A stretch of 64,000 nucleotides of DNA, taken from positions 6,047,501 to 6,111,500 of the forward strand of contig OZ004583.1 of the NCBI GenBank assembly GCA_963924555.1, given 5' to 3'. Source of the stretch: Crambe crambe (lineage: Eukaryota; Porifera; Demospongiae; Poecilosclerida; Crambeidae). The number at the start of each line of letters is the position of its first letter. Within the stretch, counting starts at the first letter, position 1. The position numbers and the translations under genes were made by a program. Positions 1 to 64,000 of the stretch are shown here, piece by piece. The notes below the pieces were generated by a model. The model worked only from the letters and a program-made list of their open reading frames with translations. It did no database searches and was not told the DNA's origin.

Positions 1-2
1 TC

Positions 3-3000
3 TGTATTTTCTGTTCTGTGATGTTTTGCATTAATGACAACTACACAATACCCCTGCATACCTTACTCACCTCCATCATAGATGGCCAGGGGGGATCAGC
101 CACACTCATCAAGTTTCTGAACCAGCTTGGCGTATGTGCCTCAATGGACACACTGGCTAGGCACATTCAACAGAAGCACACAGATCGAGAGCAACTTAAG
201 ATCAAGTGTCTAGATAGTGAGAGCTTCATTATCATATCAGCCGACAATATCGACTTCAAACACAGCTTTGCAAGAGTCAGTAAAGGCTCAAATAACAGCA
301 GCTGGCATGGAACATCTATTCAGGTTGTTCAGCCTCTACCATCACTTGCACTGTCTATTGAACCAGCATTCAGTGATCATACCCTACTGAATACGGCTGC
401 TGTGCATAGCAGTTGTTCCTCAGTTGCTCAACCTAGTTGTAACCATGACATCACTCACAGACTAGGTAGGAAAAGATTACCATCATATACTGCAGGACCA
501 ACTGCTAAAAGGCAGCCAAAGCCTCGAACAGGCACCGAGTATAACTCACAATTGCGTGCTGAAAGTTCTAGCAACCAGCACCCCTTCTTCCATATGAGTG
601 CCACTGCCCAAAAGGAAAGTCGACTTCTTTCACTCTCAGATTTTCTGCCTAACGATCAGGAGAAGTCTGCAGTGATGGAGCTGAAGAGTGAACTGCACAT
701 GTATATGCTTCAGAAAGTAGCAGTTGCAGCCAAGCAACCAGACAAGAGAGTAATAAGTATACAGGATTACTTCTCATGCACCAGGGCCACACATACAGAA
801 AAATCAAACTTTTTCTATCTTAATATTATGGATTGCAAGGCTGACAGCAAAGACACTCTAATGTCCATGCTCCATGACCTTTATGACGAGTTTATACACA
901 CAGCTACGGGCAACAAATATCTGGTTGTTGAAGGGGATGCCAAAATTTATGAGTTGTTGCAGTCTCTAAAATTGGAGTACAGTGATGAGTTGGGCTGGTT
1001 GATCCCCTACCCAGGGGACTGGCATATGCTCATGAATTATCAGGTGGCTTTAATGAAGCCATACTTTGATGCCGGGCTGAAATCACTCGCTGAGGTAGCT
1101 GGCTACCCAGTGGCTGCTATCAAAGAATGTAGCCAATTCAAAAGAACCCATAACTTCATTCTGGAAGCCTGGGAGGCACTATACAGAGCAATGCTGCACT
1201 CATTTCTTGGTACTGCTCCATCTGCTTCCACACATGTGACATCAACAGTGGCTACTACTGAACCTCCTTCTGCAACTAGAGCTACCGAACCTCCATCTGC
1301 ATCTACCATGGCTACTGCATGTGCTGGACCACCATCTACATCTACTGTGGTTACTATAGCTACAGAACCTCCATCTACATCTACTATGCCTACTAGAGCT
1401 ATTGAACCTCCATCTGCATCTACTGTAGCTACCTCATGTGCCAGACCACCATCTACATCCACTGTGGCTACCACATGTACTGATTCTACAACATGTAACA
1501 CAAGTACATTGACAACAGCAGGATCACAAACAAGCCTCCTAAACAGGGTGATAGATATCCTCAATAACACCGAGTCAGCAAAGGAGGAAAACTTTAGGCA
1601 CAAAATAAATACTTCTCTAGTGACACTAGCCACCTTAGCAGAGGACAAAAAAGTAATGTTCTCTGAGTTTGAGAAGTACTTGCAAAGTATGGCTAACAAA
1701 GATAACACCTGGAAATTTTGGGTTCAGTTCGTCTTTGAGGATGCCATGGCTTATGTTGGCCTCTACTTAGCCATACGTAGTGGCAACTGGGCTTTGAGGA
1801 TGAACAGCATGAAGACCATGGCTCCTGTATTCACGGCATTTGATCACCCCACCTACCAAAAGGTGATTTCAAATCACACCCATGATCTACTGAATTTACC
1901 AGAAGAAGTGCTGCTTATGTTTACCCAAGGAGCCTTTGTAGCCAACATCAGTGGGAGGGAATGGCACTCTGTTGGGATTGACGAGGCCCATGAAATGTTA
2001 ATTAATAGGCAATGCAAACAGGCAGTGGTAAAACCATCTGAAGATTACATCAACAGAACTGCATCTTACCTCGTATACAGAACCATTGCATTTGAACACC
2101 TCTATAAGGAGCTCTTTCCTGAAAAAGAAAAAAATACCAGTGAAGTAGAATCAGTGTACTCAACCAAAAATGTGGATACTAAAATTGAATCTAATATAAA
2201 GTCACAGATTTGTGCCCTCTCTGATATTTCCTTCCTAGAGGCCAATGAAAACAGAGGATTGATCAACCCATTTACAGGAGAGAAAGCACAAGATTCAAAG
2301 TACCACCATCTCCTAAACTTTCGAAAAATTGGTGAAGAAGAATACCAACTCAGAATTTCCTATTTCACTCTACAAACACCAAGCACTGAAGCACCTAATA
2401 GAAGGAGAGCACTGGAAACCTTCACAACAAGAAAATCCAATAAAAGAAAGGTATCACAACTGGAAAGGGATCAAAAATTAGTGCTAACAGCAATCAAAAG
2501 AAAGCTCCTCTTCTCTCAAAAAACTGGCCAACAAATAGACAGGCCAGTTGAACAGCTCGTGCAATATCCACTGTCACTTAGTGATAATGAAGGAAATCCA
2601 CTCAGTGGGAAAAAGAGTTACTTCACAAAATCCCTGGAAACCAGATATAAAAAGTGCTCCCCACCAATAATCACCCATCATTTGCCTTCAGGCTGGAAAC
2701 CTCAGTGCTCTTTGCTGGAGGGTATGTTTTTAATAAATACGTACCCTCTCAGCCACCACAAGACACTTGCTGATTATGGTTCCTTTCTACTGAGAAGATT
2801 TATTTTTCCACAGTTCTGCAAAGGCAGCCTGGAGGTTCATGTCATTTTTGACAACCCTGGAAGGTTACAAAATACACCAAAATATTTTGAGCAACATAGA
2901 AGAGATGCACTATCCACAATTTCGACCAATCATGTGTGCATGAACATGACCAAGGATGCAGAAATAGTCCCCAGGAAATGGAGGGAAAACATTCTTAATT

Positions 3001-4271
3001 GCCGGACATGCAAACGAAACCTAGTAAAGTTCCTTGGACACTACTTTCTTCATCATTCTAGTACCTTCCTTACAGCCAATCAGTCCTTGTATGTGGCAGG
3101 CACATTCAGTGATGAAGCATGGTTTGTGACTGAAGAAAACATACCACAGCCAGACCCCACCTACACATGCAATGCAGAAGAAGCTGACACCAGGCTATGG
3201 TTACATGCATGTATGACGAGATACCACAGGATACTTCTGATCACACCAGACACTGATGTCTACATGATTGGAATTGGCCTCCAATGTTCCAAAACAAAGG
3301 ACATAATTGCACAAATCAGCCTTTATAGTGCCAGAGAGTTAAGACTACTTCACCTAAAAAATCTGATCATGGCCTTAAAAGCTGATCCAGATCTAGGCAA
3401 GCTCACACCATCAGAGTTACCCCATGTTCTTCAGACGCTGTTTGTGTGTACTGGCTGTGATTATGTGTCCTTTTTCAGTGGGATAGGTAAAGCCACTTTT
3501 CTACGGTACTTTTTTCAGTACGCTACCTTCATTACTGGAAGTACTGCTTCAGGAACCTTAGGGTTTGAAACCCTACCCTTAAACTGGAAGTCAGGCTATT
3601 TGGCATTCCTACGACTAGTGGGTACAGTGTATTTCAAAAAGCATTCTTCTGGTTTTATTACACAATGTCCTGCCACCCACTACTCTACATTCAATAACCT
3701 GGGCTTGTCTGAAGAAGAACAGCATCATAAATGGCTTGATGACATCAGGAACACCATCTGGTTCAGAACAAAGTTTGAAAATGAGATGATGGCCTCCAAT
3801 GAAGCACTAAAGTTCCACTGGAAGAGATCCTGCTGGGTTCTACACCTGTGGGGACAAGCACACCTTAATGAAATGACACTTGAGTCACTATCATATTACG
3901 GATGGTCCATAAAGAACAACTCACTCGCTATAGTGTGGGACACTGATGAAAACATCAAGACCATCAGGAATAGACTTGAGAGTTTAATAAGAGGTTGCAG
4001 GTGTGCGACCGGATGTACGACCAATCGCTGCAGCTGTAGAAAGAAGGCAAACTCTTGCTCAGCTGGATGCGAATGCACAAACTGCTGCAACACCACATCC
4101 ATGAATGACATCCACAATAGTGAATCTGCCATCAGGGACCTGTCAATTGAAGAGGAGATAGAGAGAGATCATGATGTTGATGATATTATGGACTTCGTTT
4201 TTCAAGATGAACTTAATGACTTTGAAATTGAAAGTGAGGATGACATTATAGAAGACATGGATTTATTGTAG
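3..4271 (+). CDS. Academ-type transposase with XPG-like nuclease and CXC domain (5' partial)
   Basis: The frame is open from the window edge, so the gene probably starts upstream; the first in-frame ATG is at 21. Residues are counted from the GTG at 18. Near 75 is DNIDF, near 305 EGDAK, and near 335 PGDWHML, a spaced acidic triad resembling the DNID/GD/DWH motifs of the transposase at 6355-9809. Residues about 405-495 are a low-complexity linker of repeated Pro-Pro-Ser-Thr units. From about 940 to 1170 the protein resembles XPG/FEN nucleases: VIFDNPGR, then EEADTRLW (acidic cluster), TPDTDVYMIGIG, and FVCTGCDYVSFFSGIGKA, which matches the helix-turn-helix after the metal site. Residues about 1324-1357 form a tesmin-like CXC cluster with many Cys-X-Cys spacings, followed by an acidic tail. 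It is intronless. Academ transposons are known to encode an XPG nuclease, so I read this as one; a domesticated host gene is less likely. No internal stop is present. Confidence 0.68.
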   Translation, partial: CIFCSVMFCINDNYTIPLHTLLTSIIDGQGGSATLIKFLNQLGVCASMDTLARHIQQKHTDREQLKIKCLDSESFIIISADNIDFKHSFARVSKGSNNSSWHGTSIQVVQPLPSLALSIEPAFSDHTLLNTAAVHSSCSSVAQPSCNHDITHRLGRKRLPSYTAGPTAKRQPKPRTGTEYNSQLRAESSSNQHPFFHMSATAQKESRLLSLSDFLPNDQEKSAVMELKSELHMYMLQKVAVAAKQPDKRVISIQDYFSCTRATHTEKSNFFYLNIMDCKADSKDTLMSMLHDLYDEFIHTATGNKYLVVEGDAKIYELLQSLKLEYSDELGWLIPYPGDWHMLMNYQVALMKPYFDAGLKSLAEVAGYPVAAIKECSQFKRTHNFILEAWEALYRAMLHSFLGTAPSASTHVTSTVATTEPPSATRATEPPSASTMATACAGPPSTSTVVTIATEPPSTSTMPTRAIEPPSASTVATSCARPPSTSTVATTCTDSTTCNTSTLTTAGSQTSLLNRVIDILNNTESAKEENFRHKINTSLVTLATLAEDKKVMFSEFEKYLQSMANKDNTWKFWVQFVFEDAMAYVGLYLAIRSGNWALRMNSMKTMAPVFTAFDHPTYQKVISNHTHDLLNLPEEVLLMFTQGAFVANISGREWHSVGIDEAHEMLINRQCKQAVVKPSEDYINRTASYLVYRTIAFEHLYKELFPEKEKNTSEVESVYSTKNVDTKIESNIKSQICALSDISFLEANENRGLINPFTGEKAQDSKYHHLLNFRKIGEEEYQLRISYFTLQTPSTEAPNRRRALETFTTRKSNKRKVSQLERDQKLVLTAIKRKLLFSQKTGQQIDRPVEQLVQYPLSLSDNEGNPLSGKKSYFTKSLETRYKKCSPPIITHHLPSGWKPQCSLLEGMFLINTYPLSHHKTLADYGSFLLRRFIFPQFCKGSLEVHVIFDNPGRLQNTPKYFEQHRRDALSTISTNHVCMNMTKDAEIVPRKWRENILNCRTCKRNLVKFLGHYFLHHSSTFLTANQSLYVAGTFSDEAWFVTEENIPQPDPTYTCNAEEADTRLWLHACMTRYHRILLITPDTDVYMIGIGLQCSKTKDIIAQISLYSARELRLLHLKNLIMALKADPDLGKLTPSELPHVLQTLFVCTGCDYVSFFSGIGKATFLRYFFQYATFITGSTASGTLGFETLPLNWKSGYLAFLRLVGTVYFKKHSSGFITQCPATHYSTFNNLGLSEEEQHHKWLDDIRNTIWFRTKFENEMMASNEALKFHWKRSCWVLHLWGQAHLNEMTLESLSYYGWSIKNNSLAIVWDTDENIKTIRNRLESLIRGCRCATGCTTNRCSCRKKANSCSAGCECTNCCNTTSMNDIHNSESAIRDLSIEEEIERDHDVDDIMDFVFQDELNDFEIESEDDIIEDMDLL
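1235..1500 (+). repeat. Degenerate coding repeat, Pro/Ser/Thr linker
   Basis: Imperfect units of roughly 40-50 bp encode variations on EPPSASTVAT and GPPSTSTVVT. They lie between the transposase-like and nuclease parts of the same reading frame. They look like an expanded flexible linker; the unit number could vary between copies. Confidence 0.7.
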
Positions 4272-4751
4272 CTGTACATATTATCATTCTGAAATCTCGT
4301 GGATTATATTTTTCGACACCTATACATCTACTTCAAAATGACATATCTACTGCTAAAATAATTATCTTTAACATACCCGGTTATTGAATTGTGCACGCTT
4401 TCCAATGTTGTCCTAGAGCGCGCTTTCCAACGAGACCCAAGTACAGCTCTTTGATCCATCGAACAGAAGTTCCCAATTAAAAACAGAGTGCTCAGCTATC
4501 TACACTCCACAAACACATAGCTTGTTTTTACAGCTTTCCTGCATAGGTACTTCAAGCGTGGCCACTGAAAAATGCTCTCAAGGAGAGTAGAGAGGCTAGA
4601 ACTACCTACCACTTCTTCAACAAAAAATTGCCCACGTGGCAAGTCAAATATGACGTCATAAAAAATTAAAATTTAAGGTTGCGTAACGACTGTTGTATTG
4701 TATGTCACCAGACCACCTACTCAAGTCGGTGGGCGGTGCTGTGCCAGACTA
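4272..4751. other. Intergenic spacer with CRE and E-box
   Basis: No gene is seen here. A perfect CRE palindrome (TGACGTCA, 4651-4658) and an E-box (CACGTG, 4633-4638) lie about 100 bp before the left end of the next transposon. They could be promoter elements for either neighbour. The right end of the upstream element should fall in this stretch, but I could not place it. Confidence 0.4.
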
Positions 4752-4779
4752 GGTGTCACGCGTATATCAAACTCGTTCT
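4752..4779 (+). repeat. Left terminal inverted repeat of AcademH-like element
   Basis: Begins GGTGTCACGCGTATATC. It is identical over 28 bp to the reverse complement of 9894-9921. Confidence 0.85.
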
Positions 4780-4820
4780 CTCCTCCAGATTCTGGAGGAC
4801 ATAAAGCGTGGGTGGGAATA

Positions 4821-6244
4821 ATGCTTATGAAAGTTAGCGCGCTATTATTAAGCTTGAGTCAGGATGTCATGCAGGCTACCATAGCCAAGGTTGCTGATTC
4901 TTTCGGATTTAAACTAAAACTTGAACAAGAAAGAAGTCTACAAAAGTTTATTGCTGGTAATGATATATTCATATCTCTCCCTACTGGCTATGGAAAGTCT
5001 CTTTGCTACATCTTGTTGCCTCCTATTTTTGATATTATAAGAAAGGTTGATAAGAAATCAATTGTTTTAGTTGTGTCTCCATTGATAGCCTTAATGAAGG
5101 ATCAAGTTGCCACTGTAACAGCAATGGGACTATCTTCTACATACGTTACTGATAAGCAATCGACTACTTCTTCAGTTAAAGCAGGAATAAAGAATGGGGA
5201 TTATCAGATAATTTTTGTCAGTCCAGAAGCTCTTTTTTTGTCTACAGAGTGGCGAAATATCCTTTCTTCTGATATCTACATATCAAATTTGATAGCATTT
5301 GTCATAGACGAAGCTCACTGCGTCAAAAAATGGTAAGTTGATGAGGCCCCCTCCAACTACAACTCAAATTAAAGATAAGACTATAATATTTTTTATTTAG
5401 GGGAGAGAAGTTCAGAACTGAATTTTCTCACCTTGATGAGGTACGCAGTATCATACCCAGTACAGTTAGGGTTATGGCATTGACTGCCACGGCAATGAAA
5501 ACTACAAGAAATTTCATAATAAAAAGTTTATGCATGCAAGCACCTGAAATTACATATATTCCTCCAGCTAAGGAGAACTTGTTATATTCTGTCCTGGATA
5601 AACCCAAAGGTGGAATTTCTGAAGCTTTCAAATCTATCGTAGACAGACTGAAATCTGAAAGAAGTAAAATGGGACGTATAATAATATTTTGCAAAACGTA
5701 CAACAATGTAATATCTATATATCAATTTTTTAGACAGAAATTAGGAGAGTACTTTACAGAGCCAAAGGGCTCTCCAAATTATGTGATAAATAGAGTCGTT
5801 GATATATATACACATTGCACACATGAGACAGTCAAAAATAAGATAATTGCACAGTTCACCAAACCATCAGTACTGAGAGTTGTCATAGCAACCATAGCAT
5901 TTGGTATGGGTATCAACTGCCCAGATGTTCGGCATGTGATACATTGGGGTGTACCTGCTGATGCTGAAATGTATGTTCAGGAAACTGGAAGGGCAGGTAG
6001 GGATGGGAAATTGGCATGTGCTACTATACTGAAGACATCATCTGATTTAGACAAACGTTACACTACTCAGCACATGATTGACTATTGTACTAACAAGTCG
6101 CTGAAATGCCGGAGGATAGTACTATTTCAAGATTTTTATGATTGTACTCTGACAGGCACTGGATGCAAATGTTGTGATATTTGCCAGAAGTCCTGCAACT
6201 GTGAACAATGTGATTTGAACATAAATTCATTTAGCATTATGTAG
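4821..6244 (+). CDS. RecQ-like DNA helicase of the transposon
   Basis: Two exons, 4821-5332 and 5401-6244, are separated by a 68-bp GT-AG intron; the splice restores KKWGEKF. Upstream in-frame codons lie in the inverted repeat, so I chose ATG 4821; ATG 4827 or 4869 are alternatives. Motif I is LPTGYGKS, motif Ia VVSPLIALMKDQ, motif II DEAH, motif III ALTATA, motif V FGMGINCPDVRHVIHWG and motif VI QETGRAGRDG. A RecQ-type zinc-binding segment follows (C near TNKSLKC, then GCKCCDIC and a further cysteine run at the end). There is no HRDC or RQC-like extension, so it is a short RecQ of about 450 residues. It presumably unwinds DNA during transposition or repair of the excision site (inference). 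It ends 110 bp from the 3' end of the convergent transposase gene. Confidence 0.85.
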
Positions 6245-6354
6245 TTATTATTCACCTGGTTATTACTGTATATGTTGTGTATTTACATGTACAATCATAA
6301 TTAATTTGTAGACAGCCACTTACACATACATACTGTACAAGTCAACAATAACAA
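6245..6354. other. Convergent 3' ends of helicase and transposase genes
   Basis: A 110-bp AT-rich gap between two tail-to-tail genes. It must hold both polyadenylation regions. Confidence 0.4.
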
Positions 6355-9300
6355 TTACATAGTGTGTTTGCTGAAGTTTTTGAAAACCCAATCCATTAGC
6401 TCCTCTTTCGATAACTTTCTTATTAAATTGGTTTTTAATTTTGCGAAAGACTCATGAGCATGTGATGTATCAAATATATTGGCATTCAACAATTGTTGTA
6501 TTATCACCTTCAAGTCCTTAGACATTGATTTTTGGGAGTGCATACCACTAATCAATGGTGCACCAGCTTGATAATCAAAGTTAACCAGGCTTTTGCTGAA
6601 AGAACCCACACTTTTTCCTGCCCTGACAATTGCTTTCTCAGTCTTGTTGGCTCCCAGTCCGTTGATCGACATTTTAACCATCCGATTCAAATGCTCCATA
6701 TGGAGATCACAGCTGATGTTGTGTCCAGGCAAGTCTCCGTGAGTATTGATAAAGCGGCACCATTTGAGTTGCTCTGCGAGGTTGGGAGGAAGTGTGATAA
6801 AATACTGGGTTAGGAGTGTTAGTGCCTCCAAAGCATAGTTAGTATGACCCGTAGCTTTAAAAATGAGCAAAAAATATTTCCAAATCATTATGATGCGATC
6901 ACCATCTCCTTCCCTCACTGCATCCTTGAAGTCAAGATAGAGTAGTCCAAGACTCAGGACTTCACAACTGTAGTCACATATAGTACCACTTGCTGTACTG
7001 GTGGGCTGATTAAAGTCAGTCTTCAGGTCTACACGTAAGTCTATAATGGAGGATGACAAGTCAGTAAGAATAGATTTTCTTACAGAGTCTTCCTGCATCC
7101 ACGAGTCTGAAGGTACATGAGAGGCATGGGGTATATCGTTAAGAGAGGACATACCAAGGAATTTCATGGCCGTCACAATTACATATCCGGTCACCACAAC
7201 TTCTAAAAAGTCCTCATTTGCATTAACATTACTCTTAACCTCAGTGGTTACGTTTCTTCGATTTATGAGGTTTCTCAGCTGGTACAAAGTCCCCCTCTCC
7301 ATTACTGACTTCGAATTATAGAGGCGTTTCCATATTACCTATTGATAGTGAGCCATATTATAAATTAATTAATTCTTAATTGAGCCTCAACATGCCATGT
7401 ACTAATTGAGAGTCTAACACATCATGGTCAAATTAATTTGAGCCAACATGCTGGTTGTGCACAATATCTGTGCAGGTTCAAACATGTATATGGCTCAAAA
7501 TTCCAACAACACCATATTCACATGCTGACATTACCTCCATGAAACAAACTTTGGCATGCCAATCCTCTGCCACTGGCAAAATGCCACCCAGTGTGTCCTT
7601 TGTAAGTTCAGATGTAGACCGAATTAACTGGGCCCCCCTAGCCCGGGCCACAGATAAATAGTCACCACCAACTAATGTTGTTAGGAAGCACTTGTCTGGT
7701 GTTATCCCTGTCTCAGGAATAAACTTCTCACAGTTCACGGAGGGAACATAAGTATGGTAGTGTTCAAGGATCTCAGTCATGTCCTCATAGTTAGTTTCAC
7801 TCTTGAGCAATACTCCAAGAGGGACCTGTACAAGTAATTTGTATAAAAAAGAAAGCACTTCTTCTTATAACACTTACTATTTCTGACTCCTTAGACATTT
7901 CATTAGAGAACTTGTGAGGAATGTGGCTTGGTACAAGTCCTTTGTAATCAGAGTTGAAAAATGGTAGATGTTCTACTAGCAAGCGGGACAAGAGTATTGT
8001 AAAGTCCTGCTTCAATGCTTTATAGTCCTCTTCACCAGGGATAACATCAAATAATATGTTAACTTCTGTTCGAATTTCACCTGACAAATTGGAAAAAGCT
8101 ATGCGATCTTTTACTGCAAAGGATTGCACATAATGTAAGGATCTTGTTTGATAGTCACTTCGCATATACCTGGGGTTGACATTTTTATCTATGTTATCGA
8201 ACACAATTTTGTACCCAGCATTGAGGGATAGGGGTTCCCTGATATTAACATCAGCTTCTTTTTCACAACTCTGTGATACACTCAGTGAACCGTCATAACT
8301 GGAAGAGTTATCAAATGAGTTACTGCTGGAACTGTCAGATGTAGTGCTGCTGTTGAAATCCAGGTCATGACCTACACTTTCTAAAGAAGCTGCTGATGAT
8401 GACATTGATGAATTAGTTTCTTCATCCACATAGAGAGTTAGAGATGACTGAAGAAGTGGTGGTGATAATGGTGATGGAGAAGATTCAACATCAGTATCAA
8501 TGAGGTTTATCATGGTCATCTCTTCGATGGTGTTGGTCACCTACATGCATGAATGCCAGGATAATGTATACTTAGAGACTGCAATGCCGGCTATACCTTT
8601 TTCAAGCTCAACTGTCTTGCTGCATTTTCCTGCCATTCTTTCACTTTCATATCGAAATCTTTACCCAACTTATCCACCAACTTGATTGTAGTACTGTGAG
8701 ACATGCAGATACCCATCTTTTGTAGACGCTGATATACCTAACCAATTATTAGGGGTGTTATTATACATTTAGCTCCCAACACAAACTTACTTGTTTTGCT
8801 GAATGCCCTGCATAGAGGATCAAGGAGGTCAGTCGCTGAATTAGTGAAAACGATTCTCTCTTGTTTTTGCAAATTAAACCAGCAATCACCACTATTATAA
8901 AATTAACATTTAATCTAGGAGTTTTAGTCTGCAAGCAACATTTCAGAAGGGAGAGTAATGTAGGTGCCTTGTGTTTCAATTCATTGATGACATTGCTGAC
9001 TTCAAAATCTTCCAAGGATTGTTTAGTCTTACTCTTCAAAATAGAATTGAATTTATTGGAGCACATTGCTTCAATCTCCTTCTTCAAAATATGCCCAATG
9101 GTTTTGACCATAGCTTCTTTTGTTGTTATGTTTTGTAAACATTTTGTAGCAAAGGATCGATAGTTCTTTCTTATGAGTGGTTTGCAAATTTTTCTCCTAG
9201 CTGGTGTCACTTTGAAGGATTTGGGCTTAGAGTCATAATGAATAGTAGCCTATTATAGACAGATGCTAAAGCTATAGTAGTGGGGAATAACACAGTAGCT

Positions 9301-9809
9301 TACTGTTAGTGATGGTGAGCATGAAGTTACAGAGTCCGAAGGAATAAATGCTGAAGGAAAAGTATCCAAAGATGCAGAGCCTGACTCTGAATGAAATGAT
9401 CCAGATCTTGAAGGAAGAGAGCCCAAAGAAGTACTGGGTGATGAAAGAGCTGCAGAGCCAAATAAAACAGATTGATACATAGAAGAAGAAACCCTTATGC
9501 CTAGAACTCACCAGTTGTCGGCAAAAGTGGAATTGCTTTTTTAATATTGCTTTCTAGCTCTCCATAAACACTGTGGTATCTTTGTATCAATCACACACAA
9601 GGTCTGCAAATGAATCCTTTGCTAATTTTTGCAACATCTACTTCAAGGTCTTGCATTTTCTTTATGAAAGTCAGTAATGTCTGCAGCACTGTGGACATAG
9701 AAGAACCACAGAGGAGCCTCCTTTGTTTTCTCTCAGCCTTACTAGAGACATCTCGCCCACAGCTACAGCAATTCTCCATCACTCCTACGGCTAAATCTTT
9801 CCTGCTCAC
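6355..9809 (-). CDS. DUF6589/Academ-type transposase, eight exons
   Basis: Inferred exons are about 9809-9599, 9579-9512, 9491-9308, 9249-8793, 8739-8600, 8540-7880, 7826-7540 and 7341-6355, all with GT-AG junctions, giving about 1,000 residues. The N-terminus carries a zinc-finger-like pattern (CCSCGRD, then LLCG, then FICRPC). The fourth and fifth exons hold the conserved run ending LTSLILYAGHSAKQ, then VYQRLQKMGICMSH. The sixth starts with a Ser/Glu-rich spacer and reaches VFDNIDKNVNPRYM. The seventh carries VGGDYLSVARARGAQ and PVAEDWHAK. The three acidic motifs DNID, GGD and EDW are the likely catalytic residues. The last exon is mostly helical and ends the domain. All frames are open. 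It is called DUF6589 from recalled motif patterns; the Academ assignment is an inference. Confidence 0.78.
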
Positions 9810-9893
9810 GGTCGGCTATTAATAGCGCGCAAGTTTAGTAATCAATTTAATGATATTCATACATTCTATCAGGCGCGCGTGCGATACTAATGA

Positions 9894-9921
9894 AGAACGA
9901 GTTTGATATACGCGTGACACC
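9894..9921 (-). repeat. Right terminal inverted repeat of AcademH-like element
   Basis: Reverse complement of 4752-4779 without mismatch. It lies about 85 bp upstream of the transposase start, so it may overlap that gene's promoter. Confidence 0.85.
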
Positions 9922-10076
9922 AGACCCTCCGATTTTATTTTGGAGGGGCGGGCGCGCGAGACTAATTGCCGTGATGCAATCATGATAACTACGCATGCGC
10001 AGTTAATTTAGAATTATTCAATTTGACCACAAAAATTAAATAAATGTTCACTAACTCAATGTGTGCATAGGTGGAG
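9922..10076. other. Spacer between two transposons
   Basis: GC-rich at first (GGGCGGGCGCGCG), then AT-rich. No gene is seen. It ends with GGTGGAG (10070-10076), the left target duplication of the P-like element. Confidence 0.5.
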
Positions 10077-10116
10077 CATAGATACTATAGACTACGTACA
10101 CGGGATAGGAAACTAG
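10077..10116 (+). repeat. Left terminal inverted repeat of P-like element
   Basis: Forty bases matching the reverse complement of 13514-13553. It starts with CA, as P-element ends do. Confidence 0.85.
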
Positions 10117-10756
10117 ATCACGTGCGCCATAGCCACAATAGGAAATGACAATCCCACTCCGTGTCCACCGTTTCGAGCAGGAAGAGGAGGCTCCTATTCG
10201 CCGTATGCGGGATGTGCGTTACCTTATAGTCGCATTAATAAGATGAAAACAGTAAGTATCCTAGCTGAAAGGCTACTAATGCAAAAATTAAAACTGTAGG
10301 AGAGATATAAATGAAATTTAGGCCTATCATAGCTAGAAATACCATGGAAACCACTTTTGTGGAACCATAAGTAATCACAGTCTAGCCATACGTAGCTGTT
10401 AAAGCAATAAGCCACTCACATTAACTTAGTTCTATGCGTTAGTATCATTTCTAGGATAAAAATACGTTAGTTAATGATGATACAGTCACTGTATCTCCCT
10501 GAACACTCCAAAGTTTGTGGGACACCATGAAGGATATATTCAGAAATGAAGTTATCTCCTGGTTATCATGACTTCCTTAAGAGCATAATAAATGAGGTTA
10601 TACTGGTTTTATGTGCATGTTACTTCTATTTTGGTAGAAATGAGGCGTATAGCTATTGCATGTCTTTCTTTGTTGCATGGTAATAAGTCTTTGAAATGTA
10701 TCTTATACTTATACTGGCATATAGAGTAGGGAGAATACTCAAATTAGCTACATAGT
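10117..10756. other. 5' region of the P-like element
   Basis: Contains the subterminal repeats and then about 500 bp of AT-rich leader. I saw no THAP zinc-finger exon here, although many relatives carry one, so the DNA-binding part is either missing or too diverged to see. Confidence 0.4.
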
Positions 10757-12291
10757 ATGATGTTCTACTTATTCTTTAAAGGCATGAGTCGGCGAAAGCT
10801 TCGATTTTATACCCCAAAAAACTGGGAGAGAAAATTGCAGCAGCAAAGACTTCTCATAAAAATTCCTCGAAAAGTAGCAGACAGAGCATTACTCTTTAGT
10901 CAGATGAAGAGTGTTGAACTTGAAGGATGGACCAAATTATATGTCTCCTCCACAGGGTCAATTGCAAGGATATGCAAATATGACCATTCCACAATTCCTT
11001 CAAAAGTATTAATCATGGTGGATGTTGACAATGCATGCAAAGTGTATGCAGGATCCAAAGCTGTTCCTCTTTATGATAAAGCAGTGTCTAGTATATCAGA
11101 GTTACTTTTTATTCTAGAGCAGTTGAACACATATAGTATTTGTCCAGCAATCGATGATCCGAAGTTTAAACCTTTAATCAAGAAGCACGGTGGATTGTTC
11201 TATGACTGTCATGGTAAGAAAGTAGCTATAGAGATTATATAGTCATAGATCATTGTATGCAATCAGTTACTTAATCTATCTTCTAATAAGGTAATATGAT
11301 TGCTCAAGTGGACGACAAGACCATACGACATGTGAATTGTTCCATGTTGGTAAAGCCAGATGGAATCTGTGAACAGTGCAAGCTTTACAAGAAGAACTCT
11401 CTGTTACGTCAACTTAATCGTTTATGGAAAGATAACAAGGAAAATGATTTATGCTCTGCAAGTAGCCATGTTAATTATCGATTTCTTACCGGCATTCAAA
11501 AGAATGAGCGCCTTAAGGCACTGCACTCTGAGCTTCGTGCAAAATGTAGGCAGTTGCATTCACTTGAAAAAAAGATACAGCAGTTACATGAGAAGGAAGC
11601 AGTGACTTTGGATGATGATAGTGATTGTGACATGCGTGCCTTGGTGGAGAAATACTCATCTATCGTGATGAGCTCACAACCTGAAAACTCTAATAGGTCA
11701 TTTCAATACTTGTTTTGGAAGCAGCAACTAGATGCTATCATTAAATCAGATGCACGATCTATTCGATGGCATCCTCTGATAATTAAGTGGTGCCTTTACC
11801 TACACCACAGATCGAGTGGTGCTTATAAAACATTACGGGAATCAGGACTTCTTTCTTTACCATCTGGCAGAACACTTCGTGACTATCGCCATTTTGCTCC
11901 AGCTAAATCTGGATTCAGCACTGCATATGACCAGCAACTTCTCGATCTTGCTACAAAGACCAATTTTGAAATGGCAAAGAACATAGCGATCTTGATTGAT
12001 GAAATGTACGTGAAGGAGGGATTGGTGTACAATAAATTTTCAGGGGCTCTTACAGGATTTGTTGAATTGGGTGACATTGATTCTCACCTTAATGAATATG
12101 AGCGTTCCATATATGAGCCAAAGAAACAAAAATCTTTAGCTAAAACCATAGTTGTCTTCATGGTTCGAGGAGTGGTGACCAGCTTGATCTTCCCATATAC
12201 TATTTTCCCACATATAATATTATATATACGCATGCCCTTCAACCTGGCATCTCTCTCTTCAGATCTCTCAGTGGCCAGCCTCTTGTGCTGA
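10757..12291 (+). CDS. P/THAP9-like transposase, N-terminal two-thirds
   Basis: Exon 1 (start at ATG 10757 or, more conservatively, ATG 10784) ends at the CATG before GTAAGA near 11214. Exon 2 begins at GTAATATG near 11291, giving the junction DCHGNMIAQVDD. Exon 2 has a small Cys motif (CEQCKLY), a coiled coil around 11500-11600, and then two landmarks of P-type transposases: WHPLIIKWCLYLHHRS with the following LPSGRTLRDY, and IAILIDEMYVKEGLVYN with GFVELGDI, which holds the first catalytic acid. The frame reaches VFMVRGVVTSLIFPYTIFPH, where relatives continue into the rest of the RNase H fold. Here that middle part is missing and the frame ends soon after. The likely product is a truncated, inactive transposase. 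Confidence 0.75.
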
Positions 12292-12311
12292 CTATATAAG
12301 CCTAAGACCAT

Positions 12312-12420
12312 ACCATCATGCATGTTGACCATCATGCATGTTGACCATCATGCATGTCATTATGTAACCATTACCATCATGACCATCATGCATGTTGACC
12401 ATCATGCATGTCATTATGTA
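12312..12420. repeat. Short tandem repeat, 16-bp unit
   Basis: Units of ACCATCATGCATGTTG recur, with CATTATGTA spacers. The tract sits exactly between the + strand and - strand transposase pieces, so it is a candidate rearrangement point. Confidence 0.8.
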
Positions 12421-12425
12421 AGTTT

Positions 12426-13259
12426 CTAGGCTTCTGATTTAGTGAAAGAAAATCCACGAATTGTTACATACTTAGCTACTATCAAACTTAAAATCACTCC
12501 TTTCTTATCTTCATCTATCATTCCTGCTGCAGAGCACCAGTTAAATAAAACATCTGAATCACCTAGAATGCTGTCATGTATTTCTTTCTTATCAAACTCA
12601 TTTGTAGTTGAATGGCAGCGAATACAATACTCGATGGCACTAAGAGTTTGGCAAAAGCCGTCAGTAATATGAATAAGCCCACCTCTATCAACACAGCACA
12701 CCCATTCATTTGAAGATGACATAGGAGAAGCTTCATCTTTGATCAGATATTTTGTGCTAGCTGACACACTCTGATCCTTGGATATTGATTGAATGATATA
12801 GCCACCTATGTAGCGGATAGCATTGATCTCTTCATATGAAAGATCGCTAGGAATGGTACCAACATCCTTTATTATTGGTAAAATAGAATCTATCAATAAC
12901 TTCAAATAAATAGATGATAAATACTGATACAAAGCTGGATCAGCGTTTAATTTTTGACTAGTTAAAAACTCTTCCCATTTCTCTTTGAAATCTTGTGCAC
13001 TTCGTATCTGGTGAAATGACACTCAGAGTTTCTCCCTCTTAATTTTTTTGGTACGTTCTGATTGTGCACCATCAATTATTCTCTTTAGTGATGAATACAG
13101 CCAGTTAGAGAAAAATTTACAGTGCCATTCTCAACTGCACAAAGCTGACTTAGAAGTCTCTCCAAAATTTCCTTTAAAGTTTTTGATTTCTTTGAACAAG
13201 CACAAAACTCTTCATCTTTTAGGATACTGTCACAAGCTTCTTTGAAAAATTGAATGGAA
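12426..13259 (-). pseudogene. Transposase C-terminal-like fragment in inverse orientation
   Basis: The main open stretch, 13022-12426, encodes QDFKEKWEEFL, then LSYEEINAIRYIGGYII, then VCCVDRGGLIHITDGF. This resembles the C-terminal part of P/THAP9-like transposases, where an RYxAGY segment and a DRGGL segment occur. A preceding piece (about 13259-13085) reads FFKEACDSILKDEEF and can be joined through an intron ending at CACCAG near 13003. It lies between the same inverted ends as the N-terminal part but on the other strand. Either an internal inversion split the gene or this is a second, convergent gene of the element. I prefer the inversion. Confidence 0.5.
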
Positions 13260-13513
13260 ATCATATCTAAAAAAAAATTATTGTTACAGCACTGTTTTCT
13301 TTATCATAGCTAGTTTCATATCTTAAGCTGTAATAATGCATAATGCAGTAGCTAGCTAGTAATGATAATATACCATTTTGAAGAGGAGACTCCATCCCTA
13401 GCCTTAGCCGCCGATTCGAGCTAGCTTTAGTTTGCTACTATTAAGAGAGACTCTCATACGGCGAGGGTTAATTATGATATTACCCTAGGACACGGAGTGC
13501 AGGGGTTAATGGG

Positions 13514-13553
13514 CTAGTTTCCTATCCCGTGTACGTAGTCTATAGTATCTATG
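13514..13553 (-). repeat. Right terminal inverted repeat of P-like element
   Basis: Mirror of 10077-10116. It is followed directly by the second GGTGGAG. Confidence 0.85.
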
Positions 13554-13560
13554 GGTGGAG

Positions 13561-14393
13561 TTATGAGATCTTCTCTGGTTTGACCTTTGACCTGTGGAAG
13601 GGAGTCGAGATGATCACCATAGTGACAAAAATAATTAAGTGCAAAAGTAGCTGAAGTACATGTAAAGTATAGGCTTGAACACTCTCCACCTTTAGATTAC
13701 TGACTCTACTGATGACTGGAACAATGAGTTAAGGGTCATAAGTGTAGCTGGTATTGGAATGTTGACAGAATCTAATTGGCTGTGACAATCAGTAACACAA
13801 CTACGAAAGTTTAGAGCAGAAACCATGTGTTGTCCAACATCATACATCTGACACTCATAGCTACGCAGCTTCTTTGTCTTTAAAGTGACACATGGATGAG
13901 GAAATGAAAACACAGGTAGTAATTGCTCTCTATCACATTATTAATGCAAACCAGAGTACAGTGCAAGCAGACATTTATACTGTACATATGGTGGACTTCT
14001 TTTCTATTCACACCACTTTGACCATGGCCTCAGATACCAGATTTTAAATTCATTCCATTCAGTGTATGCAGCAAAGTGGGCATGTGCTTGCTCTGGTCAA
14101 GCACAGAATCTTCTGGTGTACTAGTTTGCCTACACAACAGTTCATTAGGAGCCATGATATGATATGACGAGTGATGATCATTTTAATGTGTGAACTAGTA
14201 ACCAGAGAGTTCAGGTCTGCCTCCCATGTAGCCACTGCACTTAAGCACCTACGTACCATCACAGTCCTATCCAATTAGGTCTGTGGTCCTACACAGCTAT
14301 GATACATCCAGAAATAATAATGTGATTGGGTTCAGAGAGACCATGACCTACCTGGCCATTGCACTCACTTATGTATGAGTCAGTCAAAGTTAG
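13561..14393. other. Intergenic, with two weak candidate exons
   Basis: Minus-strand open stretches at 13913-13692 (contains CVTLKTKKLRSYEC) and 14274-14059 show no recognisable domain. They could be exons of an unknown gene or chance. The rest is AT-rich without structure. Confidence 0.25.
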
Positions 14394-14726
14394 CCCTGAG
14401 CTAATTATTCATATATAGATGCCCATTATTCAAGTATTTTATTCAACATTTTGCTCCCTATTATTCAAGAGACAGCCCCCTATTATTCAAAACAGAGTGA
14501 TGACAACACTCTGACTGACTGACCAATGTGGCTAGAGACAAGTAATAAGGATCATTATTAAGGATGTACATTGACAGGATTGACAGTCATAACTATTACA
14601 TAGTTCATTAACTCATCGATTATTGTACTGAAGCATCAAAGATGTCTCAGTTAGAGCCTATTATTCAATTTCTGAAAGAAGCTACCTATTATTCAAAAAA
14701 TTATTCCTGAATAATTAGCTCAGGCC
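14394..14726. mobile_element. MITE with CCTGAGCTAATTATTCA ends, copy 1
   Basis: 333 bp with inverted ends reading CCTGAGCTAATTATTCA and TGAATAATTAGCTCAGG, flanked by TAG on both sides. Inside, CCCTATTATTCAA-type motifs repeat near both ends. A second copy lies in opposite orientation at 42607-42919, also flanked by TAG. There is no coding capacity. The superfamily is uncertain: the 3-bp duplication fits Academ or Harbinger-like enzymes. Confidence 0.8.
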
Positions 14727-15002
14727 TAGTCAAAGTACTAGGATTCTCCCCAGTTAAACTGATCAGAGCAGGTCACATTAACTTGTGGCTATTAAAATAC
14801 ATTGTTTTAACCACATGAAAGAAAAATGGACCCCATCAGAGTAGTGTTGCACTTCTCTAACACTGTTTGGGGAGAACTTGATGATGGATGTGGGAGAGGT
14901 AGTTGTGTTACCTCACACATTCACTGTCAAATAAGGAAGTGACTCTATTTATAACTAATGAAGGTCATTATCACAATTGACAGATCTTGGTACAGCCTAG
15001 CC

Positions 15003-15007
15003 TTTTT

Positions 15008-15038
<31 letters not shown>

Positions 15039-15057
15039 GAGGGGGGAGGGGTGGGAA
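15003..15057. repeat. T-tract followed by G-tract
   Basis: Fifteen T then about 22 G, followed by shorter G runs. It could form a G-quadruplex. Similar G or C tracts recur at about 16778-16795, 28567-28587, 51373-51385 and 55180-55204. Confidence 0.85.
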
Positions 15058-16226
15058 AAAGAGACCCTTCGCATACCATCTGCAAAGATTGATTTAAAAA
15101 GGAGGGCCTGGGGCTGAGGCTAGACAATCATCAGTTTCAAGTGGTAAAATGTGAACTTTGACATTAAAATAATAATGCTGGAGAGACTGAGAGATGGCCA
15201 GTGGCTGAGAACAAGGGGTCAAAGGAGAGAAGGGAGGAGTCACACAGACACTATTAGGCAGAATATTTGAATGCATGTAGTCAAGATTAATTTTATTAAA
15301 AGGAGGGAGTGCTGAGATAGTAAACTATGCACTATGCTTTCCACTCCTACAAGTCAACCACACAAGAGCTACGTCAGTTTCCTCAACACAGTACAAGTCT
15401 ACCACTGTGAAAACCACACCCATCCTTCTACCCACATTGGATTTATTTTCCGAATTATGGGGATTTAATGCAAAAGATTTTGAAGAAATTGAAAGGGGTG
15501 AATTTAAGGAAGTAGGTGATTTTGGGGGTGGTATTGTTTATGGTGTTATTATATGTCGATGAGTTTTATCTCATTATAAGAGTTAGTCGTATCATCCACA
15601 CAGTAGGTGAGATAAAACCTGTTGGATACTATTGAGGATCATGTGACCTGGAGGAAAGGCTTATCAATACCCAATTACAACTTGCATCCATTCTGTAGGT
15701 AACCTTCTGACATGGCACTCTTGCCACACCAGTAAACAACAGTCAAGTGATCAGTGTCAGATCAAAAGCTGGTACAACCAGTTATAACACCAGCTGATTC
15801 ACTAAGGTCAACATGATTGCTTCTCAAGTGGTTTGATTGTACTGCCTAATGCTCAAATGGTAAGTATTTGACTGATGACAGACTGTTTACTTTATGCTCT
15901 GTTGTATGTTCAGAACATTTTCCACTGCTGGAGCACTTTAATATGGTGAATCTCTTAGCTATCACGGATCAATATGGATGAACGGCCCCACTCTCTAATC
16001 GCATTCTTTTTTAATTCTTTTTTATTATAATTATATGGCTTTAACCTACTTTGGAAAGGTGCCGTTTTTTTAAATTAAGAGAAAGTAAAATTTTCCTGTA
16101 CAACTTCAATTGTAAAATGTTACGTATCTCTGCTTCTACTGGATGGATTTCTATCGGATAAAGTTTATAGCCCGGTATCACTATTTTTAGATATGAACAG
16201 TACCAATTGTAAACCGTGTGGTTTAT

Positions 16227-16345
16227 GCTGTGTCAGCACGATCGTTCTACAAATTGATCTGCAGCTTGTAATTGTACTGCAATTTGCAATGCTGTGTCAG
16301 CACAATCGTTCTACAAATTGATCTGCAGCTTGTAATTGTGCAATT
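16227..16345. repeat. Tandem duplication, 64-bp unit
   Basis: Two near-identical units beginning GCTGTGTCAGCAC (16227 and 16291) containing TTCTACAAATTGATCTGCAG. Confidence 0.8.
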
Positions 16346-16738
16346 TGTAATTTGCGATCTAACATTATTGGAACCAAAAATCAGAACTAAGGGTTAACAA
16401 TACTATAGTGGATTTGCACGTAGCGATACCTTACCCGACATCCGTTTATACCCAAGGTCTTCACGGAAATAAACTACAACGTTAGAGATAATATAGATAC
16501 TCCGTACTACTGTATTATCTATGTATTATCTATGGTTAGATCAAGGTATTTTAATGCAATGAAATGAATGCCGGTAGTGAGAGCTGAAGTGCATTGAGGG
16601 TCAACGGGTCCAAGCCTGGCCACCGGTATACCAGAGAGGGATTATAAAGAAACAAAACAACAACAACAAAAAAAAAACAAAAAACAACACCCTAATAAAC
16701 GAAACAAGAGTGGAGAACCATAAAAGGTTAAGTTAAGG

Positions 16739-17027
16739 GGCCTGCATAGGCATAGGAACCAGGGGGGCTGATAGCCCCCCCCCCCCCCCCCCCCCTAGCT
16801 AATCAGTATAGTTAGCTATACAATACTTTGGAAATATTAATTTTTATGATGGTGCAAATCAAAAATCTAGCCTCAAAGAAGTAGTTAAGATTTTGCTTCA
16901 TGCTCCACGTGGGAGGGGGTACATCCCCCTCCCACACCCCCTCACCGTGGCATAACAGCCATGCAGTCCACTGCAAAGTTCAATATCTAGCCCCCCCAAA
17001 GTGAAATTGCTTCCTATGCCTATGGCC
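16739..17027. mobile_element. Foldback-type MITE
   Basis: The ends are imperfect inverted repeats, GGCCTGCATAGGCATAGGAA and the complement of TTCCTATGCCTATGGCC, followed inward on each side by a G/C homopolymer and TAGCC/CTAGC. It is about 289 bp, with no coding capacity. No target duplication is clear. Confidence 0.6.
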
Positions 17028-17703
17028 CTGGGGTTAGCCATAAATGGACAGATCATACATGTGCGGCTTGATTTGAAATGAGTTAGAAAGGCAGGATGAA
17101 ATAGAAGATGCCCTAAGTCTTCTAATAATGATACCAAAGATGTTAAAGACTTTCAAGAGGATCCCCATCAATTTGGTAGCTGGTCTACAAGACTACAACC
17201 TGGAAACTAAGCAAGTTTGCACTTGTGCAATTTGCACTAGTAAACGTCCAATCAATTCCTTGTACTTGCGGTGACATTGCAATTCGTGAGTTCAATAGTC
17301 ATAAAGGCAGTCACTACAAACACTTTCTTGTTGAGGCCTACTGTAAGCTACAAGCATTGACATCTTCAGTATCATTGTATATAAGCTTATACTTGTGATA
17401 TTTTATGTCATCTGCATTGCTTAGAGTATTTCGAATGAGGAGTACCAGTATATATAATATAACTGCCTTGTGGGATGCCTGAAATCACAGCTAACAGGAA
17501 TCAAGCACAAGATATAAAGATGCAAGATCATGCAACACCACTTGAAATAAGGCATCAATAATAACAGTCTCCTGGAATTCAGTAGCTATAAATGTAGCTA
17601 ATGTGATAAAAGGAGAGTGCATCTTCTTGAAGAAGCACTGCATGTGTATAACTTCTCAGTGAACATTCAGTATCATAAATTATATATTCTATGGCTTATT
17701 AAG
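17028..17703. other. Non-coding stretch
   Basis: AT-rich sequence. I see no gene or repeat of note. Confidence 0.4.
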
Positions 17704-18910
17704 TTACAGCAGTGTATAAATTCTTTGTACTAATTCTACATATAAGTCAGCTGCATGGTACTCGCTAGATATGATTCTATCCAATGAATAAATTTTTCTT
17801 AGACATTGGACTTCATGATCACAAATGGGTGTAGTCACTTCTGGAAGTACTACTCTACTTTGGTCATCACTGTTGGGAATAGGTTCACCCCATGCAGTCC
17901 ACACCATAACTCTAGTCTATACACAAAGAGGATTAATAAAGTATAATATAGCTAGCTACTGCAAATGCTGAAGAATAACACCTGTTGATAACAGTGACAT
18001 GAACAGGTTGTCATATATAAAAGTGTAGGGTGCTAGCTACTTTCATAGGATGTTACATTGATAAATAGTAGCTTTACTTCCAAGTTTCTTCTCACTACAA
18101 GACTAGTTAGCACCTGGTATTACAAGTGATGATCCTGCAGTAGCTATGATGTTATTCTTCAGCATCTATTGTGAAAGCATAGATGATAGAAGCACAAGTT
18201 CTTTCTATGTTAAGAGCATGTAGCTAGTCCTTGAGGGAGCATATGCATAGGTTGCTCGCTCACATAATCATTGGGTTGGATTCCATACATTTCATCTGCT
18301 ACTCTGTTCGATGAATTGTAGTTAGCCAACATCCCTTGCATCCACAGCTGTAGTGGAGAGAGTCCATTTGCAGAACTCATTGGATGGTGGTTCCAACCAT
18401 CCACAAATGTAGCTAGTGTAGAATTGATGTAAGGAAGATAAATGAAGTGTAAGCACCAGAGGTGTACTGAATCATTGGTAGTCAGCATTCCAGTATCCTC
18501 TAGATGATAAAACAAGTGGTAGAAAAGAGAAATGCAGCCTGTGAAGAGGTCTCTCCAAAACCGTTTTATTCTTTGATTGTGGACACTACGCCCACTGATA
18601 ATGCTACCTCGTCCAACTCCCCTCAGTGGATGACTAAGCATGAATTCGAAGTAACCAACTTCATAGTTTTCCCCACCTCTATCACATCTAACCCTCGATG
18701 GCAATCCAAAAGAGTCTACAGCTTGGATAAACAGTGATAACACTGTGTCAGCTCTGTTATTATTTGAGCAGTGACAATAGAGGGGTAGCCTTGAATAGCC
18801 ATCAATTCCAGCATGTATTACCAGGTTCCATCTACAACAAAATAAAGTAGCTAATGTGTAAACAGCAAAATACAGGTAGCTAACCAATGAGCACCTGCAT
18901 GCATGTGCCA

Positions 18911-18951
<41 letters not shown>

Positions 18952-19339
18952 AAGCTACATGTATAGCTACCGGATTATGATTTCCATCGATATGCCATAA
19001 CATATTGGGCCCAGGAACAGAATATCTTCTTCTTTGTATGGTATGAATCCATCTACTCATCACACCAACTGGATCTATCCTCCTAAGGGAATCTCTGATC
19101 CTGCTCTCTTGTAACCTATGACCCATGGCAGCAAGGTGTCCTTTGAGTAAACGGTAACCACAATTTGGATAGTGACGTTGTAAATCTGAAACAATCCTAT
19201 CCAATTGTTCATCATCAATTGTACTAGCTAAATCTTTTTCACTGTTATAACTACATATGTACAGCATATATAGCTCTACACTATATACACCTTTTGGTAG
19301 GAACCATGCAGATTGTCTTCCATGTCTCATGACAGTCAT
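17704..19339 (-). pseudogene. Integrase-core transposase gene (IS3EU/Ginger-like DNA transposon), degraded
   Basis: Three coding pieces run in order on the minus strand. 19339-about 18967 has an HTH-like region (RHYPNCGYRLLKGHL, then RIRDSLRRIDP) and WHIDGNH with the first catalytic Asp. 18831-18210 has WNLVIHAGIDGYSRLPLY, then LPSRVRCDRGGEN (second Asp), then SVHNQRIKRFWRD and FVDGWNHHPM with the Glu-side helix. 17907-17704 matches the usual short C-terminal tail (SEYHAADLYVELVQ). This pattern is the integrase core found in many animal genomes as a DNA-transposon or domesticated protein. The first junction does not keep frame with the available splice sites, so the copy looks inactive. No terminal repeats were identified. 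Confidence 0.6.
18912..18946. repeat. (CT)n microsatellite
   Basis: A pure CT run inside the first intron of the integrase-core gene. Confidence 0.95.
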
Positions 19340-19947
19340 GTCTTCAAATGTTCTAAGTCAGTAATTTGATTGCTATTTCTGTATACAAAAGACCCATTTA
19401 TTTCTTCTCCCCTTCCTTCCAGGAAAGGTCTGACTGACTACCAGTAAACTTACAGAGTGATGCTGCAGCATCCTGAGATTGAGGCAGATCATATGAAGGT
19501 GTAGTGGATGTTCAGTAGCTAGGCAGGAATCCAGAGTCCTGTATTCAATGTGTATAACTACTTACTCCACATGCTCCATACTAGAGAAAGGTGAACAAGC
19601 TACTCATTCAACAGGTTTCCTCAGCCCATTTCTTGTTTGTTTATATCAACAGGAATTGACTAGCTACATTCGGCAAGACAAGATCTTTGAGGGTGTGTAC
19701 TTATTATTCTTTTGTTTCTCAACTAGCTATGGGCATGCATGCGCCAATGGCAGGAGTTTAAAATATTTTTTTCTATTTCAGTGATAACTACTACTCTAAT
19801 AATAAAGTCTATAGTTCATTTAAATTCTAAACTTTAGCTGCAGGTGGTTGATCAGCTCTGGGGAGGTCACACATCATGCTATAACAAGAAAGGAATTATA
19901 GTTAGTCTATTATGAAGCTGGGAAGCATTCATGCATGATGATTATAC

Positions 19948-20202
19948 TTTGTGGTGGCTCAGCGAACTTTCGAATGTTATCAGCAACACTCTTTGGTCCT
20001 TTATTCGACCTCATCAAGGGCCCAAATAAGTCTCCTTCATGAAAGAGGTGCTCCCTTTCCTGCTAGCAAGGCACTATAAGAACTTCTTCAACACTAGATG
20101 CAGGAGCATCTTTCACTGCTAACCACAGTTCCAATTTTGGTGCCTTAATTCCCAATATTTGTGTGATGTACTTGGTGATGTTAGGTAGTGTCAACTGTGG
20201 GA
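19948..20202 (-). pseudogene. Broken death-domain exon
   Basis: It resembles the first death-domain exon of the large genes (37226-36951 and 60090-59830): TLPNITKYI is recognisable and the splice sites still look usable (CAG before TCCCACAG, then GTATAA). The frame is interrupted in the middle (an in-frame stop after the EEVL segment), so the exon no longer encodes a full domain. It lies alone, downstream of the Roc-COR gene, and is likely a relic of a third gene copy. Confidence 0.65.
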
Positions 20203-20439
20203 CTGCATGGGAAATAGCTGGTCAGCGTTATCCAAACACAATCTATAATCCTTCTTCCTGTGTGAGTGGACTCGTATTCAACTACCAAGTTATTAAATCT
20301 TATTTAGAGGTTGTGAGTGAAGAACCTACAACTATACAACTGAAACTTGAAGGTGAGACCTAACAAAATGATCTCAAGTCACCACCTCTGAACCCTCCTC
20401 CTCAACAATCAACATGGGAGCCATACTTGGTTATGAATT

Positions 20440-20622
20440 AAGAAAGTCTCTAATGAGGAACAAGGAATCAACTTTGCCTAGTCCTAAGATTGAGTTAATA
20501 ATAGCTAAACAAAGTATAGAGATTTTAAATCCCTATAGCTACTTTGTTTATTTTGCTCAATCTTGGGCTTTGCTTTGAGCTAGGCAAAGTTGATTCCTTG
20601 TTCTTCATTAGAGACTTTCTTT
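20440..20622. repeat. Foldback repeat with about 45-bp arms
   Basis: The left arm AAGAAAGTCTCTAATGAGGA and the continuing GGAATCAACTTTGCCTAG are mirrored at the right end with few mismatches. The loop is about 95 bp. It is probably a small MITE. Confidence 0.7.
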
Positions 20623-21673
20623 ACTATTACTCTGAAGTTTATTAGCAAAAGGAAGTTTGTCAGTCTAACATTTTGATATTTTATCAGATCTCTCAAGATG
20701 CTGTACTAATACTAATAATTGTAGTAGCTATAGTTATTTTAGTATTAAAGGGAGGAACAATCATGCTGATAAACACAAACTTAAGAACAATCATGCTGAT
20801 AAACACAGGTCTAACAATAATTAGTACTCGATTTGATATCACACAAGAGTATGGCTAGCTACTGAGGCTAATCACTAAAGTTATTAGCTAGAGCTGCAAG
20901 AAGCTTTGATCTGGTGAGGCTATATAATAACTCAACTTCCCAAAGGTGAGATTTAAGCTCCTGGGCTAAATTAAGAAGTAATACATAGCTATCAACAAAC
21001 GCTTCTGTAATTTTTTAGTGGTTGTCGAGGAGTAATGCTTTTTAGTTCAAATTTGAAACTGTTCATAGCATGTAGGATTTGACCTTGCTTCTGCATTTTT
21101 TGTGTTTGTAGTATTAGCTATTAAGATCATGTGCACTTTAAAGTCTATGGTGCAAGTAGGTTTGGAGACATAACCCCTTAGCAACCATGTGTGGGCAGGA
21201 CACCCTTAATTTGGTGCAATCCTCCGATAAAAAGCTAGCTGTTGTATGCTGTATGTGCTACACTCAAGTGATGCTGTATAATAATTATGCTAAATCTTTA
21301 CATAATAACTATGAGATCACTATATTAACTTACTAATGGCTATATAGTTTGTGAACAACACTAGAGCACAGCTACAATCTCCCTTTCTATAAACTACCGG
21401 TACCTTGACACATGGTGATATTAAAGGAGATGAACCAGATAATGTCATGGAACTACAATGGGGCTATCATCAGTGCAATTGTCACACCACCATTCCAACT
21501 AGATATAATGTGACATGCTCACCTTTCTTTTTTTCGTTATATACACTTACTTTGATCTATACAATGATATTCGTTACATATAGTCAGGAAGAATATCACG
21601 TCTTCAGTAAAAGATCTACACTATGACACCAACATTTCTGTACCCACCAAGTCCAAGATTGAGTATATACAAA
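20623..21673. other. Non-coding stretch
   Basis: Contains a short duplication of AATCATGCTGATAAACACA near 20759 and 20788. No gene is supported. Confidence 0.4.
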
Positions 21674-21978
21674 GATGACCACTAGCTGCACAATGTATAC
21701 TGTGACTGAAGTGGGGACATTAAGATGACCGCTAGCTGCACAATGCAGCCACAGTATACATTGTGTAGCTAGTGGTCATCTTACTGTCCCCACATCAGCC
21801 ACAGTATACATTGTGTAGCTAGTGGTCATCAGCCACAGCTAGTGGTCATCTTACTGTCCCCACATCAGTCACAGTATACATTGTGTAGCTAGTGGTCATC
21901 TTAATGTCCCCACTTCAGTCACAGTATACATTGTGCAGCTAGTGGTCATCTTAATGTCCCCACATCAGCCACAGTATG
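21674..21978. repeat. Tandem and inverted repeat patch, about 60-bp unit
   Basis: Five or six copies of a unit containing CACAGTATACATTGTGTAGC and TAGTGGTCATCTTA, ending in GTCCCCACATCAG. The first one or two units are in the opposite orientation, so the patch can fold on itself. Confidence 0.8.
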
Positions 21979-22739
21979 ATGTGAGGCCTCAGTTTTCAAC
22001 AGTTTTCTAGTTCTGGAAATTGACTGTTAGAAATGTAATATGTAGCTACAAATCTGGATGCAGTAGAAATTGGTGATGGTTAAGTGATTACCTATAACTC
22101 TCTTGTTTCATAAACTTTTTCGAACCGTTCACACAGCTATCCCTACTGGTCTGTTATAAAGCAATATGCTGTCAAAATTCTTTTATGTTCAAGGTATGAA
22201 CAACCCATTTCATGGCCAATTAAGATAGGCACATTTTGTGGTATATAGTCATACAATAGTTTCAGTAAGTAGCAGATGCAAACAACACAAATAAAGGGCA
22301 CTCCAAAAGAAGATAACCTTCTTTCCCAATTTCCTAATAAAAGGAGAGTCCATGGGCCTAAACTCCCGAGGTCTCCACAGCCATAGAGGTGAACTGCAGT
22401 AAGAGTAACAGATTTGAAGAAATAGCCAAGTGCTTGGTGTGGGATGCAACTTACTTATGCAGACACCTTTGCCCCCTCATACAGGAGTCTGGCAGTGCTT
22501 GGAGTTGCTGCCAGAGCTGAGTCTCTCAAGAGAAGTACAGGGTGTTGGATTGGTATTAGTGTTTTATCTATGATAATAGCTAGTTAGTTTAGTGATGGCT
22601 GTTGGATGGAGTCCCCTGCTGAACAGCAACTGAAATGTGCTGTAGTAGGTATGTAGGTGATGGCCTTCTCCTCCCGTCATGTCCAGCATCTCAACCTCTC
22701 ACAAATACACCATAGCTAGCTATATGTAAAAATAACTGG
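21979..22739. other. Non-coding stretch
   Basis: No gene is supported; the open stretch at 22449-22249 has no recognisable domain. Confidence 0.35.
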
Positions 22740-22925
22740 TCCACCTCTTGAAACAAATCCTGCAGGGGTTGTCCCCACACCAAAGAACTTAACACAACTC
22801 CGTTCCTTTCTTGGTATCATAAATTCCTTCACAATCTCTCGACACAACTACACCGATTACTTGTTAAAAACAAGAAGTGGTTCTGGGGTGCTGAACAAGA
22901 CCGTGGGCCAAGGAAGCACTCATAA
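22740..22925 (+). mobile_element. Ty3/Gypsy LTR-retrotransposon fossil (pol fragment)
   Basis: A short + strand stretch resembles the junction between reverse transcriptase and RNase H of Gypsy pol: PTPKNLTQLRSFLG is diagnostic, and a Trp-Gly-Ala-Glu-Gln-Asp segment can be seen after it. No LTRs, gag or integrase are present nearby. The fragment is broken and old. Confidence 0.6.
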
Positions 22926-23252
22926 TTAGCTCAAGAGTAATAATTTAATTATAAAATGAAGATAATAATAATTAAAAACAACAAAATAAAAATAACAACA
23001 ATAAAAATAATATAAACATGTTCTTATATGGTCCATTTCACCGACCACCAGCTGTACATGTAATAGAATATGATATAGCTACAGCTTGAGGCCCATAACA
23101 TTATTAGTTTTAGTTCTTTAGGTACATCATTGTAATGATGCAGCATGTAATTAACCAAGCTGTAAGAATATTTTAGAACATGCAATAGGAATTTATATCT
23201 GTTTCATTTACATAGTTAATAAATGCACATGTAGTCCCTTGTATCTAGTTAC
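22926..23252. other. AT-rich spacer
   Basis: Very A-rich (AATAAAAATAACAAC-type runs). Downstream of the last Roc-COR gene exon, it may include that gene's 3' end. Confidence 0.4.
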
Positions 23253-23534
23253 CTTTGGGGTGATTTCTAGCGATTGTACGAGCAAGATCGTTATCTATAG
23301 GTTGCACAGCATTTGCCAAAGTCCTCCAATTTGGTTTTCCAAATTTACGCACATCATAATTCTTCTTGAGCCAATCAGCTACGGCATCATTAAGAGCCAT
23401 TTCAACTTTTCCCATACGATTTGCTTTGAATTTTCCGATATTTCCAGGCTTAATCCCAAGTTTTTGTGCAAACTCTTCCCACTGGCCAGCTAGGTCACTT
23501 ACTTCATCCATTACATCTGCTATATCACTTCTTT
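23253..23534 (-). CDS. Death-domain exon (C-terminal module of copy 1 Roc-COR gene)
   Basis: The best-conserved death domain in the window: six-helix pattern with WEEFAQKLGI, DAVADWLKKN, NWRTLANAV and a final amphipathic helix ARTIARNHP. It is flanked by CAG at 23537-23535 and a GTAACT donor. I found no equivalent of this exon in the second duplicate. Confidence 0.75.
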
Positions 23535-26500
23535 CTGCATTATAAAATTTACTTTTGGCAGATATGTACAGTAATACATAGCTACAGTATATTAAAACAA
23601 CAACAACAAAAAACACCAACAAAAACTAAACAGCTATTACATACTCACTTAATGTTCGAGTATCAATTTCTTTAACAACATCCTTCCAATCACGATCTGC
23701 AATAATTATTATTAGGGTGTCAGGGTGTTTATATGGAGCTAGTGTATGACAGGGTGTTTTTCACTCCCCCTTTAGCAACAAGTGAGTCAAGTAACTCCTT
23801 ACCCATACCCATCACCAAACTCAAGAACCACAGCAATAATATTATTACAAAACTACTATTCACTCCTAGGCCTCCTAATTTTAATAGGAGTTATTCACCA
23901 GTTTGACATTGCTGTCAGCAGGTGTCTGAGCCCCATAGTTATTAAACTCACAAGATTTTGATGTTCCACTATGGAAGAGCTCAGAAGAATCAGATAAAGT
24001 AGTACCCTGCAGTGCTAAAACAAGATACAATATATAACAGCTGCTGTCATGACTGTGTCATTAGGTAATAATTTATACTCACATTTTGATATTTTGTCAG
24101 CTGTTTCTTTCTGATCGATCTCGTCTAAAGCTTTTATCAAACTCTTCCAAGTGGGCTGACCGCTAGTTGCAAGGACATTGTCAGCTCCATTTAACCAGGC
24201 TTCCACTAATCCTTGACAGAGCAATTTCATCTTCTTGAGATTTGGCCAGTACAATCCAAGAGCTACACCAAGTAGCAGAAGTTGATTTTCAGTCAGGTCT
24301 ATCAGGCACATGGACACTTGATGGTGGTGAGTCATAGCTACAGAGTGAGTAGAGCAGTATAAAATATCTTGATAGTAGCTTTTCAATATAGCTAACTGGA
24401 CTATGGATTGCTGAAACAGGCTCACTGCATTCTGAAAGGGTGAGAGTTCATAACAAGCTAATTCATATACTCATAAGTTAATGATTTGCCTTTTTTTTTT
24501 TTGAAAGGGTTACCGTCACTTACTGATAAACAGTAACTTCCCTCCCCCTGTTACAGAAAGGATGAAAAATTCTTATTGGAATTGAATGAGGTATAACTAT
24601 TATACCTATAACATGGATATTGGAAAAATAAACAAACACCCAATAAATAATTAGTTTTTGAAAAGGATAAAGAGGAAAGAAATATTTGGAATGTAGCTAA
24701 CTAGATATCTTTTCCAAAAAAACAAAAAAAAAATCAAAAAAAAAATAGCCCTTCTGGTTGAAACCAGATTAACAGATCTTATGCTTTTTGCTGCAGTACA
24801 TGAAGTGCATAGAGAGTGTGCTACTACACTCTCTAATAATTCAGTCATAGGTTTATAGCTAAAACCCTCCAAGAACTTTATGGGACTCAGCTATACTACA
24901 ACCTTAATGATCTTAATAGACACATAATGTATAAATCTGACCCAAACTCCATCATACATGTGTTATCTTGAATTAAAGATATGGCTGTAGTTACTTCAAT
25001 ACTGTAGCTAACTTGGACACTTACTCAGTTCAGTGTCAATAAGTGCAGCCTGGGATGCGACATATTCCTGACGTGAGTGTTGAGCTGTGGCATATAACAA
25101 TACAATAAGTCCAGAGCTCTATATGCATAGATGTGCAAAACTTGACATGCTGACCTTTCTTTGGTCTGAACCAGGATAAGCAATCCTCTGATAAAGCACA
25201 GCTCTTGTGCTCACTTTCACAGTACATGATGTAGTCGTCATCCTCGTAGTCTGGATCTTGGACTTGGTGGGTAGAGGAACATGAATCACACTTGATACAA
25301 AAGTAATGTTGGGTCTTCAGACTGTCGTAGTGCAGATCTTTTATCGAAGACTTGATACTTTTATCGACTATGTTGCGAATATCATTGCATAGATGGCTGA
25401 TATGAACACGACGAGACTCGCAACAAGATGGGTTCAAAACAATTTCTAGAAATGAAGATGAAAATTTCAGAGTTATTCTGTCTTTAAAGCGACCAACACT
25501 GAAGGATACTTGGTCCCTGAAAATGGAGTCAGGTAGAAGCTCCCACTTATTTTTGCTCTGGACTGTATTTAAAAGTAAAGTGTTTATTAAAACACCGAAT
25601 ATCCCCTTTGGGCAGTGATTACATTTGAACCCAATGTAGAGTGTGGGGATGCTAGAAACTGGTTCAAGTCTTTGAGATGCCTGGACATGGTTAAGGACAC
25701 ATGGGATGAAGTATCTGTCTTCTTCATTTTCCAATGAAGTGATTTGGGATATGATGCGGAGATGGACGAGTAATTTCAAGAATGAATTTGGATCGATACC
25801 ATCTTCTGCTGTTAACACTTGCTTGAAAACTGAGGCTGAAATGATTCCTCTATGCTTGAAATCTGAAAGTTCATGTTGATAAAGCAATTTAGAGGAAAAT
25901 GTTTCCACAATGAGGTCTGTGACTTTATTGAAAAGAACTTGAGGTTCTCGTACAACGATATTATGCAAGCCTTTTACAGGAAAATACTTGATCCTTCCAA
26001 TTCGGGTGTGAAGAAATCGCAATAGGTGCTTCACTTGGTCTTTACTGATGCCATACTGAGCAGCTAGAGACACACATTCATCAAAAGAAACAATGCTCTT
26101 CTTCATATTTTCCAAATCAAGGCTGAACAGCAAGTAGCTGATAGGATAGTCAATGGTAAACTCATCTCGACCGATTACTATTTCACTGACTCGTGATCGG
26201 ATGCGTTCAAAGTCCTCTTCACTCTTGCTGTAATTATCAACAGTGAACATCAACCTGTTGGATTGCTGATCTGAAGTGCTGGTATCCATGCTTAGAAACT
26301 AAATCGTTCAACTGTCGGTCAATCTCACTGATTTTCTCTTCAGCATTGGAACCAAGCAGATCTTTGTGTGTTCCTACTATGAAAACAAGAGGTTGGTGGG
26401 TCTTGACATCACTTTTGTCCATGGCATCGACACTAGCAAGGCACTGCAGTAGAGCATCCTCTGTGCTGATGGAAGATACATACGAATTGATAATGGTTCT

Positions 26501-27261
26501 GTCTTTTTTTCGATATGATATCTTGAATTTGCTGTGGAGATCTTGATCGATGCGAAAGAGGAAGAAGAATATGGATGGTCCAGATATCAGGAGAGGCACC
26601 ATCTCTTGGAACTCCACTTGACCACCAGTATCAGTCAAGTAAATCGAAAAGGAGTTCTTTAAATACCTTTGAACTCTGCTATAACCATATTTACTTATTA
26701 CTGATGAAATGTTATGAATAAGTTTTGGTGGAGGCAAGAGTTGTCTTCTGGAGAGATTAGCTTCATCACTTGTTAGCATTTCTGAAGTGACGGAGCCACT
26801 GGTTTGACATGGAGTCGTAAAATGCGATACATGTGGAGATGTTACTGGTTGAGGTGGAACAGTTGATGGTGCAGGAGGAGGCATTGTTCTGGATGTTATT
26901 GTTTTGGGTATGATTGTTATGCTTTCCTTGTTCATTTGCCTCACAACAGACACCTCAAACTCGGCTTCGGACCACTCCCCAGCCTGTAGTAAAACTGTAA
27001 CTGATGCATGTGTGGCAGAAGAATCTTCTATTCCAACATCCACTATAACGACAGGTTCACAGACACCAGTGGAGGGAGAGAAGTCCTTTAGTTCTTTCCG
27101 AACAAGGCGAGTGATTAACGAACTCTTTCCAGAACCAGGAGAGCCTAGAAAGACAGAATGTACTAATTTTCGTTTTATCGCTCCAGATTTGTTGATGGCT
27201 TCTTGAATCACTTTGAGAAATTCTTTTTCATCTACTTCATCCTGACCAGAATCGTGGTCTC
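23253..27261 (-). pseudogene. Roc-COR-like GTPase with death domains, copy 1 (frame broken)
   Basis: Exons inferred on minus, all phase 1: 27261-25155 (GTPase plus COR-like), 25084-25025, 24337-24083 (death domain with LTENQLLLLGVALGLYWPN and PTWKSLIKALDEI), 24014-23952, 23696-23649, and 23534-23253 (death domain with WEEFAQKLGIKPGNIGK and NWRTLANAVQ). In the large exon, GSPGSGKS is the P-loop, DTGGQVEF switch II and GTHKDLL the base-recognition motif; a helical COR-like region and a Cys-rich tail follow. Near 26273 eleven bases present in copy 2 (about 48994-49005) are absent, which shifts the frame within the exon; unless spliced around, the GTPase and COR parts are no longer joined. The last exon either splices onward or stops two codons later (TAG 23247-23249). 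Relatives are animal Roco proteins; a role in death-fold signalling is inferred. Confidence 0.7.
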
Positions 27262-28380
27262 CTACAAGTATAGTAAGAAACCATTAATAAAATGTTTCTG
27301 GACAGATAACATACTCATGTGGTAACTAATTAGTATATTTTATATTGTAATCATTACTAGGCAACATTTGACAGCAAGAAAGAGAGCAAGTATTTCTATA
27401 GCTTTTAGAGCTGATAGGCTCCAATTAATTTGTACTGAAAGACTGTGGGAAAAATCTTCTTTCTGCATGTGCAAGCTCATCAGCAGTCTTATAGAGGCAC
27501 CTGCTAAACTGAATGTGACAAGCTATCAAGCTAGCACTATGAACCCAAGCCATCAGTTCTACACTTGGGTCAGAGAACCCAGAGACACCAGAGGTTAGCA
27601 ATGAAAGGAAAGTAGCTTTCTTTACACAACTCTAAAGTGGCCATATGGACAGAGTCATAATCAGTTAGCCTTCAGACTTTGGATTTTCTACTGTTAGATA
27701 GCCCAAAGAATCCTCTTTTGATATACTGCGAGTGCAAAAAATTTCTTCTAAATAATAATGCTAAATAGGGGTGGCCCCAAATTCAGCTGGACTATGACTG
27801 CAGCATCATATCAAACCAAGCCGTATGGCCCCAAAATCTATGCACTTTGACTGCAGCACATATCAAACTGGGCTTGGATTGATACGATGTTGCAGTCAAA
27901 GTAGTACATAATCTAGCTAGATTTTTTGGGGCCATACGGCTTGGTTTGATAATTACATGGCCCAACTTTTACCAGTCAGATTTCATGACACATAATGGAA
28001 TCCCCATACGAGTGGGGTCCAGTAACCTTCCATTTTAAGTAAACCAGATCACCAACAGCAGACGTACAAAGAGGTTTCTTTGAATCATGCAATTGTTTCT
28101 GCATTAACTGTTGATTTTGAACTTTTGGTGTGAAATAGTAAATCAAGTCTGGATCGAAGATGACGACCAATAAGAAGTTCTGCCGGATAGAACTGTCTTT
28201 GATACTTTTGATCCCCAATTTGAATGACTGGATTGTTAACAGGTAGAGGTAGCTACAGGTTTAGCCCTGGAAATATGCTAGCCAGTATGGTGGAGGTGCA
28301 GCTGCTTAGGGAGCTCAAGCAGAAAGTGACCGAGTCAACTGTTCACCCCATCAAGAAGGACTTCATTGAAGGATTAAAAA
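27262..28380. other. Gap upstream of the Roc-COR exon, with a hairpin
   Basis: Contains a minus-strand open stretch near 27600-27470 (shared with 50405-50199; no domain recognised) and the hairpin at 27810-27950. If the death-domain exons at 33 kb and the GTPase exon belong to one gene, this is part of its longest intron. Confidence 0.4.
27810..27950. repeat. Hairpin MITE
   Basis: The 27-bp arms start ATCAAACCAAGCCGTATGGC and end in the mirror image. An inner shell pairs ACTTTGACTGCAGCA with its near complement. It is duplicated at about 50620-50760. Confidence 0.75.
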
Positions 28381-28565
28381 GAAAAAAAAAAATTCCGAGG
28401 ATGGTGATGTGAAAGTCTTGCCATGGAGAAAGCAAGGCAGACCACTTCTCCTTGGAGAACATTTGTACCGTAGAGTTCAGTTATATTTGAAGTTAGGGAT
28501 AAATCATTCAGTGAACCAATACAGCAGTTGCTAAAAGCGAGGTCAAAATAAAGTCCAATTATGCC

Positions 28566-28597
<32 letters not shown>

Positions 28598-30030
28598 AAG
28601 AAGAAGAAAAACATATTTCAAACACGGGTTCCAGTTTAGCTAGACTTCGAGGGATAAAGTTACTCTAGCAAAATTTAAACCTTTTGATCACATGGCAAGA
28701 GTTTTAGCTCTCGATTCATTACAGTTCATTCAAACTGGCTGTTAGAAAACAGCTGCTAAGATCGGTCAATTTTTTTGGCTGTATTACACCTATGGGGACA
28801 CATGTGAAGGAAGAAAATGTTTCCAATAGGCATAATACATGGAGAAAAAAAATATTTTCAATTCGATTTTGACTGGAGCAGTAGGTAGTTTCTGAAAATG
28901 AGGACAGTATTCCACTGACTCAGGCCAGTCTGCCAAATGTGACTGGATTTAAAATTTCTTGCAAGTTGTTAGAGCCTGTTAAAGTTTAAAAGCCACATAC
29001 AAAATGTACATAAACTTTGATAATGAACCAAATTGGTTTTGATCTTGATAGGATTGATTCTGAATTCATAATAATTATTATGCTTATCTGCGTGAAATTG
29101 TACCTTTCAGAACAGTGTATTTTATAAAATCAACACCTGCTTTGAAGAAGATAATATATATGTGTGTAGACCATGTTCTAATTATAAGAACAATACTTGC
29201 TTTAAAACATTTCAAAAAGTTTTCAGATTCATACCTTTGAGCCTGGTATCCAAGCAATAAAACATTTTAATATGAAGTTGATTAGTGTGTTGACCTGCTT
29301 TGAAACATTAGTTAGTGTGTCTATTTGCTTGTCCTTTAATCAACACTCTATCAGCTGTGTGGGTAGCATGATGCTTTCTTGATATTTGACTTGTAGATTT
29401 AGAAATAGACTGCTGCGATGAATTAAGGAAGGGAAATCTGTGTGTAACTACTAATGAAGTAAGCCAGTAGACTTCTAACTGGTATGAAAGTGTGGTAAAG
29501 CTAAGAAGCAACTGTCTATACAGTAGCATAGGAAGATGATTTAGAGACCTCCCAGGAAAGTTTGGTGAAATCTGATGGGAATTTTAGCATAAGTAGTGCA
29601 AGATGATTTCTTAGAGAAATGAAAATTTAGCCCAGCTGTACTGGCCTTATAAAGCAAACCAGTTCTTCTTGGAGAACGTTTGGACAGCAAAGTTCAGTTA
29701 TACTTGAAGGTCAGGTAGGGAGCATCAGCTAGGATTGTAATGGCAGCTGGGCATGGAATTTTATAACAAAAACAAATTAGAAGAGTTCGGAGGTCACATC
29801 TCTCTATCTCAACATTGCTCCTAAGTTTGTTCCAGCTAATGGACCTATCGGTCCACAAACCAACCAGCTAAAGAATTTCATAGGGGTAAGTTCCAGCAAC
29901 TACTCAGAAGAAGTAATGAAGCAAATAGAAGGAGAAGATATTGAAAGTATGGAACTGCAACCAATTGTCACGAGTATGGTTTCATCTGCTCAGAAATTGC
30001 TGGAGCATTGGATCCCTGAAGAAGAATAGA
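28250..30030 (+). pseudogene. Remnants of a pogo/Tigger-like transposase gene
   Basis: Plus-strand fragments resemble the N-terminal part of DDE-1 (pogo/Tigger) transposases common in sponges: LPWRKQGRPLLLGEHLYR then VQLYLK near 28430-28490; again LLGERLDSKVQLYLK near 29665-29710, followed by MAAGHGIL. EEFGGHISLS comes near 29775 and a possible C-terminal tail with MELQPIVTSM ending in TAG near 30027. The pieces are out of frame with each other and partly duplicated. Same in the second duplicate (51060-52806), so the decay predates the duplication. Confidence 0.5.
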
Positions 30031-30404
30031 TGTATTATAAACACCCATGGGGTTGGGAAAATATAGAGGAAAATAATCAGTGTAATTCAATTTTGACTGG
30101 AGCAGTAGCTAGTTTCTGAAGATGAGGATAATATTCCACTGACACAGGCAGAAATGGCCAGTCTGCCAAATGTTACTAAATGTACAATTTCAAGCAAGAT
30201 GTTAGAGCTTGTTAAAGTTTACAAGCTACATACGAAATGTACATGAAGCCTAATTTTCAAACCAAGATGATCAGATTAAGATCTTGATATCATTCTGAAA
30301 TTCATATAATTACATGCTTCAAATATGTTCTCTGAGTGAAGTAGTACCTTTAGAACAGTGAGTCACTTCATCAATGAGGGTTAATGGTATACTATTAACC
30401 CAGG

Positions 30405-30830
30405 TTAATAGGCATGTGGAATGAGCGTGCAAGTGACTGGGAAGGTTGCATAGGCACATGGTTGCGCAGTAGGGGTGATACTCAAGCAGTGGTCAGACTG
30501 AGAAGCAGAAGGCAAGCGTACGATAGCAGAGCTGAAAAATTCACCCACCCGCCCACTTCCTGTGTAGCCTAACAAGGCTTGGGTCTTGCTAGGACCAAGT
30601 GCTGGGCACAGCATGGGTATTCACCACCCAACATGTCTCGCCCAAGCTGACTTAAGCAGCATAAAACAGGACAGGGTGAGGCATGACCAAATATAGCAAC
30701 CACGTCAGTTGCTAAGGGGGCATTGCAGCAAAGCACTGATTGTGGGGGTGAGCCCCATGCCCAGCACAGGTCCCAATCTAGGTAGAAGGGGTATGCTACA
30801 TCGTAGGTAAGTAACATGACATATTAAGTT
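30405..30830. repeat. GC-richer interspersed repeat, possibly SINE-like
   Basis: A block containing CAGTTGCTAAGGGGGCATTG and GAGCCCCATGCCCAGCACAG. The end part recurs at 31629-31710, and all are doubled at 53350-53720 and 54516-54600. No clear pol III boxes were seen, so the class is open. Confidence 0.45.
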
Positions 30831-31800
30831 TATACAAAATCATACACCCTCATTTGGATGTTTTGAAGGAGATGTAGACCGTGTTCTACATTGAAATTAT
30901 AAGAACAGTAAACTTGCTTCATGACAAGTTCAGATTCATACCCTTGAGCCTGGTATCCAAGCAATAGAAATAGCAATAGAAATGCAAACAAGCAATAGAA
31001 ATAGCAATAGAAATGCAAACATTTTCTCCCAATAAGTTGAATCAGCTGTGTGGGTAGCATGATGCTTTCTTGATTTTTGACTTGTAGATTTAGAAAGTTA
31101 AAGAGTTACGGTATTACGGTATTATTTCGTAAGGAAGGGAAATCAAGACTTCTAACTGGCATGAGTGTGTCAAAGCTAAGAAGCTACTGTCTATATAGTG
31201 ACATGGAAGACGATTAATATTAGGAAAGTGTTGGATTTTGGACCTTTTAGATTTAAGACATAAGAAGCGCCAAATGAAGAGAATGAAAATTAAGCTCTCA
31301 AATCACCAAGCTTTCTTTACAGTGATGGCTTTGCAGGTTCAAGGTGCTACAGCTCTAATTTACCCCAGGGAAGGTCTATCAGTATGGCTTTCTCTCCAGC
31401 AAGCACACAGGCAGGACTGGATTCTCCTTCTTCAGTAGAATATACTTCAGCAAAGACATACAGCATGGCAGCTGCATGTAGCGGTGTGCAATAAATGGCA
31501 CGCAATATGTGCATGTGTACGTATGCATGAACTTAATTAAACCATGTGACTTTTTGACAGTTTTATTTTTGGTGATAAACTACCAAAGCGTCAAATTAAA
31601 ATCGTTGTATACATTTCCGGCCATACAGTAGCAACCACATCAGTTGCTAAGGGGGCATTGCAGCAAAGCACTCGAGCCCCATGCCCAGCACAGGTGCGTA
31701 GAAGGGGGTATACAATATCATAGGCAAGATATTAAACAATCATACACCCTCATCTGGATGTTTTGAAGGAGAACTAGACCATGTTCTAAATTGAACAGTA

Positions 31801-32403
31801 CCGTAGGGCGGGTTAATTTCATCAGGGAAAAAAATTCGTCTATTTCACCGTTGGTATAAAGAGTTGAAATTTTATTCGTCATAATTTTTACTGTCATATT
31901 TTTTTGCACGCATTTTTTGCGCAACACACGTGGATCGTTAATCGCGATCGCTTTGTGTGAGAGCTAGCTAGAGAACTGCTCCAAAAGCTGCTCGTGGCTC
32001 TTCTCAAATAGTTGCACCTGGTAGGGATCTCTCTAATCCTGATGGATCATTGTCCGCTTTGCCTATAGAAGCGGCATGCAGTTGAAGAGATGTAGGAAGA
32101 GTCTCAGATTAAAAAGAGAGGTCCATACATTAAGATGTCTAATGAGGTTAGTTGGTTCTCGCCTACACTCCAGCTCCTCTCCTACAGCAGCAGCCCAAAT
32201 AGCTTTGTATTCGTGATAGCCACGAACGCTAGTGTCTCTCTTGAAATAGCTAGTCCACCTGCCTTTGCACTTCAACAGAAACTGGGCGCGGGGGGGGAAT
32301 TTCATCTTCAATGCGCATGTGCAAAGATTTATCCGTTCAATTTAGTATAACGATTCCGGATATAGAGAGAATTTTTTCCTAACGAAATTAACCCGCCCTA
32401 CGG
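31801..32403. mobile_element. Tc1/mariner-type MITE carrying a HIRAN-like fragment, copy 1
   Basis: 603 bp with inverted ends CCGTAGGGCGGGTTAATTTC and TA on each side. Inside, on the minus strand around 32245-32160, a short open stretch reads SVRGYHEYKAIWAAAVGEEL followed by ECRREPTN, which resembles the start of HIRAN-type domains. A gene piece may have been captured. Copy 2 is at 54686-55310. TA flanks and TIR layout suggest a Tc1/mariner or pogo enzyme. Confidence 0.7.
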
Positions 32404-33115
32404 TACTTGCTTCATAACAAGTTCCAACTTTTCAGATTCATACCATTGAGCCTGGTATCCAAACAATAAAAATGCAAAAATTTTCTCCTAATAAGTTGAA
32501 GTTGATTAGTGTGTTGACCTGCTTTGAAACATTAGTTAGTGTGTCTATTTGCTTGTCCTTTAATCAACACTCTATCAGCTGTGTGGGTAGCATGATGCTT
32601 TCTTGATTTTTGACTTGTAGATTTAGAAATAAATGCTTTGTTCAAGAGTTACGGTACTTTATGCTCACCTCAAAGACTGCTGCGATGAATTAAGGAAGGG
32701 AAATCTGTGTGTAACTACTAATGAAGTAAGCCAGTAGACTTCTAACTGACATGAGAGTGTGGCAAAGCTAAGAAGCAACTGTCTATACAGTGGTATAGGA
32801 AGATGATTTAGAGACCCCCAGGAAAATATTGGATTTTAGGTTTAACCTGACATAAGAAGCACAAAATAAGAGAATGAAAATTAAGCTCTCAAATCACCAA
32901 GCTGGACTGGCCCTTATGGGGTAGCTATGTTTGCTAACTTGTTACCACATACACAATATTTACATACTTACAGATTCGAAATTCATAAAAACTTTCTGTA
33001 CATAATATGCACAGTATGTGAAACATAATGAAACCATGCATGACTGTAATAGCAGCAACATTACCCCTTTAAGTTTCAATGCTAATAGGCAGTTATTGGT
33101 GTGTGTAAGTCTCAC

Positions 33116-36100
33116 CTTTGACATACTTGGTGGTTACATCCTCAGCAAGTGCATCGTAACCTGCACGCTTGAGCGCCCTGGCCAATCTCCTCCAATCAAT
33201 AACAGGGTTAAGACGCACCATGATCTCAGCTAAGGCTTTCTTTGGTGTAGTACTCTCACTGGACTTGATTCTTTCTATTAGATGTAGAAGTCGTGCCACT
33301 TTCTCCCAATCGTCCACTTCCTCCAACACCTTGTTTATTCTCTCAATGCTGAAGTTGGAATCTGTTAATGATGAAATGAAGATGTACAGGTATAATTATT
33401 CCAACATGATTACTCAAAAACTAAGTGACTATCCCATGCATTGTAGAATGAGAATTAGAATAGTATTGTGCACATAGCTACACATCATACATGAGTCAAT
33501 AAATTTCCCCTACAGCATGTGCACACTTGTACTGATCATTCTGGCTATAGCTGTAATGGATCACTAAAAACAACTAACTCACCTCTAGTACAATAATCAC
33601 AAGCTTTAATGGCCACATCTACATCTTTATAGAGTGCAGTTGCAGTAATTGCCTTCCAAGGTTGATCTGGATGGCTACTGATGTAACACATGGCAGCTGC
33701 CTTCACTTGCTGCTCCTCACTGGGTATACAGGACTTAATACGACGCATTAGACTAGAGAATGGTCTGTAGCCATTGGAATCTTTCACATTGTATATAATG
33801 TGCAATGTTGACTCCTTTGCACTCATTAGTACAGTCGTCAGGTTCTCAACTGTCATTGTGGGGTCTGCAGGGAAAACTTGATTACTGCTAGAACTGAATG
33901 GAAATAATGACCTATGACACAATAGCTACTTTAATCACTTAAAGGGAATTGTCTATGGAAGGGATAGTTTGTGTCATGAAACCATAGAGTCATTTTGGAT
34001 TCCACTGTATCCCATATGAACCATACACTGCAATTTAGTTGCTATGGCATGTACACATGCTATTGAGATCTTACAACTCTAACAAAGCATGGAAAGGGTT
34101 TTAATAGAGGGTACAAAGTTGAATTCAAGCAATCCATATACACTGTTTGAGAATAAGTGTGTTCTAATTGTATTGCAGCCATACAGCTAGCTGATGGGAT
34201 GTAATAGTTGACAGAGTCAGTCACTATGAAATGGAAACAAGTTCCATCAGTTTACACTCAACACTTAATACAGTTCTTAAAATAGTCCAGCTATATGTAC
34301 TATAATGGGAGGGGTTAAGTGAGAATCTGAGAATACAATCATCTAATGAATCAATCTGGCTGAGCCAATTACAAAAACTCTGAGGAGTATGCCATGGGTA
34401 GAATCTTAATAAAGATATTAGCTAGCACACAGTCAGTCAATTAGTCTAAAGTTAGGAGAGGGATGTGTGTGATGGAATAGGGGATTTCCCCTAAATTACC
34501 TGTCACTGGCTCTGCAAAGTTTCTGATGCTGTCAGCATACTTGCATCGACCAGTTCTATCCATTATGCTTATGAGTTTTCTCCATGTAGTGATAGCTTGA
34601 CCAGTCAGGAATTCTTCCAAAGAGTAGTAGTTTTCCTCATACTCCCCCAGAAGTACATATGTATATTTCTGCACATTCTCAACAGAGAAATCTGATCCTA
34701 AAAGAGAATAATAATGTTACTTAGTCGGGATTCTAAGCATGCAATATACGTATGCAGGGCCTAACCTTTTAAAACTCCAGGAATTATAATTCTAAGTATC
34801 AGTTCTGATATTAGATAAGTATGAATGCTATTAATGCTACTATTAGTATGCATATGAGAAATTTTATAGGAATCCCATTCCTTAGGTTATATAGGCTAAT
34901 GAGATTCTAGTGGTCACATGGTCATACCAAAAAGATATAGTCCACTTAGATTTCACTTGGTAAGTCAAAAGACAACTCAAGAGTTTCTAAACTATAGCCA
35001 GCCACTCACATCAAGATCATTACATTCCTGGATCCTATATGGATCATGTCAATACTACTAGAATTTCTTACACTGTTAGCTTACAAAGTATCAACAAGAA
35101 ATGTATCTCTCACCATTAGGAAGGTACTTTGATGCCTGTTCAGCTGCAATCTCCTCCCCACAGTGAGACAGTGCTGTCACCACATTCCCCCAGGTCACAT
35201 AGGGGCACACATGGACTAGGTGATGAACGAGGGCTCCTTTCTGATCGTGAGCAGACTTGATCTGTGATATAGTATGGTCAGCGATCCCCATGTACTTTGA
35301 TATGGTCTCCCAGTCCTCCACCTCCTTTAATATCTCACTTAACAACTCAGCAGTAAATGTTGGATCTGGTAAGAGGAAAAAGTAGTCTCAAGTGTATGCC
35401 CAAGAACAGCGATGACTATGTATGTCGTACTCATCACTTTATTTATATAGCACTAAATTTTCATGGTTTGCAATAGAAGTGTGAACCTCTAATTATTTTG
35501 CAATACCACCAAATCTGCAAAAAAATTACCCCATGAAAAATTCCTGCAATATGGTAGCTTACTGTCCCCTGACCTTTTGAGAAGTTAGTCATGGCACTCT
35601 CAGCAGCCTTCATCTCTCCAACTTCATAGAGCAGTAGGGATAATAACTTCCAAGAGGGACAACCATGACTGGTTATGTAAAAAGAGGCAGCAGCTTGTAT
35701 CTTCTCCTCTCCACTTAGGGATGAGATGCAGGAGAAAACAAACCAAGGACAGCCACCAATAGAATGCGTCTGTTTATCCAGTACAGATGACACATCTCCC
35801 TCTATCTGCATGAGTACTGCTGCTACATTCTCTACACTCAAGGTGGATTCTACAGGAGTAAACACAGCATGTTGCATGACATGGATCATAAAGTACAACC
35901 ATGCAGGTTAGGTGCTATTCAGATGGCTGCATGTATGAATGAATCACACTCATCAAGACTTAGTGAAGTCTGCATGTGCTCATGCAGTCATCCTTGTATG
36001 TCTCATGCAAACATTTCTCATAAGATAATGCATGGAGGTAAAGTATAGAGCTCATAGAGTTCCTATTGTGTAGCATTTTATTTTCAAGGAGTAGAACTTT

Positions 36101-39100
36101 TTTGTGGATCTTAAAATATGAAAATGGAAATTAAAACAAATACTCAAATCTTCCTACCAGTGCCACCTGACTGGGTACTGATACTAATTGTCAGTACTGA
36201 ATCTGCAGTTGATCAAGTTTTAAGTGACTGTTAATTGCTCAGCCTTGCCATTTTCATTCTGGGTGCACATTATTTAGAGTACTGTGCAGCAATTAGCTGG
36301 ATTGATATTTGATACAAATGTAGGCATGCATAGAGGCCGAGTTTTAAGTATGGTGAGCATGAATTGACTATAGTCAGAGCAGCAAGAAAACCAGAACACA
36401 CGAATGAATATGCACATATGTATGAATATAGCCTGCTGCATAAGGGGTAGGTGCCAAGATTTGTTAAAATACTAGATGGTCAATCTGCAAAAGTTGTACA
36501 GTGGAACCTCCAATAAAGGACCCTCCAAGAAAAGGACAACCTCCCAACAAAGGATGCTCTTTTGGGCCCCTTTCCCATAGCATTAGTACATTTTTAACCT
36601 CCGAGAAAAGGATAACCTCTCTGCAAAAACAAAGTGGCTGATCCCAAAGTGTCCTTTACTCGGAGGTTCCACTGTAATGAAAATTGAGCTCCTCCATTAC
36701 AAATTACTATGTAGTATCTATAGGTGGGCATTAATATAAGGGGTCATGATGGCAAAATAAAGTTATCTTGGCAATGGACTCTTCCAGATGATCATCACCC
36801 TGACATGCTTCAAACAATGTTCAAACTTATGCAACTTTCTCAGGACTTAAGCTAAAGTCAGGTCACACACATCAGGTCACACACAGAGAGACCTGAACTC
36901 TGGGCTATAATAATATCAGCTAACAATACAGTCATGCATGATGATCATACCTTGTGGTGGCTCAGCAAACTTTCTGATGTTATCAGCAACACTCTGTGGT
37001 CCTTCATAGGAAATATTATTTTTCACCATATCAAGGGCCCAAATTAGTCTCCTCCATGAAGAAGGTGCTCCCTTTCCTTCTAGCCAGGCATTGAGAACCA
37101 ATGCAACACTAGATGCAGGAGCATCTTCCACTGCTAATCGTCTTTTCAATGATGCTGCCTCTATCTCCAGTATTCGTGGGATGTACTTGGTGATGTTAGG
37201 TAGTGATGTTAGAGAAAACTTGTTTACTGAGAGAAAAAAATCTTGATTGGACTTATTAATGAAAATAGCTAGTGATAGAACTAACAGATAATGATTTAGA
37301 ATAAGATGTATGGATGTATGGAATAAAAGGAAGACTAGTTGTGTGATTTTACAAGGGGACAGAGCTGAGAGTCTCCTTATATGCCTACCGTAAATTGGGA
37401 AATTTTCACTGTTAAAAATAATTTGCGGTTGGCTATAACAACGAAAATTAAACACGTGAAATATTTTCTACATAATTGGTAAAGGTAATGATACTTCAAA
37501 ATAATTTTATCAACCACTTACTCTGATCAGGATGGACTGGTGTCACCACTGGAGGAGGAGGAGGAGAAGAAGAAGGAGGAGGAGAAAGAGAAGTAGGAGA
37601 ATGAGGCCGAGGAGGAGGAGGAGGAAGAGTGGAAGTACGGGAGGTCTCAGGTGCATTATTTAGATGGGGTGTGGTTAGTGGAGTGGTGTTTGGTGATGGT
37701 GATATCAGTGATGGAGTGACTGGAGGTCTTGGGACTGATAAAACCTATAAATAATTATGGTAAAACAGTAACTTGAATCTTCTTACTTGAAGACAAGTTC
37801 TTTCATGAAACATCAAAACCTTATGGTTTGTCAGCAGACAACAATTGAGTTATTGACTGACCTCTGATCTGAGGGGAAGTGGTGGATTGGTGATGCGAGG
37901 GTTGTGCTGGAAGAGAGCGGAGTCAACTGGAGAGGAAAAGGAAGTGGGTGCAGACCTCACTAATTGGGTGGGTGGAGTCTGGAGTGGGAGCTGTGAGAAT
38001 GGGTTGAGGTGGGTGGGATGAGTCGGGCCCTGTGGGTGTGGTGGAAGGGACGGGGGTTGAGTGGAGGATGAGGAAGGTGGTGAGGTGAGTGAAGGAGGCA
38101 TACGTCCAGTGAAGTGAGTAGGTTGGAGGGACACCTGTAACAAGTTTGAATAGAGGTCATGTGTCATACGTAGACCACCAAGTTATAAAGAATATTCTAT
38201 TTCTAATTTCATTCTGTGTATGCTTCAATATTATTTCCAATATCTTGTACTTTTCACATTATGAAATGCACATACAATTACATAGCACGAATATTTTCTA
38301 GCTGGTTAATTTTCTTAGCCCAGCACTAAACACAAAGCTTTGTAAAGTTTAGTTTACATGATTATACATAAAGAACAACTTTGATTTGAATTTTGGACAT
38401 GGCACTTAAAGTGGCTGAAAAAAAATTCTGTATGAAATCCTGGACACACTTGGACTCCTTTCGTCCTTTGTAGAGAGGTTATCCTCATATGTTTGTCCTT
38501 TATCAGAAGTTGCACTGTACTTATGACTGGAATGTATTTCCTTGAAATTTAGACGTTGTATTTCCACACGATGTGCACAGTGTACATGTAATTATGTCCA
38601 TCCCTTCAGTCTCTCATTCATAACTTAAAGCTTTTCCATTACAACTTGATTTACTATGTATGAGGATCTCCTCCTCCCCCCTCCCACCAACCTCGTCCTG
38701 GATTGAAAATAGGGAACCAGGTGTCTTGGGTTTATGTTGTGTGTCTATTACTACTTCCAGTTATCTGGTGACCCTTGGGACCTGTCCTGGTTACAGGGGT
38801 GGCAAGTGACCCTTGGGACTTGTGCTGGTTACAGGGGTGGCAAGTGACCCTTGGGACTTGTCCTGGTTACAGTGGTGGCAAGTGACCCTTGGGACTTGTG
38901 CTGGTTACAGGGGTGGCAAGTGACCCTTGGGACTTGTCCTGGTTACAGGGGTGGCAAGTGACCCTTGGGACTTGTCCTGGTTACAGTGGTGGCAAGTGAC
39001 CCTTGGGACTTGTGCTGGTTACAGGGGTGGCAAGTGACCCTTGGGACTTGTGCTGGTTACAGTGGTGGCAAGTGACCCTTGGGACTTGTGCTGGTTACAG

Positions 39101-42100
39101 GGTGGCAAGTGACCCTTGGGACTTGTGCTGGTTACAGTGGTGGCAAGTGACCCTTGGGACTTGTGCTGGTTACAGGGGTGGCAAGTGACCCTTGGGACTT
39201 GTGCTGGTTACAGTGGTGGCAAGTGACCCTTGGGACTTGTCCTGGTTACAGTGGTGGCAAGTGACCCTTGGGACTTGTGCTGGTTACAGTGGTGGCAAGT
39301 GACCCTTGGGACTTGTGCTGGTTACAGTGGTGGCAAGTGACCCTTGGGACTTGTGCTGGTTACAGGGGTGGCAAGTGACCCTTGGGACTTGTGCTGGTTA
39401 CAGTGGTGGCAAGTGACCCTTGGGACTTGTGCTGGTTACAGGGGTGGCAAGTGACCCTTGGGACTTGTCCTGGTTACAGGGGTGGCAAGTGACCCTTGGG
39501 ACTTGTCCTGGTTACAGTGGTGGCAAGTGACCCTTGGGACTTGTGCTGGTTACAGGGGTGGCAAGTGACCCTTGGGACTTGTGCTGGTTACAGTGGTGGC
39601 AAGTGACCCTTGGGACTTGTGCTGGTTACAGGGTGGCAAGTGACCCTTGGGACTTGTGCTGGTTACAGTGGTGGCAAGTGACCCTTGGGACTTGTGCTGG
39701 TTACAGGGGTGGCAAGTGACCCTTGGGACTTGTGCTGGTTACAGTGGTGGCAAGTGACCCTTGGGACTTGTCCTGGTTACAGTGGTGGCAAGTGACCCTT
39801 GGGACTTGTGCTGGTTACAGTGGTGGCAAGTGACCCTTGGGACTTGTGCTGGTTACAGTGGTGGCAAGTGACCCTTGGGACTTGTGCTGGTTACAGGGGT
39901 GGCAAGTGACCCTTGGGACTTGTGCTGGTTACAGTGGTGGCAAGTGACCCTTGGGACTTGTGCTGGTTACAGGGGTGGCAAGTGACCCTTGGGACTTGTG
40001 CTGGTTACAGGGGTGGCAAGTGACCCTTGGGACTTGTCCTGGTTACAGTGGTGGCAAGTGACCCTTGGGACTTGTGCTGGTTACAGTGGTGGCAAGTGAC
40101 CCTTGGGACTTGTGCTGGTTACAGGGGTGGCAAGTGACCCTTGGGACTTGTCCTGGTTACAGGGGTGGCAAGTGACCCAAATTTCAGGGGTCCAGATTAG
40201 AGGGATATAGCACATGTGCTCCAAAAACATTTGTAACACGAAATCAGGATCCAGTTATTAAGAGCATGAAAATACACGTGCTAAGTCATGGCCAACACAC
40301 TGTATGGGACTTCAGAATGTTACCTTATCTACATTATTAACCACCATTGTCTCTTTGTAGTAGTGTATGCTCCAAGAACCTTTGCTACATGAATATGATC
40401 TGATTACTGGGAGCGTGCAAAGCAAATATAAGCAGAACTCTATCAAAGTTTACCCACACACAGTCACAATATTTATATGGGACTTAGGGAATTTCCCCAT
40501 TTCCATATACATGGTCACACTGAGAAGCTTATCAATCCCACAAGTATGCAGTTGGTCATATTGGTCAGATTGAAGTGGGTAGAACATGAAATCAGGGCTA
40601 TAGCTGCAGGACCATATGGATGACCAGTGAAGTGGGGTGTGTGACCTACCTGAGGTGGGTGTGGTTGGTGTGAAGGATACATGCGAGTCATAGGAGGACG
40701 TGGAGGAGGAGGAGGTTGTAATGAAGGATAGAGTGTCGGAGGAAAACCAGAAGGAGTAAGAAGTCCTGGAGGAGGGTCTGGAAGGATAAAGAGTAAAATA
40801 AAGAGGTTGTCTTTCCATTAAGCTAATTTGCCTCTTTTACTGGTGGACTTTGACCTTCCTAAAGCCTCTCATAGAGTAGTAAAAACCACACCCAATAGCT
40901 ACACCCACCTGCTTAATTTAAAATGATTAGTGTATCATTTAAATATTTAAAGTCCAGGAAGATACAAAGTCATTCAATACTACCAAATTTTGATGACCAT
41001 TACCTAATATCAAGATGTGGTAAGGCCAAGCTTTAATAGAGACTCCGACCCTGTTACTACTTACTGTTTGGCATTGGAAGTGTTGGAGGAGATGAGTGTG
41101 GTGGAGCAGAGACTCCTTCAGGGAGACAAGTGGGAGTGAGGGTTTCTGATGATGGGACTGGAGGGTTATAAGACATATGAGAAGTCAGGGGGTGACAATA
41201 TCACAAAAAGCAAAAATAAATAAATAAAAAATAAACGATTGGATGATAATATGTCTCCCGTAAGTGAGGGAGGTGTTAAAAAACATGGAAATCTATTTTG
41301 TCAGGTCTCACCTTCAAGCTTCTGTTGTTTAGTAGGAGGTTCTACTTCAGTTTGATCAACCTCTAAATCAGGAAATGATAAGATAATCATACTTGGTAGC
41401 TAAGTATGAAGTCCTCCTAGTCCACCATACAGGAAGAGGGTCATTATTAGACCTTTTGGTGTGAAGGAATTTTAACGAGATTCATAAGCAAAAAGTCATG
41501 ATCTGGTGGCCACACCCATTGGTGGGCAAAGTTGTATAACCTTAGCAGATGGTGTTTCTCCTTTAGTGTAGATCCATTTCTACATCAGAACTACAATTCT
41601 ACTATACAAATATTCCCACCAATTCACATTTTGCTTATGAATCTCTTCATTATTACTTCTCCATGGATAGTTGGAGATGAGGCTATGTGCTATCCATTAT
41701 TGTTTATAGAGTATTGTAGCCAGGGATCAAACACTCAAGTAACTAGATTCTCCTTGATGGCAGTAGTTGTATAATAGCTAGCTAGCTATGTAGATGTCAC
41801 AAACAACGTTCCACAACCAGTTAATACCTTTATCAGCTGCTCTAGTCTTAGTCTTGGGTCCAGGGTTCACTTCCACATCCCCAGAGAGTAACAGGATACT
41901 TATAAGGAACAATACCGGCCTGTTACGTCCTCTGGAGCGGGACTCTCCCACTACCCTCCTCCATCTCAAGCAGTTGTGCAAGTGGTGTTTGATAGCTGTA
42001 CGATCATAGCTTATCTTGTTAACTTGCCACTCCCCCTCATCACACCATTGTCGCAGCAGAGACACAATCAAAGCAAACCGAAAGAATAATACGCTACCAG

Positions 42101-42113
42101 AACAAGATGACAT
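33116..42113 (-). CDS. Multi-death-domain protein with 2A-type signal start, copy 1
   Basis: Exons on minus, all phase 1-1 with GT-AG sites: 42113-41828 (signal/2A), 41362-41312, 41157-41065, 40777-40650, 38134-37862 and 37734-37522 (proline-rich), then six death-domain or death-fold exons 37226-36951, 35849-35574, 35365-35114, 34697-34500, 33864-33583 and 33361-33116. The third and sixth are clear death domains (VEDWETISKYMGIADHTI; VDDWEKVARLLHLIERI with WRRLARALKRAGYDALAED). The first is good (SSWRRLIWALDM); the second, fourth and fifth are diverged. The product would be a cytosolic proline-rich scaffold with tandem death folds. It may continue through a 5.8-kb intron into the GTPase exon at 27261, which is also phase 1; otherwise it ends seven codons after the last exon at TAA. 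No frame breaks were seen. Confidence 0.75.
36499..36674. mobile_element. Pogo/Tc1-type MITE in intron, copy 1
   Basis: 176 bp, ends CAGTGGAACCTCC and the mirror image, TA on both sides. It lies in the intron between the first and second death-domain exons. Its twin at 59391-59566 shows that it predates the duplication. A decayed relative is visible near 38440-38520. Confidence 0.85.
37522..38134 (-). CDS. Proline-rich exons of the multi-death-domain gene, copy 1
   Basis: Two exons, 38134-37862 and 37734-37522, encode mostly Pro, Ser and Thr (PPSSSSTQPPSLPPHPQ; SPPPSSSPPPPPVVTP). They suit SH3, WW or profilin-type binding and are probably disordered. Together with 41157-41065 and 40777-40650 they form a spacer between the 2A start and the death domains. 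Confidence 0.65.
38766..40178. repeat. 38-bp minisatellite, about 37 units, with higher-order structure
   Basis: Unit TGACCCTTGGGACTTGTGCT followed by GGTTACAGGGGTGGCAAG. Variants differ at GTG/GTC-C and at AGGGG/AGTGG. A 37-bp variant unit recurs at 39101 and 39632, and the order of variants repeats with a 531-bp period, so blocks of 14 units were duplicated together. It lies within the intron between proline exons 40650 and 38134. It is absent from the second gene copy. Confidence 0.95.
41828..42113 (-). CDS. First exon: hydrophobic leader plus 2A-like peptide
   Basis: ATG at 42113-42111 opens a 95-residue stretch. Residues 8-20 (VLFFRFALIVSLL) and 67-77 (VLFLISILLLS) are hydrophobic, the second running straight into GDVEVNPGP at residues 78-86 (41879-41856). 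DxExNPGP is the defining motif of ribosome-skipping 2A peptides; the break is expected between Gly85 and Pro86. The exon ends GATAAAG before GTATTA, phase 1. N-terminal 2A sequences acting as alternative signal sequences are known for sea urchin NLR-type immune proteins, so a similar dual-targeting role is plausible here. A 2A-bearing retrotransposon ORF start is the main alternative, but no such ORF follows. Confidence 0.75.
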
Positions 42114-42130
42114 GTCTGCCGAGATCCCGA

Positions 42131-42264
42131 GTCTCGATCTCGTGGGGTGGGGTCTTATTTGAATCTGAGCATGAGCAAAAATGGCGGGAATTTAAACATC
42201 TCGATCTCGTAGGGTGGGGTCTTATTTGAATCTGAGCATGCGCAAAAATGGCGGGAATTTAAAA
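42131..42264. promoter_or_regulatory. Doubled 67-bp promoter-like unit upstream of 2A exon
   Basis: Two head-to-tail units (42131-42197 and 42198-42264), each with TCTCGATCTCGT, GGGGTGGGGTCTTATTTGAA, GAGCATGMGCAAAAATGG and CGGGAATTTAAA. AAAATGGCGGGAA combines a YY1-like and an E2F-like core; GCATGCGCA in the second unit is an NRF1-like half site. The units end 18 bp before the minus-strand ATG, so they probably include the core promoter and transcription start. Confidence 0.6.
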
Positions 42265-42606
42265 ATGAAGAGCAGCTGATTTCAGGGTAGATGGTCTTGA
42301 GCTGTGCAATAAAAATTTAGCTAGAAATTGAATTATAGGTAACTGTCAGAGCCCAGTTTTAAAAGAGAAGGCTGTGAATGCCAGTCCCTTGTATACTGCA
42401 ACTTTCTCCCCCAATTTTTTTATTTGGCAAGATAGCAAGCTGGTTACATTCCTTTATCCTTTTCAAAGCTGTAATATTAAATGATCGATTATATATATAT
42501 TTTCAGAGGATGAAGAATTATGTGGGTTTGTTTAAAGGTAGTATTTTAACTATGTCCATAGTATAATAGCTGCACCTCCCATACTGTATGTAGCAGTGAG
42601 TAGTAG
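42265..42606. other. Upstream region between promoter unit and MITE
   Basis: Non-coding sequence; no further structure recognised. Confidence 0.4.
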
Positions 42607-42919
42607 GCCTGAGCTAATTATTCAGGAATAATTTTTTGAATAATAGGTAGCTTCATTCAGAAATTGAATAATAGGCTCTAATTGAGACATCTTTGGTGCT
42701 TCAGTACTATAATGGATGAGTTATGAACTATTATGACTGTCAATCCTGTCAATGTACATCCTTAATAATGATCCTTATTTCTAGCCACATTGGTCAGTCA
42801 GAGTGTTGTCATCACTCTGTTTTGAATAATAGGGGGCTGTCTCTTGAATAATAGGGAGCAAAATGTTGAATAAAATACTTGAATAATGGGCATCTATAAA
42901 TGAATAATTAGCTCAGGGC
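42607..42919. mobile_element. MITE with CCTGAGCTAATTATTCA ends, copy 2
   Basis: 313 bp, opposite orientation to 14394-14726, flanked by TAG on both sides (42604-42606 and 42920-42922). It ends about 10 bp before the start of duplicate copy 2. Confidence 0.8.
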
Positions 42920-43682
42920 TAGTGAGTAGTAATCTTTTTCACTGTTATAGCTACATACGTACAGCATATATAACTCTACACTATATACACCTTTTGATAG
43001 GAACCATGCTGACTAGATTAGATTGTCTTCCGTGTCTCATGACAGTCATGCCTTCGAACGTTACAAATCAGGAATTTGATTGCTATTTCTGTATACAAAA
43101 GACCCATTTATTTCTTCTCCCCTTCCTTCCAGAAGAGGTCTGACTGACTACCAGTAAACTTACAGAGTGATGCTGCAGCATCCTGAGATTGAGGCAGATC
43201 GTATGAAGGTGTAGTGGATGTTCAGTAGCTAGGCAGGAATCCAGAATCTGTATTCAATGTGTATAACTACTTACTCCACATGCTCCATACTAGAGAAAGG
43301 TCAACAAGCTACTCATTCAACAGGTTTCCTCGGCATTTCTTGTTTCGTTTATATCAACAGGAATTGACTAGCTACATTCGGCAAGACTAGATCTTTGAGG
43401 GCGTGTACTTTTGTTTCTCAACTAGCTATGGGCATGCATGCGCCAATGGCAGGAGTTTAAAATATTTTTTTCTATTTCAGTGATAACAATAAAGTATATA
43501 GTTACTTTAAATTCTAAACTTTAGCTGCAGGTGGTTGATCAGCTCTGGGGAGGTCACACATCATGCTGTAACAAAAAAAATCTATTATGACATCTGGGGA
43601 GCTTCCATAGGTAGCTATGCTCATTGAGCATGGTTTGGTCAACAATTAAAGTGTTGTATGTAGTCTCTCACCTTTCATATAC

Positions 43683-43927
43683 TTGGTGGTCACATCCTCA
43701 GCAAGTGCATGGTAACCTGCATCACTGAGTGCCCTGGCATATCCATCCCAATCAAGAGCAGGGTTAAGGCACACCATGATCTCAGCCAGGGCCTGCTTAG
43801 GTGCAGTTCTCACTCAACTTGATTCTGTCTATTAGTGATTCAGGAAGAGAGAGAAATAGTGTAACTTGATCCCAATCTTCCACTTCCTCTAACACCTTGC
43901 TTATTCTCTCAATGCTGAAGTTAGAAT
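43683..43927 (-). pseudogene. Broken death-domain exon
   Basis: It resembles the sixth death-domain exon (33361-33116): matching SNFSIERI and a terminal EDVTTKYMKG-like end with the donor CTCAC. Differences in length near 43805 disturb the frame, so it is unlikely to be expressed as a domain. It occupies the slot where copy 1 has the broken exon at 19948-20202, so the two duplicates differ in their downstream relics. Confidence 0.55.
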
Positions 43928-44613
43928 CTGTCAATGATGAATATGAAGATTACTCTCGATCATTCACTCCTATTTACATACATATGTATGTACTTACTTA
44001 TCCATGACATTTCAGGGTAAGTTACAACTGACTATGGCTAACTATCAAACTTTTGTGACAGAAACTACCTGCATTCAAACTTAAGATGGCAGGAATAGAT
44101 GATCATCCTCTCATCTATTCGTACATACAGGTTTAGTTTAGTAAAGTGAGCACTGTATTAATAGTGGGGGGAATATAGTGTTTTGCACATAGCTACATGA
44201 GCTGCACTGCTATGCATGCCTATTGTAATGGATCACTAACAACGCACGGTCAATCTAGCAGCCGACCCTTTACCTCCAAAAACCAGGCTTCTCTAGTATA
44301 CTAGCATGAAATAACTTTTAAAACCAATGACTTTAAAATCTCATTAATTTTCTAGCACTGAAGCAGTTTTCGTTCCAGTTACACTTCAAAATAGTCCTAT
44401 CAACAACAACTTTACTCACTATTATACCATTTGGCCAAGCAAAGGAAGCTAGCTGGTTTTACATGAAATGTGCCATGTGTTATTTTCAAATTGAATCATG
44501 TTTGCCCCCGAGAAACAACTAATCTATTCGGCATGAGGGAAAAAACTTCAAAAAAAAAGAAAGTAGGAACGAGCCAAAAAATTAAGCAGGTAGGGATAAG
44601 GAAGGAAGTGGGG

Positions 44614-44748
44614 TATGTCTTTGTTCTGTATATCCAGCCAACATAATATGTATATATGTTACTGCACTATATCTGAAGCTATACCCATAGCTTATGGCTT
44701 AAGTATGTAGGGATTGTTGGCTGGATATACAGAACAAAAGATTGACCT
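44614..44748. repeat. Foldback repeat, same family as 62.4 kb
   Basis: Arms GTTCTGTATATCCAGCCAAC and their mirror image, with an AT-rich loop. The same arms are found at about 62380-62485. Confidence 0.75.
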
Positions 44749-45127
44749 TGAGCAACTAAGTTACTGTTCCTCTGGTACTATCCAGTGTAATTCATAATGG
44801 CTGCTGTGAAAAAATGAGCAGCTATGATAAGCTAGCCTAAGAATTCAGATGAGTTCAATGTTCCATTTCCAAATGGAATCTCTTTCTTGCCTCCTCCCTG
44901 CATGATGTAACATTATAATCTTTTGTAACATTATAATCTTTAGCTTGATAGCTAGGTAGACAGTTGGGGGTGGGGCAGTGCAAAGAAGATTAATTACTTC
45001 GTCTAGTATGCTTTCTTTTATCTTTTATACAAACATAGTATCTCTGTGGGTGAATGATACCTCCTTCAATCTACGTAGCTAGCTATGTATTGTTTTGAGT
45101 AGGTATGTATGTGGGGTATAACTGGTA

Positions 45128-45132
45128 GTAGT

Positions 45133-45174
<42 letters not shown>

Positions 45175-45190
45175 TGGGGGGGGGAGGGGT
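45128..45190. repeat. (GTT)n tract followed by G-run
   Basis: About fourteen GTT units, then TTTGGGGGGGGGAGGGG. Confidence 0.95.
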
Positions 45191-45240
45191 ATCTTTACAC
45201 CCTGGTTTTATAGTAGATGAATCAGGGGTAGCTAGCTATT

Positions 45241-45603
45241 CTATTCTGGATGAGGACCAGCTATAATAGATTCTATATCCATAGAATTTTTCATTGTCTC
45301 TGATGAAGTAATGGACAAATGGCTTTGGAAATCCACAGAATGGCATCCATGCAGACTGGCTGTATGACCCCATATTCTCATAGAATACCCAGTCACCTGA
45401 TCCAGAGCCGATATCTCAGCAGACTCAACTTTACCAATCTTATCAGCTGCACATACAGAGCCCCACATATAAACAGTCTTGGACTTTTCATTTGTGGTTT
45501 CTTGACAATCTAGAGTCTGAACAAAACAAGTACTGGTAAGCAGAACCACATGCAAAGCCCTTGGATTTGTGATTTCTAGGAAATTACTTGAGCTATTTGT
45601 CAT
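45241..45603 (-). other. Unassigned open stretch
   Basis: 120 codons from ATG, containing KTVYMWGSVCAADKIGKVE. No domain is recognised with confidence; a Kelch-like repeat was considered. A related but broken piece lies about 150 bp upstream on the same strand (45700-45770), suggesting a decayed repeat of the same origin. Expression is unknown. Confidence 0.25.
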
Positions 45604-46737
45604 TACAGCTTATGCATGGATGGATGGTAATGGAATTCATTTTTGCTGTTGGATATGACCAAGAAAATCATTTACCTAACACTGTAATTTCTAGTGGCTA
45701 TACTACAGAGCCCCATAGCTGGTTAGAGACCTTTCATTTGTACTTTCTTTAGAGTCTACATAGCAACCCACAGAATTGGTCTTTATAATAGCTAGTGGTG
45801 TTATGATAATACAGTAGCTATAGTTACCAGTAGTTAGCTGACAGCTTCTTCAGTACAAAGGGTACAATAATGTGGATTTTGTATAGTTAATACACTTCAG
45901 TCTATGAAATTTTATCCCACAAACAATTTCCTGCTATACAGCAGATAACACTTGTCTATGGGTCATTCCATGCCAAATCAACACGCAAAATGGACACCCA
46001 TTTGCCAAAACTCGGTGGACACATACCTTACCCTAAGTTATGACTTCACATGAAATTTTGGCCCCTGAAGTTATATGGTTATTGAGATACAAGCTTTTAA
46101 AGTTGTTAAGCATAGGGGCACTAGTACAATGACTTTTGTGTGTGGTATAATGGAGAAAAGAGGATGTCCTTGTATGGGTGAGGTCAATCTCCTGATCAAG
46201 CCTGAGAGAATGGGCTGGCTTCAGTTTGGTGAACCTAGTTCAAGAAAATCTCCATCCATTGTAGACTTGCTTAGGCTTCCTGCCTCTGTTGAATAAACTC
46301 TCTCCAGGTGAGTTGCATTCCTATCACTCCTAGCCCTCCTAATTTCAATAACCATGCCTATAATTATCACCCTACTTAAATCCCTGCTCTTCACATCACC
46401 CCTTCAGCAACAAGTGAGTCAAGTGACCCCTTACCTGTATGCGCATAGTTCCAAAGCAATGCATATACAAAAGTCACATTAATTTTAATGAAGTAGCTAT
46501 AGCTAAGTTGGTGGGTTATTATTCTGAAGTTCAACTTTTGAAGCTTCAAGCAAAAAGAAAATTTGCATGAGGAAACTATTACTTGAGGAGGTTCATGAAT
46601 TCTGGGCAAGTCAGCTTCCTCATCACACTATAATGAAAACAAAGGAAAGTACATGTAGATGAATAGTTATATTTGAGAGAGGGTGTGATACTGTGGCCAA
46701 AGTAGAAATTAAGAAGCCCCATAGTTATTAAACTCAC

Positions 46738-49700
46738 TAGATTTTGATGTTCCACTATGGAAGAGCTCAGAAGAATCAGATGAAGTAGTACCCTGCAATG
46801 CTAAAACAAGATACAGTTGCTGTCATGACTGTGTCATTAAGTAATAATTTATACTCACATTTTGATATTTTGTCAGCTGTTCCTTTCTGACCGATCTCGT
46901 CTAGAGCTTTTATCAAACTCCTCCAAGTGGGCTGACCACTAGTGGCAAGGACATTGTCAGCTCCATTTAACCAGGCTTCCACTAATTCTTTACAGAGGTA
47001 TTTCATCATCTTGAGATTTGGCCAGTACAATCCAAGAGCTCCACCAAGATCCAGAAGTTGATTTTCAGTCAGGTCTCTCAAGCACATGGACACTTGATGG
47101 TGGTGAGTCATAGCTGCACGGTGAGTAGAACAGTACAAAATATCTTGATAGTAGCTTTTCAATATAGCTAACTGGGCTATACAACTGGGGACACTTACCC
47201 AGAGCAGTATTCAAAATTGATGGCTGAACTTCTTGGATTGCTGAAACTGGCACACTGCATTCTGAAAGGGTGAGACTTCATTAAACTGTAAGCTAGCAAA
47301 CTGTGTATAGCTATACATGTGCCTACACAAAGTTTTGGGATATTATTATTATTATTATTATTGTTATTATTATTATTATGTAATGTGACCAACTCTCCTC
47401 CCCTGCTACAATAAGGACAAACATTCCTATGAGAATGAATACAAAATAACTTATTCATACGGCAAATGTTACCTTTTAATGAATCATTACTTCCACATAA
47501 TTTTTCATCCACTATAAAAGAAAAAATAATAATTTAGAAGGAGAAGAAGAAGAAGAGAAGAAAGAAGAGAAGAAGAAAGAGAAGAAAAAGGAGAAGAAGA
47601 AAAAGGAGAGAAGAAAAAGGAGAAGAAGAAAAAGAAGGAGGAGAAGAAAAAGGAGGAGGAGAAGAAGAAGAAAAAAGAAGAAGAAGAAAAAAGAAGAAGA
47701 AAAAGAGGAGAAAGAGAGGAGAAGAAGAAAAAGAAGGAGGAGGAGGAGAAGAAAATAAGAAGAAGAAGACGGAGAAGAAGAAGAAACTAGCTATCAGTAT
47801 GGGTGAATGGAAATCTACATTAGCTATAATTAAATATGTACATATTATGATAATATTATTACTTTATTTAATACACACCTTTAGGTCGAAACCAGACCAG
47901 GTTGTCTTCTGATAAAATACAGATCTCGTGTTTTTTACTGCAGTACATGAAGTAGTCTGCTTGCACCCAGCCTTGATATTTAACACGATGATTCAATGAA
48001 CACAGTTCACACTTGCAACAGAAGTAATGTTGGGTCTTGGTACTGTCGTAGTGAAGATCCTCTACTGAAGAATGGATGCTCTTCTCTATAACTTTACGAA
48101 TATCGTTACATAGATAACTGATGTGAGTGTGTTTTGATTTGCGTCCAGATGGATGTAGAATTACTTGCAAATGGGATGCAAAGAATTTAAGAGTCACTCG
48201 ATCTTCATAGCAACCGACACGGAATAATACTTGGTCCCTGAATATGAAATCTGGAAGAAGTTCCCATTTGAACCAGCTTTTGAGACTAGTAGTGATCAAG
48301 GTGTTTATTAAAACACCGAATATCCCCTTAGGGCAGTGATTACATTCAAACTCAATGTAGAGTGTGGGGATACTGGATACTTCGTCAGGAGTTTGTGACG
48401 CCTGGACATGGTTAAGGACACATGGGATGAAATACTGGTCTTCTTTATCTCTTGATGTGGTGATTTGTGATATGATGCGGAGATGTACCAGTAATTGCAA
48501 GAATGAATTTGGATCGATGCCATCTTCTGCTGTTATCACTTTCTTGAAAACTGAAGCAGAAATGATGCCCCTATGCTTAAAATCAGAGAGTTCTTGTCGA
48601 AAAAGCCGATTTGAAGAAAATGTCTCAACAATAAGATCTGTAACTTTATTGAAAAGCACTTGAGGTTCTCGTACGACGATGTCAAGCAAGCCTTTGACAG
48701 GAAAATACTTGATCCTTCCAATTCGGGTATGGAGAAATTGCAACAGATGCTTCACTTGGTCTTTACTGATGCCATACTGAGCAGCTAGAGCCACACATTC
48801 ATCAAAAGAAACTATGCTCTTCTTCAAATTTTCCAAATCAAGGCTGAACTGCATGTAACTGATAGGATAGTCAATGGCAAACTGATCTCCATCGATTACT
48901 ATTTCACTGACTCGTGATCGAATGCATTCAAAGTCCTCTTCACTCTTGCTGTAATTATCAACAGTGAACATCAACCTGTTGGATTGCTGATCTGCAAACT
49001 GAACCAAGTGCTGGTATCCATGCCTATTGATTAAATCATTCAACTGTCGGTCTATCTCACTGATTTTCTCTTCAGCATTGGAACCAAGCAGATCCTTGTG
49101 TGTGCCTACGATGAAAACTAGAGGTTGGTAGGTCTTGACTTCATTTTGGGCAGTTATGTCCATGGCATCGATACTAGCAAGGCACTGCAGCAGAGCATCC
49201 TCTGTGCTGATGGAAGATACATACGAATTGATAACTGTTCTGTCTTTTTTTCGATACGATATTTTGAATTTGCTGCGGAGATCTTGATCGATGCGAAAGA
49301 GGAAGAAAAATATGGATGGTCCAGATATCAGGAGAGGCACCATCTCTTGGAACTCCACTTGACCACCAGTATCAGTCAAATAAATTGAATAGGAGTTCTT
49401 TAGATACCTTTGAACTCTGCTGTAGCCATATTTTCTTATTACAGACGAAATGTTCTGGATTGATGGTGGAGGTGGTGGTTGCAAGAGTTGTCTCCTTGAG
49501 AGATCTACTCCATCACTTGTTAACATTTCTGAAGTGGCAGAGCCACTGGTTTGACATGGATTTGCAGACTGTGATACAAGTGGAGATGCTATTGGTTGAG
49601 GTGGAGCAATCGTAGTGGTGCTAGTCTGCACTGGTGATGCACTCTCACTAGCAGTGGATGGTGCAGGAGGAGGCACTGCTTTGGGTGTCATTGTTTTGGG

Positions 49701-50053
49701 TGTGATTGTTATGCTTTCCTTGTTCATTTGCCTCACAACAGACACCTCAAACTCGGCTTCGGACCACTCTCCAGTCTGTAGTAGAACTGTAACTGATGCA
49801 TGTGTGGCAGAAGAATCTTCTATTCCAACATCCACTATAACGACAGGTTCACAGACACCAGTGGAGGGAGAGAAGTCCTTTAGTTCTTTGCGAACAAGGC
49901 GAGTGATTAACGAACTCTTTCCAGAACCAGGAGAGCCTAGAAAGACAGAATGTACTAATTTTCGTTTTATCGCTCCAGATTTGTTGATGGCTTCTTGAAT
50001 CACTTCGAGAAATTCTTTTTCATCTACTTCATCCTGACCAGAATCGTGGTCTC
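46738..50053 (-). CDS. Roc-COR-like GTPase with death domain, copy 2 (open frame)
   Basis: Exons on minus, phase 1: 50053-47879, 47511-47473, 47261-47199, 47113-46859 and 46800-46738. Residue numbers run from the Met at 50003, though the acceptor at 50053 means upstream coding sequence exists. GSPGSGKS at 23-30 is the P-loop; a Pro/Ser/Thr insert spans about 100-170; DTGGQVEF near 211 is switch II; GTHKDLL near 300 is the base-recognition motif. Residues about 335-560 fit a COR-like helical and winged-helix region, and a Cys-rich tail ends the exon. The fourth exon encodes a death domain (LTENQLLDLGGALGLYWPN, PTWRSLIKALDEIGQKGTA). No equivalent of the last copy 1 death domain (23534-23253) was found. 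The likely role is a nucleotide-switched scaffold for death-domain signalling (inference from family). Confidence 0.75.
47341..47379. repeat. (ATT)n microsatellite
   Basis: A run of ATT units with one GTT interruption, between small exons of the copy 2 GTPase gene. Confidence 0.95.
47537..47787. repeat. 250-bp polypurine (GAA/GAG) tract
   Basis: Almost pure purine on the + strand, in the intron between the GTPase exon and the next exon (47879 to 47511). The transcribed minus strand is therefore a long polypyrimidine RNA. It is absent at the same place in copy 1. It could form triplex DNA and disturb splicing or replication. Confidence 0.9.
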
Positions 50054-52860
50054 CTACAAGTATAGTAAGAAACCATTAATAAAATGTTTCTGGACAGATA
50101 ACATACTGATGTGGTGACTATAATTAGTATATTTTATATTGTAATCATTACTAGGCAACATTTGACAGCAAGCAAGAGAGCAAGCATTTCTATAGCTTTT
50201 AGAGCTGATAGGCTCCAATTAGTTTGTACTGAAAGACTGTGGATGATACTGGGAAAAATCTTCTTTCTGCATGTGCAAGCTCATCAGCAGTCTTATAGAG
50301 GCACCTGCTAAACTGAATGTGACAAGCTATCAAGCTAGCACTATGAACCCAAGCCATCAGTTCTACACTTGGGTCAGAGAACCCAGAGACACCAGAGGTT
50401 AGCAATGAAAGGAAAGTAGCTGTCTTTACACAACTCTAAAGTGGCCATGATTGATATGGACAGAGTCATAATCTAAGCAACAGTTAGCCTTCAGACTTAG
50501 GATTTTCTACTGTTAGATAGCCTCTATTGATATACTGCAAATGCAAAAAATTTCTTCTAAATAATAATGCTAAATAGGGGTGGCCCCAAATTCAGCTGGA
50601 CTATGACTGCAGCATCATATCAAACCAAGCCGTATGGCCCCAAAATCTACGCACTTTGACTGCAGCACATATCAAACTGGGCTTGGATTGATACGATGTT
50701 GAAGTCAAAGTAGTACATAATCTAGCTAGATTTTTTGGGGCCATACGGCTTGGTTTGATAATTACATGGCCCAACTTTTACCAGTCAGATTTCATGACGC
50801 ATAATGGAATCCCCATACGAGTGGGGTCCAGTAACCTTCCATTTTAAGTAAACCAGATCACCAACAGCAGACGTACAAAGAGGTTTCTTTGAATCATGCA
50901 ATTGTTTCTGCATTAACTGTTGATTTTGAACTTTTGGTGTGAAATAGTAAATCAAGTCTGGATCAAAGATGACGACCAATAAGAAGTTCTGCCGGATAGA
51001 ACTGTCTTTGATACTTTTGATCCCCAATTTGAATGACTGGATTGTTAACAGGTAGAGGTAGCTACAGGTTTAGCCCTGGAAATATGCTAGCCAGTATGGT
51101 GGAGGTGCAGCTGCTTAGGGAGCTCAAGCAGAAAGTGACCGAGTCAATTGTTCACCCCATCAAGAAGGACTTCATTGAAGGATTAAAAAGAAAAAAAAGT
51201 ACCGAGGATGGTGATGTGAAAGTCTTGCCATGGAGAAAGCAAGGCAGACCACTTCTCCTTGGAGAACATTTGTACCGTAGAGTTCAGTTATATTTGAAGT
51301 TAGGGATAAATCATTCAGTGAACCAATACAGCAGTTGCTAAAAGCGAGGTCAAAATAAAGTCCAATTTTGCCTCCCCCCCCCCCCAAAAAAAAGAAGAAG
51401 AAAAACATATTTCAAACACGGGTTCCAGTTTAGCTAGACTTCGAGGGATAAAATTACTCTAGCAAAATTCAAACCTTTTGATCACATGGCAAGAGCTCTC
51501 GATTCATTACAGTTCATTCAAACTGGCTGCTAGAAAACAGCTGCTAAGATCGGTCAATTTTTTTGGCTGTATTACACCTATGGGGGACACATGTGGAGGA
51601 AGAAAATGTTTCCCATAGGCATAATACATGGAGCAAAAAAATATTTTCAATTCAATTTTGACTGGAGCAGTAGCTAGTTTCTGAAAATGAGGACAGTATT
51701 CCACTGACTCAGGCCAGTCTGCCAAATGTGACTGGATTTAAAATTTCTTGCAAGTTGTTAGAGCCTGTTAAAGTTTAAAAGCCACATACAAAATGTACAT
51801 GAACTTTGATAATGAACCAAATTGGTTTTGATCTTGATAGGATTGATTCTGAATTCATAATAATTATGCTTATCTGCGGTGAAATTGTACCTTTCAGAAC
51901 AGTGTATTTTATAAAATCAACACCTGCTTTGAAGAAGATAATATATATGTGTGTAGACCATGTTCTAATTATAAGAACAATACTTGCTTCAAAATATTTC
52001 AAAAAGTTTTCAGATTCATACCTTTGAGCCTGGTATCCAAGCAATAAAACATTTTAATATGAAGTTGATTAGTGTGTTGACCTGCTTTGAAACATTAGTC
52101 TATTTGCTTGTCCTTTAATCAACACTCTATCAGCTGTGTGGGTAGCATGATGCTTTCTTGATATTTGACTTGTAGATTTAGAAATAGACTGTTGCGATGA
52201 ATTAAGGAAGGGAAATCTGTGTGTAACTAATGAAGTAAGCCAGTAGACTTCTAACTGGCATGAAAGTGTGGTAAAGCTAAGAAGCAACTGTCTATACAGT
52301 AGCATAGGAAGATGATTTAGAGACCTCCCAGGAAAGTTTGGTGAAATCTGATGGGAATTTTAGCATAAGTAGTGCAAGATGATTTCTTAGAGAAATGAAA
52401 ATTTAGCCCAGCTGGACTGGCCCTTATAAAGCAAACCAGTTCTTCTTGGAGAACGTTTGGACAGCAAAGTTCAGTTATACTTGAAGGTCAGGTAGGGAGC
52501 ATCAGCTAGGATTGTAATGGTAGCTGGGCATGGAATTTTATAATAAAAACAAATTAGAGGAGTTCGGAGGTCACATCTCTCTATCTCAACATTGCTCCTA
52601 AGTTTGTTCCAGCTAATGGACCTATCGGTCCACAAACCAACCAGCTAAAGAATTTCATAGGGGTAAGTTCCAGCAACTACTCAGAAGAAGTAATGAAGCA
52701 AATAGAGGGAGAAGATATTGAAAGTATGGAACTGCAACCAATTGTCATGAGTATGGTTTCATCTGCTCAGAAATTGCTGGAGCATTGGATCCCTGAAGAA
52801 GAATAGATGTATTATAAACACCCATGGGGTTGGGAAAATATAGAGGAAAATAATCAGTGT
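50054..52860. other. Copy 2 gap with hairpin and pogo-like remnants
   Basis: Counterpart of 27262-30060. Contains the hairpin at about 50620-50760 and the pogo/Tigger-like remnants on + (LPWRKQGRPLLLGEHLYR near 51222; a second set near 52430-52806). No intact gene. Confidence 0.5.
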
Positions 52861-53035
52861 GGAAGCTCTTTTTGCTTCAAGAAGCAGCTGCTAAAACACC
52901 ATGTGATGAATATTAAAATACACACTTAGCTCATGTGCTCTAACTTGCACTGATAATACATATATGAGAATTGATATCAGCTGACCAGAGGCCAACTACA
53001 AAATATTTCAGCTTGAAAATATTTCCTAACCATTC
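52860..53035. other. Block present only in copy 2
   Basis: About 180 bp between AATCAGTGT and TTCAATTTTGACTGG that copy 1 lacks at 30083. Either an insertion here or a deletion there; no terminal repeats recognised. Confidence 0.6.
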
Positions 53036-54685
53036 AATTCAATTTTGACTGGAGCAGTAGCTAGTTTCTGAAGATGAGGATAATATTCCACTGACACAGG
53101 CAGAAATGGCCAGTCTGCCAAATGTTACTAAATGTACAATTTCAAGCAAGATGTTAGAGCTTGTTAAAGTTTACAAGCTACATACGAAATGTACATGAAG
53201 CCTAATTTTCAAACCAAGATGATCAAATTAAGATCTTGATATCATTCTGAAATTCATATAATTACATGCTTCAAATATGTTCTCTGAGTGAAGTAGTACC
53301 TTTAGAACAGTGAGTCACTTCATCAATGAGGGTTAATGGTATACTATAACCCAGGTTAATAGGCATGTGGAATGAGCGTGCAAGTGACTGGGCAGGTTGC
53401 ATAGGCACATGGTTGCGCAGTAGGGGTGATACTCAAGCAGTGGTCAGACTGAGAAGCAGAAGGCAAGCATACGATAGCAGAGCTGAAAAATTCACCCACC
53501 CGCCCACTTCCTGTGTAGCCTAACAAGGCTTGGGTCTTGTTAGGACCAAGTGCTGGGCACAGCATGGGTAGACCCAACATGTCTCAAACAGGACAGGGTG
53601 AGGCATGACCAAATATAGCAACCACATCAGTTGCTAAGGGGGCATTGCAGCAAAGCACTGATTGCGGGGGTGAGCCCCATGCCCAGCACAGGTCCCAATC
53701 TAGGTAGAAGGGGTATACTACATCGTAGGTAAGTAACGTGACATATTAAGTTTATACAAAATCATACACCCTCATTTGGATGTTTTGAAGGAGATGTAGA
53801 CCGTGTTCTACATTGAAATTATAAGAACAGTAAACTTGCTTCATGACAAGTTCAGATTCATACCCTTGAGCCTGGTATCCAAGCAATAGAAATAGCAATA
53901 GAAATGCAAACATTTTCTCCCAATAAGTTGAATCAGCTGTGTGGGTAGCATGATGCTTTCTTGATTTTTGACTTGTAAGATTTAGAAAGTTAAAGAGTTA
54001 CGGTATTACGGTATTATTTCGTAAGGAAGGGAAATCAAGACTTCTAACTGGCATGAGTGTGTCAAAGCTAAGAAGCTACTGTCTATATAGTGACATAGAA
54101 GACGATTAATATTAGGAAAGTGTTGGATTTTGGACCTTTTAGATTTAACCTGATTTTAGACATAAGAAGCGCCAAATGAAGAGAATGAAAATTAAGCTTT
54201 CTTACAGTGATGGCTTTGCAGGTTCAAGGTGCTACAGCTCTAATTTACCCCAGGGAAGGTCTATCAGTATGACTTTCTCTCCAGCAAGCACACAGGCAGG
54301 ACTGGATTCTCCTTCTTCAGTAGAATATACTTCAGCAAAGACATACAGTATGGCAGCTGCATGTAGCGGTGTGCAATAAATGGCATGCAATATGTGCACG
54401 TGTACGTATGCATGAACTTAATTAAACCATGTGACTTTTTGACAGTTTTATTTTTGGTGATAAACCACCAAAGCGTCAAATTAAAATCGTTGTATACATT
54501 TCCGGCCATACAGTAGCAACCACATCAGTTGCCAAGGGGGCATTGCAGCAAAGCACTCGAGCCCCATGCCTAGCACAGGTGCGTAGAAGGGGGTATACAA
54601 TATCATAGGCAAGATATTAAACAATCTTACACTCTCATCTGGATGTTTTGAAGGAGAACTAGACCATGTTCTAAATTGAGCAGTA

Positions 54686-55310
54686 CCGTAGGGCAGGTTA
54701 ATTTCATCAGGGAAAAAAATTCGTCTATTTCACCGTTGGTATAAAGAGTTGAAATTTTATTCGTCATAATTTTTACTGTCATATTTTTTTGCACACATTT
54801 TTTGCGCAACATACGTGGATCGTTAATCGCGATCGCTTTGTGTGAGAGCTAGCTAGAGAACTGCTCCAAAAGCTGCTCGTGGCTCTTCTCGAATAGTTGC
54901 ACCTGGTAGGGATCTCTCTAATCCTGATGGATCATTGTCCGCTTTGCCTATAGAAGCGGCATGCAGTTGAAGAGATGTAGGAAGAGTCTCAGATTAAAAA
55001 GAGAGGTCCATACATTAAGATGTCCTAATGAGGTTAGTTAGTTCTCGCCTACACTCCAGCTCCTCTCCTACAGCAGCAGCCCAAATAGCTTTGTATTGCA
55101 TTCGTGATAGCCACAAACGCAAGTGTCTCTCTTGAAATAGCTAGTTCACCTGCCTTTGCACTTCAACAGAAACTGGGCGGGGGGGGGGGGGGGGGGGGGG
55201 GGGGAATTTCGTCTTCAATGCACATGTGCGAAGATTTATCCGTTCAATTTAGTATAACGATTCCGGATATAGACAGAATTTTTTCCTAACGAAATTAACC
55301 CGCCCTACGG
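54686..55310. mobile_element. Tc1/mariner-type MITE with HIRAN-like fragment, copy 2
   Basis: Same element and same TA site as 31801-32403. It differs mainly by an expanded G-run at 55180-55204. Confidence 0.7.
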
Positions 55311-56014
55311 TACTTGCTTCATAACAAGTTCCAACTTTTCAGATTCATACCATTGAGCCTGGTATCCAAACAATAAAAATCCAAAAATTTTCTCCTAATA
55401 AGTTGAAGTTGATTAGTGTGTTGACCTGCTTTGAAACATTAGTTAGTGTGTCTATTTGCTTGTCCTTTAATCAACACTCTATCAGCTGTGTGGGTAGCAT
55501 GATGCTTTCTTGATTTTTGACTTGTAGATTTAGAAATAAATGCTTTGTTCAAGAGTTACAGTACTTTATGCTTACCTCAAAGACTGCTGCGATAAATTAA
55601 GGAAGGGAAATCTGTGTGTAACTACTAATGAAGTAAGCCAGTAGACTTCTAACTGACATGAGAGTGTGGCAAAGCTAAGAAGCAACTGTCTATACAGTGG
55701 CATAGGAAGATGATTTAGAGACCCCCAGGAAAATATTGGATTTTAGGTTTAACCTGACATAAGAAGCACAAAATAAGAGTAAGAAAATTAAGCTCTCAAA
55801 TCACCAAGCTGGACTGGCCCTTATGGGGTAGCTATGTTTGCTAACTTGTTACCACATACACAATATTCACAGATTCAAAATTCATAAAAACTTTCTGTAC
55901 ATAATATGCACAGTATGTGAAACGTAATGAAACCATGCATGACTGTAATAGCAGCAACATTACCCCTTTAAGTTTCAATGCTAATAGGCAGTTATTGGTG
56001 CGTGTAAGTCTCAC

Positions 56015-59000
56015 CTTTGACATACTTGGTGGTAACATCCTCAGCAAGTGCATCGTAACCTGTATGCCTGAGTGCCCAGGCCAATCTCTCCCAATCAATA
56101 GCAGGGTTAAGACGCACCATGATCTCAGCTAAGGCTTGCTTTGGTGTAGTACTCTCACTGGACTTGATTCTTTCTATTAGATGTAAATATCGTGCCACTT
56201 CCTCCCAATCATCCACTTCCTCCAACACCTTGTTTATTCTCTCAATGCTGAAGTTGGAATCTGTCAATGATGAAATGAAGATGTACAGGTATAATTATTC
56301 CAACATGATTACTCAAAAACTAAGTGACTATCCCATGCATTGTAGAATGAGAATTAGAATAGTATTGTGCACATAGCTACACATCATACATGAGTCAATA
56401 AATTTCCCCTACAGCATGTGCACACCTGTACTGATCATTCTGGCTATAGCTGTAATGGATCACTAAAAACAACTAACTCACCTCTAGTACAATAATAACA
56501 AGCTTTAAAGGCCACATCTACATCTCCATAGAGTGCAGCTGCAGCAATTGCCTTCCAAGTAGGTTGATCTGGATAGCTACTGATGTAACACATGGCAGCT
56601 GCCTTCACTTGCTGCTCCACACTGGGTATACAGGACTCAATATGATTCATTAGATCATAAAATGGTCTGTCCCAAACTATGGATATAATGTCCAATGGTG
56701 ACTCCTCTGCACTCATCAGTACAGTCGTCAGGTTCTCAACTGTCATTGTGGGGTCTGCAGGGGAAACTTGATTACAGCTAGAACTGAATGGAAATAATGA
56801 CCTATGACACAATAGCTACTTTAATCACTTAAAGGGAATTGTCTATGGAAGGGATAGTTTGTGTCATGAAACCATAGAGTCATTTTGGATTCCACTGTAT
56901 CCCATATGAACCATACACTGCAATTGAGTTGCTATGGCATGTACACATGCTATTGAGATCTTACAACTCTAACAAAGCATGGAAAGGGTTTTAATAGAGG
57001 GTACAAAGTTGAATTCAAGTGATCCATATACACTGTTTGAGAATAAGTGTGTTCTAATTGTATTGCAGCCATACAGCTAGCTGATGGGATGTAATAGTTG
57101 ACAGAGTCAGTCACTATGAAATGGAAACAAGTTCCATCAGTTTACACTCAACACTTAATACAGTTCTTAAAATAGTCCAGCTATATGTACTATAATGGGA
57201 GGGGTTAAGTGAGAATCTGAGAATACAATCATCTAATGAATCAATCTGGCTGAGCCAATTACAAAAACTCTGAGGAGTATGCCATGGGTAGAATCTTAAT
57301 AAAGATATTAGCTAGCACACAGTCAGTCAATTAGTCTAAAGTTAGGAGAGGGATGTATGTGATGGAATAGGGGATTTCCCCTAAATTACCTGTCACTGGC
57401 TCTGCAAAGTTTCTGATGCTGTCAGCATACTTGCATCGATCAATTCTATCCATTATGCTTATGAGTTTTCTCCATGTAGTGATAACTTCACCAGTCAGGA
57501 ATTCGTCCAAAGAGTAGTAGTAGTTTTCCTCATCCTCTACAAGTACATATTTCTGCACATTCTCAACAGAGAAATCTGATCCTAAAAGAGAATAATAATA
57601 TTACTTAGTCGGGATTCTAAGCATGCAATGTACGTATGCAGGGCCTAACCTTTTAAAACTCCAGGAACTATAATTCTAAGTGTCAGTTCTGATATTAGAT
57701 AAGTATGAATGCTATTAATGCTACTATTATTATGCATATGAGAAATCTTATAGGAATCCCATTCCTTAGGTTATATAGGCTAATGAGATTCTAGTGGTCA
57801 CATGGTCATACCAAAAAGTTATAGTCCACTTAGATTTCACTTGGTAAGTCAAAAGACAACTCAAGAGTTTCTAAACTATAGCCAGCCACTCACATCAAGA
57901 TCATTACATTCCTGGATCCTATATGGATCATGTCAATACTACTAGAATTTCTTATACTGTTAGCTTACAAAGTATCAACAAGAAATGTATCTCTCACCAT
58001 TAGGAAGGTACTTTGATGCCTGTTCAGCTGCAATCTCCTCCCCACAGTGAGACAGTGCTGTCACCACATTCCCCCAGGTCACATAGGGGCACACATGGAC
58101 TAGGTGATGAACGAGGGCTCCTTTCTGATTGTGAGCAGACTTGATCTGTGATATAGTATGGTCAACGATCCCCATGTACTTTGATATGGTCTTCCAGTCC
58201 TCCACCTCCTTTAATATCTCACTTAACAACTCAGCAGTAAATGTTGGATCTGCTAAGAGGAAAAGTAGTCTCAAGTGTATGCCCAGGAACAGTGGTGACT
58301 ACGTATGTCGTACTCATCACTTTATTTATATGTATCATATAGCACTAAATTTTCATGGTGTTGCAATAGAAGTGTGAACCTCTAATTATTTTGCAATACC
58401 ACCAAATCTGCAAAAAAATTACCCCATGAAAAATTCCTGCAATATGGTAGCTTACTGTCCCCTGACCTTTTGAGAAGTTAGTCATGGCACTCTCAGCAGC
58501 CTTCATCTCTCCAACTTCATAGAGCATTAGGGATAATAACTTCCAAGAGGGACAACCATGACTGGTTATGTAAAGAGAGGCAGCAGCTCGTATCTTCTCC
58601 TCTCCACTTAGGGATGAGATGCAGGAGTAGACAGCTGGAGGACAGCCACCAATAGAATGTGTCTGTTTATCCAGTACAGATGACACATCTCCCTCTATCT
58701 GCATGAGTATTGCTGCTACATTCTCTACACTCAAGGTGGATTCTACAGGAGTAAACACAGCATGTTGCATGACATGGAACATAAAGTACAACCATGCAGG
58801 TTAGGTGCTATTCAGATGGCTGCATGTATGAATGAATCACACTCATCAAGACTTAGTGAAGTCTGCATATGCTCATGCAGTCATCCTTGTATGTCTCATG
58901 CAAACATTTCTCATAAGATAATGCATGGAGGTAAAGTATAGAGCTCATAGAGTTCATATTGTGTAGCATTTTATTTTCAAGGAGTAGAACTTTTTTGTAG

Positions 59001-61416
59001 ATCTTAAAATATGAAAATGGAAATTAAAACAAATACTCAAATCTTCCTACCAGTGCCACCTGGCTGGGTACTGATACTAATTGTCAGTACTGAATCTGCA
59101 GTTGATTAAGTTTTAAGTGACTGTTAATTGCTCAGCCTTGCCATTTTCATTCTGGGTGCACATTATTTAGAGTACTGTGCAGCAATTAGCTGGATTGATA
59201 TTTGATACAAAGTAGGTATGCATAGAGGCTGAGTTTTATGTATGGTGAGCATGAATTGACTATAGTCAGAGCAACAAGAAAACCAGAACACACGAATGAA
59301 TATGCACATATGTATGAATATAGTCTGCTGCATAAGGGGTAGGTGCCAAGATTTGTTAAAATACTAGATGGTCAATCTGCGAAAGTTGTACAGTGGAACC
59401 TCCAATAAAGGACCCTCCAAGAAAAGGACAACCTCCCAACAAAGGATGCTCTTTTGGGCCCCTTTCCCATAGCATTAGTACATTTTTAACTTGCGAGAAA
59501 AGGATAGCCTCTCTGCAAAAACAAAGTGGCTGATCCCAAAGTGTCCTTTACTCGGAGGTTCCACTGTAATGAAAATTGAGCTCCTCCATTACAAATTACT
59601 ATGTAGTATCTATAGGTGGGCATTAATATAAGGGGTCATGATGGCAAAATAAAGTTATCTTGGCAATGGACTCTTCCAGATGATCATCACCCTGACATGC
59701 TTCAAACAATGTTCAAACTTATGCAACTTTCTCAGGACTTCAAGCTAAAGTCAGGTCACACACAGAGAGACCTGAACTCTGGGCTATAATAATATCAGCT
59801 AACAATACAGTCGTGCATGATGATCATACCTTGTGGTGGCTCAGCAAACTTTCTGATGTTATCAGCAACACCCCGTGGTCCTTTATACATATCTTCTATC
59901 GCATCGAGAGTCCAAATAAGTCTTCTCCATGAAGGAGGTGCTCCCTTCCCTGCTAGCCAGGCACTGAGAACCAATTCTACACTAGATGCAGAAGCATCCT
60001 TCACTGTTAATCGTTTTTTCAATGATGCTGCCTCTATCTCCAGCATTTGTGGGATGTACTTGGTGATGTTAGGTAGAGTCAACTGTGGTACTGCATGGAA
60101 ACACAAAATTATAGAACACATGATCACTACATGATCCAGTCAGAACATAATACCAGACAGTTCACCATTGCAGTGCATACCATGGTTAGTACATCACTGC
60201 TCACTAAACATAGAGATAGTACATTACTACACACTGTACTTCACTCCACACCATATAGGAATAGTACTTCAGGATTTTATGTGGGGGGAGGAATTATAGG
60301 GAGGTTTGTGAGGTTATAGGGGGGCAGGAAGTCTTGATGTCATTATTATTTTAGACCTTGGTTACATGTGATTTGTGTATGTAATATTAGCAAGTTTAAC
60401 TTTGATGTGTGTACACTGAAAGTATGTGCAACACATTTACATAGTTCTCTTGATACACACCCCTAAGGAAGATATGGGATCATAACTGCATGACAATGAG
60501 ATGCTGAAGAACCTGAACACTTCAGCTAATATCTGTCTTCTATTGTTGTTGAAATAGAAAGACAGACCACAGATGAAGATAGAGAAAACTCGTTTACTGA
60601 GAAAAAAAAATCTTGATTAAACTTATAAACAGTTAGTGATAAAACTAATAGATAATGATTTAGAATAAGATGTATGGATGTATGGAATAAAGGAAGACTA
60701 GTTATGTGATTCTACAAGGGGGCAGCTGAGGGGGGAAACCCTCTTGAAAGAAACCAAGATCACTGCACACCATAATTATAGGGATAGTACATCACTACAC
60801 ACCATATAGGGATAGTACATCACTGCACACCATATAGGGATAGTACATCACTGCACACCATATAGGGATAGTACATCACTGCACACCATATAGGGATAGT
60901 ACATCACTGCACACCATATAGGGATAGTACATCACTGCACACCATATAGGGATAGTACATCACTGCACACCATATAGGGATAGTACATCACTGCACACCA
61001 TATAGGGATAGTACATCACTGCACACCATATAGGGATAGTACATCACTACACACCATATAGGGATAGTACATCACTGCACACCATATAGGGATAGTACAT
61101 CACTGCACACCATATAGGGATAGTACATCACTGCACACCATATAGGGATAGTACATCACTACACACCATATAGGGATAGTACATCACTGCACACCATATA
61201 GGGAGATTTTCAGCTCTTCCAATTATGAGGATTTCAGCAAGGTGACTCTTAAATAATAAAATATATCTCGGGTATAATCTTTAGGGTAAAAACTGATAAC
61301 TTATAACCACTTACTCTGATCAGGCTGGACTGGTGTCACCACCTGCGGCACAGGAGGAGGAGGAGCTGGAGATGAAGCAGACATTTCTGTGGGAGCGAGG
61401 GTTTCTGATGATGGGA
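56015..61416 (-). CDS. Multi-death-domain protein, copy 2 (5' end not found)
   Basis: Exons on minus, phase 1: 61416-61315 (proline-rich), 60090-59830, 58742-58467, 58249-57998, 57581-57390, 56754-56482 and 56260-56015 (six death-domain or death-fold modules matching copy 1 in order). The proline exon begins like copy 1 exon 41157 (VPSSETLAPT) and ends like 37734-37522 (VVTPVQPDQ), so two copy 1 exons and everything between them were fused by a deletion. The first death-domain exon begins with VPQLTLPNITKYI and uses a different acceptor from copy 1 (VNKFSLTSLPNITKYI). No start exon or 2A motif was found upstream. All exon frames are open. Confidence 0.7.
59391..59566. mobile_element. Pogo/Tc1-type MITE in intron, copy 2
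   Basis: Twin of 36499-36674 with the same ends and TA flanks, in the equivalent intron. Confidence 0.85.
60775..61202. repeat. 28-bp minisatellite, about 15 units
   Basis: Unit CATCACTGCACACCATATAG followed by GGATAGTA, nearly uniform. Diverged founder units are visible at 60190-60265. It lies in the intron between the proline exon and the first death-domain exon of copy 2 and is absent from copy 1. Confidence 0.95.
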
Positions 61417-61500
61417 CTGGAGGGTTGCAAGGCATATGAGAAGTCAAGGGGTGACAATATCACAATTATTCATTGAGAAATTGCATGATTGGATGATAAT

Positions 61501-62029
61501 AAGGTGGCAATAAAACTTTTATTTTTGGCATAGTAATAGAACAATCCTTACACTTGTTTAGCTACATTTTGCTCAATCTTAGGCCAGGCAAAGTTGCCAA
61601 ACTACAGTGATGGTTTTGATCATCCAAAGGGACTAAATGAACAAAGTCTTGGGCATGGTAAATAAATTTCGGCCACCACTCAAGAATCCTGGGCAGAACT
61701 TTGTAAATACATCAACTGCCCATAGTAGTCATCATTCAACAGGATTTATATGTGGTGTGGTGTAACTTCATGATCCTTTCACTTATGATAATTAAATTCA
61801 TATCAACTTGTGCAGTTATAACCACACGATGTGTTTTTACCATCGTTATCCACTCCAAAATAATCAGTCATATCGAACAACTTTTTATACAACCATTTAA
61901 AAAATAAAATGACATCATTTGCGCATGTGTCTGTCATGATCACATGCGCTCCTGAAGCGTGTGCGGCGAAGACAATTATCATAAGTAAAGGTCATTACTA
62001 TGGTAAGTAAAGTAAACTAACAAGTGAAG
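61501..62029. other. Non-coding stretch beyond the duplication
   Basis: No gene or first exon for copy 2 was recognised. GCGCATG and CATGCGC motifs near 61920-61950 form a small palindromic patch. Confidence 0.4.
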
Positions 62030-62255
62030 GGAAAAAAAATTATGCTAAATGAAGGCTATGTAGGGTTAGTCTGTACTTTCACCTGTAGCAGTTTCTGTAA
62101 ACAAACATCAAAATTATGCTGCCTTCCCTACATCACTGCCTAAACCAAGCACAACACTCATGGAGGCAGTGATGTAGGGATTATTATTGAAGGTAGATGT
62201 TTGTTCACAGAAACTATAGGTAAAAGTACAGACTAACCCTACATTTAGCACAAGG
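62030..62255. repeat. Foldback repeat A
   Basis: The left arm TGTAGGGTTAGTCTGTACTT, continuing to AAACAAACATC, is mirrored at about 62198-62250. An inner pair, CTACATCACTGCCT/AGGCAGTGATGTAG, closes the hairpin. Confidence 0.75.
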
Positions 62256-62592
62256 GAAAAACATTTCAGTGAAATGAAAAAGATGTAGGGATGACCATTG
62301 CTCAAAAAAATAAGGAAAAAGGGAAGATATGAAGAATGGAAGGATGGAAATGGAAGGATGGAAATGGGATCAATCTTCGTTCTGTATATCCAGCCAACAA
62401 TCCCTACATATACGTTGGGTAGCTTCAGATTATAGTGCAGTAATGTACGTATATGTAGGGATTGTTGGCTGGATATACAGAACGAAGATTGATCCCATCC
62501 ATTCTTCATACCTTCCCTTGTTTCCTTACTTTTTTGAGCGATGGTCATCCCTACATCTTTTTTTCATTTCACTGAAATGTTTTCCCCTTACT
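62256..62592. repeat. Foldback repeat B, about 150-bp arms
   Basis: The left arm runs from GGGAAAAACATTTCAGTGAA through GATGTAGGGATGACCAT and GATCAATCTTCGTTCTG to ACATATACGT; the right arm mirrors it almost completely, around a loop of about 30 bp. Short open stretches on both strands are by-products of the symmetry. Confidence 0.85.
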
Positions 62593-63234
62593 TGTTCCTG
62601 GTCTTTTTTTCTCTCTCTCTCTTTATGGTTTTATGTATGTAGCTACGCATAAATGCAAGTGCTCATTCTTCTATGTGTATGCAGGGACAGAAGTTTCTTG
62701 AGATATTCTCCCAATGATTATTTATCAGCGGGTAGAGGATGCAGATGAGAGTCTACCGGAATGGTGAATCTAAAATCCCCAAGTTGATAGAGTAGTCTAT
62801 GATCGATCTAGCACAGAGCTAGAGCTAGAGCTAGTAGCTGAGTAATAATAATTTCGAATAATTGGATATCAAATACATACGCATGCATAGTATCGATAAA
62901 ATGGCTTCCTATGATTAAGTTAGTCGAGTACTGTCCTCTGTAGTGTCTCCTTTTTCATCGACTCTTTCGAGGATTGACGAGTGCAAAAGATCGTAGCTGG
63001 TAGAATTTGGAGTGGATTTATCCAGAAATCATAGCTGTAGTGGTTCGAGAGATATGGTTGTCTAAGAAGAATAACAATAACAGTAGAGAAGAAGAATCCA
63101 GCAATTTACCTGCTTGCTGTATTTCTGAAATGGTAAGCTCCCTAACTTGGTCTGCACTTTGTAGTAGGCTCTAGTACGCTGGATAATCATTCACAGTAGC
63201 TTTTGTTAAGTCTAAGTGGGGGAACTAGAGTTTC
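62593..63234. other. Non-coding stretch
   Basis: Contains AGAGCTAGAGCTAGAGCTAG-like simple sequence at 62815. A possible donor (ATGGTAAGC, 63131) is seen but no convincing exon. Confidence 0.35.
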
Positions 63235-63335
63235 ACTTTAGTATTTGGCGCGCGCAGCCGTCTGCGTCATCCCTGCTACATAGAGAGAGCTACCGCTCTC
63301 ACTTGTATAATTCATGTGCGCGCTTGAGATTTCAA
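63235..63335. promoter_or_regulatory. CpG-rich promoter-like patch
   Basis: GTATTTGGCGCGCGCAGCCG contains an E2F-like TTTGGCGCGC; further CG-rich motifs follow (CATGTGCGCGCTTG). Unusual against the AT-rich background. It could be the promoter of the copy 2 gene on minus or of an unseen gene on plus. Confidence 0.35.
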
Positions 63336-64000
63336 TTATGACATTGATGGGTGTCCAGAAATGGTTTCTATAAGAAATGGTCGTATTCTTGAAGGGCACG
63401 ATTCCAGCTCCATACTATACTATAGCCTATACTCCATATAATGCACACTATGTGCTGCCGACCTCCATCTAGGCTACACTATAAGGTAAGTTAGCTAGAG
63501 CAACAGCATAAATCTCATAGCTAGCTGGAATGACAAGTCTACGACAGCGGCTTTATGCATTTAGCTAGCTGCTACTGTCTTACCTGCATGCTTAATCATA
63601 TCTGTGCAGTTCTCCAAGCAGCATATCTTTACATGCAGGCACTGATAATGAGAATGTGGAGTCCGTAGTACAGACACTGCTAGCTAGCTCAACAGTATGG
63701 AATGCTTTATAGATGATTGATTCAAAATAAAATCCTCCTTATTGGTGATCCTGCAAACACATACACAATTATATTATTGTGCGCAGAGGGTTAGCACTTC
63801 AGTGCTTTTTCATTTAATATGTTAAATAAAAAAGTCTTCAAGGTTACTGATCTTTCCAGTGGTTTGGGACACTGATGCGTTATTAAGAGTCCTGTGGATA
63901 TAGTTCCCGTGGCAGCCATCAAAATTGAAAGTCCAATAATAGCACAGGCACAAGACCAATTTCAACTATAGGGTATAGCTAGCTAAATTAGCAACAGCTT
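63336..64000. other. Window end, no gene recognised
   Basis: AGCTAGCT-rich, AT-rich sequence. A GTAAGT donor-like site at 63485 follows a short open stretch from ATG 63361 that stops before it. Confidence 0.35.

Follow-up and report, generated by a model that had tools for sequence, protein, structure and literature searches.

The leader exon and the gene body of the window

The window, the whole 64,000-nucleotide stretch of Crambe crambe DNA analysed here, carries on its minus strand a gene that opens with a hydrophobic leader. Exon 1 (41828..42113, minus strand; 286 nt) runs from an ATG at 42113 to a last base at 41828, followed by a phase-1 donor (GTATTA), and translates as MSSCSGSVLFFRFALIVSLLRQWCDEGEWQVNKISYDRTAIKHHLHNCLRWRRVVGESRSRGRNRPVLFLISILLLSG-DVEVNPGP-KTKTRAADK, a leader of 86 residues up to the end of NPGP plus nine more. 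The octapeptide DVEVNPGP (41856..41879) lies in frame and matches the StopGo (2A) core D(V/I)ExNPGP, with the skip expected between Gly (41859-41861) and Pro (41856-41858). It directly follows the hydrophobic run PVLFLISILLLSG (41880..41918), just as the first-pass annotation had claimed, and the hexapeptide ILLLSG supplies a StopGo upstream context like that of motifs 2 and 6 of Li et al. 2026 (PMC12846837). An earlier hydrophobic segment, signal- or anchor-like, occupies residues 8-20 (VLFFRFALIVSLL, 42054..42092, minus strand), and a Kyte-Doolittle scan places its centre about 71 residues N-terminal to the predicted skip site. The exact octamer is the sole match in the window at up to three mismatches; shuffles at the same looseness already give a mean of 0.87, and the weight of the motif therefore rests on its exactness and on its count in the genome.

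A promoter-like tandem unit had been placed upstream of the ATG within 41828-42264, and Tandem Repeats Finder indeed reports a tandemly duplicated 67-bp unit there (42132..42263, minus strand; 2.0 copies, 96% matches), which is promoter-like by position only. Pieces of the 300 nt upstream of exon 1 also match loci L013, L015-L017 and L023-L027. A little further upstream lies a repeat with inverted copies (42604-42723 and 42793-42921).

The proposed in-phase continuation from the leader into proline-rich and death-domain exons stands in the predicted splicing: exons 1 to 7, joined onwards from the phase-1 donor of exon 1, give one open frame with zero stops. Exon 2 (41312..41362; phase 1 in and out) is followed by the proline-rich exons 3 (41065..41157), 4 (40650..40777), 5 (37862..38134) and 6 (37522..37744), all on the minus strand, and by exon 7 (36951..37226, minus strand), which encodes the gene's first death-fold domain. 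Exon 7 has no Pfam hit and is assigned via profile comparison alone. It matches our own death-domain profile at 2.1e-22, a value to which the exon contributes as one seed of that profile; a profile of its paralogs matches other death domains with a probability of 80% (E 1.3e-5). Our profile in turn matches the death domains of THOC1, RIPK1, PIDD and FADD in the PDB. The AlphaFold model of exon 7 (alignment A2, 13 sequences) is of low confidence (pLDDT 56, pTM 0.37) and therefore unsuited to a fold search.

Further along the minus strand, two open frames resemble death-domain exons below the Pfam Death cut-off (35094..35387, E 0.0027; 33096..33395, E 7.8e-4). They are followed by a P-loop, Roc-like GTPase frame at 26240..27283, which scores just under the cut-off for Pfam Roc (E 2.6e-5, 24.9 bits; cut-off 27) and also matches Pfam Ras (E 4.7e-5, 23.5 bits; cut-off 21.6), and by a COR-A frame at 25039..26298 (E 7.4e-11, above cut-off). 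A death-fold frame at 24018..24470 is recognized by our own profile (5.1e-9) and has no Pfam hit, and the C-terminal Death domain at 23248..23625 exceeds the Pfam cut-off (24.6 bits against 22.6). The body thus appears to be ROCO-like, with Roc followed by COR-A, and Death domains. Its earlier description as a multi-death-domain gene was right as to the death domains and incomplete in omitting Roc and COR-A. Neither the frames scanned nor the 103 hits place a NACHT in the window.

The gene body recurs as a second copy in tandem at 46779..61416 (minus strand), offset by about 22.8 kb. Compared with this copy, an 11-nt deletion near 26274 shifts the COR-A frame of the first against its Roc frame; because the deletion falls between Roc and COR, the window copy could be a truncated gene or a recent pseudogene. 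Upstream of exon 3 of the second copy, some 5.5 kb yielded no 2A leader: a search of the window end and 3 kb beyond with 13 leader peptides gave a best tblastn E of 0.15, which is chance level.

Octamer sites across the genome

The pattern D(V/I/M)ExNPGP occurs at 208 sites in the genome, against 0 for the reversed pattern, and we dismissed a chance motif on this control. The sites lie mostly in tandem clusters, many of them on one strand. The search demanded neither (A/S/C)G nor aliphatic or Phe residues ahead of the octamer; (A/S/C)G occupies p10-p11 in all 90 sites read, and at least three aliphatic or Phe residues stand at p6-p9 in 82 of them. At 88 of these 90 sites the best donor past the motif is in phase 1, and it lies 1-34 nt from the octamer end across different leader groups; 29 of the 90 best donors are weak, scoring below 3 bits.

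Among 60 short loci, death-domain hits were obtained at 22, always just downstream and on the same strand, and at the other 38 none fell within the roughly 350 nt available downstream. A phase-matching acceptor is present for each of the 22, with introns of 35-268 nt, the shortest of which is implausible; this is a weak test, since the script sought only phase-1 donors and phase-matching acceptors. At loci whose next exons were read, the octamer often appears to lead into death-domain, immune-receptor-like genes. The reading of a death-domain host gene headed by a 2A leader is supported at sequence level and extends from the window to other loci.

Other bodies also occur. Among the genes with leader C (on C1), an Ig domain comes next at locus L001, with no death-domain hit within 1.5 kb, and a NACHT domain (5.5e-23) lies near the site at C12:668135 (L092). 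NACHT proximity as a general rule was dropped: the count of 6 is not above that for rotated sites (mean 2.9, maximum 29). COR-A and Death hits number 25 and 9 upstream of the sites versus 26 and 8 downstream. Being equal on both sides, as tandem arrays predict, they are associated with the clusters and carry no direction.

Leader families, constraint and probable exchange

BLAST resolves nine multi-copy leader groups with a common design. The largest, family B, spreads a leader of about 174 residues over two exons and has two hydrophobic segments upstream; 66 of its 68 transmembrane exons precede 66 distinct 2A exons, one of which has a changed octamer. In a whole-leader search, 80 family-B matches extended to the end of the query, and the octamer was kept in 79 of them, while the leaders overall diverge down to 37% identity; another three matches ended before the octamer. 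The 79/80 is a favoured count, because a leader whose end has changed may be clipped by local alignment. The same search with family A found the octamer in 23 of 33 matches, six of the others being fragments and four a pseudogene array. In the family-A relic, four copies on C13, the octamer is changed to NPRP and the leader also has an in-frame stop.

Point estimates of dN/dS for leader exons are mostly below 0.5: 0.35 for exon 1 in family A up to the NPGP end (15 paralogs) and 0.24 for family B (22 copies), values that are biased across the octamer by the choice of sites. The 16 residues preceding the octamer give 0.33 in A and 0.17 in B, and the leader part upstream of StopGo gives 0.39 and 0.26. 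Constraint is weak in Bn (0.65, 3 copies) and K (0.92, 3 copies). In the representatives of D, G, I and K, the run beside the octamer is the sole hydrophobic stretch.

The leader is probably a modular exon, with a phase-1 end generally and phase 1-1 in family B. There is evidence of leader exons having been swapped between paralogs: on C5, loci with leader B still hold fragmentary remains of leader A ahead of the same gene body. Leader B was detected at 3 of 10 loci (L010-L012) by a first-exon search for ATG plus donor, and at nine loci by tblastn (E <1e-4).

Proposed ribosome skipping and its alternatives

We consider it probable, at roughly 0.72, that exon 1 gives a host gene a functional StopGo (2A) leader. 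Most ribosomes would release the leader between NPG and P and then make the death-domain/ROCO protein separately, as a cytosolic product with an N-terminal Pro; at other loci, the skipped downstream product would be an NLR or have another body. The minority of ribosomes that do not skip would yield a leader-fused form targeted to the membrane or the ER. The first-pass annotation had contrasted a secreted or membrane-directed fusion with a cytosolic product. Its 2A leader is supported by the features above, but the plain two-way picture, drawn from the 26-residue sea-urchin leaders, may fail for this longer one, because the segment about 71 residues upstream could already be outside the ribosome when skipping takes place. 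In families A, B and E, the far-upstream hydrophobic segment should likewise emerge ahead of the skip, and the released leader is therefore likely to be a membrane peptide made together with the signalling protein. On this view a single mRNA might give rise to two products, a membrane leader set free and a cytosolic protein for signalling.

A broader proposal, which we put forward tentatively and rate somewhat below even odds, is that the animal expresses much of its innate-immune repertoire via ribosome skipping. About 200 genes of varied architectures would carry swappable StopGo leader cassettes, selected for continued skipping. From one message the leader would be released as a membrane peptide and the death-domain receptor made apart from it in the cytosol, and any molecule that did not skip would be held at the membrane.

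Skipping could also be essentially complete, without dual targeting, so that a functional small membrane leader is always made alongside a death-domain protein that is always cytosolic. The long family-B leader, with its paired exons (66/68) and two upstream segments, would suit such co-production, as would the constraint upstream of StopGo (A 0.39, B 0.26) and the activity of motif 6, which belongs with our sites to the LLLLSG-like class (Li et al. 2026, PMC12846837). The D, G, I and K representatives, hydrophobic only beside the octamer, instead have the look of the dual-targeting sea-urchin leaders, and we regard essentially complete skipping as unlikely. Equally improbable, in our estimate, is a leader that acts solely as a signal peptide or membrane anchor, with an inert, fossil NPGP tail and all death-domain proteins directed to the membrane. 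The leaders are indeed hydrophobic, with transmembrane-like segments further upstream in some of them; however, an inert tail fits poorly with an octamer kept in 79/80 diverged family-B leaders, with (A/S/C)G ahead of it in 90/90 sites, with differing leader groups that all end in the octamer 1-34 nt from the best donor, and with a relic in which NPRP coincides with an in-frame stop.

Odon et al. reportedly described, in 2013, non-LTR retrotransposons with 2A in many copies in animal genomes. That exon 1 is the start of such an ORF, or of another 2A mobile element, next to unrelated death-domain exons is very improbable. In its favour, non-LTR retrotransposons are known to carry 2A (Roulston et al. 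2016, PMC4981915), the leader families are multi-copy and the inverted copies at 42604-42723 and 42793-42921 lie upstream. Against it, the sites are mainly in tandem clusters and many share a strand, death-domain or proline-rich exons come after the leader where read, the best donor is in phase 1 at 88/90, and no RVT_1 lies in the window among the best 150 of 801 candidates. Downstream RVT_1 on the site's own strand, up to 25 kb away, was counted at 4 of the 200 sites listed, and rotated sites gave a mean of 3.4 (124 of those best 150 candidates; the remainder are on contigs without listed sites). The retrotransposon origin named beforehand as a refutation thus finds its multi-copy exon family and no association with RVT_1.

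Among the closest known systems is SpNLR2A of the sea urchin Strongylocentrotus purpuratus. In Roulston et al. 2016 (PMC4981915), SpNLR2A6 skips at about 80% in vitro, and SpNLR2A leaders serve as signal sequences once skipping is blocked. Both sets of leaders are N-terminal and hydrophobic, end in D(V/I)ExNPGP and belong to host immune-type genes; in the window, PVLFLISILLLSG adjoins the octamer in what appears to be a host gene. The SpNLR2A leader there has 26 residues, against 86 in the window gene and more than 80 in some of the groups here, and SpNLR2A bodies are NLRs, whereas ours include ROCO-type and NACHT genes, with ankyrin or Ig frames nearby and often a death domain. The nine multi-copy groups, the separate transmembrane exon of the largest and the evidence of leader exchange also set our leaders apart. 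Scale, bodies and the long modular leaders separate them from the sea-urchin precedent. Among the literature titles and abstract openings listed, none describes a 2A leader from a sponge or on a death-domain gene, which does not establish absence from print.

With its Roc-like P-loop, COR-A and Death domains, the window gene resembles ROCO proteins, and differs from them in its StopGo leader, its proline-rich region and several death-fold exons ahead of Roc; ROCO proteins elsewhere are not known to have such a leader. The leaders differ from 2A non-LTR retrotransposons in the splice donor after the motif, the death-domain exons that come next and the lack of reverse-transcriptase association. 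They share with RNA-virus StopGo classes 2 and 6 the core D(V/I)ExNPGP, p12=D and an LLLLSG-like hexapeptide ending in (A/S/C)G, and differ from viral StopGo in lying in host genes rather than viral polyproteins, with a hydrophobic leader as first product (viral features from Li et al. 2026, PMC12846837).

That paper calls StopGo in cellular genes rare. If our reading is correct, some 200 candidate host leaders, many of them on death-domain genes in clusters, would make it a regular route of cellular gene expression and would tie recoding to innate immunity beyond sea-urchin NLRs. This bears on StopGo as an antiviral drug target, an idea raised there. The many natural leader variants would offer material for learning how the membrane and cytosolic shares of the protein depend on skip efficiency.

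A candidate StopGo leader on a putative ROCO-type gene

In the window (G000:C5:6047501-6111500, in a genome of 143.1 Mb on 119 contigs), the leader exon runs on the minus strand from an ATG at 42113 to 41828 and encodes 86 residues up to RPVLFLISILLLSG-DVEVNPGP, followed by nine residues and a phase-1 donor; this bears out the first-pass annotation, which placed here an exon ending in DVEVNPGP after a hydrophobic run. The leader exon and six later predicted exons, which cover a proline-rich region and, at 37226-36951 on the minus strand, a death-fold exon, join in phase into one stop-free frame, so the proposed in-phase link from leader to proline-rich and death-domain exons is also upheld at the level of sequence. 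Downstream of the leader exon, the minus strand further carries two Death-like frames (35387-35094, Pfam Death E = 0.0027; 33395-33096, E = 7.8e-4), a Roc frame (E = 2.6e-5), a COR-A frame (E = 7.4e-11) and a Death domain at 23625-23248 that exceeds the cut-off with 24.6 bits. We read these frames as a putative single ROCO-type gene of ~19 kb, with exon joins modelled as far as 36951. On this reading the multi-death-domain gene described earlier keeps its Death frames, and its body would also include Roc and COR-A.

A second, tandem copy of the gene body (46779-61416) lies ~22.8 kb upstream of the window gene. Measured against it, a deletion of 11 nt at 26240-26298 in the window gene, between Roc and COR, shifts the COR frame relative to Roc; the four remaining gaps in the Roc-COR stretch are all multiples of three. 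The COR-A open frame of the window spans 420 residues, compared to 700-765 in 21 of the 26 C5 matches listed. The leader and the first death-domain part are open, yet the window copy may be truncated. Ahead of its exon 7, matches in the second copy are confined to fragments of exons 3 and 6; a search of the window and 3 kb past it recognised no 2A leader for this copy.

A 38-bp minisatellite (38768-40178; 37 copies, 97% matches) lies in the window gene, in the intron that separates exons 4 and 5. Two inverted pairs (14391-14728 and 42604-42921, 96-99% complementary) lie ~28 kb apart, with one repeat copy directly upstream of the leader. Long plus-strand frames at 4677-6241 look RecQ-type helicase-like by eye.

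Genomic distribution and context of the octamer

Within the window, the exact site is the sole match at up to three mismatches, where shuffles average 0.87. Genome-wide counts are 167 for the DVExNPGP coding pattern and 208 for D(V/I/M)ExNPGP (103 + 105; positions listed for 200), compared to none for the reversed pattern, so the motif exceeds chance. Allowing one mismatch gives 238 sites, 30 extra, against 4 in the control. Some sites are solitary; most form tandem clusters, such as the 15 sites at 0.60-1.09 Mb of contig C8, all on the minus strand.

We read 90 sites: that of the window and those of loci L001-L088, two of them in L026. [A/S/C]G precedes the octamer in all 90, and at least three aliphatic or Phe residues occupy the four positions ahead of that dipeptide in 82; neither feature was demanded by the site search. 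This context matches the LLLLSG-like StopGo motifs 2 and 6 (p12 = D) of RNA viruses, as described by Li et al. 2026 (PMC12846837), where motif 6 was assayed and found active. The best donor after NPGP is in phase 1 at 88 of 90 sites (exceptions L068 and L070), 1-34 nt away, although the donor weights were generic and 29 of the 90 best donors, including GTATTA of the window, score below 3 bits. Family-C leaders have their donor at 13 nt in six of eight loci; L001 and L003 read GC there.

By BLAST, the part upstream of StopGo falls into nine multi-copy leader groups and twelve singletons. Among the singletons are short pieces, a portion of a broken leader A (L026b) and some that resemble larger groups by eye. 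The letters A-K are labels of this analysis: K denotes L042, L043 and L048, which group with B by BLAST, in the dN/dS set, and L046 in the hydrophobic-segment scan.

Domains that follow the leaders

A profile built from six death domains matched 22 of 60 short loci (831 nt each), always on the same strand and downstream, 61-277 nt past the octamer; three of these (L055, L044, L064) are genes that also supplied profile seeds. There were no matches upstream of the octamer or on the opposite strand, and none within the ~350 nt available in the other 38 loci. In all 22, some phase-matching acceptor allows a spliced frame that stays open from the leader across NPGP into the death domain, with predicted introns of 35-268 nt; as phase-1 donors and matching acceptors alone were allowed, this is a consistency check on predicted frames, not proof. 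All 20 ten-kb loci on C5 (L009-L028) have a downstream death-domain match or matches to the proline-rich exons of the window gene.

Searched against the PDB as one alignment, 18 death-fold domains (16 from such sites) matched 46 sequences at E up to 1. The top matches are death domains (THOC1, 1.2e-7; RIPK1, 1.7e-5; PIDD, 2.4e-5; FADD, 4.3e-5), and the weak ones include unrelated proteins. Among ten such frames searched against Pfam, three exceed the Death cut-off (L049, L031, L028), three fall below it and four lack a Death match, one of which (L061) weakly matches Sec20.

Other domains occur as well. At a C12 site, NACHT (5.5e-23) shares an open frame with a weak Death match, while ankyrin repeats (C9, 8e-55) and Ig (C10 and C1) are linked by proximity within ~3 kb. 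Nine leader-C sites lie at C1:3553873-3988060 (L001-L008), followed in L001 by a transmembrane-like frame and an Ig domain; no death-domain match was found within 1.5 kb in these eight loci. Neighbourhood counts used best-scored matches on the same strand within 25 kb of 200 sites, compared with 500 rotations. COR-A lies downstream of 26 sites (rotated mean 2.2, maximum 16) and upstream of 25; because these counts are similar, COR-A accompanies the leader clusters without indicating direction. Listed Death matches number 8 downstream (mean 1.5, maximum 9) and 9 upstream. Downstream NACHT (6 sites; mean 2.9, maximum 29) and RVT_1 (4 sites; mean 3.4, maximum 12) were not enriched.

Leader exchange, predicted products and retention

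Leaders A and B share one body type in the C5 cluster. Six leader-B loci retain, between leader B and exon 2, remnants of leader A. In L014, L021 and L022 these are truncated and contain stops, L018 and L027 show partial matches, and L026 has an A exon divided by ~1.1 kb. By eye, the leader B donor is in phase with exon 2 of L022. Across the ten loci shown, the acceptor of the leader-B exon reads AG|GTG and is in phase 1 by frame, so that with its phase-1 donor the exon is symmetric. A separate exon upstream encodes a transmembrane-like segment. The genome contains 68 such exons, and for 66 of them a distinct 2A exon (in one case a DVETNLGP leader) follows on the same strand at up to 20 kb, with a median distance of 1.7 kb. 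Leader B with this exon would be ~174 residues long, taking the Met of L011 and L012 as its start.

Representatives of A, B and E have hydrophobic segments ~71-101 residues ahead of the skip site, and representatives of C, D, F, G, H, I and K have them 11-26 residues ahead; the J representative has both kinds closer in, at 11-35 residues. The ribosome tunnel accommodates some 30-40 residues, so a far-upstream segment could direct targeting ahead of the skip, and the free leader would then itself be a membrane peptide. The most probable course is release of the leader at NPG|P and separate synthesis of the death-domain protein in the cytosol, with an unskipped, membrane- or ER-directed fusion as the minority product; we infer skipping, splicing, expression and localisation of the leader genes. 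This model would parallel sea-urchin SpNLR2A6, for which ~80% skipping in vitro is reported, N-terminal 2A leaders being already known on sea-urchin NLRs (Roulston 2016, PMC4981915). Li 2026 (PMC12846837) calls StopGo rare in cellular genes, mentions the sea-urchin case and cites a 2A survey of cellular proteomes by Rao et al. 2025, whose tables may already hold parts of the leader finding. The titles and abstract openings examined revealed no such leaders in sponges or on death-domain or ROCO genes, nor do the passages found of a Dysidea avara NLR paper describe any.

Leader exons appear to evolve as protein, with dN/dS, given without significance, of 0.35 for A (15 copies), 0.24 for B (22), 0.30 for C (8), 0.45 for E (5) and 0.49 for Bt (5); the indication is weaker for Bn (0.65, 3 copies) and K (0.92, 3). 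The octamer is biased in this set because sites were chosen by it. Less biased is a search with the whole family-B leader, although the query includes the octamer and local alignment may clip altered ends: 83 genome matches contain no in-frame stops, and 79 of the 80 reaching the query end have the canonical octamer, the remaining one reading DVETNLGP. Of the three that end early, two belong to leaders with a separately matched end, and the third (C11:2665928) stops at residue 100, ~490 nt ahead of a canonical site. Family A gave 33 matches: 23 with the octamer; six fragments ending before it, two of which contain in-frame stops; and four in a relic array on C13 with DVELNPRP and an in-frame stop. 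This array (G000:C13:2953180-2954434, L094) consists of four degenerate leader-A ends, the first three spaced 231 bp, and represents a fossil leader multiplied in tandem.
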